From the NCBI GenBank assembly GCA_037447655.1, contig JBBHKE010001496.1, forward strand, positions 62,001-126,000: 64,000 nt of DNA. Reading direction: 5' to 3'. Position 1 is the stretch's first letter. Each line of letters begins with the position of its first letter. Both the position numbers and the translations under genes were made by a program. This DNA comes from Zygnema cylindricum. Taxonomy: Eukaryota; Streptophyta; Zygnematophyceae; Zygnematales; Zygnemataceae. The notes beneath the pieces were generated by a model. The model searched no databases and was not told where the DNA came from. It was given only the letters and a program-made list of their open reading frames with translations. This document shows positions 1-64,000 of the stretch, piece by piece.

Positions 1-149
1 GAGAAACCTGCAATCCACCCCAAATGATGATGCTTCCCCGGATCCGTGACAATGCCCATCTCTGTTCATTACCTTTCCCCCCCAAGGATGTGCATAGATA
101 GTAAGGAGGAATGGAGTGGAAAAGAAAAGTACCATGTACCCCTCCCCAG
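1..149 (-). repeat. Tail of a neighbouring gypsy LTR copy
   Basis: Positions 1-149 repeat positions 1397-1545 almost exactly and end with the same CCCCTCCCCA terminus. This is therefore the end of another LTR of the same gypsy family, running in from the left edge. It is separated from the full LTR at 155 by only five bases (GATTT), the same five bases that flank the inner LTR end at 1546-1550. Confidence 0.8.
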
Positions 150-154
150 ATTTT

Positions 155-1545
155 GTGCTACTCCGCTGGAAGCCCACGAAATGCCACACTCCCAACTACT
201 CTCCAAAGAATAGGAAGGAAATGAGAGTCTTCCGATCCTTTCCACCAAACTCCGGACAAACCCAAAGATGACCACAAGAGTGTGCAAATAACTCCCACGT
301 AGAAATATAGAAATAACAAATATCGGCTTTTCAGATTAAACAATATCACCTTGCCCAGAGAATGAAATTAAAGATAGAAATGAATGATAATGGTGAAGCG
401 AATTCACATACCCCGGAGTGCAACGATGACCAAACTCAGCAGAAGAAAACCTCTCCCAATGGCCCCGAAGTCAGGTATGAGTCTCCCTCAACCCTCCCGG
501 TTCCACCGGAAGGATCCGACAAAACTTTTCTTAGTTTCAAACAGCGAAAGTCCAAACCGCCCAAAGGGGAGATAGTGCCAACTACCCACCCGTGCTACGA
601 TCTCCACAAAAGACAATCCAAAACAAAGATGGCAATAGAGTCAACGACACAATGCAACCGTTCTCCAACAGAAAGATTGATTAAATTCTCTGGGGGTTTT
701 CTCAGGAGACAGTACTGAAAAAGCAACCTGTCTCCTTCGGCCCCAAGTGCCTTATACAACCAGAGTTTGTCCTACTGCAAGTTCCAAAGTCAAAGCAATG
801 TGACAAGCCAATCAGCGGCCAGCCATCGTTATCGTACGGACATATGACAAAACAGACTGTAATACACTCAGAGCTAAAAATTAGACGACTGGTCTCGGCT
901 GGATTAGCGGCCGAGGGTCTTTCTATAATACACAAAATGGAAACAAAGTTCTGACTCAACGTGAAACCGCCCAACTTTGACCCAAAGTCATTAATGCTTG
1001 GCCTGGCTCTTGGGCCTAAACTTACATCCTACTGACAGCTAACAGTAGGATCTACGGAATAATCCCAAAGGTGACGTATCGTTCTCTAATGTATACCTCT
1101 ACTAGAGCTACATAGAACACAAAATATGATGGAGCAGACGCTTTGCACCGAACTAACTCCGCCGTTCAGCCTCCATATCAGGTGAACTAAATTGCGTAGG
1201 GCTCCAGGGTGAAAATATAAAGATCTGATTCGGCTAGTTTTCCTCTTCCTTCTCCGTACGCTAGAGTCCGTACAAAGTGGAATGAGACCCCGGAATCCTG
1301 GGAGTGCACATGTGCCGACGATGCACACGAGCTTGACAACTGTCGAGCGTGCCTGGGAACCGGGAGGTTCAGATAAGATGTCCAAGGAGGTGTGCATGAG
1401 AAACCTGCAATCCACCCCAAATGTTGATGCTTCTCCGGATCCGTGACAATGCACATCTCTGTTCATTACCTTTCCCCCCCAGGGATGTGCATAGATAGTA
1501 AGGAGGAATGGAGTGGAAAAGAAAAGTACCCTGTACCCCTCCCCA
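155..1545 (-). repeat. 3' LTR of the gypsy element
   Basis: On the plus strand the LTR runs from TGTGCTACTCC to CCCCTCCCCA, so it has TG...CA ends. Its first 1185 bases match 11,197-12,384 with scattered substitutions. The inner edge at 1545 adjoins a polypurine tract on the minus strand, which makes this the 3' LTR of the minus-strand element. Length is about 1391 bp. Confidence 0.88.
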
Positions 1546-1562
1546 GATTTCCCCCCCCTCTT
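1546..1562 (-). other. Polypurine tract of the gypsy element
   Basis: Read on the minus strand this is AAGAGGGGGGGGAAATC, directly before the LTR start TGGGGAGGGG. A purine run at this place is the expected primer for plus-strand DNA synthesis. The last five bases recur between the two LTR copies at 150-154. Confidence 0.75.
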
Positions 1563-1592
1563 AGTCCCACGTGACTAAGAGGATTAGACAGA

Positions 1593-2030
1593 TTAGCCGC
1601 CAAACTCGCAGTCCCCACAGAACCACGGATTTGCGGGTTGAGAGCGGGGCTCCCAATTCAGAGGTAGGCAGCCGTCATGCCACCCCTGGTGACAGCGTTC
1701 ACACACCAACAGGAGGTAGGGTACGGAGGACACATGGCAGGCAGAGGAACAGGCTGGAGGGTCTGCAAAATAAGTGAGGTGGAAAGTGGGTTCATCCTCT
1801 AACCCTCGCAGATGGCAAGGGGCCACATTGATCTGATTTTCTTTAATTTTGTGGCCATCTTTCCCCTCCAAGGTAAGAACCCCTTTGTTTGAGACCTCCA
1901 CAACTTTCAAAATCACCCATCCGGCCGAAATGTCCAAAGTATCCTTCTTCTGTTGCATGCGATACACAAAATCCTCGGGTACAAATCGACGTTGCCGGGG
2001 GACATAATTGCTGCTCCGTCGTTAGGAATA
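1593..2030 (-). pseudogene. Integrase C-terminal tail with PHD-like zinc finger
   Basis: The open stretch 1593-1967 (124 codons) is in the same frame as the integrase at 2031-3620, separated by two stops (TGA and TAA, about 2024-2033), so it is the C-terminal end of one polyprotein. Residues 1-55 resemble the small beta-rich module after gypsy integrases. Residues 73-120 hold Cys73, Cys77, Cys89, Cys92, His97, Cys100, Cys117 and Cys120, with Trp115 two residues before the seventh ligand. This is the C4HC3 order and the tryptophan position of PHD fingers; the first pair is spaced CX3C rather than CX2C. PHD fingers read histone tails, so a role in choosing insertion sites is a reasonable inference. 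A chromodomain sits in the equivalent place in chromoviruses. The fold call rests on ligand spacing only. Confidence 0.65.
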
Positions 2031-3620
2031 TCAGAGTTGATCTCTGTGCTGAGCAGCCTGTAAATTGCCCATGGCCAGAGGTATTTCCCGCTGAAATACC
2101 TTGGCCCGGTCGGCAATCAGTTTCTCTATAGTACCCCGGTTGTCCATCTCCGGAAGAACAACTGCCTGAGCCGACGCAGCCCCTGGTAGGATGGGATGTC
2201 GGCCGAAGAGAATGAAGTAAGGGCTATAGGAGTGGAGAGATGCCTGCCTGCTGAACCTGTACCCCATGGCAATCCAAGGCACCCGTGTGTCCCACTCCCC
2301 CAAATCCTCTTCGACCACATATTTCCGTAGTGACCGCTTCATTGTCCGTACGCACCTCTCGGCCAAGCCGTCGGCTTGGGGGTGGTCTCGCCTGGTTAAC
2401 CTGTGGTCAATGAGGCACTTTTCCAGAAGGTTAGAAAATTCTCCGGCAAACTCGGACCCCTGATCCGTCAGAACTTCGGCTGGTGTTCCAAATTGAGACA
2501 ACACTCTCTGCAAGAATGCGTCCGCGATTGCTTTGGACTCCTTTCGGGGAAGAACCACCAATTCAATCCACTTAGAGAAGTGTGCAATCATGACCAAAAC
2601 AAAACGATTTCCCCTCCGGCTAGTAGGAAGTGGTCCTAGCAGATCCAGTGACCATGTGTAAAACATCCCCAGGATGGGGAGGGAGTGAAGCTCAGTCCCA
2701 CCCTTTTTGTCAAAAGCTGCTTTTACCCGGTCACAGGAAGGGCACGTCTGCACCACACGATTGACCAGGGCCCGGAACCCATGCCACCAATACGACCCGG
2801 TGACTAGCGAGGTGGTTCGTTTCTGTCCGAAGTACCCGCATTGCTGGTGAAGCCGAACAATGAGCGTTTCTCGATATGCCAGAGGGGGAACCACTTTCCT
2901 TGTCCCATCGGCCCATTTCCCGAGAAGGATGCCTCGGTCCCATTCATAAGCCGCCATTCGGTTTTGAACACGGAACAATTGACTTCCGGCAAGGTGGGAT
3001 AGAGGAGAGCCCTTCTCGATAGATTGGAGGGAATCGCTGTCATTCCATATATCCTTCCGGCCGGCTCCAATGGGGGCCTGCCCCTCTTCATCTGCAGCAA
3101 AAGTTGACAGTTCTGCTTCTGCCCGAGGCAGCCAAATAAAAGCAGAGGAAGCCCGGATAAGTCCCAGGCTGAGCTCAGGGTCTTCGTCATGTTGCGCCCC
3201 AGTAGAGTCTCTGGTGGAAGGGTCCAGGTTCCTGCTGATTCCGTCAGCATTCCCATGAATCTCCCCGACTCTATGGACGATGTTGAAATCATATTCCTGC
3301 AAAATGAGAACCCATCTGGCCAGCTTTCCAGTCAATTTACTGTTCTTCATGATCCATTTGAGGGGCTGGTGATCTGTAATAAGGGTGAAGTGTACTCCAT
3401 AGAGGTAAGGTCGGAAGTGCTGGATGGCCCAAACCGCGGCGAGTAATTCCCCATGGTAACTGCTGTAATTTTCCTCGGCTCTGTTATTACTCCGGCTTGC
3501 GTAGGCAACTACATACTCAGCCCCTGCGTCGTCCAATTGAGCCAAAACTGCTCCCAATCCAAACCTGCTCCAATCTGTATAAAGGAAAAAGGGCCGCTGG
3601 TGAACGGGCATCTGGAGCAA
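2031..3620 (-). CDS. pol: Gypsy RNase H and integrase part of Pol
   Basis: 529 codons open. RNase H comes first: Asp16 in LYTDWS, Glu58 in HGELL, Asp83 in ITDHQPL and Asp126 in GNADGISRN are the expected catalytic residues. An integrase zinc-binding region follows at about 258-296 with His258 and the CPSC pair, but the second His is Tyr263 (CGYFG), so the zinc site is damaged. The integrase core has Asp326 (SLDLLGP), Asp386 (LTDQGSEF) and Glu421 (GLAERCV). The nominal start is arbitrary: the frame runs straight on from the RT at 3699-4571 through one TGA stop at 3699-3701. The product would cut RNA-DNA hybrids and join element DNA to the genome. Confidence 0.9.
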   Translation of the reverse strand: MLQMPVHQRPFFLYTDWSRFGLGAVLAQLDDAGAEYVVAYASRSNNRAEENYSSYHGELLAAVWAIQHFRPYLYGVHFTLITDHQPLKWIMKNSKLTGKLARWVLILQEYDFNIVHRVGEIHGNADGISRNLDPSTRDSTGAQHDEDPELSLGLIRASSAFIWLPRAEAELSTFAADEEGQAPIGAGRKDIWNDSDSLQSIEKGSPLSHLAGSQLFRVQNRMAAYEWDRGILLGKWADGTRKVVPPLAYRETLIVRLHQQCGYFGQKRTTSLVTGSYWWHGFRALVNRVVQTCPSCDRVKAAFDKKGGTELHSLPILGMFYTWSLDLLGPLPTSRRGNRFVLVMIAHFSKWIELVVLPRKESKAIADAFLQRVLSQFGTPAEVLTDQGSEFAGEFSNLLEKCLIDHRLTRRDHPQADGLAERCVRTMKRSLRKYVVEEDLGEWDTRVPWIAMGYRFSRQASLHSYSPYFILFGRHPILPGAASAQAVVLPEMDNRGTIEKLIADRAKVFQREIPLAMGNLQAAQHRDQL

Positions 3621-3698
3621 AAGAAGCTGCTTGAGGGAATCCTTCAGGAATTGGAACCCTATCTGCTGTTCTTCCTTCCACTGCCACTCCTGGTCCTT

Positions 3699-4571
3699 TC
3701 ACAACAATTGGTTCAAGGGTTGGGCGTGGCTACTAAATTTAGGAATAAACCGCCGGTAATAGTTGGCAAGGCCCAGGAAAGTACGAAGAGCAGAAATGTC
3801 ATGCGGGGGTGGAAGAGCGTCTAGTGCTGCCACCTTAACCATGTGGGGACCCACTGTCCCGGGAGTCACCTCATGACCCAGATAAATAATTTTCTGCACC
3901 CTAAAGATGCCCCTCCCCGGGTGACACTTCAAGCCCGCTGCTTGGAGTGCCTGGAGAACGATCTGTATGTGCTCCAAGTGTTCTTCGAATGTCTTGGAGA
4001 AAATGATAACATCGTCGATATAACATCGTGCGAAATCAATTCCCCGGAGAGCCTCGTCCATGGCCCGTTGGAATTTGGCAGGTGCATTCTTGAGGCCAAA
4101 TGGCATGTACAGCCATTCATATAGCCTGGATCCGGCCCAAAAAGCAGTCCTCTCTCGGTGTTTCGGCTCCATTGCTATCTGGTGGAATCCATTTTTCATA
4201 TCCAAAGTGGAGTAAATGGTAGCCCCAGCAAGAGAGTCGAAAATCTCTTCCGGGGTAGGCATAGGATAACGGTTGGAGATAGTAGCCGCGTTGAGCATCC
4301 GATAGTCCCCACACATCCGGAAATCTACAGTTTTTCCGGAGGAGTCTTTCTTTGGCGGGAGCACGGTTGGTGAAGCAAACCCATGTAGTCCTGTACTCTC
4401 CTGAACTAGCCCACCTTCCACCAAAGTCTGCACCTTTGAAGTGATGAACTCCTTCTCCTTGAAACTGAGAGGGTACTGTTTCTGCCAAACAGTAGCCGTC
4501 TCGTCGATCAAGTCAATCCGAAAAGGAGTCCCCTTATAGATCCCTACATCTGTGTAAGACCAGACGAACAC
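3699..4571 (-). CDS. pol: Gypsy reverse transcriptase
   Basis: 290 codons with the palm and finger motifs of Ty3/gypsy RT: Asp124 in STLDMKNGFHQI, the MPFGLKNAP motif at about 156-164, and the YIDD catalytic box at 184-187. The thumb and connection motif FLGLANYYRRF is near the C-terminus. It shares its frame with the RNase H and integrase stretch, from which one TGA separates it. Its start overlaps the end of the methyltransferase-linker stretch (4544-5314) in another frame, so it has no start codon of its own that I trust. It was made either by a -1 frame change near 4583-4589 or as part of a continuous frame that later lost a base. Confidence 0.9.
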   Translation of the reverse strand: MFVWSYTDVGIYKGTPFRIDLIDETATVWQKQYPLSFKEKEFITSKVQTLVEGGLVQESTGLHGFASPTVLPPKKDSSGKTVDFRMCGDYRMLNAATISNRYPMPTPEEIFDSLAGATIYSTLDMKNGFHQIAMEPKHRERTAFWAGSRLYEWLYMPFGLKNAPAKFQRAMDEALRGIDFARCYIDDVIIFSKTFEEHLEHIQIVLQALQAAGLKCHPGRGIFRVQKIIYLGHEVTPGTVGPHMVKVAALDALPPPHDISALRTFLGLANYYRRFIPKFSSHAQPLNQLL

Positions 4572-5314
4572 TGCCAGTTCTCTTTTAACAGCTCGGAGAG
4601 CCGGGCCTTCTGCTCTGGGTCTAGCTGTTTACCTAGAGTCCAGTCCATCTTCCCGGGTTCCACTGCCGCTAATGCTTCTAGTGGTTTCCCTAAGAGAGAG
4701 ATGTCAAAGTTCAGCTCTACCAGTGGGTCTGTCCTTTGTTCGGCTGTCAAAACGCTGCTGCTGACAACTTCCTCTAGGATGTCATGTACTGAGACTCCGT
4801 TCCCCCCCACTAAGGAAACTCCTGGGTCCAGTGTGCCATTGCTCCCCCCCACTGAGGAAGTTCCTGGGAATTTGGTGAAAGTGAATTTTTCCCTCCTTGT
4901 CTCTCTCCCCCCCTCAAGCTTGAGAGTTGCTTGCATGGCCAACAACTGTGGAGCTTGAAGGTATGTTGTCCGTGATTGTGGAGACTGAAGGCTGGAGAAT
5001 GCAAGAGAATGTTTCAGCACCCAGGAAATTGCATTTAAATCCATGCTTTGTCCGATTAAACTGCACCTTTTTGAAACCGATACCCCTGGCGCAGCTTTGG
5101 TACCCTGTTGAAAACCCATTGTTTGTTCCCGTTCTGTAATATTCGGCGCTGTCCACGTGGCGGTTGTACTCTCAAAGATCATTCCTGGTGCTCCCTTCCG
5201 GTAAGCGTGGCTTTTAGGAAAAGATACCAGAGTTGGAAGGGCCCTCCGTGGATATCCAGGCTGATTACAACAAAAGAAGGGTGCTTTGTCGGCTGTGATC
5301 ACCGGTGTGGCCAT
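4544..5314 (-). pseudogene. Methyltransferase C-terminal part and linker to RT
   Basis: 256 codons, in frame with the methyltransferase stretches at 5336-5788 and 5795-6115. Residues 59-68 (ITEREQTMGF) and 86-95 (LIGQSMDLNA) fit the late C5-methyltransferase motifs, where an ER..GFP-like block and a LLGN/LLG-like helix close the catalytic domain. Residues 100-220 are a low-complexity linker that I do not recognise. Residues 225-246 (LDPEQKARLSELLKEN) look like the conserved approach to gypsy RT. The frame ends at a TAG at 4544-4546, just after the point where the RT frame takes over. Confidence 0.7.
4583..4589 (-). promoter_or_regulatory. Candidate -1 slippery heptamer GTTAAAA
   Basis: On the minus strand the codons TTA AAA of the methyltransferase-linker frame are preceded by G, giving G TTA AAA in the phase a -1 slip needs. 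A slip here moves reading into the RT frame, which is open from this point. The heptamer is not a strong classical one, and no pseudoknot was checked. A lost base in a decayed copy is the simpler explanation. Confidence 0.25.
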
Positions 5315-5335
5315 TGGCCCCGGTCCGAGAATCTG

Positions 5336-5788
5336 TTAGACCGTGATGTTGGGATCCGTAACGTGTGTTCTCAACAGCTGTTGGAGGATTGGAAGAGGCA
5401 CCAAGTTGGTCCAATATGCCCGAACTCTGTGGGCTCTTGATCCGATCTGGGCTGCATCAAAAACTATGGGAGTCCCTAGAACCTTGGTCACTTGGTTCCA
5501 GCTGTTGACCACCTGTTTTCTCTTATCATCTGTGGGGTGAACGTTTTCCAGGACGTACCCCACTAGTGTGCCCTGGCGTTTGTGTAACCCTGTTATTAGT
5601 CTGGTCATTTGAAAGAATGTTCTGCTACAGACGTCCTGGTGTCCTCGGCCCCGTCCTGCTAACGAATACCCCTGGCATGCCCATCCAGCGACCACAAGGT
5701 CTACCCTTCCGAGCTCTTTCAGATGGGACTTCGTCATGTTATCCACATTCTGGGGAAGCGTGTGTTGAGAGTTAGACATGGCGGACAC
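5336..5788 (-). pseudogene. C5-cytosine DNA methyltransferase, catalytic core (DNMT3-like)
   Basis: 150 codons. Residues 32-42 (VVAGWACQGYS) are motif IV with the catalytic cysteine Cys38 (codon at 5675-5677); most family members have PCQ or PCN, and here the proline is alanine. Residues 78-83 (YVLENV) are motif VI, whose Glu contacts the target cytosine. Residues 116-128 (GSRAHRVRAYWTN) match motif VIII in the DNMT3 style (AHRARYFW) rather than the DNMT1 or bacterial QxRxR style. The expected reaction is S-adenosylmethionine-dependent methylation of cytosine C5 in DNA. It continues in frame from 5795-6115 through a TAA, and into 4544-5314 through another TAA. Its position between protease and RT shows that it travels with the element. 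The stops mean this copy is probably inactive. Confidence 0.85.
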
Positions 5789-5794
5789 CGGGAG

Positions 5795-6160
5795 TTACTG
5801 TGGGTAAAGTTGGTGCAGCTGTTGCAGGCGGTACTCAATGACTGCACGGGCGTCCGGGTCAATCTCGACTGCCGAGTAAGTTTCGATTTGGTATCCAGCT
5901 TTCAGGACGGCTTCTAGATCGGAACTAATGCCAGAAAATAGGGATAGAATCCTAAGTCCTGAAAGCGGGATTTGTAGTGACACCACTTGTCGATTAAAGT
6001 CTTTCCCTTTGTTAGGAACCGTTGGAAATTCCGACCGGGGGACTTTTGCTGCTCCGGGTGATATTGCAGCCAAGCTCCTGTCCACTTCTCGCCGAAGTGC
6101 GGCCATCTGTACCAATCGGTTCTGATACTCCCTTTCCCACCGCTTGGAAATAGGGAATTG
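5795..6160 (-). pseudogene. C5-cytosine DNA methyltransferase, SAM-binding N-terminal part
   Basis: Open stretch 5795-6115 (106 codons); the same frame is open back to the TAG at 6161-6163. Residues 54-64 (LRILSLFSGIS) are motif I, the FxGxG-like SAM-binding loop, although the last glycine is serine here. Residues 82-90 (AVEIDPDAR) are motif II, with the acidic residue that binds the SAM ribose. The domain is N-terminally attached to the protease with no separate promoter or start, so methyltransferase and protease were once one Gag-Pol protein. The TAA at 5795-5797 cuts it from the catalytic core. Confidence 0.82.
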
Positions 6161-6628
6161 CTAGATAGAATAAGCGATATCGTTAGAGTATTTGAACAGC
6201 TCCGAGGGGGTTGAGGGAGAGTAGACGGGATAGCATCCTGACACCGGAACAGTCGTTTTTCCCCGGTTCCACAAATCCAAGGGGACCACCACTTTTGTTC
6301 CTTCCGGATCCTCAGGGTCTGAGACTGTAACTTGTTCCTTCCATACGCTCAATTCCATGTTCAACCTTGTCCAAGTAGCCATACCCAGCAAAATTTCAAA
6401 TTGCTTACCTTCCACCACTAGGAAGGGAAGCCGAATATGCACGTGTTGGCCTGCGTTGTCAACAAATTCGATTTCCATGGCTTGTATGATCCCATATACT
6501 GGTTGGCTGCCACTCCTGACTGTGCTCAAGCATATGACACTTGGATTGATTTCTGGTCGGAGTTCCTCGGGCATTTGTTGTAACGCTGATGTAGTTATTA
6601 AGTTCGGAAGAGCTCCGGTATCCACCAC
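6161..6628 (-). pseudogene. Gypsy aspartic protease
   Basis: 155 codons. It starts within VVDTGALPNLI, where Asp-Thr-Gly is the catalytic triad of retroviral-type aspartic proteases, and the segment FEILLGMATW at about residues 78-87 fits the usual hydrophobic-Gly motif near the C-terminal end of the fold. The protease would cut Gag-Pol into its parts. It lies in the same frame as the gag zinc-knuckle region (6635-7891), separated by one TAG at 6635-6637, and as the methyltransferase, separated by a TAG at 6161-6163 followed by CAA. Confidence 0.8.
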
Positions 6629-6634
6629 TGCATC

Positions 6635-7891
6635 CTAGTACCCGCTGTATCCATTAAGTTTAAAATTTACCGTCCTGTTGAGAATAAGGGCCACCGAAAG
6701 GGCTTTATAATCCCTATCTGCCATAAAGGTTTTTGGTTCTGCCGACATGAAGACGGTTTTGGGCGGTTCTATCAACGCGACCATTTTCCTCCTAGTGTGA
6801 ATTTCTTCCCCTAATGCCTGAATGAGGGTTTCTTCGGGCAGATTGTGGGAGGAAGCCAGCGTTTTGACATGCGTCAAGGCGTAGGGCATTAAGTGTCTTA
6901 CAAGCATAACTGTCGGTTTGGAGGAAGGAGGGAGAGCTTTGGGCGATGAAATGGGTGAGTCCTCGTCTTCCGATTTCTCCTGTTCCCCCCCCCCTCTTTT
7001 CTCACTCTCTGCGTCAGAATTCCCCGTAGGAGGTGTAACTGGCGGATATGTGGACGGTCTCTCAGCCATGTATCTGTCGAACCACTCTTGATCTGTTTCA
7101 GTGGTTGAAGTTTTCTTGTAATCTTCAAAACCGGGAGGAAGTTTCTTCGGAGCCGGAGGAGGCGGGTCAGTCGGCTTGAGTCCCAGTCCAATGTTACTGT
7201 TCAGAAGGACTGGTCGCGGGGTAAAGGATAAGGGACCTGTGGCTTTCCGACTGTGGTCCTTTTGTTCCATCGGTTGTTTATCTTTTCTTTGGGAGGACGT
7301 TATAGAGCGCAGTTGCCCGCGACTGTCCCCTACACCAACGTTCCATGCTCCGGACAGAAATGTTCGAGCATGATGAACCTTTGGAGGCTCCATATCCCAA
7401 CCCATCAGGTCATCATCATCTCCACCCACCGTGGTCTGCTGCTCCAGTTCCGCTAGCTTTTGTAGCAGTTCTTGTTTTTGTTTCTGCAGTTTCTGTGCCG
7501 GCGTAAGAGGTTGGGGAGTGCGGGCAGAGGATCTCAGTCGGAGAGCGGCCAGTTCTGTTGCCAAAGCGGCCAACTGAGTGCTCTGTTGCTGAATGATATG
7601 TTCCGGTGTCAGTCTGCTAGGACCCGGTTCATTTGGAGATTGTCCCCAGGGATAGAAAAGTTGCAGTGGTAGAGGATAAACGGCAGTTTCCCCTTTGTCG
7701 GTAAACAATGCATACTGCATCATCTCCCTCGGAACCCCATTTTCCCTAAAGCATTGCCCTTCTTTGTGGCCCATCAACCCACAAGCTTCACATTTGGACC
7801 CTTCAGTAGTGTACTTCCCCCTTAGCTCATTAGAGATTTGAGCGTCATCGAATTTCGGAAGTCGGATTTGTCTCAACTTGGATTGAGACAT
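6635..7891 (-). CDS. gag: Gag C-terminal region with CCHC zinc knuckle
   Basis: 418 codons. Cys34, Cys37, His42 and Cys47 (CEACGLMGHKEGQC) form a perfect CX2CX4HX4C retroviral zinc knuckle, which binds element RNA. A glutamine-rich, probably coiled-coil stretch follows at about 90-150. A proline- and acid-rich linker fills 230-340. The last 60 residues lead into the protease across one TAG. The frame is shared with 7982-8185 and 8195-8653 upstream, so this is an internal part of a longer Gag-Pol. Confidence 0.75.
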   Translation of the reverse strand: MSQSKLRQIRLPKFDDAQISNELRGKYTTEGSKCEACGLMGHKEGQCFRENGVPREMMQYALFTDKGETAVYPLPLQLFYPWGQSPNEPGPSRLTPEHIIQQQSTQLAALATELAALRLRSSARTPQPLTPAQKLQKQKQELLQKLAELEQQTTVGGDDDDLMGWDMEPPKVHHARTFLSGAWNVGVGDSRGQLRSITSSQRKDKQPMEQKDHSRKATGPLSFTPRPVLLNSNIGLGLKPTDPPPPAPKKLPPGFEDYKKTSTTETDQEWFDRYMAERPSTYPPVTPPTGNSDAESEKRGGGEQEKSEDEDSPISSPKALPPSSKPTVMLVRHLMPYALTHVKTLASSHNLPEETLIQALGEEIHTRRKMVALIEPPKTVFMSAEPKTFMADRDYKALSVALILNRTVNFKLNGYSGY

Positions 7892-7981
7892 TTTGGCGGT
7901 TTCAGAGCGTGGAGTAGGTTTATAAGTTTCCTTAGTGACCGGGGTTCGGTCTCCTCCTCCGCCTCCTTGCTTGCGCTCTTG

Positions 7982-8185
7982 CTATTTCCTTGTTCTTTCC
8001 GCACGCTCCCTTTCAAAATCCTTTTGCTTGATGGCGAGTTCTGGTTTGAGCTTTCGGGGGCTCCTTTTCCATCCGTGACCGGGCTGGTTACAGTTCAGGC
8101 AGTCGTAAAGAAAAACTTTTTCATCTCCTCCCATTGCAGGTTCTGGTCGGGCATCTGCTTCCTGTTTCACCTTAAGCTTCCGCAA
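7982..8185 (-). pseudogene. gag: Gag zinc knuckle 1, degenerate
   Basis: 67 codons between stops. The stretch CLNCNQPGHGWKRS has the CX2CX4H part of a zinc knuckle, but the fourth ligand is Ser instead of Cys. It sits just after the capsid-like region in the same frame and about 60 codons before the intact knuckle of 6635-7891. The element therefore probably had two knuckles, one now damaged. Confidence 0.6.
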
Positions 8186-8194
8186 AGCTTGCAG

Positions 8195-8889
8195 TTATGT
8201 CTGTTCGTCGTGGCTGAGCGATGTTTCCCCGGCGAAACCTGCAAAGTTGGCTCTGGATTTCTCAGAAACAGCCTTTTCTCGTGCCTCGCTATTAACAAAA
8301 TGATCATACAATTTCATAGCCGCCAATGAAATTTCTTGAGCTGTGGGATTTCGATCGTGTATAGCCTGACTGGCACTCCAATTGTCCAGAGCTGCCTGTC
8401 CCGTTGGCCCGAAGGAATTTCGAATAGCGACATAATATTTGGTGGCCATAGCCGGTGTTTTGATGGTGGACAGTTTGGTCTTCTGGCAGAGGCTGGAGAG
8501 GCGGTTAAATAGCGTTTGGGGAGTTTCATTCTTCAAACAGCGGAAGTCTGTGAACTCCTTCATGGCAGTTTCGTTCCTTTCTGTGTAAAGGAGTCTCCAA
8601 GCGTCCTGAAGAGTGGTACAGGGATTAGGATTGGCAACCATTCGGGTGGCCACTTCGGCTGCCTGTACAGCCTGAAGGTGGTTGACATAGGCCCTGCCTT
8701 GGGCCTAAAGTTTCATATCCATGGTGAAAGTGGGGGTGAGAGGGGCTGCGGCTGCGGCGGCCAGGTCGACTGCTGCCTGAAGAGCCTCGGCGTCCAGATC
8801 TCGATCCGATATTTTGATACTGGGGGCCATCAACAAAGGTTGACGCTCCTTGTAATCGGCCAAAGCTCCTCAGGCTAGATAATTTACCA
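8195..8889 (-). pseudogene. gag: Gag capsid-like region
   Basis: The main open stretch is 8195-8653 (152 codons); the same frame extends back to about 8,889 through a TAG at about 8706-8708 and a TGA near 8866-8868. Its helical, charged sequence before the zinc knuckles, with a block such as ETPQTLFNRLSSLCQ, is what a Ty3/gypsy capsid domain looks like. I assign it by position and composition, not by a firm motif. Upstream gag is in another frame. Confidence 0.6.
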
Positions 8890-10245
8890 TCATCGGAAAC
8901 AGGGTTGTTTCAAAATCTGCTGGAATGGCCCCTCCTCGTATTTGTTGATTTCAGATTGGGTGAACGACTTCCAAAGAAGTTCGAAATCCGAGAAAGCGAT
9001 TCCCGAGCTGTCTCCTATAAAAATCCTTAAGTCCCCCATTTCTTTGTCCTTCTCTGCAAGGTTGGTGAACTGTGAAGAGGATGGTCCGGTTGGGCTAACA
9101 AACTGAACCGGTGAGATTACCCCTGGATCTGCGTCGTCTGGCTTGGGTTTGCCTCCTGCTCCGGTAGAGGGAGCGGTCTGGCGAGAGATGGCACTCCCCC
9201 CCACTGAGGATGTTCCGGTCTCTGGTGGGATCGTGAGATGACCAGTATCTCCCTGGAGTTGGCCCTTGGGAAACGAGGAGCTTATCACCTTGGGAAAAGC
9301 AGCCAAAAGTCCTGCTCCTCTATACCCAGGAGAGGCCCGTTCCTCCCGGTGAATTGTTTCCACCGAGGGAATGTGGAGAATAGGTTTAGTCACCGGTGGT
9401 ACTTGAGGGATTGGTGGAGAAGGGGATGGAGAAGACCGAGGACTACGAGGGAAAGGTGTCTGTTTGCGTGTACATCTTTTGGAGGTTCCTGGTGGAGGAG
9501 TTCCTTCGCTGGAACCGGGAGAACATCGGTGAGGAGGAGAGTTGGCAGGAAAGTCGTGCTTGTAGGGTAAGACGGGTGGTCCCGGTGACCCACGGACTGC
9601 AGCGGCCGGAGAAACAGAAGGAGAAGGAGAGGATGCCTGAGGTGGCGATGGAGGAGGAGTAGTAAGTCCGAGGGAAATGTGTAGTCTCCGGTCTGGTTGT
9701 AGCTGCACCACTGCCTCCACGGTAGAAGATCCCTTGACCGAGACAATGGTAGGGAGATCTGTAGCCGCGGCTACCGGATTACTCGGCAAATCTGCACCCA
9801 ACCCCTTTTTGTTAGATCTTGTTGTTCCCCCCCCTTCCTGCTGAAGTGGGGACTCCGCTCTATGTTCTGAAGAAGTCTTGGGAGATGGAGTCCGAGTTGG
9901 GGCAGTCTGCTCGGTAGGTTGTCTCTCAGCAAAGGGCCCTCTCTCTCTTGGAACAGATCCCGGTCCACTAAGGATTCCCCCTGATTTCCGTCTCCCCTCC
10001 CTAATTAGGAACAGTTCTTGTTCTAGAGCCCTCTTCCGTTCTTCTTCTAGGGCCTCCAAATCTATGGTGACGGGTCCAACCCCCGCTGTAGCCTGACTCT
10101 GGGATTGGAGGATCTCCACCAGTTTTTGCGTGCTGCTTACCACCCTTGAGAGATCCGCAATCCCCAAACCGGGTACCTCGGGGTCCGTAGGCCTCGAACG
10201 CCATAGTCCTTCGGATGGTCGGACAACAGGTGCGGAAGGAGACAT
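8890..10245 (-). CDS. gag: Gag N-terminal half, proline/serine-rich
   Basis: 451 codons. The first 90 residues contain an acidic, possibly coiled-coil segment (EALEEERKRALEQEL). Residues 110-340 are dominated by Pro and Ser (TPPPSPPQASSPSPSVSP and similar), as in a disordered region. The last 60 residues turn helical and lead towards the capsid-like region after a -1 change of frame near 8,893. It joins the upstream stretch 10,249-10,563 in the same frame through one TAA. I recognise no enzyme domain. Confidence 0.6.
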   Translation of the reverse strand: MSPSAPVVRPSEGLWRSRPTDPEVPGLGIADLSRVVSSTQKLVEILQSQSQATAGVGPVTIDLEALEEERKRALEQELFLIREGRRKSGGILSGPGSVPRERGPFAERQPTEQTAPTRTPSPKTSSEHRAESPLQQEGGGTTRSNKKGLGADLPSNPVAAATDLPTIVSVKGSSTVEAVVQLQPDRRLHISLGLTTPPPSPPQASSPSPSVSPAAAVRGSPGPPVLPYKHDFPANSPPHRCSPGSSEGTPPPGTSKRCTRKQTPFPRSPRSSPSPSPPIPQVPPVTKPILHIPSVETIHREERASPGYRGAGLLAAFPKVISSSFPKGQLQGDTGHLTIPPETGTSSVGGSAISRQTAPSTGAGGKPKPDDADPGVISPVQFVSPTGPSSSQFTNLAEKDKEMGDLRIFIGDSSGIAFSDFELLWKSFTQSEINKYEEGPFQQILKQPCFR

Positions 10246-10248
10246 AGA

Positions 10249-10563
10249 TTATAGGGAAATTGAGGCAGAAGGAAAGAATGGCTCTTCTTTGACTAGGGGA
10301 GCAAATCGACCTTTTCTGTCCCGATGGTTGAACCGGAAATCTCTCTTGGGCTCAGGTAACTTCCGCTTGCTACTCCCTTCCCTGGTTCGGCCCCGAGAAG
10401 TTGCTCTGCCCCTAGAAGGTCTACTGGTAGCAGTTTCTTGAGATATGGTGGGCTGCGGGTAGGAAGTTGATGGTCCTCCCTGTTGCTCCGGTGCTGAGGT
10501 TGGGGAGCCGCTCTCCGACGAACTACTCAGTACCTCTACTACACCTCCCACGGGGCATACCAC
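10249..10563 (-). pseudogene. gag: Gag N-terminal segment 2
   Basis: 104 codons, in frame with both neighbours (single TAG before, single TAA after). It is basic and Ser/Arg-rich (RPSRGRATSRGRTREGSSKR), which suggests nucleic-acid binding or disorder. No known fold is visible. Codon use and GC content match the rest of the element. Confidence 0.5.
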
Positions 10564-11016
10564 CTAGGCTCGGTCTGACCTGGCCACTCGCTGCACCAAC
10601 TCCTTCTTAACCTTCAATTCATGGAGATTATGAAGGGCTAAGATTTCCTTGCGACCTGGCCGGTTAGGGTCAGACACGATCTCTGGATCTATGTATATCT
10701 CTGTTATCGGTGCCTTGGACCTGGTAAAGCGACCAATTTCAGGAAGGGGACCAGGGATCGCTTCCTTGTGTGCCAACCCCTTTCTACGGCTTTTAGGAGA
10801 AAGGGGCGGCCTCTCCGCCCTCTCCGTTGCCCAAGCTCGGGCTGACTCGGACAAAGTTGGAAAGTTCTCGGGGGAAAAGACAAGTGGAGGTGGAGGAGAG
10901 GGTCGCCCCTCTGGCTGCGTTGGAGGAGTTTTTACTGCAACCTCGGCAGGCATCTCTCCCCTAAGAAACCGCTCTACGTGTAAAGGGGAGCCAAATGGGG
11001 GTGCTTCCTCAGGCAT
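10564..11016 (-). pseudogene. gag: Gag N-terminal segment 1, likely Gag start
   Basis: 150 codons opening with ATG at 11,014-11,016, about 180 bases after the 5' LTR, which is a sensible place for the Gag start. Pro-rich and charged, no recognised domain. It ends at a TAG (10,564-10,566), after which the same frame stays open. The two in-frame stops in 8890-11,016 are therefore point defects in one long reading frame rather than true ends. Confidence 0.55.
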
Positions 11017-11196
11017 CTAGGGCCACCGCTTTCTACCTCTTCGCTCTTCCGATCTGACACCCGGAAGATCCTTATCCTGAACTTCTCCTCCCCCCATAGT
11101 TGACTGGAGAAGAAGATCTAAATCCCCTTATATAAAAGTACTCGATCTGAGAACCTATCCTCTTTATCCTAAAGAGACAGGGAGCTTTTTTAGTAC
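11017..11196 (-). other. Gypsy 5' leader, no canonical primer-binding site recognised
   Basis: This lies between the LTR edge (11,197) and the likely Gag start. Read on the minus strand, the bases after the LTR are GTACTAAAAAAGCTCCCTG, which do not match the 3' end of any tRNA I know, so the priming mode is unknown. On the plus strand there is an AT-rich TTATATAAAAG at about 11,128-11,138 of unknown meaning. Confidence 0.5.
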
Positions 11197-12384
11197 TGTG
11201 CTACTCCGTTGGAAGCCCACGAAATGCCACACTCCCAGCTACTCTCCAAAGAATAGGAAGGAAATGAGAGTTGTCTAATCCTTTCTGCAAAACTCCGGAA
11301 AAACCCAAAGATGACCAGAAGAGTGTGCAAATAACTCCCACGCAGAAATATAGAAATAACAAATATCGGCTTTTCAGATTAAACAATATCACCTTGCCCC
11401 AGAGAATGGAATTAAAGATAGAAATGAATGATAATGGAGAAGGGAATTCACATACCCCGGAGTGCAACGATGACCAAACTCATCAGATGAAAACCTCTCC
11501 TAATGGCCTCGAAGTCACGTATGAGTCTCCCTCAACCCTCCCGGTTCTACCGCAAGGATCCGACAAGACTCTTCTTAGTTTCAAACATCGAAAGTCCAAA
11601 CGGCCCAAAGAGGAGATAGTGCCAACTACCCACCCGTGCTACGGTCTCCACAAAAGACAATCCAAAACAAAGATGGCAATAGAGTCAACGACACAATGCA
11701 ACCGTTCTCCAACAGAAAGATTGATTTAATTCTCTGGGGGTTTTCTCAGGAGACAGTACTGAAAAAGCAAACTGTCTCCTTCGGCCCCAAGTGTCTTATA
11801 CAACCAGAGCTTGTCCTACTGCAAGTTCCAAAGTCAAAGCAATGTGACAAGCCAATCAGCGGTCAGCCATTATTATCGTACGCACATAAGACCAAACAAA
11901 CTGTACTACACTCAGGGCTAAAAGTTAGACGACTGGTCCCGGCTGCAATAGCGGCCGAGGGTCCTCCTAGAATACACAAAATGGAAACATAGTTCTGACT
12001 CGACGTGAAACCGCCTAACTTTGACCCAAAGTCATTAATGTTTGGCCCGGCTGTTGGGCCTAAACTAACATCCTTCTGACAGCTAATAGTAGGATCTACG
12101 GGATAATCTCAAAGGTTACGTGTCGTTCTCTAATGTATCCGTCTACTAGAGCTACATAGAACACACAATATAATGGAGCAGACACTTTGCACCGGACTAA
12201 CTCCGCCGTTCGGCCTCCGTTTCAGGTGAACTAAATTGCGTAGGGCTCCAGAGTGAAAACATAAAGATCTGATCCGGCTAGTTGTCCTCTTCCTTCTCTG
12301 TGCGCTAGAGTCCGTACAAAGTGGAATGAGGCCCCGGAACTCCTGGGAGTGCAAATGTGCCGACGATGCACATGAGCTTGACAA
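11197..12384 (-). repeat. 5' LTR of the gypsy element, truncated
   Basis: Matches 155-1339 of the left LTR and then stops at 12,384, missing roughly the last 200 bases (the first 200 of the LTR in element orientation). Beyond 12,384 the sequence is copia integrase. The loss means a deletion or recombination, since a plain insertion would leave a full LTR. Confidence 0.85.
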
Positions 12385-13148
12385 GTTTTATCTTTTACTG
12401 CCCTTGTTTCTTGCCTGTTTCTTACATAAACTGCACAATTCCTAGCCTCTGCCCAAAACTTGTAATCTATGTCCATATCAGCCATCATTGTCCTAGCACA
12501 CTCTGCTATAGTCTTATTCTTCCTCTCTGAAACACTGTTTTGTTTCGGAGAATAAGGAATAGTAAGCTGACGTGAGATTCCATGCAATTTTAAGAATTCT
12601 GCAAACTCATTAGAAATGTACTCCTCTCCATTATCAGATTTGAATCCTGCTATCTTTCTCTCATGCAAATTTTTAACCCAAGCCTTATACTCGTTAAATT
12701 TTGCAAAGACTTCATCCTTACTTTTCAAAAAATAAACTATAGTAAACCTACTATAGTCATCCGTAAAAGTAAGCATAAACTTAACCCCTCCCACAGATGA
12801 GTATATAGATGGCCCCCATACATTTGAATAAATTAGTTCTAGTACCTTGCTACTTCTATAATCAGTTTGAGAATGGAAAGGCAACTTATAGATTTTTCCC
12901 ATCGCACAACCATCACATACATTTGATGCTAGTTTTTGACTAATTTTTACACCTTCCACCATTTTCTGATTTACCATCTTTTGTAATCTATCATAATTCA
13001 CATGTCCTAAACGTTTATGCCATAAATCACAATCACTGATTACACTTGAGTACATAACATCATTGTCATTATCATTTGCAAGACCCAATCGATACAAATT
13101 GTTTCCACAAGCAAATCCCTCTGCAACTATTTTCCCACACTTACTCAC
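12231..13148 (-). pseudogene. Copia A integrase, fused to gypsy LTR sequence
   Basis: 305 codons open. The GAG-pre-integrase block with LWHKRLGHVNYDRL and the CDGC pair is present. Core: the first catalytic Asp is Asn (SNVWGPS), Asp is kept in KSDNGEEY, and Glu in NSVSERKNK. After KDKT the last 51 codons (12,231-12,384) are antisense gypsy LTR, so the reading frame is an accidental chimera. It cannot be an active integrase. Confidence 0.85.
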
Positions 13149-13163
13149 TGTTTTCTTCCCATT

Positions 13164-13676
13164 TTAAGATATAGTTTTAAAACATTTCTTTTCTTCCACT
13201 GAAGTAGAGAAAAAGTTTCTTTTGAATGCTGGGACATGCAACACATCTTCTAAAACCCTTTTCACAGGTTTTCCCTCTACATTCAACATAAGTGACACCC
13301 TCCCCTTTGCTTTCGACTCAACAAAGGTATCATCACTAAAATAAATTTTGACAAGAGAGGTAGATTGAATACTTTCAAAGGGATGGCGACTACGGCACAT
13401 ATGGGCAGATGCACCCGAGTCCATAATCCATTCGTCTTCCTCCACGCCTTCAGTTGCTTGTGCCATCGCAAAGTATTTATTTTCGCTGTTATCGGGAAAG
13501 CTGCTCACATCCTCCACTTGAAGTGCGTTGGAAAATGCTGTTGGGCGTCCATATGACGTAGATGGAACTAAGCTTTGGTCCCAACCAGAGCAAAAATTTC
13601 GCCTAGCTTTAGCTCTCTTATAGGCATGACACATTCTGAAAACAAGGCCTTTTTCATCACAGTAATAGCATCTCAA
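13164..13676 (-). pseudogene. Copia A zinc-knuckle remnant and protease
   Basis: 170 codons. It starts at CYYCDEKGLVFRMC, a knuckle that lost its histidine. Around residues 85-95 is WIMDSGASAHMC, the copia protease active site with Asp-Ser-Gly. The rest fits the usual copia region between protease and GAG-pre-integrase. It is separated from the integrase by a stop and a few codons. Confidence 0.8.
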
Positions 13677-14335
13677 AGGTGACCTTCTAGAACCACTACC
13701 TCTACCACTGCAACTACCACTACCACTGCCAATCTTAGAGTCTGAAAATTGGTTAGCTAGTGCCTAAACAGACTTACTACTACCTCTTTGTGAAATCTGG
13801 TTAGCTTCTTTGCTCAAAATAAACTGTATTGCTAATGCTATGTTCCACTAACGTTGTGGAAGAGGCGTAAGCCTATCCATGGCTCCCTTTTATTCATCAG
13901 GTAAAGTTCTCATCAATAACATAGCCTGCTGAGGTGGTGAAAAGTCCCCACCTGCACTTGGACTCTGAAGGAACAACCTTTTTAAGCATGACAATGATGT
14001 GACATACTACCTCGTGAATACATAAATTCAAATATTTGAGTGGCTATTTTAGTCTGCACAGTAACATCTAGCTGAACATACATAGCACCTACGCTAAACC
14101 CAACTTCACAAGCTTTTTTCAAATCAAGATACGACATTACCAAATCTTTTGTCATTGCATGTTTCAAGACGTTGAGGCAGTGGAGATTCTTCTTTCTCCA
14201 ATCCGGTGCCGTCACATCGACACTTCCTTCCACAATGGGTGAAAAGTCCCTCTCCTCGAAATATGAGCTCAGCATATCTTCCCAATATAAGAAGTCAGTT
14301 CCATCAAAAATAGATGATTTGGGCGGTGGGCCCAT
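13677..14335 (-). pseudogene. gag: Copia A gag
   Basis: The open stretch 13,982-14,335 (117 codons) begins at MGPPPKSSIFDG, immediately inside the LTR; the primer site is read as the codons for VMGPP. WEDMLSSYFEE and the helical residues after it match copia Gag. The part 13,677-13,981 is the same gag broken by frameshifts and stops, ending in a Gly/Ser-rich run before the knuckle. Confidence 0.75.
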
Positions 14336-14339
14336 AACC
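14325..14339 (-). other. Primer-binding site of copia A (initiator tRNA-Met anticodon arm)
   Basis: On the minus strand GGTTATGGGCCCACC follows directly after the LTR end TTCAACA. It is the complement of GGTGGGCCCATAACC, the anticodon stem and loop of plant-type initiator tRNA-Met. This is the half-tRNA primer type known for Drosophila copia. Confidence 0.75.
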
Positions 14340-14963
14340 TGTTGAAGGTCATGGGCATTCTAACTTGGTAGTGTTCCACTCCAACTAGGCGTCACACTTG
14401 CACCAGCAGGGACTAATCCATTAGTGGATATGGGAGCAGAAGTAAACCCAAAGAAAAATACCTATTTGACTAGATTTATGTTGTAAGATATGTACCTTTA
14501 AGTGAGAGAGGGCTTACAACTAGACAAACATATACCCCAATCAAAATAAGGACAATAGAACAGAAAAACACTTTAAAGTGCATTTAGTGCTCTCATTTCC
14601 TTAAACTTTGTGTAGAATGTACATTCTGTGTATAATTGATCAATCTTAATTGAACTAAAAACTCAAAAGATCTAGAAAACATCTAAAACGTATATACAGG
14701 GTTCACCTTAATATCTACTAACAAAAATCAAAGTACTTGGACCAGAATTGTGTAGAAACAATATCTACACCCAAAAAATCTGTAAGATATTTATCACATC
14801 CACATTCATTGGCGGCCCTACACACTAATTTACTTAAAGATAACTATTCGTGTAGTTACTACAAAAATCCACACTAAATTTGGTCAATATTCAACAGTTG
14901 GTGTCCAAAATTACTATAAGTCTTAAACTCTAATTTCTAAGACTTACAAAAGCTTACTTTTCA
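14340..14963 (-). repeat. 5' LTR of copia A
   Basis: 624 bp, TGTTGAAGGTC to TTACTTTTCA on the plus strand. It is homologous to 16,210-16,890 and to the inverted piece 18,351-18,663. The primer site flanks the low edge, and the high edge (14,963) abuts RT sequence of another copia. The region that corresponds to the gag N-terminus lies inside the LTR; its ATG is ATA in this copy and one stop interrupts it. Confidence 0.85.
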
Positions 14964-15530
14964 ATAAATGATCTAAACTAATTCCAGTAAATCTTAATCA
15001 TGTTTAGAACTCATCTACCTTTCGGTTCCATTGCCTCAAGGCGTGTTTTAGGCCATACAAAGATTTTAAAAGTCTCCACACAAGATTTTCTTTTCTTGCT
15101 TCGTCATAACCCTCTGGCTGCTTCATATAAATGACCTCATCTAAATCACTATGCAAAAATGCAATTTTGACATCCATTTGGTGGATGTCAAAATCCTCTA
15201 TAGAAGCTAATGTAAGTAAGATGCAAACAAGTGGAAACCTTACAACCGGTGAAAAAGTTTATTCATAATCTATCCCCTTCTTTTGATTATATCCCTTAGC
15301 AACCAAACGAGCCTTATACTTGTCTATGGTATTATCTGGGTTCAATTTTAATTTAAACACCCATTTAGTTCCAATAGCCTTTCTTCGAAGGAAGTTCCAC
15401 CACATCCCATGTTTGGGCCTCCATGATGGATTTCATTTCTTCATAGACCCCTTCCACCCAGTGTTCCCTTTCATTACTCGAAAAAGCTTTCGTCAACGTT
15501 AGAGGCTTTTATATGTGTGCCGAGTGAGAA
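14964..15530 (-). pseudogene. Copia D reverse transcriptase fragment
   Basis: The minus strand reads in pieces as copia RT: a WVFKLKLN-like block near 15,340-15,370, [10 protein letters not shown] near 15,310, and HQMDVKIAFLH near 15,160-15,200. It ends at 14,964 close to the SDHSIY block, where copia A begins. Several stops and frame changes are present and no long open frame remains. Confidence 0.7.
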
Positions 15531-16209
15531 AATGGTGCATTTTCTCCCGTTAGTCACGCACTTCGCCTAACTCCACGTGGAAATTCTGTCGCTGATATAG
15601 ATGGTTGGGTCCTCCTCTTTGATACATGTGATTCTTCTTGTGATTCAATTTTGGCTTGAGGTACATGAGAGTCTGCAACTCTTTTGGGAATAACACTTTC
15701 TGTTTCTGGTGGAGAAGATGATTGCAAGTCAATTTGAGCTAAGATAGATGCATTTTCTTTATTTTTCTTGAAAAACATGGGATTTTCCTCTAAAAATATA
15801 TAATCAATACTTCTATCCTTCTTATAGTCTATACGCTCATTAAATACATCTACTCGTTTTCTTTCATCTTTCATAATAATGTTTATGGCAACCACAACTC
15901 TATATCTCTTAGTGTCATACACTTTATAACCTTTGGCATGATCATCATACCCTAGAAATAGGCCTGGTATACCTTTTAGTTATAGCTTCTATTTCTGCGG
16001 ATCACTATCTAGCATAAAAACCTTACTTCCAAAAACTTTGAAGTGACTTACATGTAGTTTGTGTCCAGTCCACATTTCATAGGGAGTTTTATCTTTTACT
16101 GCCCTAGTTTCTAACATGTTTCTCACATAAGCTGCACAATTCATAGTCTCTGCCCAAAACTTGTAATCTATGTCCATATTAGCCATCATTGTCGTAGCAC
16201 ACTATGATA
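15531..16209 (-). pseudogene. Copia D integrase C-terminus and linker
   Basis: 15,989-16,189 encodes the integrase C-terminal block (YKFWAETMNCAAYVRN, TPYEMWTG, KVFGSKVFML). 15,554-15,922 encodes the acidic/serine-rich linker that precedes RT. At 16,209/16,210 it meets the LTR end of copia C, so C was inserted into D here. The rest of D integrase is not seen. Confidence 0.75.
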
Positions 16210-16890
16210 TGTTGAAGGTCATGGGCATTTAGACTCAGCTGTGATCCACTCCCACTAAGAGTCACACTTGCACCAGCTGGGATATTCGTCCCTGGAGGAG
16301 CAGGTGGAGCACTAGGGCTAATAGGAGCACTTCCAGCAAGAGGTGAGCCATTATCAGACATATTAGCAGTAGCAAACTCTAAGAGGAATACCTATCAGAC
16401 TAGATCAATACTGTAAGATATGTAACTATAAATGAAAGAGGTCTTTCAACTAAAGAAACATATACTAAAAGCAAATCAAAGACAATAGAGCACAAAACAC
16501 CTTAAACTGCACTTAGTGCTCTCATTTCCTTAAACTTTGTTTAGAATGTACATTCAGTATGGAATTGATCAATCGTAATTGAACTAAATACGCAAAAGAT
16601 ATAGAAAACATCTAAAACATATGTAAAGGGTTCACTAGACAACCTACTGACAAAAATCTAAGTGTTTGGACCAGAATTGTCCACTAACAATATCTATACC
16701 CTAAAAATCCTGGTGATTGTTATCACGTCCACATTCATTGGCGGCCCTACACACTAATTTACTTAAAGATAACTATTCGTGTAAACTACAAAAATCCACA
16801 CTAAATTTGGTCAATATTGAATAGTTGGTATTCCAAAAATATTCGAAGTCCTAGACTCAAATTTCTAAGACTTACTAAAGCTTACTTTAC
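16210..16890 (-). repeat. 3' LTR of copia C
   Basis: 681 bp, TGTTGAAGG to TTACTTTACA on the plus strand. The inner side (16,891 up) has the purine-rich tract AAGCTTAAGGGGATTAT on the minus strand, preceded by the RNase H tail. It contains an ATG at 16,359-16,361 with about 50 open codons up to the LTR end, which would be the Gag N-terminus if this were a 5' LTR. Confidence 0.85.
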
Positions 16891-16911
16891 AATAATCCCC
16901 TTAAGCTTTAG

Positions 16912-18016
16912 AAGGCTTACTCACTTAGACCATAAGGAGCAAGAAGGGCTTTTGTCAAGATGTCCGCAACCATTTTCTCATCAGGCAAATAACAAAGTTT
17001 GACCACTTTTGCAAATACTTTCTCTCGTACAAATGTATCCGAATGTCCATATGTTTACTCTTAAAATGGTGACTTGTGTTTGTAGCCACAAAAATGGTTG
17101 CTTAATCGTCGCACCACATTATTTGTGTCCCGTGTTGTGTACTACCCAATTCTTGAAAAAATGCGTTAATCCATAGCAACTCTTTCAAGGCTGCACTTGC
17201 AGCTATGTATTCGGCTTCCATAGTCGATTGTGCCGTGACCTTTCGAAGTTTACTACTCCAACTACAACTTCCACTTCCAATGTGAATGACATACCCAGTT
17301 GTAGACTTCCTACTAGGCACATCACCATAGCTAGCATCACTCCAAGTATTAATGCCAACCTTGTCCCCTCCCAAAGTAAGCCAAAGATTTCTAGTCCCAA
17401 CAACATATCTTAAGACCATTTTTGCTGCTTCCCAGTCTCTCTTTCGTAGAGTTTGCAGACTTCTGCTCAACACACCAACAGCTGCAGCTATATCGGGCCT
17501 AGTACAATTCATAAAGTAAATCAGACTTCCTTCTACATCGGGCCTAGTACAATTCATAAAGTAAATCAGACTTCCTCCTACTTGTCTGTAGGGTATTTGG
17601 GACATAATTGTTTTCTCTTCTACACTGAGTTCCTTATCTATTATGACTCCAAACTCATGCTCCATTCCTTCAAGATTTTGCTTATACTCCATCGGAGTTG
17701 CACAACCTTTGGCATCAGCCAAACCAAACACTTCCAACATGTTTCCTATCGCTTCTTTTTTAGTTAGCCTAATGATTTTCTTTTCTCTATCTCTTTCAAC
17801 GTGTATGCCAAGAATGTATTTAGCCTCACCTAAATCCTTCATTTCAAATTTTGAATTAAGAGCGTGTTTTACTCTAGCAATTCCTTCTTTGTTCCTACTA
17901 ATTAGCAGCAAATCATCAACATACACAGCAATGAATATCACCTTATTAGGATTATCACCACACATCACATATATTGAATGATCTGAACTAATTCTACTAA
18001 ATCCTAATCCTGTCAA
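16912..18016 (-). pseudogene. Copia C reverse transcriptase C-half and RNase H
   Basis: 17,102-18,016 is open for 304 codons and holds the intact RT box AVYVDDLLLIS, the KDLGEAKYILG block, and RNase H with TWSDASYGD and STMEAEYIAAS. A 15-codon duplication (GSLIYFMNCTRPD repeated) lies at 17,492-17,581. After a stop, 16,912-17,101 encodes the tail up to DEKMVADILTKALLAP. The RT box looks usable, but the element is cut on its 5' side at 18,350. Confidence 0.85.
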
Positions 18017-18020
18017 GAAC

Positions 18021-18350
18021 TCATCTAACTTTCGGTTCCATTGCCAAGAGGGCCTGTTTTAGGCCATACAAAGATTTTAAAAGTCTGCACACACGATTTT
18101 TTTTTCCTGCTTCCTCAAAACCCTCTGGCTTCTTTCTAGAAATGACCTCATCTAAATCACCATGCAAAAATGCAGTTTTGACATCTTTTTGGTGGATGTC
18201 AAAATCCTCTATGGAAGCTAATGTAAGTAAGATGCGGACAGATGGAAACCTTACAACCGGTGAAAATGTTTCTTCATAATCTATCCCCTCTTTTTGATCA
18301 TATCCTTTAGCAACCAAGCGAGCCTTATACCTGTCTATGGTATTTTCTAT
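18021..18350 (-). pseudogene. Copia C reverse transcriptase N-terminal part
   Basis: From [18 protein letters not shown] onward this is copia RT, with DVKTAFLHGDL and LLKSLYGLKQA. The stop at 18,021 follows a frame change near GLKQA. Upstream codons of the same open stretch (18,351-18,434) come from an inverted LTR and are not protein sequence. Confidence 0.8.
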
Positions 18351-18663
18351 TGAAAAGTAAGCTTTAGTAAGTCTTAGAAATTTGAGTCTAGAACTTATAA
18401 TAATTTTGGACACCAACTGTTCAATATTGACCAAATTTAGTGTGGATTTTTGTAGTATCTACACGAATAGTTATATTTAAGTAAATTAGTGTGTAGGGCC
18501 GCCATTGAATGTGGACGTCATAAGAATCACCCGGATTTTTAGGGTATAGATATTGTTATTGGATAATTCTGGTCCAAACACTTAGATTTTTGTTAGTAGG
18601 TTGTCTGGTGAACGCTGTACATACATTTTAGATGTTTTCTACATCTTTTGAGTATTTAGTTCA
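18351..18663 (+). repeat. Inverted copia LTR fragment
   Basis: Starts TGAAAAGTAAGC, the reverse complement of the inner end of the LTRs at 14,340-14,963 and 16,210-16,890, so it lies in the opposite orientation. Only about 313 bp are left; it merges into satellite at about 18,663. It begins exactly at an LTR terminus inside copia C RT, so a plus-strand relative inserted there and was later truncated. Confidence 0.75.
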
Positions 18664-20631
18664 AGTTGTGTTGGAGACATGGTTTAGGGTTTTTTTATAA
18701 TCTCATTTTTGCATTAACAATAAACTTTGTTTGTTAATATTTTTGTTGTTAACAGAAACACAAATTTGTGTTGGAAGCATAGTTTAAGGTATTTTTTTAC
18801 TGATTTTGTTAGCCTAATAATGAACGATGTTCTTTACAAGTAATTATTGTTAGCGCAAACACAAATTTGAGTAATAAACATGGTTAAGAGTTTATTTTAA
18901 CTATCTTTGTGAGCGCGTTCCTACCTTTATTGTTGTTATCGCAAACACAAAGTTGTGTTACAAACATTGTTCGAAGTTTATTTAAATGTTTTTATGAGCG
19001 CAAACAACAAACGTTGTTTGTTATTAATATCTTTGTAAGCGCTAACCCAAAATTAAGTTAAAGACATTGTTTAGGGTTTTTTTTTAATTCTCTTTCTTTG
19101 TGTTAACAATAAACTTTGTTTGTTAATATTTTTGTTTTAAATGCTAACACAAATTTGTGTCGCAAACATAGTTTAGGGTTTTTTTTTTACTATTTTTGTT
19201 AGCGTAATAATAAACGTTGTTTGTTACAAGAATTTATTGTTAGCGCAAACACAAGTTTGAGTTATAAATATGGTTGAGAATATATTTTAAATATTTTTGT
19301 AAGCGTTAACAATATAAAGTGTTTGTTACCGCTATTGTTGGTATTGCAAACACAAAGTTGTGTTACAAACATGGTTTGGGGTTTATTTTACCTCTCTTTG
19401 TGAGCGCGAACATTAAACATTGTTTGTTATGTTTATATTTGTTAGGGCAAACCCCAAGTTGTGTTAGAAACATGGTTTAGGGTTTATTTTATTTTGTTTG
19501 TTTGCGTTAACAATAAAACTTTGTTCGATAGTATTTTAGTTGTTAACGCGAACTTAAATTTGTGTTGCAAACATAGTATATGGTTTTCTTTTATTTTTTT
19601 TGTTAGCGTAATAGTAAACGTTGTTCGATACAAAAAATTATTGTTAGCACAAACACAAATTTGAGTAATAAACATAGTTGAGAGTTTATTTTAACAATTT
19701 TTGTGAGCGCTTACAATATAAAGTGTTTGTTACCATTGCTATTGTTAAACCAAACACAAAGTTGTGTTACAAACATGGTTCGGAGTTTATTTGACCTCTA
19801 TTTGTGAGCGCGAACAATAAATGTTGTTTGTTTCAAATATCTTTGTTAGTGAAAACCTCAAGTTGTGTTAGAAACATGGTTTAGGGTTTTTTTTTAATTT
19901 ATTTGTTTGCTTTAACAATAAAATTTGTTCATTAATATTGTTGTTGTTAATGGAAACATAAATTTGTGTTGCAAACATAGTTTAGGGTTTTTTTTTACTG
20001 TTTTTGTGAGCGAAATAATGAGCGTTGTTTGTTACAATAAATTATTGTTAACGGAAACAATAATTTGTGTTGCAAACAAAGTTTAGAGTTTTTTTTTATT
20101 GTTTTTGTTTGCGTAATAATGAACATTGTTCGTTACAAAAATTTAATGTTAGCGCAAACACTAATTTGAGTGATAAACATGGATGAGAGTATATTTTAAC
20201 TATTTTTATGAGCGCTAACAATATAAAGTGTTTGTTACCACTATTGTTGTTACCACAAACATCAAAGTTGTGTCACAAACATGGTTTGGAGTTTATTTTA
20301 CCACTTTTGTGAGCGCGAAGAATAAACGTTGTTTGTTATAAATATATTTGTTAGCGCAAACACAAATTTTTGTTAGAAACATGGTTTAGGGTTTTTTTGA
20401 AATCTATTTGTTTGCGTTAACAATAAATTTTTTTCGTTTATATATTTGTTGTTAACGCAAACACAAAATTGTGTTCCAAACATAGTTTAGGGGTTTTATT
20501 TAGTGTTTTTGTTGGCGTAATAATGAACGTTGTTTGTTAGAAGAAATTATTGTTAGCCCAAACACAAATTTGAATAATAAACATGGTTGTGAGTTTAATT
20601 TAACTATTTTTGTGAGCACTAACAATATAAA
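18664..20631 (+). repeat. Higher-order satellite array, left block
   Basis: Tandem AT-rich repeats built from four diverged monomers of about 101 bp, giving a period of about 404 bp (for example GTGAGCGC at 19,400 and 19,804). Monomers share CAAACACAAATTTGTGTT, which contains a 16-base palindrome, and two carry GTTTAGGGTTT. One period (19,804 to 20,309) is longer by one monomer. Open frames here are by chance. It continues at 40,501 after the inserted element G. Confidence 0.9.
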
Positions 20632-22871
20632 TGAAGTTCTATGACCACTAGCACAGGTGGAGTTGCAACAGTAGTCGTAGATGTTGACATGATTAAAACA
20701 GAAGCTAATAGGTATCCTTTTAATCAGTTGTTTTACAGACACCACAAAGTCCAACCTTAAGATTGATTCACACAAAATTAAGCAAAGATATAGAGCACCA
20801 TATACATTCTCAATTCCAAATAGACCTAGTAAACCATAAGATATAGCATCTGGAAGTTTCCCAAAAACTACACTTACACTATCATAGTCCCAAAACTGGA
20901 TAGACAAATTTCACTAAGTGTTGTTTTGAAAAGTTAGTTTCGTGCGTTCGCGGCGTTTCGTGCATACTGACGCGATTTTAATGCGTAAGTACTAATAGGA
21001 TGTAATGTGGTGGTTCGAATGGATTTGCGCATTGGGGGAGTACATGAAGAAGGAAAATTAAAGGGACGTGAAGGATTAATTGAGTGGCGCGGATTGCGTT
21101 AAGAAATGGACGGGGGATCGCGAAGCGATCCGATGTGAAATATTCGTAATGATTGAAATTGTACGCCGGCCGTACGAAACATAATGTGACAATTGCATTA
21201 ATGAAAAAGGGACGCCGGTGGTACGGCGCATTTATTTTGGACAGGTGTACCTTATTTGCGACGAGCGACATGGGACATTTGTGGCGAAATGACATGTACC
21301 TTATATGTGACAAGCCGCATTTATTGAAATGGACGCGGTTTCCGTACAGAATGAAATTTGGATATTACGGTGTCATTTCGGCAAGTGGATTGAGTTATAT
21401 TTAAATGCGGACAACGTCCGCCGCTATTAGACAAAGGTTTTTTTTTTATGTATTATTAAGTGGTTTAGGGTTTCAACACCTTAATTAGTGTGTGTGTAGT
21501 GTCGGTCATGTAGACAAGTGTACGCTTATGATGTTTAACTCTCAAGTGCAGGCTTACGATTAAATTACTATTAGTAGTAGTTTAATACGCTTAAATATGA
21601 CTTAGTAACAGTTACGTGATTGGTTGACAGCTTATAAATCTATATATAGCTATGAGCTTTGTTAGCAAATTCATCAATGCTAGTTAGAAAAGTAGGCACC
21701 AAAGATGTAGTAATTTAGGGTTGTCGATTAGGTTAAGCTTTTAAAAGATACATTGATTATCAGATTATACTTTTGTTTATGTGTGATGCATTCTTTATTA
21801 ATATTTATATATGTTATTTTATGTTTGTTTGTCATGCATTATGCATGTATATTTTTTGTTGTTTAATGCATCTGTGTATGCACTTGTCCTAGGGTGGTCT
21901 AAGGTTTTTCTGCAGATTTGCAAACCTATTGTGTGTTAGGTCTATGTGAAATGGTCGCAAGTTTGCAGACCTATGGTGTGTTTAATTTGTGGTTTTGAGA
22001 GACCTATGGTGTGTCTGATGGGGATTTTCTGGTAATGCATCTGGGAATGCATTCACTTATTAAAAGGGCATTCATTTCAAAGGATTGTTCATTCGACTAG
22101 ATTTGCTTAGCTTTACAATTGATAGTTTGGGTCACTTCTACGCTCTATTGTAGACCAAAGAAAAATACTAAGTCCTAAACTTTATACACTTAGTGGGTGT
22201 CTACTGCTACCTGTTAAATCAGGTGTCTACACGTAGAATAGTGGTACTGTTTAGTGAAACAACAAAGTACCTAAACTGTACGTCACTGCATCGATAGTAC
22301 TTCCAAAACCCTAATTGCTACTTGTCGATAAATCAACAGTGAAACACTACTTAATAATGCGCTAAACTACAAATAACTATTCTCTAAATATTTATAGATA
22401 CAAACCGTACAATTTAGATTGCCGTTGCTTAGTCAACATTGGTCACAAAAGTCCAGCCGATTGTGGTCATGTAGTAAGAAAACTCCTCCACTCCGGCACT
22501 TTGTACTTTGGCACTTGTGGTCTTTGCTCAAATCGCGTGCGTTGACTTGGTTTGCATCAACGATTCATAATTGATCTCGTAGAAGACATTTCCTGAATGT
22601 TCAGTTCGGTCTTCATCTGTCCGATTCACCCAAACCGCTCGTTTGATGAGCGACATATGTATGTGGGCGTTGGCGCCATTTCGAAATACATGTACTGTCT
22701 TCAAGTGCCGACGCGTGTCCCTGTAGAAGTTCTGTACACTCAAATATCTTTATATTACTCTCACACTATCAAAGGTAAGTACTACTTCTGTTTTAGACAA
22801 AAAATATTCTAAGTCCCGTTGTTTTCCTCACAACCCCATCTACTGATGACAAAGCATTCAAAAACCAACAT
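20632..22871 (-). repeat. 3' LTR of G, interrupted by a solo LTR
   Basis: The LTR parts are 20,632-20,918 and 22,168-22,871 (about 990 bp without the insertion and one copy of the duplicated CTAAG). The outer end begins TGAAGTTCTATGACC and the inner end is AAAAACCAACA. It is homologous to the E LTRs (58,092-59,300). Just inside, the minus strand reads AAAGCTTTAAGGGAA, a polypurine tract. Confidence 0.85.
20919..22167. mobile_element. Solo LTR inside the G 3' LTR
   Basis: 1249 bp starting TGTTGTTTTG and ending AAAAATA, flanked by CTAAG at 20,914-20,918 and 22,168-22,172. When it is removed, the flanks join into the sequence found in the E LTR (CTAAGTCCTAAAC). It holds TATA-like motifs at 21,633-21,649 on the plus strand and no coding sequence. 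The TG start and 5-bp duplication fit an LTR left after recombination; the 3' end would be TA instead of CA. Element family unknown. Confidence 0.65.
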
Positions 22872-23184
22872 TCCCTTAAAGCTTTAGACTCACTTACTCA
22901 CTTAGCCCAATAGCATCTCTGCAAAATTGTGGCTTAGGGGCAGGAATGGCTTTGGTTAACATATCTGCCACCATCTTTTCATCAAGCAAATAACAAATTT
23001 TAATAACTCAAGCAAGCACCTTTTCTCGAACAAAATGTAGCCTGACATCCATATGTTTACTCTTAATATGGTGGCTGGGATTGGAGGTGATGGCAATGGC
23101 TGCCTAGTTTTCACACTAATTGACTTGAGATCCAATCTGCATGTACCCAAATTCCTTCAAAAGTGACTTAACCCATATGAGTTC
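22872..23184 (-). pseudogene. Copia G RNase H C-terminal tail
   Basis: The minus strand shows, with stops, the end of copia RNase H: a SKHMDVRLHFVREK-like block near 23,020-23,060 and DEKMVADMLTKA near 22,960-22,990. It ends at 23,184 where element F was inserted; the other side of the split gene starts at 29,610. Confidence 0.75.
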
Positions 23185-24222
23185 TGTTGAAATTTATAGA
23201 TTTCTAGAGTATTTTCTAGGTTTAAATATGTTTTTATAAAAGGAAAAGAAAAAGGACGGACAGCCTGCCTCCACCTCCGCTCTCTAGCCCCCATACTTGT
23301 TGTAGTCACTGAAGGTAAGAGAGAGAGGTTGATCCATGGCTGCCTTAGTTCAACAGACAGCTATTTTTAGTAGGTTACTAAAAATATACTTGACGGACCA
23401 GAGATTTGATCCCGGTACCTGCGGTTCGTCATGTTGACCAGTAACGGTCAGCTTTATCCTAATAACCTAGAACCAATGCTAAGAGCTATGGTATGTGATA
23501 GATATATATTTAGTTCGAGTGGATAAAATTCATTTAACTAGAACTGTATACGGCGTACATAGATTCAGTTATATAAAGTACGTCGTACGACGCTAGATCA
23601 AAACTTATACCACGCATTTTATTTCGACATCGGAACAAATGCCGCGCAAGTATTTATTACGGCTAAGATTGCGTTTCGCATAAAATCCAACGGCGCACAT
23701 CATCGCCGAAATCCCGGAGTGGTCACTTTGGCGTTTTGTGACGTGGCATGACCTGAGCTACGTGGAGAGATGACATTCGGTCATAGGAATTCCGAGAAAT
23801 GTACGGACGAGTGAAAAGCGGACACGCGTCCACTTAATAGCCTTGTCGTACATAGGCCGTACAAAAGGTACATCGGCAGTAGTACTTTTTGTGTACGATA
23901 CAGTAATCTGATTGGTCCGTACTTCAGTAGATAGGAGTTATTAGAGAGAAACAGGACTTAGAAAATTTTGGTAGGTAGTCACCTCTCCCTTTGAGAATTT
24001 GTACAAATTGGCATTTTTACTGCCTCATAACTTATCGGCTGGTTGGCCGTTTTCAGTGATTCTTTTTGCTACGGACTCAAGGGAGTCCACGCTGCACATG
24101 GGTGCAGTCAAATTGTCAGTTTGCCTTCTTGGGCAGAAGTGGTCGTGGCTTAAAGTGGGTTAGTTAAATACTATCTAGAGGCTTCCTGTATTCTGTAGTC
24201 CAATGGAGGACACAGAATTGCA
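23185..24222 (+). repeat. 5' LTR of F
   Basis: TGTTGAAATT to GAATTGCA, 1038 bp. The ATG at 24,203 lies inside it, 20 bases before its end. It has about a dozen GTAC cores, mostly between 23,550 and 23,930, and an antisense tRNA-like block at about 23,399-23,470. Confidence 0.92.
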
Positions 24223-25186
24223 GGTTATGGGCCCACCCTCTAGGGTGCCCACTTTCAATGGATCTGGGTTCATCTATTGGGAAGCTATGATGATGGGAGC
24301 TTTGTGTGAAAAAAGATACTGGGGTATCGTTAGTGGACAAGTGAAACGTCCACCTTCGGGAACTCCACCAGGATTTGGGGGAGTAAGGTTTTCTGCAACA
24401 ACGGCTGCCTCAGCGGAGGAGGCAGATGATGGGGACAGCAGTGTGTCTGAAAAGGAAAAAGGGAAGGAGACACCCCTCACTCCTATTGCCACAGTATCGT
24501 GAGCAGTGACTGTGAAGACCGTGGAGAACGATACTCAAATGTGGGAGGATGTAAACATGGCTGCCAAGAACTTCATTCTGAGGCACCTCACTCAAGGTTT
24601 GGCCACTCCTCATCTTCACATTTACAAGGCCGAGGAGTTGTGGGAGAGTTTAGTGGAGATTTAAAGAGCTGGAACTATTCAGGAGCTCCAGTTGGCTGAG
24701 CAAAAGCTATTGAGTTACACTTACAAAGGAGGAAAGATGTTAGATTACTGTAATGATCTTTCTTGTTTGTATATGGAAATGGAAAGTGTCCGGTGGACAG
24801 GTACAATGAAAATGAAAGTTAACACCCTCATCATGAAATTACCAGATGAGTTTGAAAACATAGTGTACCGAGTACAGGGAATGCGTGATAGTTCATGGAA
24901 ATGGAACATAGTAGTCATGATGATACTTGTGCAGGAAAACACAATGGAGATTAGGAGAGGAGGAAAGAGCATTCAAGCTCTAGCAGTAGGAGGGGACCGA
25001 TAGGGGAAGGACCCGAAGAAACCTTATAGAGGGGAAAGAGATCATTTTGGGGGACAGAGGCCCCCAAAGGGTCTTTTTCATTATTGCAAAAAGCCGGGAC
25101 ACTTTATTGCAGATTTTGTCAAGCTATCAGAGCTGAGGCTCCAAGAGAACCGTGGAGGAGGTTTTTCCGGAGGGAAGAAAAAGGCA
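24203..25186 (+). pseudogene. gag: Copia F Gag
   Basis: One frame from the ATG at 24,203 (inside the LTR), broken by TGA at 24,500, TAA at 24,662 and TAG at 25,001. Copy H reads Gly, Tyr and Trp at these places, so they are point mutations. The helical Gag region with HLTQGLATPHLHIY and KMKVNTLIMKLPDEF is clear. The zinc knuckle at about 25,079-25,120 reads HYCKKPGHFIADFV; first and last Cys are missing. It continues into the protease without a break in frame. Confidence 0.85.
24223..24237 (+). other. Primer-binding site of F (initiator tRNA-Met anticodon arm)
   Basis: GGTTATGGGCCCACC directly follows the LTR terminus CA. It is the complement of the initiator tRNA-Met anticodon arm rather than of the tRNA 3' end. 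It is also coding: the frame reads it as VMGPP in Gag. Confidence 0.78.
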
Positions 25187-26614
25187 CTTGTGGTTACAAA
25201 AGTGTCAGGAGAAACCGAGGATGAGTCATCTGAGGAGGATGGGGAGCTTCTTCTTGACGAGAGTCTGGAGGAGAAGGAGACCCCTCGGAGGCAGAAGTGT
25301 GCCCTTGGAGCAATTCGGGAAGCTCCACAGGAAGGATGGATCATCGACTCAGGTGCATCCATACATATGTGTCGTGATAAAGAACTCTTCACTAAGCTAA
25401 GAAAGATTCTTACTGTAGAGATAGAATATGGGGATGGGAGAGTGGTTACTACAGATCTAGTGGGATCAGTAGAACTGAAAGTCTTAGTGGAGGGTAAGAC
25501 TTCTATACTTACATTCTCAGATGTACTTTACATTCCTCAGCTGAGTAAAAATCTTGTCTCGACGTCTGTGTTAGATGACAAAGAGTTTGATACTTTCACC
25601 AGAAAGGGAGTCTTTACAGCTAAGTATGGGAATGAAGTTTACTTCACAGCAGATAAGGGTAGCCAAGGAATGTTTAGGCTTAACCTGAGTAATGAAAAGA
25701 AGAATGCTTATTATGTTGGTGTTCCTTAGGTGATGATTTGGCATAAGCGGTTGGGGCATGTGCATTTTGATAGGTTGAGGGTAATGAAAAAGCTTGGGGT
25801 AGTAGATGGCATTCAGTTTGAGGATAATGAAATGATTGATGATTGTAGTGGTTGTGCTCAAGGTAAGGCTCACAGACTTCCCTTTCCCAAAGCCGCCACA
25901 TATAGAGGTGAGAAAGTGTTAGATTTTGTCCACACAGATATTTGGGGACCTGCAAAAGTACCTTCGGTTGGAGGAAAGAGGTTTATGATGACAATAACTG
26001 ATGACTGGTCTAGATACTCCAGAGTCTACTTTCTGAAAAATAAGTCTGAAGCATCAACTTACTTCAAAGAATATAAAGCTTGGAGTGAGAAGTTGCATGA
26101 AACCCCCATTAAGAGGATAAGGAGTGATAATGGGGGGGAATATACCTCTAACGAGTTTGAGGAATATCTGAGAGATGAGGGAGTGCAGCACCATAAAATT
26201 GTACCATATAACCCGGAACAAAATGGGGTAGCTCAGAGGTTAAATTGAACAATAAGAGATAGTGTGCGCAATATGTTGGCAGACAAGAAAATAGGAAAGA
26301 GATTTTGGGCAGAAGCAATGAACTGTGCCAACTACATTAAGAATAGAGTCCTTACCTCAGCTGTAAAGGGAGTGACACCTTATGAGAGATGGGTTGGAAG
26401 GAAACCAGATATCTCACACCTTAAAGTATTTGGTAGCCAAGTTTACAATCTTGACACGGATAGGAAAAACTGGAAACTAGATGCTAAAGGAAAACCTGGA
26501 TACTTTGTGGGATATGATGAGGATGTTAAGGGATATAGAGTCTATGACTTAGCAAAGAAAGATATCATTCTGGTCAAACACTTAGTTGTCATAGATAAAA
26601 GGGAAGTCATTTGA
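25187..26614 (+). pseudogene. Copia F protease and integrase
   Basis: Same frame as Gag. Protease active site WIIDSGASIHMC at about 25,339-25,374. GAG-pre-integrase block IWHKRLGHVHFDRL at about 25,736, followed by the CSGCAQGKAH zinc part. Integrase core: Asp in VHTDIWGPAK, Asp in RSDNGGEYTS and Glu position replaced in the run EQNGVAQRLN (Gln for Glu). Stops: TAG 25,727-25,729 and TGA 26,246-26,248. An extra A near 26,597 shifts the frame compared with H. Confidence 0.88.
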
Positions 26615-26672
26615 CCCCTTCAAATATACTAAGAAGATAAGGATCAGATTTGATTCCGAAAGTGATGAGAAT

Positions 26673-28553
26673 TTGGTCGTTCTCGAAAGAGACATGAGTG
26701 AAACCGTGATTACAGATTCAGGGGAGATCCAAGATACAGAAGACTCACCGGAAACCTCACATACTCCTATGGACTTCGAGGAGATAGAAGAAGCGGGACA
26801 AGAACAGGTTTTCATGGACAGGGGAGACGATGAGACAGTGAGAAGAAATCCAAGACTTCCATCCATTCTAGCTTCGGAGTTTGAGGGAGGAAGGAGGAGC
26901 AGCAAAAGGATACAGGAAAAACAAGCTGCCCATAAGGTAACTAAGCTATCTCACCGGAATGAGCCTCAGTCTTACTTAGAGGCAGTGAATAGTCTAGAGA
27001 AAGAAAGATGGATTAGAGCCATAAAAGATGAGATGGCTTCTATCATGGAAGCAAACACTTGGGAACTAGCGGATTGTCCTCCAGACACAAAACCTATTGA
27101 ATGTAAATGGGTATTTAAACTAAAACTGAACCCAGATAATACAATTGAGAGGTATAAGGCTCGATTGGTAGCAAAGGGGTTCACCCAAAAAGAGGGGATT
27201 GACTATGAGGAGACCTTTGCTCCAGTTGTTCGGTTCCCATCAGTAAGGATTCTCCTCAGTCTGGCCGCAGCGGAAGACATGGAAATACACCAGATGGACA
27301 TTAAGACTGCTTTTCTTAATGGTGAGTTAGAGGAAAAAAATTTTATGAGGCAACCCGAGGGGTTTGTGGAAGAGGGAGAAGAAAGCAAAGTCTGCAGGCT
27401 CATAAATTCCTTATATGGACTGAAACAGGCTCCCCGACAGTGGTATAAGAAACTAGATGAGTTTCTCACCAATCTGGGATACATCTGGATCAGCTCTGAC
27501 CATTCTATCTATATGTTTGAAGATGAGAATGGTGTCATTTTTATTGCAATTTATGTGGATGATCTGCTTGTGTTAAGTAAGTCTTTGGAGAATATCAATA
27601 GGCTAAAGAAAGATCTTAGGGGCAGATTTGATATGAAGGATTTAGGGAAGGCAAAATATATTTTGGGGATCCAAATGGAGAGAGATAGGGGGAAGAAGAT
27701 TATCAGACTTACTCAGAAAGAAGCAATAGGTAATATGCATGAGAAATTCCAGATGGAAAATGCTAACAGTTGTACCACTCCCATGGACTTGAAAAAAGTA
27801 AGTGATGGGAGTGTAGAAGGAGGAGTGATGATCTTAGACGATCAGATGAGTCCAAAGGAGAGAGAGTTCATGAAGTCTATCCCTTATAGACAGGTCGTAG
27901 GAAGCTTAATCTATTTTATGAACTGTACCAGGCCGGACATAGCGCCAACAGTTGGAGTACTCAGTAGGAGTCTTAATGATCCTAGGAAGAGAGACTGGGA
28001 GGCAGCCAAGAGAGTCATGAGATATCTGGTTGGAACCAGAGAATTATGGTTGCATTTGGGAGGGGAGCACATTGATATCACCACTTCGAGTGACGCCAGT
28101 TATGGGGATGCACCTATGAGAAGATGCACTTCTGGATATGTTTTGTATGTGGGGGAAGGTGCTTGCTGTTGGAGCAGTAAGCAACAAAAGGTGGTTGCTC
28201 AGTCTACTATGGAGGCTGAGTATATGGCGTCTTGTTCTGCTGTAAAAGAACTAATGTGGGTGAAATCATTGTTACAAGAACTGGGATTTATGAAGGAGGG
28301 AGTGCATGAAATCTTTTGCGATAACCAAGCTGCAATTGCAATTGCAGCCAATCCAAAATACCATTTCAAAGCAAAACATATGGACATAAGATTAAGCTTC
28401 GTAAGAGAAAAAGTTGAAAATAAAATTTTGAATCTTGTGTATAGACCTGATGAAGAAATGGTGGCTGACATGATGACCAAACCTGTGCCCTCTCCTAAAC
28501 TAAAATATTGTCGGGAAAAATGCGGGTTGAAAGAAAAATTAAAATTAGACTAG
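26673..28553 (+). CDS. pol: Copia F reverse transcriptase and RNase H, open
   Basis: 626 codons without a stop, the longest open frame in the window. Residues 1-110 are the acidic linker after integrase. RT begins at about 115 (WIRAIKDEM), with [44 protein letters not shown] and the catalytic YVDDLLVLS at about residue 293. RNase H follows with SDASYGDAPMRRCTSGYV and STMEAEYMASC, then DNQAAIAIA and the tail DEEMVADMMTK. The ATG at 26,673 is internal to a former Gag-Pol and not a true start. The protein could fold, but nothing upstream would express it in phase. Confidence 0.9.
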   Translation: MVVLERDMSETVITDSGEIQDTEDSPETSHTPMDFEEIEEAGQEQVFMDRGDDETVRRNPRLPSILASEFEGGRRSSKRIQEKQAAHKVTKLSHRNEPQSYLEAVNSLEKERWIRAIKDEMASIMEANTWELADCPPDTKPIECKWVFKLKLNPDNTIERYKARLVAKGFTQKEGIDYEETFAPVVRFPSVRILLSLAAAEDMEIHQMDIKTAFLNGELEEKNFMRQPEGFVEEGEESKVCRLINSLYGLKQAPRQWYKKLDEFLTNLGYIWISSDHSIYMFEDENGVIFIAIYVDDLLVLSKSLENINRLKKDLRGRFDMKDLGKAKYILGIQMERDRGKKIIRLTQKEAIGNMHEKFQMENANSCTTPMDLKKVSDGSVEGGVMILDDQMSPKEREFMKSIPYRQVVGSLIYFMNCTRPDIAPTVGVLSRSLNDPRKRDWEAAKRVMRYLVGTRELWLHLGGEHIDITTSSDASYGDAPMRRCTSGYVLYVGEGACCWSSKQQKVVAQSTMEAEYMASCSAVKELMWVKSLLQELGFMKEGVHEIFCDNQAAIAIAANPKYHFKAKHMDIRLSFVREKVENKILNLVYRPDEEMVADMMTKPVPSPKLKYCREKCGLKEKLKLD

Positions 28554-28566
28554 AAAATAAGGGGAG

Positions 28567-29604
28567 TGTTGAAATATATAGATTTCTAGAGTATTTTCTA
28601 GGTTTAAATATGTTTTTATAAAAGGAAAAAGGGAAAGGACGGACAGCCTGCCTCCACCTCCGCTCTCTAGCTTCATACTTGTTGTAGTGATTGAAGGTAA
28701 GAGAGAGAGGTTGATCCATGGCTGCCTTAGTCCAACAAACAGCTATTTTTAGTATGTTACTAAAAATATACTTGACGGACCAAAGATTTGATCCCGGTAC
28801 CTGCGGTTCGTCATGTTGACCGGTAACGGTCAGCTTTATCCTAATAGACTAGGACGAATGCTAAGGGCTATGGTATGTGATAGATATATATTTAGTTCGA
28901 GTGGATAAAATTCATTTAACTAGAACTGTATACGGCGTACATATATTCAGTTTTATAAAGTACGTCGTACGACGTTAATTCAAAACAGATACCACGCATT
29001 TTATTTCAACATCGGAACAAATGCCGCGCAAGTATTTATTACGGCTAAGATTGCGTTTCGCATAAAATCCAACGGCGCACATCATCGCCGAAATCCCGGA
29101 GTGGTCACTTTGGCGTTTTGTGACGTGGCATGATCTGGAGACACGTGGAGAGATGACATTCGATCATAGGAATTCCGAGGAACGTACGGACGAGTGAAAA
29201 GCGGACACGTGTACACTTAATAGCCTTGTCGTACATAGGCCGTACAAAAGGTACATCGGCTGTAGTACTTTTGTGTACGATACTGTAATCTGATTGATCC
29301 GTACTTCAGTAGATAGGAGTTGTTAGAGAGAATCAGGACTTAGAAAATTTTGGTAGGTAGTCACCTCTCCCTTTGAGAGTTTGTACAAATTGACATTTTT
29401 ACTGCCTCATAACTTATCGGCTGGTTGGCCGTTTTCAGCGATTCTTTTTGCTACGGACTCAGGGGAGTCCAGGTTGCACAGGGGTGCAGTCAAATTGTCA
29501 GTTTGCCTTCTTGGGAAAAAGTGGTCGTGGCTTAAAGTGGGTGAGTTAAATACTATCTAGAGGCTTCCTGTATTCTGTAGTCCAATGGAGGACACAGAAT
29601 TGCA
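28567..29604 (+). repeat. 3' LTR of F
   Basis: 1038 bp, preceded by the purine tract AAAATAAGGGGAG and starting TGTTGAAAT. It ends in GAATTGCA, then AGTTC of the target. It includes the gag ATG and first codons, which proves that these lie within the LTR. Confidence 0.92.
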
Positions 29605-29609
29605 AGTTC

Positions 29610-30960
29610 CTTTAGGGCACAACATGCTGATATGTATTCAACCTCTATTGTAGACTGAGTTGTGACCTTTTGGAGCTTATTGCTCCAACAGCAAGTTCCA
29701 TTTCCAATCTGTACAACAAAACCGGTTGTTGATTTTCTGCTGGGTATGTCACCATAGCTAGCGTCGCTCCAAGTTTGCAATTTCACTTCTCCTCCTCCAA
29801 AACAAGTTTGAGGTTCTGAATACGTACCAAATATCTCAAAACTCTCTCAGCAACTTCCCAATCTGCTCTCTTAGGATTCTGCATACTGCTAGTTAAAACA
29901 CCAACATCAGCTGCAACATCAGGCCTCAAACACTTCATAAAATAAATGAGGCTTCAGAATACATGCTTGTTTGGTTTTGTAGACATAAAATCCTCCTCCC
30001 TTCACTGTAGACTCTCACTGACCATAATACCTAAGTCAGAATCACTTCCCTGTGATTTTTGCATGAACTCCATGGGAGATACACACCCTTTTACCTTGTT
30101 CATTTTGAATATTTCCAGCATGTTTTCTATAGCCTCTTTTTGAGTTAGCATGATCAGCTTCTTAATTATATCTCTCTCTACTTGTATCCCTAAGATATAC
30201 TTGGCCTCACCGAGGTCCTTCATTTCTAATCTTGATCTTAAGGCTGCCTTTATGCAGTTTATTTCACTCATGGATGTGCTAATAAGTAATAAATCATCTA
30301 CATTCACAAAAATAGAAAGTACTCCATCTTCACGCTGTAGAACATATACAGAGTGATCTGAACTAATCCTTTTAAAGCCTAGTCTAGTTAAAAACTCATC
30401 AATCTGAACTAATCCTTTTAAAGCCTAGTTTAGTTAAAAACTCATCAAACTTCAGGTTCCACTCTCTAGGGGCTTGTTTCAGCCCATCCAAAGATTTTAA
30501 CAATTTGCACACTAATTTCTCCTTTCCTTTAAATTCATACATATCTGGTTGCTGCATATAGATGGTATTTTCAAGCTCCCCATGCATAAAGGAAGTTTTG
30601 ATATCTATTTGATGTACTTCCATATTTTTTATTGGAACTAGACTTAACAAAATTCTAACAGTTGGAAACCTTACAACAGGAGAGAAAGTCTCCTCAAAAT
30701 CAATTCTTTCTTTCAGATTGTACCCCTAAGCCATAAGTGTGGCCTTGTACCTTTCCATGATGTTTTCCAGTTTCAGCTGTACCTTGAACACCCATTTGCT
30801 GCCAATGGCTTTTCTATACATAAGAAGATCCACTAACTCCGACGTTTGAGCCACCGTTATTCACTTCATCTTGTCATTTGCCGCCTTAATCTAATGGGTT
30901 CTTTCGGGTGATGAGAAGGCTTCGCGGATGGTCAAAGGTTCTTTTGAGGCGGTAGAGTTG
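29610..30960 (-). pseudogene. Copia G reverse transcriptase and RNase H
   Basis: RNase H: TWSDASYGDIPSRKSTTGF and STIEVEYISA at 29,610-29,790. RT: 30,002-30,307 with NVDDLLLIST, where Asn replaces the catalytic-box Tyr, and GEAKYILGIQ. N-terminal RT is at 30,399-30,650 with QIDIKTSFMHGEL and LLKSLDGLKQAP. A 46-bp tandem duplication (30,357-30,448) shifts the frame between the two. Further decayed RT sequence reaches about 30,960. Confidence 0.85.
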
Positions 30961-30974
30961 GCAAAGTGCAAACT

Positions 30975-31295
30975 TTATTGCTGACGGCTACTGGATCTCT
31001 TTCCCCTTGGAAATTTAGAGGCTGAGAACGATGAAATCTGGGCGTTCCGTGTCTGTCTAGTAACTGGTTGTGTATGCTCCGACAACAGTTGAGCAGGCTT
31101 TAATTGAACCATCGGAGGAAGTAGAGGATCTGAAGAAACTGTCTCCATAAGCAAAGGCTGTGGTACTTGAAAATAAATAGTTTTTTTGTCGTTGAAAATC
31201 AAATATTCTGGTTTTTTGTCCTGTGGTGGTTTATCTCTCACTTTGAACAGATCAACTGATTCCTCTTCATCTTTTATGATTATGTTCTTTAACAC
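30975..31295 (-). pseudogene. Copia G integrase-RT linker
   Basis: 106 codons, acidic then Ser/Pro/Gln-rich, ending ASKFPRGKRSSSRQQ. The equivalent motif (KFPGGKRSSNRL, EFPRGVRRSA) is seen in copies E and D at the same place before RT. It has no enzymatic motif and is a spacer in the polyprotein. Confidence 0.7.
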
Positions 31296-32260
31296 AATAA
31301 CTTTCTGTTTATCTAGAACACAAACTCTATACCCTTACCAGTGATCATCATATCCCATGAAGATACCTGGTAATCATTTCGGCCCCATTTTCGAAGTATT
31401 ATAAGTTGTATTCAAGATGAAACATTTACTTCCAAATACTTTGAAATGACTCACTTAAGGTTTTCTGCCTGTCCACAATTCATATGGAGTTGTACTAACT
31501 GACCTAGACCAAATCATATTTTTAATGTAAACTGCATAATTAATAGCCTTAGCTCGGAATTTCAGATCCACATGTTTATCTTCAAGCATGGACCTAGCAC
31601 TTTTTGTCACTGTTCTATTTAGCCTTTCAGAGACACCATTGTGTTGAGGTGTATAAAAAACTATCAAGTGATGACTAATATCTTTTTGAAGAATAAACTG
31701 TTCAAATTCTTTTTACGTATATTCTCCTCCGTTGTCTGATCTGAACTCCAAAATCGAAACCCCATGTAGTTTTTTTGCCCAAGCTTTGTAGTGTTTCAAT
31801 TGTCCGAACACTTCACTCTTTTTTTTAATGAAACATACTTTAGTGAATATGGAGAAATCATCAATAAGGGTAACCATAATGCGTACCCCTCCAGCAGATG
31901 GCACCTGAGCAGGTCCGAGAACATTAGAATGGATTAGGTGCAACAATTTTTCTGACCGGTGTTCCGATTCCTGAGAAATGGTAGCTTGTGTATTTTTCCC
32001 TTAGAGCATCCATCACAAGTTTTCACTAGCTAATCTGTGAGGGAAACACCTTCTACTTTGCCAGCTTTTACCATCTTCTTCAAGCTATCATAGTTTACAT
32101 GTCCTAATCTCTTATGCCATAACTTATTTCCACACATAACACTCGAGTAAAGAACATCATTTTCTTTACATTTAGCCATATCCATGCCGTACAATTTGCT
32201 TGCATCTCTAGTTCCTGTAACTGATACTTTTCCTAACTTGCTAACAACCTGTCTACCCCT
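31296..32260 (-). pseudogene. Copia G integrase
   Basis: 31,713-31,946 carries HSNVLGPAQVPSAGG (Asn in place of the first catalytic Asp) and FRSDNGGEYT with the second Asp. 31,455-31,667 has HNGVSERLNRTV with the catalytic Glu, then TPYELWTGRKP. The GAG-pre-integrase zinc part is in pieces at about 31,950-32,140. Stops and frame changes separate the parts. Confidence 0.82.
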
Positions 32261-33312
32261 TTAAGGGTGACCTCAAAACCTTTGATTTCAACCATAGATG
32301 TGGAAAACATATTTTAGTAGAGTCCTTTCAATTGACTTCCCCCCCACATCAACTAGCAAAGAGGCATCACCTTGAGCATTTGTTTGGACACTCATGCCAC
32401 AAGCATAGTACATATTCCTTGCAGGTGTTGCTTTCATATTTGTAAAAATCGCATTGTTCTATCACATGTGGGCCGATGTTGCGGTATCCATGATCCATCC
32501 GTTGTCCTTTGAGTCCGCCTTTGCCACCGCCATAGCAAATAATTCCGATTTTTCATGCTCACTGAAGCTCTGAGACTCATCATCTTAGCTTGAAGAAGCT
32601 AAAAACAGTGCATTGCTCTGTGACTAAATCCTTGAAAAACTTTGGTTAAACTGACTTTGCTGCCAGCCACGCTTGTATTATCCTATTTTATTTGCCTTTT
32701 TAAGTTTATGACAATACCTGTATCCATGACATTTTTCAAAACAATAAAAAAATGCTATAGAGGACTGTATTTTTTGGCTTTGAATAAACTGTTTAAATTG
32801 ACCCTGATTTTGATTAAACTGATTCCTTTGATGATTAAACTGACTTTTTAATTGATTAAGCTGATTTTTCGTGTCAAAGTCTTTGCTAAAAGCTTCTATT
32901 ATCTTATCTCCATTAAAGACTTTAGACATAGCTTACTCCTCTAATTTAATATTGATGACTAGCTAAAGCGTCCACCTAAACTTATCATGTTGTTTGAGCT
33001 TTTCATAAGTATCTTTCATCCTGCTAGGAAGACCTCTCATGAGCAATGCAACTTGCTAGAATTCAGGAAAAGTGCCACCAGCACATCCATATGCATCGAT
33101 AAGAGTCTAAAAAATATCTATATACACTACCATAGTTCCCCCGAGTATTTGTAATCCAAATTTTCCTTTCCAACAGAAGTTCCTCTTAAACATTCGCCTT
33201 TTCATAAGACGCTTTGAGTGATTTCCAAATATCAAATGCCTTTTTCACCTTGAGTCATGACATAACCAAATTCTCTAGGAGACACAGTTTCAGAGTGTTT
33301 AGAGCTTGTGAA
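32261..33312 (-). pseudogene. Copia G protease and gag, part 1
   Basis: Around 32,470-32,510 the minus strand reads GWIMDTATSAHM, a protease motif with Thr-Ala instead of the usual Thr-Gly. A damaged zinc knuckle with CHGYRYCHKLKK lies at about 32,700-32,745, then a Gln/Asn-rich segment (32,760-32,900) of repeated short motifs such as NQFNQNQGQF. Gag sequence runs on to 33,312, where H was inserted; it resumes at 39,762. Confidence 0.75.
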
Positions 33313-34362
33313 TGTTGAAATAAGTAGTTTTTATTATATTTTCTAGGTCTAAATTTATTAGAAAACATGAAAAGAAAATGTAGGCAGCCTGCCTCTATAT
33401 CTTCTCTCTCTTGCCCCCATACTTGTTGTACTCACTGAAGGCGAGAGAGAGAGAGCAATGGAGCCATGGCTGCCTCAACTCCATAGGAAGGACTAAAGAG
33501 TGGCTTAAGCCACTCTCAACAAAAGGTTGAGTCCGGCAGGACTCGAACCCCCGACCGGCAGAGCGCGGCGTAGCCGTTAGCTCTAACCAGTCTGTCGTAG
33601 AAGTCCGTTAGGAGATATAGGGTTTCATTACTATTTAAACTATTGTAATGTACTAGATTCATTTAACTGAAACTCTTAACGCCACGCATAGATACAGTTT
33701 TTTTAAAATACGAAGTACTAAACTTGTTTGAAATGGATATCGCGCATTTTGTTTCGACAGCGAAACAAATATCGCGGAAGTATTTATTACGGCCGAGATT
33801 GAATTTCGCGTCAAATCTAACGGCGCACATCATCGCCGAAATCCCGGAATGGTCATTTTGGCATTTAGTGATGTGGTATGACCTGGCGCCACGTGGGAAG
33901 ACATCATTCGGTCGCGGGAATTCCGAGGAACGTACGGACGAGTGGAAAGTGGACACGCGTCCACTTAATGGCCTTGTCGTACAGAGGCCGTACAGAAAGT
34001 AGATCGGCAGTCGTACTTTCAAGTACTATACAGTTTTGTGATTGGTTCGTACAGGCAGTAGATAGGAGCTGTGAGAGGGAATAAGGAAAAACTAGGACTT
34101 AGGAAAATTTAGGTAGATAGTCATCTCTCTCTGAGAGTTTGTATAAATTGGCATCTTTGCCACCCTATAACTTATCGGCTGGTTGGCCGTTTTCAGTGAT
34201 TTTTTTTGCTACGGACTCAGGGGAGTCCAGGCTGCACAGGGGTGCAGTCAAATTGTCAGTTTGCCTTCTTGGGCAGAAGTGGTCGTGGCTTAAAGTGGGT
34301 TAGTTAAACACTATCTAGAGGTTTCCTGTATTCTGTAGTCCAATGGAGGACACAGAATTGCA
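33313..34362 (+). repeat. 5' LTR of H
   Basis: TGTTGAAATAAG to GAATTGCA. It contains a TATA-like TATAAATT at 34,142-34,149 about 220 bases before the LTR end, several GTAC cores at 33,930-34,050, a long palindrome (33,497-33,516), a short hairpin (33,529-33,544) and an antisense tRNA-like block (to about 33,590). The gag ATG is at 34,343, inside the LTR. Confidence 0.92.
33497..33590 (-). other. Antisense tRNA-like block and palindromes in the H LTR
   Basis: On the minus strand GGTTCGAGTCC (33,539-33,549) is an exact match to the RNA polymerase III B box (GGTTCGANTCC). About 30 bases before it, GGTTAGAGC looks like a tRNA D-arm 3' half. Between them AGAGC...CGGCTACGCCG...GCTCT would fold as a nested hairpin. 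A 20-base perfect palindrome lies next to it at 33,497-33,516. No full tRNA cloverleaf is present. The same block is at 38,891-38,984 in the 3' LTR. Confidence 0.5.
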
Positions 34363-35480
34363 GGTTATGGGCCCACCCTCTACGGTGCCCACCTTCAATG
34401 GATCTGGGTTCATCTATTGGGAAGCCATGATGATGGGAGATTTGTGTGAAAAACGATACTGGGGTATCGTCAGTGGACAAGTGAAACGTCCACCTTCGAG
34501 AACTCCACCAGGATTTGGGGGAGTAAGGTTTTCTGCAACAACGGCTGCCCCAGCGGAGGAGGCAGATGATGGGGACAGATGTGTGTCCGAAAAAGGAAAA
34601 AGGGAAGGAGACACCCCTCACTCCTATTGCCACAGTATCGGGAGCGGCGACCGTGAAAACCGTGGAGAACGATACTCAAATGTGGGAGGATGTAAACATG
34701 GCTGCCAAGAACTTCATTGTGAGGCACCTCACTCAAGGTTTGGCCACTCCTCATCTTCACATTTACAAGGCCGAGGAGTTGTGGGAGAGTTTAGTGGAGA
34801 TTTATAGAGCTGGAACTATTCAGGAGCTCCAGCTGGCTGAGCAAAAGCTATTGAGTTACACTTACAAAGGAGGAAAGATGTTAGATTACTGTAATGATCT
34901 TTCTTGTTTGTATATGGAAATGGAAAGTGCCGGGTGGACAGGTACAATGAAAATGAAAGTTAACACCCTTATCATGAAATTACCAGATGAGTTCGAAAAC
35001 ATAGTGTACCGAGTACAAGGAATGCCTGATAGTTCATGGAAATGGAACACAGTAGTCAGGATGATACTTGTGCAGGAAAACACAATGGAGATTAGGAGAG
35101 GAGGAAAGAGCATTCAAGCTCTAGCAGCAGGAGGGGACCGATGGGGGAAGGACCCGAAAAAACCTTATAGAGGGGAAAGAGATCATTCTGGGGGAAAGAG
35201 GCCCCCAAAGGGTCTTTGTCAATATTGCAAAAAGCCGGGACACTTTATTGCAGATTCTGTCAAGCTATCAGAGCTGAGGCTCCAAGAGAACCGTGGAGGA
35301 GGTTCTTCCGGAGGGAAGAAAAAGGCACTTGTGGTTACAAAAGTGTCAGGAGAAACCGAGGATGAGTCATCTGAGGAGGATGGGGAGCTTCTTCTTGACG
35401 AGAGTCTGGAGGAGAAGGAGATCCCTCGGAGGCAAAAGTGTGCCCTTGGAGCAATTCGGGAAGCTCCACAGGAAGGATAG
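34343..35480 (+). pseudogene. gag: Copia H Gag to protease junction
   Basis: Starts at the ATG at 34,343 in the LTR. An extra A near 34,590 shifts the frame; from there 34,566-35,480 is open and reads Gag (HLTQGLATPHLHIY, KVNTLIMKLPDEF), a zinc knuckle CQYCKKPGHFIADS whose last Cys is Ser, and an acidic stretch. The TAG at 35,478-35,480 replaces the Trp just before the protease active site (compare WIIDSG in F). Confidence 0.87.
34363..34377 (+). other. Primer-binding site of H
   Basis: GGTTATGGGCCCACC directly after the LTR terminus, identical to that of F. Confidence 0.78.
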
Positions 35481-36800
35481 ATCATCGACTCAGGTACATC
35501 CATGCATATGTGTCATGATAAAGAACTCTTCACTAAGCTAAGAAAGATTCCTACGGTAGAGATAGAGTATGGGGATGGGAGAGTGGTTACTACAGATCTA
35601 GTGGGATCAGTAGAACTGAAAGTCTTAGTGGAGGGTAAGACTTCTATACTTACATTCTCAGATGTACGTTACATTCCTCAGCTGAGTAAAAATCTTGTCT
35701 CTACGTCTGTGTTAGATGACAAAGAGTTTGATACTTTTACCAGAAAGGGAGTCTTTACAGCTAAGTATGGGAATGAAGTATACTTCACAGCAGATAAGGG
35801 TAGCCAAGGAATGTTTAGGCTTAACCTGAGTAATGATTAGAAGAATGCTTATTATGTTGGTGTTCCTAAGGTGATGATTTGGCATAAGCGGTTGGGGCAT
35901 GTGCATTTTGATAGATTGAGGGAAATGAAAAAGCTTGGGGTAGTAGATGGCATTCACTTTGAGGATAATATAATGATGGATGATTGAAGTGGTTGTGCTC
36001 AAGGTAAGGCTCACAGACTTCTCTTTCCTAAAGCCGCCACATATAGAGGTGAGAAAGTGTTAGATTTGGTCCACACAGATATTTGGGGACCTGCAAAAGT
36101 ACCTTCGGTTGGAGGAAAGAGGTTTATGATAACAATAACTGATGACTGGTCTAGATACTCTAGAGTCTACTTTCTGAAAACAAAGTCTGAAGCATCAACT
36201 TACTTCAAAGAATATAAAGCTTGGAGTGAGAAGTTGCATGAAACCCCCATTAAGAGGATAAGGAGTGATAATGGGGGGGAATATACCTCTAACGAGTTTG
36301 AGGTATATCTGAGAGATCAGGGAGTGCAGCACTAGAAAACTGTACCATATAACGCGGAACAAAATGGGGTAGCTGAGAGGTTGAATCGAACACTAGGAGA
36401 TAGTGTGCGCAGTATGTTGGCAGACAAGAAAATAGGAAAGAGATTTTGGGCAGAAGTAATGAACTGTGCCAACTACATTAAGAATAGAGTCCTTACCTCA
36501 GCTGTAAAGGGAATGACACCTTATGAGAGATGGGTTGGAAGGAAACCAGATATCTCACACCTTAAAGTATTTGGTAGCCAAGTTTACAGTCTTGACACGG
36601 ATAGGAAAAACTGGAAACTAGATGCTAAGGGAAAACCTGGATACTTTGTGGGATATGATGAGGATGTTAAGGGATATAGAGTCTATGACTTAGCAAAGAA
36701 AGATATCATTCTGGTCAAACACTTAGTTGTCATGGATGAAGGGAAGTCATTTGACCCCTTCAAATATACAAAGAAGATAAGGATCAGATTTGAGTCCGAA
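35481..36800 (+). pseudogene. Copia H protease and integrase
   Basis: Same frame as the previous stretch. The protease motif is weakened to DSGTSMHMC. Integrase: IWHKRLGHVHFDRL, then VHTDIWGPAK (Asp), RSDNGGEYTS (Asp) and NGVAERLNRTLGD (Glu), so all three catalytic residues are present. In-frame stops at 35,838-35,840 (TAG), 35,986-35,988 (TGA) and 36,333-36,335 (TAG) cut it. C-terminal block TPYERWVGRKPDISHLKVFG at about 36,517. Confidence 0.87.
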
Positions 36801-38693
36801 AGTGAGGAGAACTCGGTCCTTCCCGAAAAGGACATGAGTGAAACCGTGATTACAGATTCAGGGGAGATCGAAGATACAGGAGACTCACCGGAAACCTCAC
36901 ATACTCCTATGGACTTCGAGGAGATAGAAGAAGCGGGACAAGAACCGGTTTTTATGGACAGGGGAGCCGATGAGACAGTTAGAAGAAATCCAAGACTTCC
37001 ATCCATTCCAGCTTCCGAGTTTGATGGAGGAAGGAGGAGCAGCAAAAGGATACAGGAAAAACAAGCTGCCCATAAGGTAACTAAGCAATCTCACCCAGAT
37101 GAGCCTCAATCTTACTTAGAGGCAGTGAATAGTACAGAGAAAGAAAGATGGATTAGAGCCATAAATGATGAGATGGCTTCTATCATGGAAGCAAATACTT
37201 GGGAACTACCGGATTGCCCTCCAGACAGAAAACCTATTGGATGTAAATGGGTATTTAAACTAAAACTGAACCCTGATAATACAATTGAGAGGTATAAGGC
37301 TTGATTGGTAGCGAAGGGGTTCACCCAAAAAGAGGGGATTGACTATGAGGAGACCTTTGCTCCAGTTGTTCGGTTCCCATCGGTAAGGATTCTCCTCAGT
37401 CTGGCCGCAGCGAAAGACATGGAAATACACCAGATGGACATTAAGACTGCTTTTCTTAATGGTGAGTTAGGGGAAGAAATTTTTATGAGGCAACCCGAGG
37501 GGTTTGTGGAAGAAGGTGAAGAGAGCAAAGTCTGCAGGCTCATAAAGTCCTTATATGGACTGAAACAGGCTCCCCGACAGTGGAATAAGAAATTAGATGA
37601 GTTTCTCACCGATTAGGGATACATCTGGATCAGCTCTGACCATTCTTTCTATATGTTTGAAGATGAGAATGGTGTCATTTTTATTGCAATTTATGTGGAT
37701 GATCTGCTTGTGTTAAGTAAGTCTTTGGAGAATATCAATACGCTAAAGAAAGATCTTAGGGGCAGATTTGATATGAAGGATTTAGGGGAGGCAAAATATA
37801 TTTTGGGGATCCAAATGGAGAGAGATAGGGGAAAGAAGATTATCAGACTTACTCAGAAAGAAGCAATAGGTAATATGCTTGAGAAATTCCAGATGGAAAA
37901 TGCTAACAGTTGTACCACTCCTATGGACTTGAAAAAAGTAAGTGATGGGAGTGTAGAAGGAGGAGTGATGATCTGAGACGATCAGATGAGTACAGAGGAG
38001 AGAGAGTTTATGAAGTCTATCCCTTATAGACAGGTCGTAGGAAGCTTAATCTATTTTATGAATTGTACCAGGCGAGACATAGCGGCGGCAGTTGGTGTAC
38101 TTAGTAGGAGTCTTAATGATCCTAGGAAGAGGGATTCGGAGGCAGCCAAGAGAGTCATGAGATATCTGGTGGGAACTAAAGAGTTATGGTTGCATTTGGG
38201 AGGGGAGCACACTGACATCACTACTTGGAGTGATGCCAGTTATGGGGACGCACCTATGAGACGATGCACTTCTGGGTATGTGTTGTATGTTGGGGAAGGT
38301 GCTTGCTGTTGGAGCAGTTAGCGACATAAGGTGGTTGCTCAGTCCACTATGGAGGCTGAGTACATGACCTCTTGTTCTGCTGTGAAAGAGTTGATGTGGG
38401 TCAAGTCCTTATTGCAAGAACTGGGGTATATGAAAGAGGGAGTGCATGAAGTTTTTTGTGATAATCAAGCGGCCATAGCAATTGCAGCCAATCCAAAACA
38501 TCATTTTAAGGCTAAACATATGGACATAAGATTAAGTTTTGTAAGAGAAAAAGTGAAGAATAAAATAGTGAATCTTGTATATAGATCTGATGAGGAAATG
38601 GTGGCTGACATGATGACAAAACTTGTGCCCTCTCCAAAGTTAAAATATTGTAGGGAAAAATGTGGCTTAAAAGAAAAATTAAAATTAGACTAG
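36801..38693 (+). pseudogene. pol: Copia H linker, reverse transcriptase and RNase H
   Basis: Continues in one frame with stops at 37,302 (TGA, in YKA*LVAKG where F has Arg, a CGA to TGA change), 37,614, 37,974 and 38,319. The RT box YVDDLLVLS is intact at about 37,693-37,719. RNase H has TWSDASYGDAPMRRCTSGYV and STMEAEYMTSC. The final stop is at 38,691-38,693, shortly before the purine tract AAGGGGAG and the 3' LTR. Confidence 0.88.
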
Positions 38694-38706
38694 AAAATAA
38701 GGGGAG

Positions 38707-39756
38707 TGTTGAAATAAGTAGTTTTTATTATATTTTCTAGTTCTAAATTTATTAGAAAACATGAAAAGAAAATGTAGGCAGCCTGCCTCTATATCTTCTC
38801 TCTCTTGCCCCCATACTTGTTGTACTCACTGAAGGCGAGAGAGAGAGAGCAATGGAGCCATGGCTGCCTCAACTCCATAGGAAGGACTAAAGAGTGGCTT
38901 AAGCCACTCTCAACAAAAGGTTGAGTCCGGCAGGACTCGAACCCCCGACCGGCAAAGCGCGGCGTAGCCGTTAGCTCTAACCAGTCTGTCGTAGAAGTTC
39001 GTTAGGAGATATAGGGTTTCATTACTATTTAAACTATTGTAATGTACTAGATTCATTTAAGTGAAACTCTTAACGCCACGCATAGATACAGTTTTTTTAA
39101 AATACGAAGTACTGTACTTGTTTGAAATGGATATCGCGCATTTTGTTTCGACAGCGAAACAAATATCGCGGAAGTATTTATTACGGCCGAGATTGAATTT
39201 CGCGTCAAATCTAACGGCGCACATCATCGCCGAAATCTCGGAATGGTCATTTTGGCATTTAATGATGTGGCATGACCTGGCGCCACGTGGGAAGACATCA
39301 TTCGGTCGCGGGAATTCCGAGGAACGTACGGACGAGTGGAAAGTGGACACGCGTCCACTTAATGGCCTTGTCGTACAGAGGCCGTACAGAAAGTACATCG
39401 GCAGTTGTACTTTCTAGTACTATACAGTTTTGTGATTGGTTCGTACAGGCAGTAGATAGGAGCTGTGAGAGGGAATTAGGAAAAACTAGGACTTAGGAAA
39501 ATTTAGGTAGATAGTCATCTCTCTCTGAGAGTTTGTATAAATTGGCATCTTTGCCACCCTATAACTTATCGGCTGGTTGGCCGTTTTCAGTGATTTTTTT
39601 TGCTACGGACTCAGGGGAGTCCAGGCTGCACATGGGTGCAGTCAAATTGTTAGTTTGCCTTTTAGGGCAGAAGTGGTCGTGGCTTAAAGTGGGTTAGTTA
39701 AACACTATCTAGAGGCTTCCTGTATTCTGTAGTCCAATGGAGGACACAGAATTGCA
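38707..39756 (+). repeat. 3' LTR of H
   Basis: 1050 bp, same ends as the 5' LTR; TATA-like motif at 39,536-39,543, antisense tRNA-like block with exact B box at 38,933-38,943. It ends in GAATTGCA, followed by the GTGAA target copy. Confidence 0.92.
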
Positions 39757-39761
39757 GTGAA

Positions 39762-39914
39762 TTCTTCTTTGCCCATGTCGGATCCGTTTCATCAAGCGAT
39801 CCATCCAATACATTTATTGAATTGGCAGTTTCAAAGTTAGATTCCACCATATCCGCCTAATTAGCATATTTCTGTCCATTCAAGATGGAAATTCTTGAGG
39901 AAAGGCCTATAACT
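39762..39914 (-). pseudogene. gag: Copia G gag, part 2, and degenerate primer site
   Basis: The Gag N-terminal coding part inside the 5' LTR edge, cut from its continuation (32,700-33,312) by H. Next to the LTR the minus strand reads AGTTATAGGCC, a worn form of the GGTTATGGGCC primer site seen in F, H and A. Confidence 0.7.
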
Positions 39915-40500
39915 TGTTGTTCTATGACCACTGGTGAAGGTGGAGCTGGAGGAGTAGTTGTACACGTTGACGTTATTAAAACATAAGCTAACAAGTATCT
40001 TATCAATCAGCTATTTCACAGACACTACAAAGTCCAACCCAAAGGTCTAATTCACACCAAATTAAGCACAAAATAGAGCACCAAGTCCAGCCAAAAGTGG
40101 TCATCTAGTACAACAACTCCTGAGTGCGTACGCCATACTTCGTCATTTGTGGTTTCCGCTCAAATCGCGTACATTGACTCAGTTTACATCAACGATTCAT
40201 AATTGATCTCTTACAAGACATTTCCCGGATAATGGTTCAGTCTTTGTCCGTCCGATTCACCGAAATCGCTCGTTCGATGTGCAACATGTGTATGTGGGCA
40301 TCAGCGCCATTCCAAAATACCTACACTATCGTCAAGTGTTGACGCGTGTCCCTTAAGAAGTACAATGCACTCTAATGTTTTCTACTACTGTCACACAATC
40401 AAAGGTAAATACTTCATCTGTCTTAGACAAAAAGTATTCCAAGTCATATTGCTCTCCTCACAATCCCATCTACTAAGGACAAAAAATTCAAAAACCAATA
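39915..40500 (-). repeat. 5' LTR of G, internally deleted
   Basis: TGTTGTTCTATGACC at 39,915 to AAAAACCAATA at 40,500, 586 bp. Compared with the 3' LTR, about 400 bp are missing near 40,088 (between AGAGCACCA and GTCCAGCC). The last C is T (TA instead of CA). The ATAAA target copy follows at 40,501. Confidence 0.85.
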
Positions 40501-42510
40501 ATAAAGTGTTTATTACCTCTATTGTTCTTACCACAAACACAAAATTGTGTTGCAAACATGGTTCGGTTTTTAGTTTACCTCTTTTTGTGAGCGCGAACAA
40601 TAAACAATGTTTGTTACAAATGTTATTTTAGCACACCCAAGTTGTGTTAGAAACATGGTTAAGGGTTTTTTCTAAATCTCTTTGTTTGTGTTAACAATAA
40701 ACTTTGTTCTTTAATATTTTTGTTGTTAACGCTAACACAAATTTGTGTTCCAAACATAGTTTAGGATATTTTTTTACTTTTTTTGTTAGCGTAATATAGA
40801 ATGTTGTTCGTGACAAAAAATTATTGATAGCGCAAACACAAATTGAGTAATAAACTGGGTTAAGAGTTTATTTTAAATATTTTTATGAACGCTAACAAAA
40901 GTGTTTGTTACCACTATTCTTGTTACCACAAACACAAAGTTGTGTTAGAAACATGATCGGAGTTTATTTTACCTCTTTTTGTGAGCGCAAAGAATAAACA
41001 TTGTTTGTTACAAATATCTTTGTAAGCTCAAACACAAATTTGTGTTAGAGACATGGTTTAGGGGTTTTTTTAAATCTTTTTGTTTGCGTTAACAATAAAC
41101 TTTGTTCGTTAATATTTTTGTTGTTAAAGCAAACACAAATTTGTGTTGCAACCATAGTTTAGGGTTTTTTTTTACTATTTTTGTGAGCGTAATAATGAAT
41201 GTTATTTGTTACAATAAATTATTGTTAGCGCAAACACAAATTTGAGTAATAAACATGGTTGAAAGTTTATTTTAACCATTTTTGTGATCGCTAACAATAT
41301 AAAGTGTTTGTTACCACTATTGTTGTTAGCGCAAACACAAAGTTGTGTTACAAACATGGTCCAAAGCTTATTTTACCTCTTTTTGTGAGCGCAAAGAATT
41401 AACGTTGTTTGTTACAAATATCTTTGTAAGCGCAAACACAAATTTGTGTTAAAGACATGGTTTAGGGGATTTTTAAAATCTTTTTATTTGCGGTAACAAT
41501 AAACTTTGTTCGTTAGTATTTTTGTTCTAGACGCAAACAAAAATTTGTGTTACAAACATAGTTTAAGGTTTTTTTTGTACTCTTTTTCTAAGGGTAATAA
41601 TTAACGTTGTTCGTTTCAAGAAATTATTGTTAGGGCAAACACAAATTTGAGTGATAAACATGGTTGAGAGTTTATTTTAAATATTTTTGTGAGCGCTAAC
41701 AATATAAAGTGTTTATTACCACTATAGTTGTTACCGCAAACTCAAAGTTGTGTTACAAACATGGTTCATTGTTTATTTTACCTCTTTTTGTGAGCGCGAA
41801 CAATAAATGTTGTTTCTTACAAATACCTTTGTGAGCGCAAATCCCAAGTTGTGTTAGAAACATGGTATACGGTTTTTTTTAAATCTCTTTGATAGCGTTA
41901 ACAATAAGTTTGTTCTTTAATATTTTTGTTGTTAAAGCAAACAAAATTTTGTAGTGCAAACATAGTTTAGGGTTTTTTTTTAACGTTTTTGGGAGCGTAA
42001 TTATGAACTTTGTTCATTACAAAAAATTATTGTTAGCGCGAACACAAATTTGAGTAATAAACATAGTTGAGAGTTTTTTTTAACTATTTTTGTGAGCGCT
42101 ACAAATATAAAGTCTTTGTTTCTATTATTGTTGTTACCGCAAACACAAATTTGTTTTACAAACATGGTTCGAATTTTATTTTATCTCTTTTGGTGAGCGC
42201 CAACAATAAACATTTTTTATTACAAATATCTTTGTTTGCGCAAACACAAATATGTGCTAGAAACGTGGTTTAGGGTTTTTTTTAAATCTTATTATTTGGG
42301 TTAACAATAAACCTTGTTCCTTAGTATTTTTGTTGTTAACGGAAACAAAAATTTGTGTTTCAAACATAGCTAAGTGTTTTTTTTTAGTGTTTTTGTTAGC
42401 GTAATAATTAATGTTGTTCGTTACAAAAAAATATTGTTAGCGGAAACACAAATTTGAGTAATAAACATGGTTTAGTGTTTATTTTAAATATTTTTGTGAG
42501 TGTTAACTAT
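40501..42510 (+). repeat. Higher-order satellite array, second forward block
   Basis: Direct continuation of 18,664-20,631. The mark GTGAGCGC (or its variants) of one monomer type recurs at 40,587, 40,981, 41,385, 41,790 and 42,193, i.e. 394-405 bp apart, which gives the higher-order period. No gene seen. Confidence 0.92.
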
Positions 42511-43364
42511 TGTTAAGGGAAAGCCTTAGTCCTCTTTAAGCCTCGGAAAGTGAGGAAGAGAGAGTTCTTGGACTTAGAATGTTTTTCAATAAGTGAGGTT
42601 CTCTACGAATCAAAATTCGTCTTACAGTGACTCATTGAGGAGTACACTGATTAAATACACTCCCGAAATACGCGACGGTACAAGCGAGAACGTATTATGG
42701 AGTATCCGTTTGTGGGTGTACGGATACCCCTGAAGATGGAAATGACACTTGGCGGTTTATCTATGGTTGTGAATTTGATATGTGGGCAGCGGACGCAGAC
42801 CGCCGACAAATGCAGGTGAGAGTGGATCATGTACACGGTGTTTTGACGTGGAATACGAAATCCTACGTAGTTGTAAATATTCGCTTGATTTTGTCTTTGT
42901 CTTAGTTTGATTAGAGTATAATACTTTTTGGTTGATATACCTTCTCATTTCGAATATACGCACAGTATTACGTGTGTTAGGTAGCTAGTTGTACGGCAAG
43001 TATGCCTCTGTAAGTTCGGTAGTGAAACTTCACTATATATGTTTAGGACTTAGTCATTTGTTGAGTTATGAACACTTTGTAGACAAATACTGTACAGCTT
43101 TTTTTTGACATTTTCTTCTGTAAATATCTCACAAATCTATGTAGAAAATTGCTTGTAATTTTGTGTGTGTGTTTATCCTGATAATATCTACATTGTGGTT
43201 GATTTGCAAAGCTATTGTGCTAGTGGTTTGTGTTTTATAAACTGTTGCAGTTGTTGTATTTCAGATCGGAATTTTATGCAAGCTTTTTGCTTGTTTTGGT
43301 TCTGAGATGACTACACCGGCATCGTTATCGTCTTCGGTTCCGACTGTTGTCTCACAACAACAAA
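42511..43364 (+). mobile_element. Solo LTR at the satellite inversion point
   Basis: About 854 bp of non-satellite sequence starting TGTTAAGGG. ACTAT lies on both sides (42,506-42,510 and 43,365-43,369). Near its end is an ATG at 43,307 opening MTTPASLSSSVPTVVSQQQ, followed by CAACAACA, so it again looks like a copia LTR with a gag start inside. A TATA-like TATATAT is at about 43,034-43,040. The exact 3' end is uncertain by two bases. No internal region or second LTR is present. Confidence 0.65.
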
Positions 43365-46300
43365 ACTATGTTTGTAACACAAATTTGTGTTTGCGTTAAC
43401 AACAAAAATATTAATGAACAAAGTTTTATTGTTAACGCAAACAAATAGATTTAAAAAAATCCCTAAACTATGTTTCTAACACATCTTGGGGTTTGCCATA
43501 ACAAAGATGTTTGTAACAAACTACGTTTATTATGCGCGTTTACAAAAAGAGGTAAAATAAACTGCAAACCATGTTTGTAACACAATGTTGTGTTTGCAGT
43601 AACAACAATAGTAATAACACACACTTTATATTGTTAACGCTCACACAAATAGTTAAAGTAAACTCTCAACCATGTTTATTACTCAAATTTGTGTTTGCGA
43701 AAATAATTATTTTTTCTAACGAACAACGTTTATGAATGCGCAAACAAACACAGTAAAAAAAAACCCTAAACTATGTTTGCAACACAAATTTGTGTTTCCA
43801 AAAACAACAAAAATAAAAAGAAACAAAGTTTATTTATAACGCACACAAATTGAGTTAAAATTAACCCTAAACCATGTTTCTAAGATAACACAAAGATATT
43901 TGTAATAATCAACGTTTATTCTTCACGCTCACAAAAAGAGGTAAAAAAACTCAGAACCATGTTTGTAACACAATTTTTTAATTGCGGTAACAACAATTTT
44001 GGTAACAAACACTATATATTTTTAAAAGTCACGAATTTAGTTAAAATAAACTTTGAACAATGTTTATTACTCAAATTGCATTAACAATAATTTCTTCTAA
44101 CACAAATTTGTGTTTTCGTTAACAACAAAAATTATAACGACCAAAAATTACTGTTAACGCTAACAAAGAGATTTAAAAAAAACCCTAATCCATGTTTCTA
44201 ACACAAATTTGTGTTTGCGCTATTAAAAATATTAATAACAAACAACATTTATTATTCGCACTCACAAAAATAGGTAAAATAAAATCCAAACCATGTTTGT
44301 AACAAAACTTTGTGGTTGCAGTAACAACAATAGTGGTAACAAACACTTTATATTGTTAGCTCTCACAAAAATAGTTAAAGTAAACTATGTGCTAATAATA
44401 ATTTCTTGTAACGAACAACGTTCATTATAACGCTCAAAAAAACAGTAAAAAAAACCATAAACTGTTTTTGCAACACAAATTTGTGTTTGCGTTAACAACA
44501 AAAATATTAATGAACAAAGTTTTATTATTAACACCAACAGATAAATTTAAAAAAAACCATAATCCATGTTTCTAACACAATTTGTTTTTACGCTTAAAAG
44601 ATATTTGTAACAAACAACGTTTATTCTTTGGGCTAACCAAAAGAGGTAAAAAAACCCCGAACCATGAATGTAACACAACTTTGTGTTTGCGGTAACAAAA
44701 TAGTGGTATTAAAAAATTTATATTGATAACGCTCACAAAAATAGTTAAAATAAACTCTCAACCTTTAACTCAAGTGTGTGTTTGCGCTAAGAATAATTTC
44801 TTGCAACAAACAACGTTCATAATTGCGCTAACAAAAACAGTAAAAAAAAATTATAAACTATATTTGTAACACAAATTTGTGTTTGCGTTAACAACAAAAA
44901 TACTAACGAAAAAAGTTTATTGTTATCGCAAACAAAATAATTTAAAAAAAACCCTAAACCATGTTTCTAACACAACGTGGGGTTTGGGCTAACAAAGATA
45001 TTTGTATCAAACAACATTTATTGTTCATGCTCACAAAAAGAGGTAAAATAAAATCCGAACCATGTTTGTAACTCAACTTTGTGTTTGTGATAACAATAAT
45101 TTCTTGTAACAAACAACGTTCATTATTAAGCTCACAAAAACAGTAAAAAAAAACCTTAAACTATGTTTATAGCACAAATTTGTGTTTGCGTTAACAACAA
45201 AAATATTAACGAACAAAGTTTATTGTTAACGCAAACAAAGAGAGTTAAAAAAAACTCTAAACCATGTTTTTAACACAAATTTATGTATGCCCTAGCAAAG
45301 ATATTTGTAACAAACAACGTTTATTTTTCGCGCTCACAAAAAGAGATAAAATATAGTGAAGACTATGTTTGTAACACAACTTTGTGTTTGCGGTAACAAC
45401 AAAAGTGGTAACAAACACTTTATATTGTTAACGCTCACAAAAAAAGTTAAAATAAACTCCTAACCATGTTTATAACTCAAGTTTGTGTTTGTGCTAATAA
45501 TAATTTCTTGTAACGAACAACGTTCATCATTACGCTCACAAAAAAAATAAAAAAAACCCTAAACTATGTTTGCAGCACAAATTTGTGTTTGTGTTAACAA
45601 CAAAAATATTAATGGAAAAAGTTTATTGTTGACGCACAGAAAGAGAGTTAAAAAAAATCATAAACTATGTTTCTAACACAAATTTGTGTTTGCGCTAACA
45701 AAGATATTTGTAACAAACAACGATTATTTTTCGCGATCACAAAAAAAACATAAAATATACTTCGAATCATGATTGTAACACAACTGTGTGTCTTAGATAA
45801 CATTAATAGTGGTAACAATCACTGTATATTGTTAGCTCTCACAAAAATAGTTAAAAAAAACTCTCAATTATGTTTATAACTCAAATTTGTGTTTGCGCTA
45901 ACAATAAATTCTTATAACGGACAACGTCTATTATTACGCTAACAAAAAGTATAAAAAAAACCCTAAACTATGTTTGGAACACAAATTTATGTTTGCGTTA
46001 GCAACACATATATTAGCGAACAAATTTTATTGTTAACGCAGACAAAAGGATATTAAAAAAAAGCATTAGCCATGTTTCTAACACAAATTTGTGTTTGCGC
46101 TAACAAAGATATCTGTAACAAACAACGTATATTCTTCGAGCTCACAAAAAGTGGTAAAATAAACTGCAAACTATGTTTCTAACACAACTTTGTATTTGCG
46201 CTAACAACAATAGTGGTAACAAACACTATATTTTGTAAGGGCCCACAAAAATAGTTAAAATAAAGTCTCTACCATGATTATTACTCAAATTTGTGTTTGC

Positions 46301-49035
46301 GCTAACAACAACTTCTTGTAACGAACAATGTTCATCATTACGCCAAAAAAAATATTAAAAAAAAAATCCTAAACTATGTTTGCAACACGAAATTGTGTTT
46401 GCGTTAACAACAAAAATATTGACGAACAAAGTTTAATAATAACGCAAACAAAGAGTTTAAAAAAAAACCCTAAACCATATCTCCAACACAACTTCGAGTT
46501 AGTGCTAACAAAGATGTTCATAACAAACAACGTTTATTGTTCGCGCTCACAAAAATAGGTCAAACAAACTCCGAACCATGTTTGTAACACAACTTTCTGT
46601 CTTAGGCAACAAAAAGACTGGTAACAAACACTTTATATTTTTAGCTTTCACAAAAATAGTTTAAATATACTTTCAACCATGTTTATTACTCAAATTTGTG
46701 TATGCGTTAACGATAATTTTTTTATCGAACAACGTTGATTATTACTCTAACAAAAAAAGTAAAAGAAAAACCCTAAACTATGTTTGCAACACATATTTGT
46801 GTTTGTTTTAACAACAAAAATACTAACGAACAAAGTTTTATTGTTGACACAAACAAAGAGATTTGAAAAAAACCCTAAACCATGTCTCCAACACAACTTG
46901 GGGTTAGTGCTAACAAAAATATTCGTAACAAACAAAGTTTATTGTTCCCGCTGAAAAACAGACGTAAAATAAATTCTGAACCATGTTTGTAACACAACTT
47001 TGTGTTTGCAGTAAAAACAATAGTGGTAACAAACACTTTATATTGTTAACGCTCACAAAAATATTTAAAATATACTCTCAACCATATTGTTAACTCAAAT
47101 TTGTGTTTGCGCTAACAACAAAAATATTAACAAAAAAAGTTTATTGTAAACGCAAATAAAGAGATGTTAAAAATAACCCTAAACCTTGATCTAACACAAA
47201 TTTGTAATTGGGCTAACAAAGATATTTCTATCAAACAACGTTTATTTATCGCGCTCACAAAAAATGGTAAAATAAACTCCGAACCATGTTTGTAACATAA
47301 CATTGTGTTTGCGATCACAGAAATAGTGGTAAAAAAAACTTTCTATTGTTAGTGCCCACAAAAATAGTTAAAATAAACGCTCAACCATGTATAATACTCA
47401 AATTTGTGTTTGCGCTAACAACAATTACTAGTAACGAACAACGTTCATTATTACGCAAACAAAAACAGTAAAAATAAACCTTAAATTATATTTGCAACAC
47501 AAATTTGTTTTTGTGTTAACAACAAAAAGAGTAACAAACAAAGTTTATTATTAACGTAAGCAAAGAGATTAAAAAAAACCCTAAACCATGTTTTTAACAA
47601 AACTTGGGGTTTTCGCTAGCAAAAATATTTGTAACAAACTATGTTTATTGGGCGTGCTCACAAAAAGAGGTAAAGTAACTCTGAACCATATTTGTAACAC
47701 AACTTTGTGTTTGTGCTCACAACAATAGTGGTAAAATTCACTTTATATTGTTAACGCTCACAAAAATAGTTAAATTAAACTCTCAACCATGTTTATTACT
47801 CAAATTTGTGTTTGCCGTAACAATAATTTATTGTAACGAACAACGTTCATTATTAGGCAAACAAAAACATAAAAAAAAACACCTTAAACTATGTGTGCAA
47901 CACAATTTGTGTCCGCGTTAATAACAAAAAAATTAATAAACAAAGTTTTTTTTAACGCAATCAAATAGATTTTAGAAAAACCCTAAACCATGTTTTTAAC
48001 ACAAATTGGTGTTAGAGCTAACAAAGATATTTGTATCAAACAACTTTTATAATTCGCGCTGACAAAAAGAGGTAAAATAAACTCCGAAGCATGTTTGTAA
48101 CAATACTTTGTGTTTGCGCTAACAACAATAATGGTAACGAACATTTTATATTGTTAACGTTCACAAAAATAGTTAAAATAAACTCTCAACCATGTTTATT
48201 ACTCAAATTTATGTTTGCGTTAACAATTATTATTTGCAATGAACAACGTCATTATTACGCTAACAAAAACAGTAAAAATAAACCCTAAACTATGTTTGCA
48301 ACACAAATTTGTTTTTGTGTTAACAACGAAAATATTAATAAACAAAGTTTATTTGTTAACGCAAATAAAGAGATTTAAAAGAAAACCTAAACCGTGTCTC
48401 TAACAAAATTTGGGTTAGAGCTTACAATGATATTTGTAACAAACAACGTTTCTTGTTTGCGTTCATAAAAAGAGGTAAAATAAACTCCAAAACATATTTG
48501 TGACACTTTTGTGTTTGCGGTAACAGCAATAGTGGTAACAAACACTTTCTATTGTTAGCGCTCACATAAATAGTTAAAATAATCGCTCAACTATGTTTAT
48601 AACTCAAAATTGTGTTTCCGCTAACAATAATTACTAGTGACAAACAACGTATTATTACGCCAACAAAAATAGTTAAAATAAACCTTACATTATGTTTGCA
48701 ACACAATTTTGTGTTTGCGTTAACAACAAAAATATTAACAATCAAAGATTATTGTTAATGCAAACAAAGAGATTAAAAAAAAACCCTAAACCATGTTTAT
48801 AACATAACTTGGGGTTTTGGCTTCCAAATAAATTTGTAACAAATAACATATATTGTTCAAACTTACAAAAAGAGGTAAAATAAACTCCGAACCATCTTTG
48901 TAACACAACTTTGTGTTTGCGATAAGAACAATAGTGGTAACAAACAATTTATATTGTTAGCACTCACAAAAAAATTTAAAATAAACTCTCAACCATGTTT
49001 ATAACTCAAATTTGTGTTTGCGCTAACAATAATTT
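43365..49035 (-). repeat. Higher-order satellite array, reverse block
   Basis: The same monomers in reverse complement (CCCTAAACCATGTTTCTAAC, AACACAAATTTGTGTTTGCG), with the same order of four monomer types and many private changes and short deletions. About 5.7 kb, the largest block. Short open frames here are chance products. No inserted element is seen in it. Confidence 0.92.
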
Positions 49036-49891
49036 CTTCTAACAACGAAATTTGTGTTGCAAACATAGTTTAATGTTTTTTTTTACTATTTTTGTTAGGG
49101 TAATAATGAACATTGTTCGTTACTAGAAATTATTATTTGCCCAAACACAAACTTGAGTTATAAACATGGTTGAGAGTTTATTTTACCTGTTTTTGTGAGC
49201 GTTAACAATATAAAATATTTGTTACCACTATTGTTGTTAGCGCAAACACAAACTTTTGTTATAAACATAGTTCGAAGTTTATTTTACCTCTTTTTGTGAC
49301 CGCGAACAATAATCCTTTATTGTTACAAATATAAAGTGTTGTTTTTACCGCAAACACAAAGTTGTGTTACAAACATGGTTCGGAGTTTATTTATCTGTTT
49401 TTGTGAGCGCATACAATAAACGTTGTTCCTTACAAATATCTTTGTTAACGCAAACCCCAAGATTTGTGAGAAACTCAGTTTACGGTTTTTTTTAAATCTA
49501 TTTGTTTGCGTTAGCAATAAAACTTTGGTCGTTAATGTTTTTGTTGTTAACGCAAATACAAATTTGTGTTGCAAACATAGTTTATGGTTTTTTTTTACTC
49601 TTTTTGTGAGCAAACTAATGAACGTTGTTCGTTAAAAGAAATAATTGTTTGCGCAAACACAAATTTGAGTAATAAACATTATTGAGAGTTTATTTTACTT
49701 CTTTTTGTGAGCGCTAACAATGTAAAGTGTTTGTTACCACTATTGTTGTTACCCCAAACACAAAGTTGTGTTATAAACATGGATCGGAGTATATTTTACC
49801 TCTTTTTGTGAACGCGAACAATAAACGTTGTTTGTTACCAATATCTTTGTTAACGCAAACACAAATTTGTGTTACAAACATGGTTTAGGGA
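49036..49891 (+). repeat. Higher-order satellite array, third forward block
   Basis: Orientation switches back at about 49,036, where TTTCTTCTAAC meets AACGAAATTTGTGTTGCAAAC. Two higher-order units follow, ending in the middle of a monomer (AACATGGTTTAGGG) at 49,891, where a copia LTR remnant begins. Confidence 0.88.
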
Positions 49892-50459
49892 GTACAACGT
49901 GATCTCTACCTTCTTGAACTGTAGATATATTTATTTCGATAGTACTTAAGTAGTAGGGGGTTCAAAGAGGGACTATGATTTAGGACTTAGATAATTTTGG
50001 AGGCGCCTCTCTCCCAGAGTGCATTTGTATAAATAGGCCATCTTTGGCCAACCATAATTTACTCCTCAGGGGAACAAATTCAGAGATTTTTTTTGCGTGT
50101 GACTCAAAGGAGTCAGGTCTTCAAAAGGGTGAAGTTGGTCAAAACTCTTGTCTCACCAGGTGGCTTTTATTTGGTTTGAAAATCAAACGGGCAAATTGTA
50201 TCCTAGAGGTTTCATGTAAGCTAGATATTCTGTGGGCTAATGGAAGTCACACAGTTACACGTTATTGGCCCACCCTATAGGGTGCCCATTTTTAATGGAA
50301 CAGGGTTCATCTATAAGGAAACTATGATGAGAGTGGCTCTCTTTGAAAAACGTCTATGTGAAATTGTGAGTGGTTGTTGGAGGCGACCATCTGCAAATCT
50401 AAGAGTTCCACCGAGCTTTGGAGGAGCTAGATTCTCAGGAGGAGACGAGAGGTGATAGA
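49892..50459 (+). mobile_element. Copia remnant I1: LTR end and gag start
   Basis: LTR remnant 49,892-50,259 with TATAAATA at 50,028-50,035, gag ATG at 50,240 inside it, LTR end TTACA, then a primer-like CGTTATTGGCCCACC (two changes from the F site). Gag N-terminus (MEVTQLHVIGPPYRVPIFNG) stays open to about 50,455, where I2 is inserted. The 5' part of the LTR is missing. Confidence 0.78.
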
Positions 50460-51482
50460 TGTTTAGAAATTAATGGTTTCAGTTCGATATTTTCTACGTC
50501 TAAAACGTGTAAAATAAAAATAGAAAAGAATGAAACGCAGACTGCATCTCACTCCTCTGTCAAGTCCCCACACTTGTCGCTGTCACTGAAAACTAGAGAG
50601 GGAGTTAGAGCCATGGCTGCCTAGTCTTCTCAAAGAGGAAATAGACCACTTCTACCAAAAGGGAGACCGGAACCAGGATTTTATCGTAGTCCCTACCGTC
50701 CATCAAGTAGCTGGTAGCCGTTAGCTTTATCCTATAAATCTAGGACCAGTGCTATGAAATATAGGGTGCGATACGTATTTATACATTAACACGTCACAGA
50801 ATTCAATTAACAAATAACGGCTTGGGAAATACATGGAACTACTGCGGAAGCACTAAAAGAAATCATGACTCATGAAATAAAATCAGACATTCAATTTCAA
50901 CGGACGGAATAAAATATTGTCGTTAATCAAACGGCTCACCATATAGCCGAAGAACCAAAGTGTTCGTTTGGCGGTTTATTGAGAAGACGTCACTCGATGA
51001 CACGTCGCAGCCTACTAGTGGACAGCGGAGATTGCAGAGGGAGCAACTATGGCTCACAAACTGACAAAAGTTAGGAGGACGGCCATGCCGTACCATGGTC
51101 GTACAACAAGTACAACGGCACTTGTACCTTTTGTACCTTCTTGTACTTTACTGTCGTAGGATTGGTCAAGTACAATTGTAGTTGGGGGTTCAGAAAGGGC
51201 ATTAGGACTTAGAAAAATCTTAGGTAGGTGCCTCTCTCTCAGAACGCATCTGTACAAAAGGTCAACTTTGACCATCCATAACTTACTGCTCAATGGAGCA
51301 AATCAAGTGATTCTTTTTGCAACACATTCAATCGAGTCTTCTCTTCACAAGATTGAAGTCAGTTCAGTATGGTGTTTGTCAAGGTGACATTTAGTCTTGT
51401 TCAAACTCAAAGGGATAAGGGTTATCTTAGGGGCTTCTAGTGTGCTGCTTATCTGAGGACCAATGGAGGTCTCAGACTTACA
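50460..51482 (+). repeat. 5' LTR of I2
   Basis: TGTTTAGAAATT to GACTTACA, 1023 bp, followed by the primer site TGTTATGGGCCCACC (51,483-51,497). gag ATG at 51,463 is inside it. Seven GTAC cores lie within 84 bases (51,090-51,173). An antisense tRNA-like block is at about 50,664-50,740. Confidence 0.85.
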
Positions 51483-52430
51483 TGTTATGGGCCCACCCTC
51501 TAAGGTGCCTATCTTACGGATATGGGTTCATATACTGGGAGAGTATGATGGCAACAGCTCTATGCGAGAAACGGTTTTAGGGGATATTGAGTGGACGAGT
51601 GAGGCGTCCATCCAGCTTGGGCATTTCTCCAAGGTTTACAGTGACCAGGTTTACCAGAAAAAAATATCCAGCTCCACCAAAAGAGCGTGAGGATGGGGAA
51701 AACATTGTGATGGACAAAAGGAAAAAAAATGAGACAATCAAACCGATAGAAACACCCATCGCAACAGGTTTGACATTGATGTCACCTGTTCCGAGGAATG
51801 AGAAGAATGATATTGAAACCTGAGATTAGAATAACATGGCGGCAAAACACTTCATTCTTCGTCATCTCACCCAAGGACTTGCATCACCCCATTTGCAAGT
51901 GGAAAGGGCATCCGATCTATGGGTGGCACTCATAGAAATGTACCACAGTGATTTAATTCAACAAAAACAATTGGCAGATCAGAAAATAGATACATATTCA
52001 TACAAAGGGGGGAAGATGCTAGATTTTTGTAATGAATTTGCGACACTTTTTATGGAATTAGAGAGTGCTGGACAGGTGGAAACTGAAAAGATGAAGGTTA
52101 GCTGTCTTCTCATGAAGTTGCCCGAAGACTGAGAATATAGTTAATCGAGTACAAGATCCACCGAATTCCAGGTGGACTTGGAACTCGGTAGTAGGGATGA
52201 TTACTGTTCGAGAGAATACGATAGAAATCTGGAGGGGAGGTAAGAGAGGACAGGCTTTAGTAGCCGAGACCGATTCGAGGAAGGATCTAAGAAACCGCTT
52301 GGGGGTTATGGAGGAGGAGGACAGAAAAATTAGTCTGATGAGATCAGCCCGAGGGCTTCAAAGGGATTGTGTCATTTCTGTAAGAAACCAGGGCACTACA
52401 TGGCCGAGTGCTTTAACTAATTGAACTTCC
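51463..52430 (+). pseudogene. gag: Copia I2 Gag
   Basis: Starts MEVSDLHVMGPPSKVPI; the frame is lost after about 20 codons and recovered at 51,587. The clearest stretch is 51,836-52,132 (HFILRHLTQGLASPHLQ, DQKIDTYSYKGGKMLDFCNEF, KMKVSCLLMKLPED), matching F and H Gag. A knuckle-like CHFCKKPGHYMAEC can be read at about 52,370-52,412 in yet another frame. Confidence 0.8.
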
Positions 52431-53913
52431 GTTAAAGGAGGGGCAACCTCGCCCTCGAAAAGAAAGCAGAAGGCTCTTGTGACGCAAGTACTTGAGGAGG
52501 TATTCGAGGACAATGAGCTCTTGTTGGATGAGGAGATGGAGGTGAAAACCGAGGTCGAAATCCCACGAAAACAAAAATGTGCCTTCAAAAGATTGATAGG
52601 TGAAGCCGGTTGGATTACAAACTTAGGTGCTTCTATGCACATATGTAAGGATAAACACATGTTCACAAAAATGAGAAAGATTCTCACCGTAGAAATAGAG
52701 TACGGGAATGGGAGGGTAGTCAATACTACTTGAGTAGGATCGGTAGATCAAAAGTATAAGTGGAGGGAAAAACATCCATAGATACATTCTCTCATGTGTT
52801 GTTTATTTTTGAGTTAAACAAAAATCCTTTTTCAACATCGGTGTTAGATGATAAGAGTTTTGAAACCAGCACTAGGAAAGGATTCTTTATTACTAGTTTT
52901 GAGGAAGAAGTTTATTTCACTGCTGAAAAAAGTAGTCAAGGGATGTTTAGGCTAATTTTAAGCAATGAAAAGAACAAGCTTTATTATTTTGGTGTTCATG
53001 ACATAATGTTGTGGCATAAGAGGCTCGGGCATGTGCATTTTGATAAGTTAAAAGAAATCAAAAAGATGGGAGTAATGGAAAGGATTTAATTTGGAGAAAG
53101 TGAAAGTCTAATTGACTGTAGTGGATGTGCTCAAGGTAAGGCACACAAGTTACCCTTCCCAAAAATAGCCACTTATATAGGAGAAAAAGTGTTAGATTTG
53201 GTACACGGTGATATTTGGGGACCGGCTAAGGTGCCCTCACCCGGAGGTAAGAGGTTTATGATGACTATCGCTGATGATTGGTCTCAACACTCAAGAGTAT
53301 ATTTTCTGAAAATTAAATCAAAATCCTTAGAGTATTTTAAGCAATACAAGCCATGGGGTGAGAAACTCTATGAAACCCCAATCAAACGATTGAGGAATGA
53401 TAATAAGGAGGACTATACCTCAAACCAGATTGGGGATTTTTTGAGAGAAGATGGAGTATAGCATCAAAAGACAGTTTCATAAAATCTTGAACAAAATGGT
53501 GTAGCCGAGAGGTTGATTAGGACACTAAGTGATAGTGCCAGTGCCACAAGCATGTTGTGAAATAAGAAGATAGGAAAAACATTTTGGGTTGAGGCAATGA
53601 ATTGGGCTAATTATCTCAAGAAAAGAGTTTTACTTTGGTAGTTAAAGGAGAAACACCGTATGAGAGATGGACCGGCAGAAAACAGTTTGTACCACACTTA
53701 AAGGTCTTCGGTAGTCAAGTTTTCAGTCTAGATATAGAATGGTCAAACTGGAAGTTAGATCCTAAAAGAAAACGAGGATACTTGTTAGGATATCATGAGG
53801 ATGTAAAAAGGTATAGAGTTTATGATCTTAAAAGAGAAGATATAATTCTAGTTAAGCACCTAGTATTTATGGATGAAAGGAACTTTGTAGATCCATTTAA
53901 AAATACAAAGTAA
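52431..53913 (+). pseudogene. Copia I2 protease and integrase
   Basis: Protease: WITNLGASMHIC at about 52,612-52,647, with Asn-Leu replacing the catalytic Asp-Ser. GAG-pre-integrase: LWHKRLGHVHFDKL at about 53,010 and CSGCAQGKAHKLPF at about 53,118. Integrase core: HGDIWGPAK keeps Asp, RNDNKEDYTS keeps Asp, NGVAERLI keeps Glu. The C-terminal block TPYERWTGRKQFVPHLKVFG is at about 53,650. Several stops and frameshifts are present. Confidence 0.82.
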
Positions 53914-55527
53914 GTCAAAATCAGATTTGAGTCAAAAAAAAATGATGACTTTGAGCTTCCTTACTATTTAGGTTTCTCAAAACATGATAATCCTACAGGT
54001 ACAAAACAGACAGAGGAGGAACCAGCTATGGAACCTCAAGTGACAACTCAACCAGAGGCGAAAGACATGGTGGAAATTAAACTGAAACCAATGGAAAGGG
54101 GAGAAATCATTAGAAAAAATCCACCGTACCCATCTATTCTAGTTACAAATTTTGAAGGAGGAAGGCAAAACAACAAAAGGTTACAAGAAAAACAAGTTAA
54201 CAACAAGGTAACAAAACTGTCTCACTTTGATGAACCTTAAACCTATGGAGAGGCAATGAACTGTCCAGAGAGGAACCTATAGATTACATCCATTAATGAG
54301 GAAATGGTCTCAATTATAGCGGTCGATATTGGGAGTTGGTGGACTAACCACCTGACCGAAAGCCAATCGGGTGTAAGTGGATATTTTAATTGAAACTAAT
54401 CCCAAATCACACCATTGAGCGCTACAAGGATACTGGGCAAAGGATTTACCCAGAAAGAGAAAATCAACTACGAGGAAACATTTGCCCGGTCGTCCGCTTC
54501 CCCTCCGTCCATATTCTTCTCAATATGGCGGAAGTAGAAGACAAGGAGATGCACCAGATGGATATTAAGACGGCCTTTCTGCATGGAGAACTAGAAGAGG
54601 AAATTTTTATGCGACAACCTAAAGGATTTGTGGTGCAAGGGGAGGGGAGCAAGGTATGCCGATTGATCACTTCTCTATATGGACTAAAACAACCACCTCG
54701 ACAATGGAACAAGAACCTCGATGGGTTTTTTACAAATTTATGATACATCCGGATCAGCTCAGATCACTCCATTTATCTGTTACAAGATGAAAAGGAATAT
54801 TTTTTATAGCAATTTATGTTGATGATTTGCTTGTGTTGAGTAAGTCAATCGATAAAATTAATAAACTGAAAATGGATCTAAAAGGTGGATTTGAGATGAA
54901 AGATATGGGGGAGGCAAGATACATTTTGGGAATTCAAGTAAAAAAGACGGGGATAGAAGGATAATCAGACTAACTCAGAAGGAGGCTATTGGGAACATGT
55001 TGGAAAAATTCCAGATGAACAAGGCTAATAGTTGTACAACACCTAAGGAGCTAAAAAAGGGAAGAGAGGGGAGTATGGAAGAAGGAGTAATAATTTTGGA
55101 TGATGAATTAGGTTCTGAAGAGCACAAGTTCATACAGACTATTCTTTACGGACAAGTAGTTGACAACTTAATCTATTTTATGAATTGTACCCAACTAAAC
55201 TTGGCTGCAGCTATAAGAGTGTTGCGCAAAAGTCTGAATGCTCCCACTAAAAAAGATTGGGAGGCAGCTAAGAGAGTCCTTAGATATCTCATAGGAACTA
55301 GGGATCTATGGTTGCACTTGGGCGGGAACAATACTGACATCACCACTTGGAGTGATGCTAATTATGGGGATGCTCCTATGAGGAGATGTACTTCTTAATA
55401 TGTGATGTATGTGAGAGATAGGGCTTGCTACTATAACTACAAACACCAAAAGGTTATTGCTCATTCCACCATGGAGGCTGGGTATATGGCCTCTTGTTTG
55501 GATGTGAAAGAATTGATGTTGCACCAA
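53914..55527 (+). pseudogene. Copia I2 linker, reverse transcriptase and RNase H
   Basis: 54,028-54,240 is the acidic linker. RT: VVRFPSVHILLNMAE and MDIKTAFLHGELEEEIF at 54,480-54,610, LITSLYGLKQPPRQW to 54,715, then the box YVDDLLVLS at about 54,817-54,843 in a shifted frame. RNase H: 54,997-55,398 with TTWSDANYGDAPMRRCTS, ending in a stop; STMEAGYMAS follows at about 55,465. The sequence departs from copia after VKELM at about 55,520. Confidence 0.82.
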
Positions 55528-57464
55528 AAAGTCGGCTCCAATGTAATTCTTCTAATTTAATGTGCATCTTGAATGTCGACCGTTCATGTGTATATTGCAC
55601 AAAATGCTTTGTGCGTACATATATTCATCATGTTCTATGTCCAACTTTGTAGTTTCATTACGTTAAATGACATTTCTCCACCGTAAATCTTTACTACGGA
55701 TTCACGCCACGTATTTGTAACGATTCTTCTTCATCAAGTAGATAGACACGACCGCTATTGCGGGTAGTAAAAATTGAGTAGGACTGAGGATCAAATCATG
55801 GTCACTCAAGCCTTTTTGATAATGACTACGTTTCTCCTCTAACCCTGTCACACTGACTACGAAGGTGGCAGCCATGGTTTCTCTCTCCCTCCTAGCGTAG
55901 AATCAACTGTTCAAAAGAGATAGAATCAATTGTTCAAAAGAAATAGAAATTAGTTTATTCTTTTCAACAGTGGGAGGGGTTAGATGATAAAAATGCCAAA
56001 TCTTTTATTTATTTGTGAACTAATTTTGTACATAAAACGTAAAAAGGGATTGTATTTTCACGATTATCAAAAGAGTAGATGAAACAACTAAAAGATTTTG
56101 GCGAACCCCTTAGTAAAATGGACAACAAATTTTCATCACACAAGTGGACTCTAATCATTTCACACTTCTCAAGGTGATATCGACAATACTTATTGTAACA
56201 GTTATAAAAGATCGAACTTGTTTATAAAAGGCTCTCTAAGGTTTTAGAATACAAAGTTTTGAATTTGGTAGATGTCCGAAAAAGAATCGCACGAATTAGA
56301 GTTGTATTTAAAAAGTTATAGCGGTTGGTGTATCTAGGCAACAACGCCAGGTCAAAATAATAAGTGAGTGTTCGTTGTCGCGGGTCGCGGTCAATTTAAT
56401 GGCGTAGTTTAAAGCGAACGGTTTATACAGTATTAGACGAATCAGCAAGTAATTTGGTACGCGTGATGGATCGTTTCGTACAGTTTTTGTACGAAAAGTT
56501 ATAGTCTTATTATGTAAATTACGTTGGTAGTTTCGCGCGTGACATTTGTGACGCGCGTACGTGTGAAGTCGCGTTTCGATTCACACGCATTTTTGTACCT
56601 AACTAATAAGAAGTGAAAGGTAACATCTGATTGATTAAAAAATTCTACGTAGTTAGCCAAAGATTTCGCATAATAGTCGTAGCTGATCAATGAATGGCCA
56701 AGGTGAAAACCTGTTCAAGGGAGCTGTGACTATGACCTGCCTGGTCAAGGGCAATGATGGATAAATAGTGAATTCGAAAAGAAGAGTAAGCATCTTTTCC
56801 TTTGGAAAAATTGGTGGAAATTCGTGTTGATATTAGTCATGAGCAAAAAATACAAAAACGCAGTAACGTCATTTTGCATTGGGATGATGACGTCTCCTAT
56901 GACGTGGCCCCATAATTTTTCAAAACTAAACAAATGTTGGATTAGAAATTTCCAATTGTAAAAGTCATGTTCTTGAAACTTATGTACTGAGTTTCACACG
57001 GCCGAAGTTGTGGGCCCATAACCTAATACGTTAGCGGCCATAACAAAAGATAAAAAATTAAAACAAAAGAACAAGAAAGTGTACAAAGTACATAAAGGGG
57101 ACAAAAAGACGGTAAGGACAATAAAAATTGTTGTAAAACTTAAGTTCAATATTTGAATGAAGTAAATTTACAATGGTGAGTCGTTTGAGTTTTATATATG
57201 AACTCATGCGTGTAAAACACACTATACAATAATGGAGGTACAACCAAATCTAGGTACTTCAGATAAGTGGAGGTACGACTAAAATAGGTGTATCTAAAAG
57301 GTGGAGGTAGGATTAGTTTAGAAAGATTCCAAGAGTTAGTGGGAATTTTTCTTCGCTAAAGAATAATGTGTACAAAGAAGGTACAACAAATACATAACAC
57401 TAATTAAAGTATGATACTTAGGACCTAGTGTTTCTAGGACTTTATAATTATCAAGGTAAAACTA
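55528..57464. other. Unassigned AT-rich sequence with LTR-like piece
   Basis: No open frame above about 65 codons and no family I can name. At about 55,780-55,890 the minus strand reads GAGAGAAACCATGGCTGCC, recalling the GAGAGAG...CCATGGCTGCC stretch of the F, H and I2 LTRs, so a worn antisense LTR piece is likely. GTAC-rich stretches around 56,455-56,495 also recall LTR DNA. No tandem repeat or RNA gene seen. Confidence 0.4.
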
Positions 57465-57655
57465 TCGAAAACATAGTGGTTTCAAAAGAAAAATCGAATG
57501 TCGATATTCGCTGAATTCCAATAAAAAGTTTTTTCTAAAGTCATACAACTTCAATACCTGCCATAATTGAAAGTGGTTGTAAACATGTTAACTAAGGCAT
57601 TACCTGCTCCAAAATTGGCGTATTGCAAACAACCATGTGGTCTAAGAGACTAAGA
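57465..57655 (+). pseudogene. Copia RNase H C-terminal remnant
   Basis: Plus-strand remnant: KVIQLQYLP, then NMLTKALPAPKLAYCKQPCGL and a stop at about 57,650. This is the conserved copia C-terminus. About 20 bases later ATGGGGAGAA forms a polypurine tract. Upstream codons (SNVDIR) fit the KHIDIRFHF block but are damaged. The rest of the element is not recognisable. Confidence 0.7.
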
Positions 57656-57677
57656 GTTCAAAGTGTATGGGGAGAAT

Positions 57678-58091
57678 TGTTTTTAAACTATGAAATCTCG
57701 GTGAGTGATTTGTGAGAGAGGGCGATGCGACAATCTCGTCCCAAAGGCAGCGATGACCAGCGACGAAGTGGCATCACCACTATTGTGACAACAAGGTCAC
57801 AATTTTCCACGAGTCAGTCAAAGAAAGAAAAACACCAAAGGTGTTTGTATGATCCAATCTGAAACGCTACGATACATCCTAGAACTTGAAAACAACGCGG
57901 ATTTGACAGACATACCACATGAAGATTTGGATATTGTCGAACAAACATTCTATTGGCGTAGGTGAATACAAGGTCACTTTTGGCGTTATAAAAGTATTGG
58001 CATTTAAAGTAGACAGTCTTGAATGTTCACCAAGTACATTGTCGTACATTTTGTCGTAGTTAGAGAAGCACAGTTCAGTGTGGGACAAACC
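57678..58091 (+). repeat. Partial LTR interrupted by element E
   Basis: It begins TGTTTTTAAACT directly after the polypurine tract of the RNase H remnant, so it is the start of that element's 3' LTR. It runs about 414 bp until element E starts at 58,092. The five bases before E are AAACC; their partner lies beyond the window. Confidence 0.55.
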
Positions 58092-59300
58092 TGTTGCTCT
58101 ACAACCACAGTTGCACGAGGAGGACCAGCAGTAGTAGTGGAAGTAGACATGGAAAACATCAAAAGCTATCAAGCACCTACTCAACAGCCAACTTTCAGCT
58201 TACACAAATATGACTCAAAAGGCCAATATGCCTCAAATTTCTCACACTGATACACAAAAGAGTAAACTGATAATTCCCAAAATTGCAGTCCAAATGAACT
58301 AGTAAACCATAAGATATGACTCCTAGATGTTTCCCAAAAACTGCCCTTAAAATGTCATAATCCCAAAACTGGATGATACAAAATTGTCTAAGTCCTAAAC
58401 TATATATTCACAGTGAGTATCTACTAGTCCCACTAACACGGGTGACTGTACAACAGTACTTTCCTCACTAACAACAAAGTATCCAGCTTGTACTTTACTG
58501 TACCATGAGTAACTCCAAAAAACCTAATTACTACATGCCGCTAAATGAACAATGTAACATTCTTAATTAATTCGCTAAACGTTAAAGTATTGTTTTCCAA
58601 ATATTTACAGATATTGTCCGTACAATTAATGTTGCCGATCCTTAGTCAACATCAGCCGCAAAAGTCCAGATGAATGTTGATTGGATGGTACGAACGTCCT
58701 GTGTGCATACGGCGCACTCAGTCACTGTGGTCCCCGCTTTAATCGCGTCCGTCAAATCTTTCTCGTGTCAACGATATTTCTTTGATTCCGTACGGTACAC
58801 TCCGAGATGTCCGGCTCGGTCGCCGCCTGTCAGATTCATCGAAACCGTTCGTATGATTTTTGACACGTGTATTTGGATGTTGGCGTGACCCCGAATACCT
58901 GCATTAACTTCTCTTGTCAATTTGTGGTCCCACGTGAATCACGTTTTGTGGTCCCAGGTGAATCGGTTCCATTGGCACGAATTCAATCAATGATCGTAGA
59001 GTCGAACTGTACCATATATTTCCGGAATAACCGGTTCAAATTCCGTTCTTCCAATCTGGGGAATCCAATCGTCTCTTGTGTGACGCGTGTAACTGATTGT
59101 CGGCGCCACTCCGTAAAACCTGCATACGTCTTTCTTGCCGACGTGCGTCCCTGTAAAAGAACAATACACTCTATTGTACTTTTGCTACTGTAATACTAAT
59201 TAAGGTAAGTACTACAACAGACTAGTTGTAAAATATTCTAAGTTATTTAAGTCTCTTCTCACAACCTTATCTACTGAAATAAAGATTTCCAATTACAACA
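58092..59300 (-). repeat. 3' LTR of E
   Basis: TGTTGCTCTACAACC to ATTACAACA on the plus strand, 1209 bp. The inner side has the minus-strand purine tract AAAGATTTAGGGGAG immediately before TGTTGTAATTGG. 58,092-58,770 aligns with 63,332-64,000. Its gag start region (MSTSTT...) lies within the LTR near 58,150. Confidence 0.9.
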
Positions 59301-59313
59301 CTCCCCTAAATCT

Positions 59314-60420
59314 TTAGACTTAGTTACTCACTTAGTCCAATGGCTTTTTGCAAAAATGCAACTTAGGAGGAAGAAGGGCTTTAGTTAACATGTTAGCCAC
59401 CATCTCCTCATCCGGTAAATAACACAATTTAATCACTTTTGCAAGCACTTTTTCTCTGACAAAGTGTAGTGTAACATCTATGTGTTTGCTTTTAAAATGA
59501 TGACTGGGGTTAGAGGCAATGGCAATAGCTGACTGGTTGTCACACCAGATAGACTGAGGACCTGTTTGCAAATACTCAAGTTCTTGTAAAATAGACTTAA
59601 CCCATAAGAGCTCTTTGAGGGCGAAAGCTGCTGCCATGTATTTTGACTCCATTGTGGATTGAGCTGTAACCTTTCGTGGTTTGCTACTCCAGCAGCAAGT
59701 TCCATCTCCAATCTTAAGAAAAAAACTGGTTGTAGATTTACGGCTTGGCATGTCTCCATAGCTAGCGTTGCTCCACGTCTGTATTTTCACTTCTCCTCCT
59801 CCGAGTACAAGCTTAAGATTTCGAGTTCCTTCAAGATATCTCAACACCCTTTTTGCTGCTTCTGAGTCTGCCTTTTTAGGATTCTGCAGACTTGTACTCA
59901 AGACCCCAATAGCGGTTGTGATATTCGGTCTCGTACAGTTCATAAAATATATAAGACTTCCAACTACCTGTCTATATGGCTTTGAAGCCATAAACTCCTC
60001 CTCCTCTGACTCTAGACTCTCACACACCATTATGCCTGAATCTAAATCCATTCTTTCCAATTTCTTCTTGAATTTCATGGGAGTTATAGATCCCTTTGCA
60101 TCTTTCATTTCAAATCTTTCCAGCATGTTACCTATTGCTTCTTTATGTGTCAACATAACCAGCCTCTTGTTTCTGTCTCTTTCCACCTGTATTCCTAAGA
60201 TATACTTGGCCTCACCGAGGTCCTTCATCTCGAACCTAAGCCTTAAAGCCGCTTTAATGCGGTTTATTTCATCCATTGACTTACGTATTACTAATAAGTC
60301 ATCCACATATACAACAATGTTTTTAGTATCCCATCCTCCCCTTGTAAGACATTTACAGAATGATCTAAGCTAATTCTCTTAAAACCTAGCCCAGTCAAAA
60401 ACTCATCTAACTTCAAATTC
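59314..60420 (-). pseudogene. pol: Copia E reverse transcriptase C-half and RNase H
   Basis: 59,332-60,306 is open for 324 codons. Just before its nominal start the codons for VVYVDD complete the RT box YVDDLLVIRKS, so the catalytic motif is intact; a frame change near 60,320 separates it from the N-half. RNase H: TWSNASYGDMPSRKSTT (Asn replaces the catalytic Asp of SDASYGD), STMESKYMAAA (Lys replaces part of EAEY). Tail: DEEMVANMLTKALLPPK. Confidence 0.87.
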
Positions 60421-60455
60421 CACTGAAGCGGGGTTTGATTCAGCCCATACAAAGA

Positions 60456-60848
60456 TTACATCAATTTACACACTAATTCTTCCTTTCCTTTTTCTACATA
60501 CATTTCCGGTTTCTTCATATAAATGGTTTCTTCTAACTCTCTATGCAAGAAGGCCGTTTTAACATCCATTTTATGTATTTCCATATTCTTTATAGCGGCT
60601 AGACTTAGCAAAATTCTGACAGTGGGAAATCTGACTACTGGGGAGAAGGTTTTTTCAAAGTCAATACCTTCTTTTTGATTGTACCGTTTGGCCACTAGTC
60701 TGGCATTATACCTTTCAATGGTGTTTTCCGAGTTCAGCTTCACCTTGAATACCCATTTGCTGCTGATGGCTTTTCTGCCTGGGAGAAGATCCACCAGCTC
60801 CCATGTCTGTGCCTCCATAATAGACTTTACGTCATCGTTTTCCGCCAC
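60456..60848 (-). pseudogene. pol: Copia E reverse transcriptase N-half
   Basis: 130 codons with TWELVDLLPGRKAISSKWVFKVKLN, ERYNARLVAKRYNQKEGIDFEKTFSPVVRF (motifs at residues 14-75) and MDVKTAFLHRELEE at about 98-112. The stop at 60,456 comes just before the SLYGLKQ block. In phase with neither the linker nor the C-half without frame changes. Confidence 0.85.
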
Positions 60849-60872
60849 GATCCATTGATTTCTCTCAGGTAA

Positions 60873-61274
60873 TCAGAAGGCCTCCTTGATCGTTAGAGGC
60901 TCCTCTGTAGTTGTAGAGAAAGCAAAGTGAGAGCTTGCTTGCAGACGGTTGCTAGATCTCTTTCCCCCCGGAAATTTGTGAGGCTGAAATCGTCGAAAAC
61001 CTCTGATTTTTCTGTTTTGTTTTAACTGTAACTTGAGATGGTACTGGCTGTGTAGCAGTTTTTCCGCCTGAGGTATTGCTTGTGGTGAAGCATCTTGTGA
61101 AGGCACCACAGGAACAGAAGGAAGAGGTGTCCCACTTGCCGATGGAAAGAAGACTCGGTGTGTATGGCGAAAAATGACATATTCTTGCTTTTCCTTTGCC
61201 TGTTGATCTGGCACTTTGAAAAGGTCAACCGAATCCTGTTCATCTTTAATTTGGATCTTCCTATAGATATTCAC
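60873..61274 (-). pseudogene. Copia E integrase-RT linker
   Basis: 133 codons, charged at the start (IKDEQDSVDLFKVPD), then Pro/Ser/Gln-rich, ending HKFPGGKRSSNRLQ as in copies G and D. It is a spacer with no catalytic motif. Confidence 0.7.
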
Positions 61275-62067
61275 TTATTGTTTCTCAAATAAAAACCTCT
61301 ATATCATTTCGCATTATCATCATACCCCATGAAAATCCCAGGTAAGCCTTTAGCTTTCATTTTCCATCTATCCTGTGAAGTATCTAAAAAAAAACACTTG
61401 CTGCCAAAGATCTTAAAGTGACTAACATCAGGTTTTTCTCGTGTCCAAAGCTCATAAGGTGTAGTGCTAACAGATCTAGAAGCAATTCTATTTTTAATTT
61501 AAACAGCACAGTTAAGTGTTTCAGACCATAAATTAAAATCTAGCCCTTTATCTGCCAACATGGACCGAGCACTCTATGTTACTCTTCTATTTAATCTCTC
61601 AGAAACACCATTCTGTTCCAGTGTATATGGAACTGTAAGATTGTGACAAATACCTTGCTGAATGAGAAATTTTTGAATTCCTTTGACGTTTATTCTCGCC
61701 CGTTGTCCGATCTCAACGCTAATATTGGAACTCCATGAAGCTTTTCCGCCTATGCTTTTTAGTGTTTGAAGTGAGTAAACACTTCACTTTTCTGTTGCAT
61801 GAAGTAAACTTTGGTGTACCTCGAGTAGTCATCTGTAAATGTGACCATGTCTGTTTTGTGTGGAAATGGCAATTTGTGGATCTTGCCAAGTGAACAACCA
61901 TCACATGATTTTATACGATGAGAGGTGAGAGAAACTCCATCAACTTTTCCCGAATTCACCATTTTCTTTAGACTATCATAATTCATGTGTCCTAATCTTT
62001 TATGCCAAAACTCATTATCAGATTGGACACTGGAGTAGAGTACATCATTTTCCTTATATTCACCCAT
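61275..62067 (-). pseudogene. Copia E integrase with core deletion
   Basis: 61,759-62,067 has EFWHKRLGHMNYDSLKK and CDGCSLGKIHKLPFPHKTD, then jumps straight to MVTFTDDYSRYTKVYF. The block with the first catalytic Asp (the TDVWGP region of other copies) is therefore deleted, about 30-40 residues. The rest, with stops, continues to about 61,275, including a TPYELWT-like and a VSHFKIFGSKCFFL-like block at 61,390-61,450. Confidence 0.82.
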
Positions 62068-62076
62068 GTCCCTCTT

Positions 62077-62430
62077 TTACATTTTGCTAGCATCTCTAGT
62101 TCCTGTTACTGCTACTTTTCCTTTCTTGCTAACAACCTGTCTACCTCCTTTAAGAATGACTTCAAAGCCTTTGCTCTCCACTAATGATGTGGAGAAAATA
62201 TTTTTTCTTAAGTATCGAACATACAAAACATTATCAAGAGTTCTCTCTACCGACTTTCCCACCACATCTACCATTAAAGATACATCACTCTGAGCTGAGG
62301 TTTTAACACTCATCCCACAAGCATAGTATATACTCTTTGGAGGCGTTTGCTGCAGATTTGTAAAAGTCGCCTTGTTCTAGCACATGTGGGCCGATGCTCC
62401 CGTGTCTATGATCCATCCTGCATCCTTGGG
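62077..62430 (-). pseudogene. Copia E protease
   Basis: The minus strand at about 62,375-62,415 reads GWIIDTGASAHMC, an intact protease active site, followed by a stop. 62,077-62,313 is the C-terminal part with NVLYVRYLRKNIFSTSLVESKGFEV, the usual copia lead-in to the GAG-pre-integrase. The broken frame means no protease from this copy. Confidence 0.8.
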
Positions 62431-63331
62431 ACCCTCCATTGCTGCTTCCATAGCAAATACCTCCGCTTCCTCTTACTCATTGAAGCTCAAAGACTCATCT
62501 GCATCAGTTGCAGAAGTTGAAAAGGGAGTATTTCCACGAGTAAGATTTCCAGAAAAACGTCTGTGATATTGGCTTTGCTGCCAACCTTGTCTGTATAAAC
62601 CTGTCTCATTAGCCTTTTTCAGCTTAGGACAATACATGTATCCATGACCCTTCTTAGAACAATAGAAACAAGCAGTAGATGATTGTCTATTTGGCCTCTG
62701 GTTAAACTGATTCCTATTCTGATTAAACTACGCTTTTTGGTCAAAGTCTTTTGCAAAATCTTCAACATTTCCTTCTCTTTCAAAGTGTTTAGTATTAGAC
62801 TCTTCCTCCAATATAAGATTATATGCTAATTGAAACGACCAACTAGCTTTATTATGACTCTTTAATTGAGCAGACACACCTTTCATGCTACTAGGAAGTC
62901 CTCTAATAAGCAAAGTTGCCCGCCGAAACTCAGGAAATGACCCCCTTGCAGAAGAGTGTGCATCAATAAGTGCACGAAAATTGTCACAGTACTCGACCAA
63001 AGTTCCCCCCGAGTATTTGCACCCCCAATTTTTTCCAGCCACCAAGAGCTCCTCTTGGACATTCGCTCTCTCAAAAGCGGATTTTAGTGATGTCCAAATC
63101 TCCTTTGCCTTCTTCATTTAGGCGAGACATGACCAGATTTTCTGAAATACAAAGAATTAGATTGTTCCTTGCCATTGAATTATTTTTTGCCCAACTTGGA
63201 TCTGGTTGATCAAGGGAGCCATCCAAGACCCCCAATAAGTCAGCAACTTCAAAGAAGATTCAACCATCGACGCCCAATACGCATACTTTTGGCCATTGAA
63301 GATAGGAATTCTTGATGAATGGCCCATAATC
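62431..63331 (-). pseudogene. gag: Copia E gag with zinc knuckle
   Basis: Knuckle CFYCSKKGHGYMYC at about 62,625-62,670 is a perfect CX2CX4HX4C. 62,728-63,117 (129 codons) is the Gag helical region (VEYCDNFRALIDAH, PEFRRATLLIRGLPSSM). From 63,118 the frame is broken, and the N-terminus reaches the LTR at 63,331, where MGHSSRIPIFNG-like codons overlap the primer site. Confidence 0.8.
63319..63331 (-). other. Primer-binding site of E
   Basis: On the minus strand GATTATGGGCCAT follows the LTR end AATAACA. It differs from the F and H site by one early base and then diverges after GGGCC, but it keeps the anticodon-arm complement TTATGGGCC. Confidence 0.6.
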
Positions 63332-64000
63332 TGTTATTCTACAACCACCGCTGTTGCAGGAGGACCAGGAGTAGTAGTGGAAGTAGACATGGAAAACAAC
63401 AAAAACTATCAAACAACTACTTAACAACCAACTTTTAGCTTACACAAAATATGACTCAAAAGGCCAATATACCTCAAAATTTCTCACAGTGATAAACAAT
63501 AGAGTAAACTAACAATTCCCAAAATTGTAGCCTAATATGACTCCTAAAAGTTTCCCAAAAACTGCCCTTAAAATGTCACAATCGTAAAACTGGATGATAG
63601 AAATTTGTCTAAGTCCTAAACCATATACTCACAGTGAGTATCTGCTGGTCACACTAATACGGGTGACTCTACAACAGTACTATTCTGACTAACGACAAAG
63701 TATGTAGTCTATACTTTACTGTACCGTGAGTACCTCCAAAAACCTAATTACTACATACCGCTAAATGAATTGTGAAACACTATTAATTAATTCGCTAAAG
63801 GTTAACTTATTGTTTTCCAAATATTTACAGATATTGTCTGTACAATTAATGTTGCCGATTCTTAGTCAGCAACAGCCGCAAAAGTGCAGATGAATATTGG
63901 TTCGATGGTACGAACGTTCTGAGTGCGTACGGCGCACTCAATCATTGTGGTCTGCGCTTTAATCGCGTCCGTCGAATCTGTCTCGTATCAACGATATTCC
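63332..64000 (-). repeat. 5' LTR of E, cut by the window end
   Basis: TGTTATTCTACAACC onward, matching 58,092-58,770. Gag ATG at 63,387-63,389 (MSTSTTTPGPPATAVVVE) lies inside the LTR and runs into a stop two codons before its end. About 540 bp of the LTR should lie beyond the window. Confidence 0.87.

Follow-up and report, generated by a model that had tools for sequence, protein, structure and literature searches.

A decayed Ty3/Gypsy-type retrotransposon of Zygnema cylindricum with a predicted DNMT3-like methyltransferase and a PHD finger

Introduction

Why should a genomic parasite carry an enzyme of its host's silencing system? The question is raised by a stretch of 64,000 nucleotides of the alga Zygnema cylindricum (contig JBBHKE010001496.1, positions 62,001 to 126,000; henceforth referred to as 'the window'), in which a sequence-only reading had placed a DNMT3-like DNA methyltransferase (MTase) between the protease and the reverse transcriptase (RT) of a Gypsy retrotransposon. 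With at least 150 matches to the MTase core, this one genome offers a natural comparison for addressing it. In Morozov et al. (PMC6338049), green algae and charophytes are described as hosts of Ty3/Gypsy and DIRS elements encoding DAM or DCM methylases, the kinds not being separated, and transposon methylases are described as absent from land plants, with tracheophytes named.

Results

The window encodes a predicted DNMT3-like methyltransferase

The minus-strand frame running from 6160 to 4544 contains FSGIS, ACQGYS, ENV, AHRVRAYW, EREQTMGF and LIGQSMDLN, all in the order I-IV-VI-VIII-late and without rearrangement; in DRM methyltransferases the motif order is rearranged. The PF00145 search proposed for this region by the sequence-only reading returned a significant C5-MTase match in the translated piece 5339-5794 (E=2.9e-7, 30.7 bits; cut-off 22), while pieces 5798-6160 and 4547-5335, each searched alone against Pfam, matched no MTase family. 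Translated with X at the stops, 4544-6160 retrieved DNMT3A from the PDB (E=1.5e-10) and a 685-amino-acid MTase+RT protein from public proteins (E=9.6e-112), and the window MTase resembles DNMT3 more closely than it resembles DNMT1/CMT, DRM, DNMT2 or bacterial MTases. The domain proper, which contains two in-frame stops, spans approximately 4950-5960 and the remainder is leader and linker; the C-terminal part with the linker to the RT (4544-5335) is matched in other copies. In motif IV, the catalytic Cys is preceded by Ala, a position mostly occupied by Pro or Glu in relatives. Among Type I sequences, those on the same side as the window in the trees described below, 32/37 have the CQ..S motif and 35/37 have R.R..W; among Type II sequences each motif is found in 47/48, so that CQ..S is present in 79/85 overall. 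A structure model built from 3 sequences was unusable (pLDDT 35.6) and was replaced by a 25-sequence model. A profile search of viral contigs and genome contigs with the MTase alignment gave no confirmed match. Overall, these motifs and matches bear out the sequence-only reading in that 4544-6160 is predicted to encode a DNMT3-like C5-methyltransferase with a protease on one side and an RT on the other.

The methyltransferase is part of a decayed Ty3/Gypsy-type element

The surrounding element, all features of which lie on the minus strand, is a Ty3/Gypsy-type retrotransposon copy that has decayed. It begins with the 5' terminal repeat A1 (11197-12384; 1188 nt, 93.2% identical to 154-1339) and an N-terminal Pro-rich gag region (8890-11016; frames 10564-11016, 10249-10563 and 8890-10248), which has matches in all five of the stretches read upstream in other copies of family 1, one of these with a 771-amino-acid open frame across it. 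These are followed by a gag capsid-like segment (8195-8704), with tblastn matches in other copies and no Pfam family above the cut-off, by a gag C-terminal part (6635-7981), also matched in other copies and containing a CCHC knuckle recognised by eye (CEACGLMGHKEGQC), and by an aspartyl protease (6161-6634; DTG), for which PF13650 scored below the cut-off (E=0.0019). Beyond the MTase lie the RT (3699-4628; PF00078 (RVT_1), 8.3e-28), RNase H and DDE integrase (2031-3698; PF17917, 7.1e-37; PF17921, 4.8e-12; PF00665 (rve), 2.2e-12) and a C-terminal pol region (1593-2021) with a PHD finger at approximately 1608-1742. A polypurine tract at 1551-1560 (GAGGGGGGGG in sense), found at the same place in copies L011, L023 and L024, adjoins repeat B1 (1341-1550; 210 nt, 97.1% identical to positions -56 to 153), after which come A2 (154-1339), which pairs with A1, and B2 (1-153), which is cut by the window edge and extends a further 56-57 nt beyond it, in the left flank (L009). 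The RT, RNase H and DDE integrase are of the Ty3 type (Ty3 Gag-Pol 7q5b, 2.6e-29); the tyrosine recombinase of DIRS elements is absent, no recombinase family being among the matches, and the DDE integrase (PF00665) is there instead. Rfam and tRNA scans of the 64-kb window found nothing, and visual inspection of the sequence after A1 revealed no TGG-type primer site. The order is Gag-protease, then [UAG]-DNMT3-like MTase-RT-RNase H-DDE integrase-PHD, set in split direct repeats of the form A-coding-B-A-B. The PHD finger, the split repeats, the conserved UAG and the dead state of this copy (see below) go beyond the sequence-only reading.

The window copy is dead, and one stop is shared with its relatives

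The sequence-only reading described the MTase as in frame with protease and gag: the frame is indeed the same, but only across stops. Three stops (5795-5797, 5336-5338, 4544-4546) and the frame change before the RT are lesions of the window copy, because L015 has an unbroken frame from MTase to PHD; MTase-RT-RNase H-integrase-PHD form a single open frame in both L015 and L024. A further stop lies at 6635-6637, and the window copy is dead. The stop at 6161-6163, a UAG followed by CAA TT and lying exactly at the protease/MTase boundary, is common to related copies, with TAG in 14 of the 15 and TAG CAA TT in 13 of the 15 family 1/2 junctions read. Its retention in two subfamilies suggests readthrough; family 3 lacks a stop at the protease/MTase boundary, so that readthrough would not be general. 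We considered and rejected an alternative genetic code (TAR=Q), which opens the MTase frame: TGA stops persist in the RT and integrase, and there are other copies whose frames are open under the standard code.

Copies abound in the genome and the methyltransferase core is under purifying selection

A search for other copies in the genome, also proposed by the sequence-only reading, found many with the MTase upstream of the RT: for 67 of the 128 RT matches listed, an MTase match lies 659-1315 bp upstream, and in the controls for these 128 none has one downstream or on the opposite strand. The union of two match lists contains at least 222 distinct MTase places, one of which is a known host gene, and 18 of the best 19 of 123 PF00145 loci listed belong to this kind of MTase-Gypsy element. 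The host genome also contains a chromomethylase exon (L016). A chance ORF or an assembly chimera was ruled out by the same architecture being repeated in the genome and in public proteins.

The dN/dS values show purifying selection on the MTase core. Between subfamilies (pairs with 0.4<=dS<2, which are not independent), median dN/dS was 0.14 for the MTase core (22 pairs), 0.20 (25) and 0.32 (7) for other MTase pieces, 0.07 for the RT, 0.17 for the PHD, 0.10 for the protease (6 pairs) and 0.6 for gag. Among close copies (dS 0.02-0.4) dN/dS was higher, at 0.45, 0.29 and 0.40 for the MTase pieces and 0.20 for the RT.

The terminal repeats are split

Instead of two plain LTRs, the window copy has repeats in the order A1 ... 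B1-A2-B2. The B1-A2-B2 arrangement was present in 8 of the 10 copies with an identified B repeat, whereas in L015 and L028 the 3' end is at B1, without A2-B2; six further stretches had no B repeat with the queries used. The repeat junction is the palindromic or near-palindromic GACAGCTGTC, with at most one base different in 8 copies from two subfamilies, the MTase pieces of which are only 33-46% alike. Target-site duplications, judged by eye in the six copies with both ends read, were 4 bp in L024 and 3 bp in L023, and none was seen in the other four. The junction suggests that the DDE integrase inserts a permuted two-repeat circle.

A PHD finger follows the integrase

The window PHD finger scored just below the cut-off for PF00628 (6.1e-5, 23.4 bits; cut-off 24), and that of a family 3 copy above it (1.5e-9). 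PHD fingers occur in all three subfamilies of the genome and, among 65 homologous proteins containing an integrase, in 52; a Closterium-like group has none. The family 3 finger is closest to those of PHF12, BAZ2B, KDM5, WSTF and PHF21A, several of which read unmethylated H3K4; the UHRF1 finger is also similar.

Relatives fall into two architectures

Among homologues the MTase occupies one of two positions, PR-MT-RT-IN, as in the window, or RT-RH-MT-IN, the MTase lying between RNase H and integrase in 46 of the 62 homologues having both MTase and RT. Named hosts are mostly algae and include Haematococcus, a chlorophyte, and Marchantia, a liverwort, which suggests, from sequence relationship, that elements of this type have a long history and a wide distribution. 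In both the MTase tree (single DNMT3A fragment as outgroup) and the RT tree, the Klebsormidium nitens protein P0039 falls on the window's (Type I) side of the main branch, within which the two are distant, and the MTase is retained on either side of the Type I/Type II split. Assignment to a charophyte-type class therefore holds as far as the grouping with K. nitens goes, but is too narrow given the relatives in Marchantia and Haematococcus.

Discussion

In the reading that best explains the whole, which we consider about evenly poised between right and wrong, the window holds a decayed MTase-PHD Ty3/Gypsy copy whose active relatives would combine readthrough, self-methylation of cDNA, PHD targeting and circle opening. 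Ribosomes would mostly halt at the UAG, yielding Gag-protease, and readthrough would yield some Gag-Pol, so that the MTase would be packaged with RT and integrase and would meet the element's own cDNA. There it would methylate that cDNA, probably at CG by analogy with dinoflagellate retrotransposon DNMT3s, and a new copy would then be methylated and host-like by the time it enters the nucleus. The PHD finger, in the position of the chromodomain of chromoviruses, may steer integration to chromatin with unmethylated H3K4, and the integrase would open the circularised cDNA at GACA^GC^TGTC to give the A-coding-B-A-B form. CpG depletion as a sign of self-methylation was negative for window-type copies: their CpG observed/expected ratio (0.63-0.66) is the same as in the remainder of the window (0.66), the only control region, and thus shows no footprint of extra CpG methylation; in family 3 copies it is higher still (0.89-0.94). 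In the 2018 study (PMC5890265), the KnitGypsy DNMT had no activity in yeast, a result that its authors called inconclusive.

The target of the MTase might instead be host chromatin where the element inserts, read by the PHD finger, so that silent safe havens for integration would be reinforced. MTase and PHD do share one polyprotein, the second architecture sets the MTase next to the integrase, and the family 3 finger resembles those of BAZ2B, KDM5, PHF21A and UHRF1; the distance between MTase and integrase in the window architecture speaks against this, and we regard it as a serious if rather unlikely alternative to cDNA methylation. That the enzyme shields the host from DNA viruses or rival elements, an idea in print for transposon methylases in Morozov et al. 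2019 (PMC6338049), would fit the mostly algal hosts; the same paper connects it with a lack of these methylases in land plants, but proteins of this kind do occur in Marchantia, and we regard it as very improbable. A functionless passenger, kept by chance in a decaying family, could be imagined from the dead window copy and the stops in many of the copies listed, but is hard to square with purifying selection on the MTase, a catalytic CQ..S in 79 of 85 sequences, MTase-containing open frames of up to 2395 amino acids in genome copies and retention across the Type I/Type II split, and we think it has hardly any chance of being correct.

As for the repeats, the layout could stem from tandem LTRs or later recombination, and not from replication, as the differing 3' ends of L015 and L028 and the few clear target-site duplications might indicate. 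We consider this improbable, given that layout and junction recur within one base across two such divergent subfamilies and that a DIRS-like repeat structure is stated for the K. nitens element (de Mendoza et al. 2018, PMC5890265, Fig. 4 legend).

Beyond cDNA self-methylation in this one genome, we tentatively propose, as a possibility with less in its favour than against it, an ancient Ty3/Gypsy lineage, extending from chlorophytes through streptophyte algae to one or more land plants, which pairs a DNMT3-like writer with a PHD reader. Its replication would pass through a permuted two-repeat circle, which the DDE integrase would open at a palindrome within it, readthrough would ration the writer in some subfamilies, and copies would be delivered already methylated, their own silent state serving as a transmission strategy. 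What was a case from one charophyte becomes a class that is spread over the green lineage and has two domain orders, and the Marchantia proteins are at odds, at least for a liverwort, with the absence from land plants given in PMC6338049. Our literature search, with subscription journals and preprints outside its scope, found no published description of a PHD after the integrase, of a conserved protease/MTase UAG or of the GACAGCTGTC junction, and nothing on PHD in Gypsy integrases with DNMT or on DNMT-Gypsy elements in Marchantia, Closterium or Haematococcus.

The window element belongs to the KnitGypsy-Dnmt3 kind published from K. nitens in 2018, with which it shares a Dnmt3-type MTase in the Gypsy Pol ORF, the MTase before the RT (P0039), a DIRS-like repeat layout and purifying selection on the MTase (PMC5890265). 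It differs in its host, with the many MTase matches noted above, and may differ in its conserved UAG and in the PHD finger, a word absent from the main text of that paper, the K. nitens protein P0039 being partial. RT-RH-MT-IN-PHD elements (Haematococcus lacustris P0056 and public proteins) have the same domains, related MTase and RT and a PHD after the integrase, but place the MTase between RNase H and integrase and are separated from the window by the main branch of the MTase tree and of the RT tree. Chromoviruses, which are Ty3/Gypsy elements with an integrase chromodomain, likewise have a chromatin-reader module at the integrase end, whereas the window element has a PHD finger in its stead, as well as an MTase and split repeats. 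The SymbioDIRS-Dnmt3 elements of dinoflagellates (PMC5890265) share the Dnmt3-type MTase in Pol, the A-coding-B-A-B repeats and the occurrence of two domain orders; in contrast to their DIRS-type RT and tyrosine recombinase, the window element has a Ty3-type RT and a DDE integrase, and may represent a DDE-integrase counterpart of DIRS-type circular replication.

Results

The element at the left end of the window lies on the minus strand and comprises, in sense order, A1 (12384->11197, minus strand), gag, protease, a UAG stop, the DNMT3-like C5-methyltransferase (MTase), reverse transcriptase (RT), RNase H, DDE integrase, a PHD finger, a polypurine tract, B1, A2 and B2 (A and B being its split direct repeats), with B2 extending 56-57 nt beyond the left edge of the window. 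Its long gag has a proline-rich N-terminal region and a CCHC knuckle. This copy is broken, with minus-strand stops at 6635-6637, 5795-5797, 5336-5338 and 4544-4546, a frame change ahead of RT and further minus-strand stops at 3699-3701, 2031-2033 and 2022-2024. Its A1 and A2, aligned over 1186 sites, show 79 differences. The stops inside its MTase are not present in the unbroken frame of L015, another genomic copy. Elsewhere in the window, large arrays of a ~101-bp satellite in both orientations (18662-20632, 40496-42507 and 43363-49890), with higher-order periods of 202 and 404 bp, are possibly centromeric, and Ty1/Copia-like coding pieces (open reading frames, by eye) and several mutually related dispersed repeats occur within 12231-14412 and 15121-62060.

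A PF00145 search of the 352.8-Mb assembly (2689 contigs, window included) gave at least 123 matches (782 first-look candidates), and we examined the 19 best-ranked of the 123 listed loci, 10 kb each. Eighteen contained an element of the same kind; the nineteenth, L016, is a chromomethylase exon (around 3000; G000:C514:126680-126928) matching a maize enzyme structure, which we take to be ZMET2, at 1.6e-28; as chromomethylases are a green-lineage family, this places the host in that lineage. The arrangement proposed in the sequence-only reading, with the MTase between protease and RT, is repeated at most of these loci: a same-strand RT lay downstream of the MTase in 15 of the 18 (it was not seen in the fetched stretches of L010, L012 and L026), a window-type protease was recognised upstream in 13, and a PHD finger was recognised in 12. 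Genome searches with the window's MTase core and RT returned at least 150 (1284 candidates) and at least 128 (3695 candidates) matches, respectively. Among the 128 RT matches listed, at least 67 had a listed MTase match 659-1315 bp upstream on the same strand; the two controls, downstream and opposite-strand, gave no listed match. Taken together, the two MTase match listings held at least 222 distinct places. One RT match (G000:C961:71707-72591) sits in a reported 5743-aa open frame, whose exceptional length could reflect masking or a fusion of frames.

The copies examined fall into three subfamilies: family 1, the window type, with L021 and L026 as more distant members; family 2 (L012, L020 and L027), whose MTase pieces share 39-54% identity with those of the window; and family 3 (L013, L014, L024 and L025), where the figure is 33-46%. 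A family 1 copy has an uninterrupted MTase-to-PHD frame of 1520 aa and a family 3 copy a gag-to-PHD open frame of 2395 aa. At the 15 protease-MTase junctions read in families 1 and 2 (14 from 13 stretches, plus the window) the stop is TAG in 14 and TAA in L026, and the context TAG CAA TT occurs at 13, with TAG TAA TT in L018. The tobacco-mosaic-type leaky context is UAG CAR YYA, which TAG CAA followed by pyrimidines resembles in sequence. In family 3 no stop occurs at the protease-MTase boundary and the frame continues through; the UAG is therefore a subgroup feature.

Pairwise dN/dS (Nei-Gojobori, stops masked; pairs not independent) at dS 0.4-2 was 0.20 (25 pairs), 0.14 (core, 22) and 0.32 (7) for MTase pieces, 0.07 for RT (10), 0.17 for PHD (12), 0.10 for protease (6), and 0.60 and 0.59 for gag segments. 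The MTase is thus under constraint, weaker than that on RT and, in its core, about equal to that on PHD. Close pairs (dS 0.02-0.4) gave 0.45, 0.29 and 0.40 for MTase pieces, 0.20 for RT, 0.26 for PHD, 0.43 for protease, and 0.54 and 0.53 for gag; inclusion of dead copies is expected to raise the ratio among close copies. In MTase motif IV, the residue preceding the catalytic Cys is Glu instead of Pro in 12 of 37 Type I (protease-MTase-RT-integrase) and 38 of 48 Type II (RT-RNase H-MTase-integrase) sequences, which to our knowledge is unusual among C5-MTases.

Three protein searches yielded 86 distinct homologous proteins, those not listed here by species bearing source labels such as jgi, ena, lgn, ncbi and eukprot. 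The proposed charophyte-type class accommodates those from Klebsormidium nitens (P0039) and Closterium (P0027, P0045 and P0085) but is too narrow for those from Marchantia polymorpha (P0006, P0010, P0016 and P0020) and Haematococcus lacustris (P0056 and P0084). The MTase precedes RT (Type I) in 16 of the 62 proteins having both and follows RT/RNase H (Type II) in 46. A PHD finger lies C-terminal to integrase in 52 of 65 integrase-bearing proteins. Truncation affects some of the remainder, and the tail of P0047 is PHD-like, but the Closterium-like Type I group (P0026, P0027, P0049, P0055 and P0085) lacks PHD despite full integrase tails of 148-194 residues. One branch separates Types I and II in the unrooted RT tree (67 rows, support 98; 99/97 in a careful tree that kept 57 rows and left out 10 that were long or near-duplicates). 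One branch does so likewise in the unrooted MTase tree (96 rows, support 99; 100/99 in a careful tree that kept 71 and left out 25 that were outgroup, unassigned, long or near-duplicates), where ten rows, including Marchantia, were assigned to Type I from the protease preceding the MTase alone, their RT part being unseen. Because both trees divide the types at one branch, MTase and RT have apparently moved as a unit since the split, after either one capture of the MTase and a later shift of its position or two captures. Rooting the MTase tree with a DNMT3A fragment gives weak support (81) to a Type II nested in Type I, adjoining the Closterium-like group; if this holds, the window's domain order is the older.

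B1-A2-B2 was present in eight of ten copies having a B repeat (window, L011, L017, L019, L022, L023, L024 and L025). In L015 and L028, B1 is followed by unrelated DNA, and these A1-coding-B1 copies end at ~7409 and ~7407 (sense coordinates), respectively; they could be recombination products or one-repeat-circle insertions. Family 1 and 3 queries found no B in L013, L014, L018, L020, L021 and L027, stretches that reach past the last coding match and some of which are truncated elements. An upstream A1 was found in seven of eight copies tried (window, L011, L015, L022, L023, L024 and L028; not in L025). L035 has, directly upstream of a copy's A1, an open frame (sense 38-890) that by eye looks like a non-LTR reverse transcriptase. 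GACA ends B2 in 7/8 copies and TGTC starts A1 in 5/6 of those read. At the inner B1|A2 junction, five of eight copies (L011, L019, L023, L024 and L025) carry the perfect palindrome GACAGCTGTC, and L017, L022 and the window are one base off it. Among six copies with both ends read, L024, where A1 matches A2 without a difference across 931 nt, has the target-site duplication TTGG and L023 has AGG; none was found by eye in the window, L011, L015 and L028.

Discussion

Overall, a DNMT3-type enzyme that has its catalytic motifs resides within the Pol of a Gypsy element, as the sequence-only reading had claimed; it is kept by selection, and its identity as an MTase is close to certain. Readthrough of the UAG would supply the MTase as a rare Pol protein, packaged together with RT, where it could methylate element cDNA, and the PHD finger could guide integration. 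We hold cDNA methylation tentatively, as a prospect slightly short of even. Speaking against it, the K. nitens enzyme was inactive in yeast, a result that its authors call inconclusive (PMC5890265). Likewise, the element copies examined show no sign of extra CpG loss relative to the remainder of the window, since CpG observed/expected is 0.63-0.66 in window-type copies and 0.66 in that remainder; it reaches 0.89-0.94 in family 3 and is 0.71 in a family 2 copy.

The polypurine tract immediately precedes B1 and coding begins where A1 stops, and for this reason ordinary reverse transcription would give BA-coding-BA. End-joining of such cDNA would create exactly the A2|B2 junction, and a cut at GACA^GC^TGTC would yield A-coding-B-A-B, leaving a two-base overhang, which is typical of retroviral integrase 3' processing. 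From this repeat anatomy we infer that insertion may follow a permuted-circle route. The K. nitens repeats are described in the 2018 figure legend as DIRS-like, with Gypsy domains, and the legend says no more (PMC5890265).

De Mendoza et al. 2018 (PMC5890265) described this kind of element from K. nitens, with independent acquisition in that lineage, and a 2025 paper (PMC12344493) restates streptophytes and dinoflagellates as hosts. Morozov et al. 2019 (PMC6338049) count green algae and charophytes as hosts of Ty3/Gypsy and DIRS elements that bear methylases, and state that land plants, such as tracheophytes, lack these transposons. To these our analysis adds a new host genome, in which the family is very large, three features of the element (PHD finger, conserved UAG and repeat junction), a second architecture, and relatives in one liverwort and one named chlorophyte.
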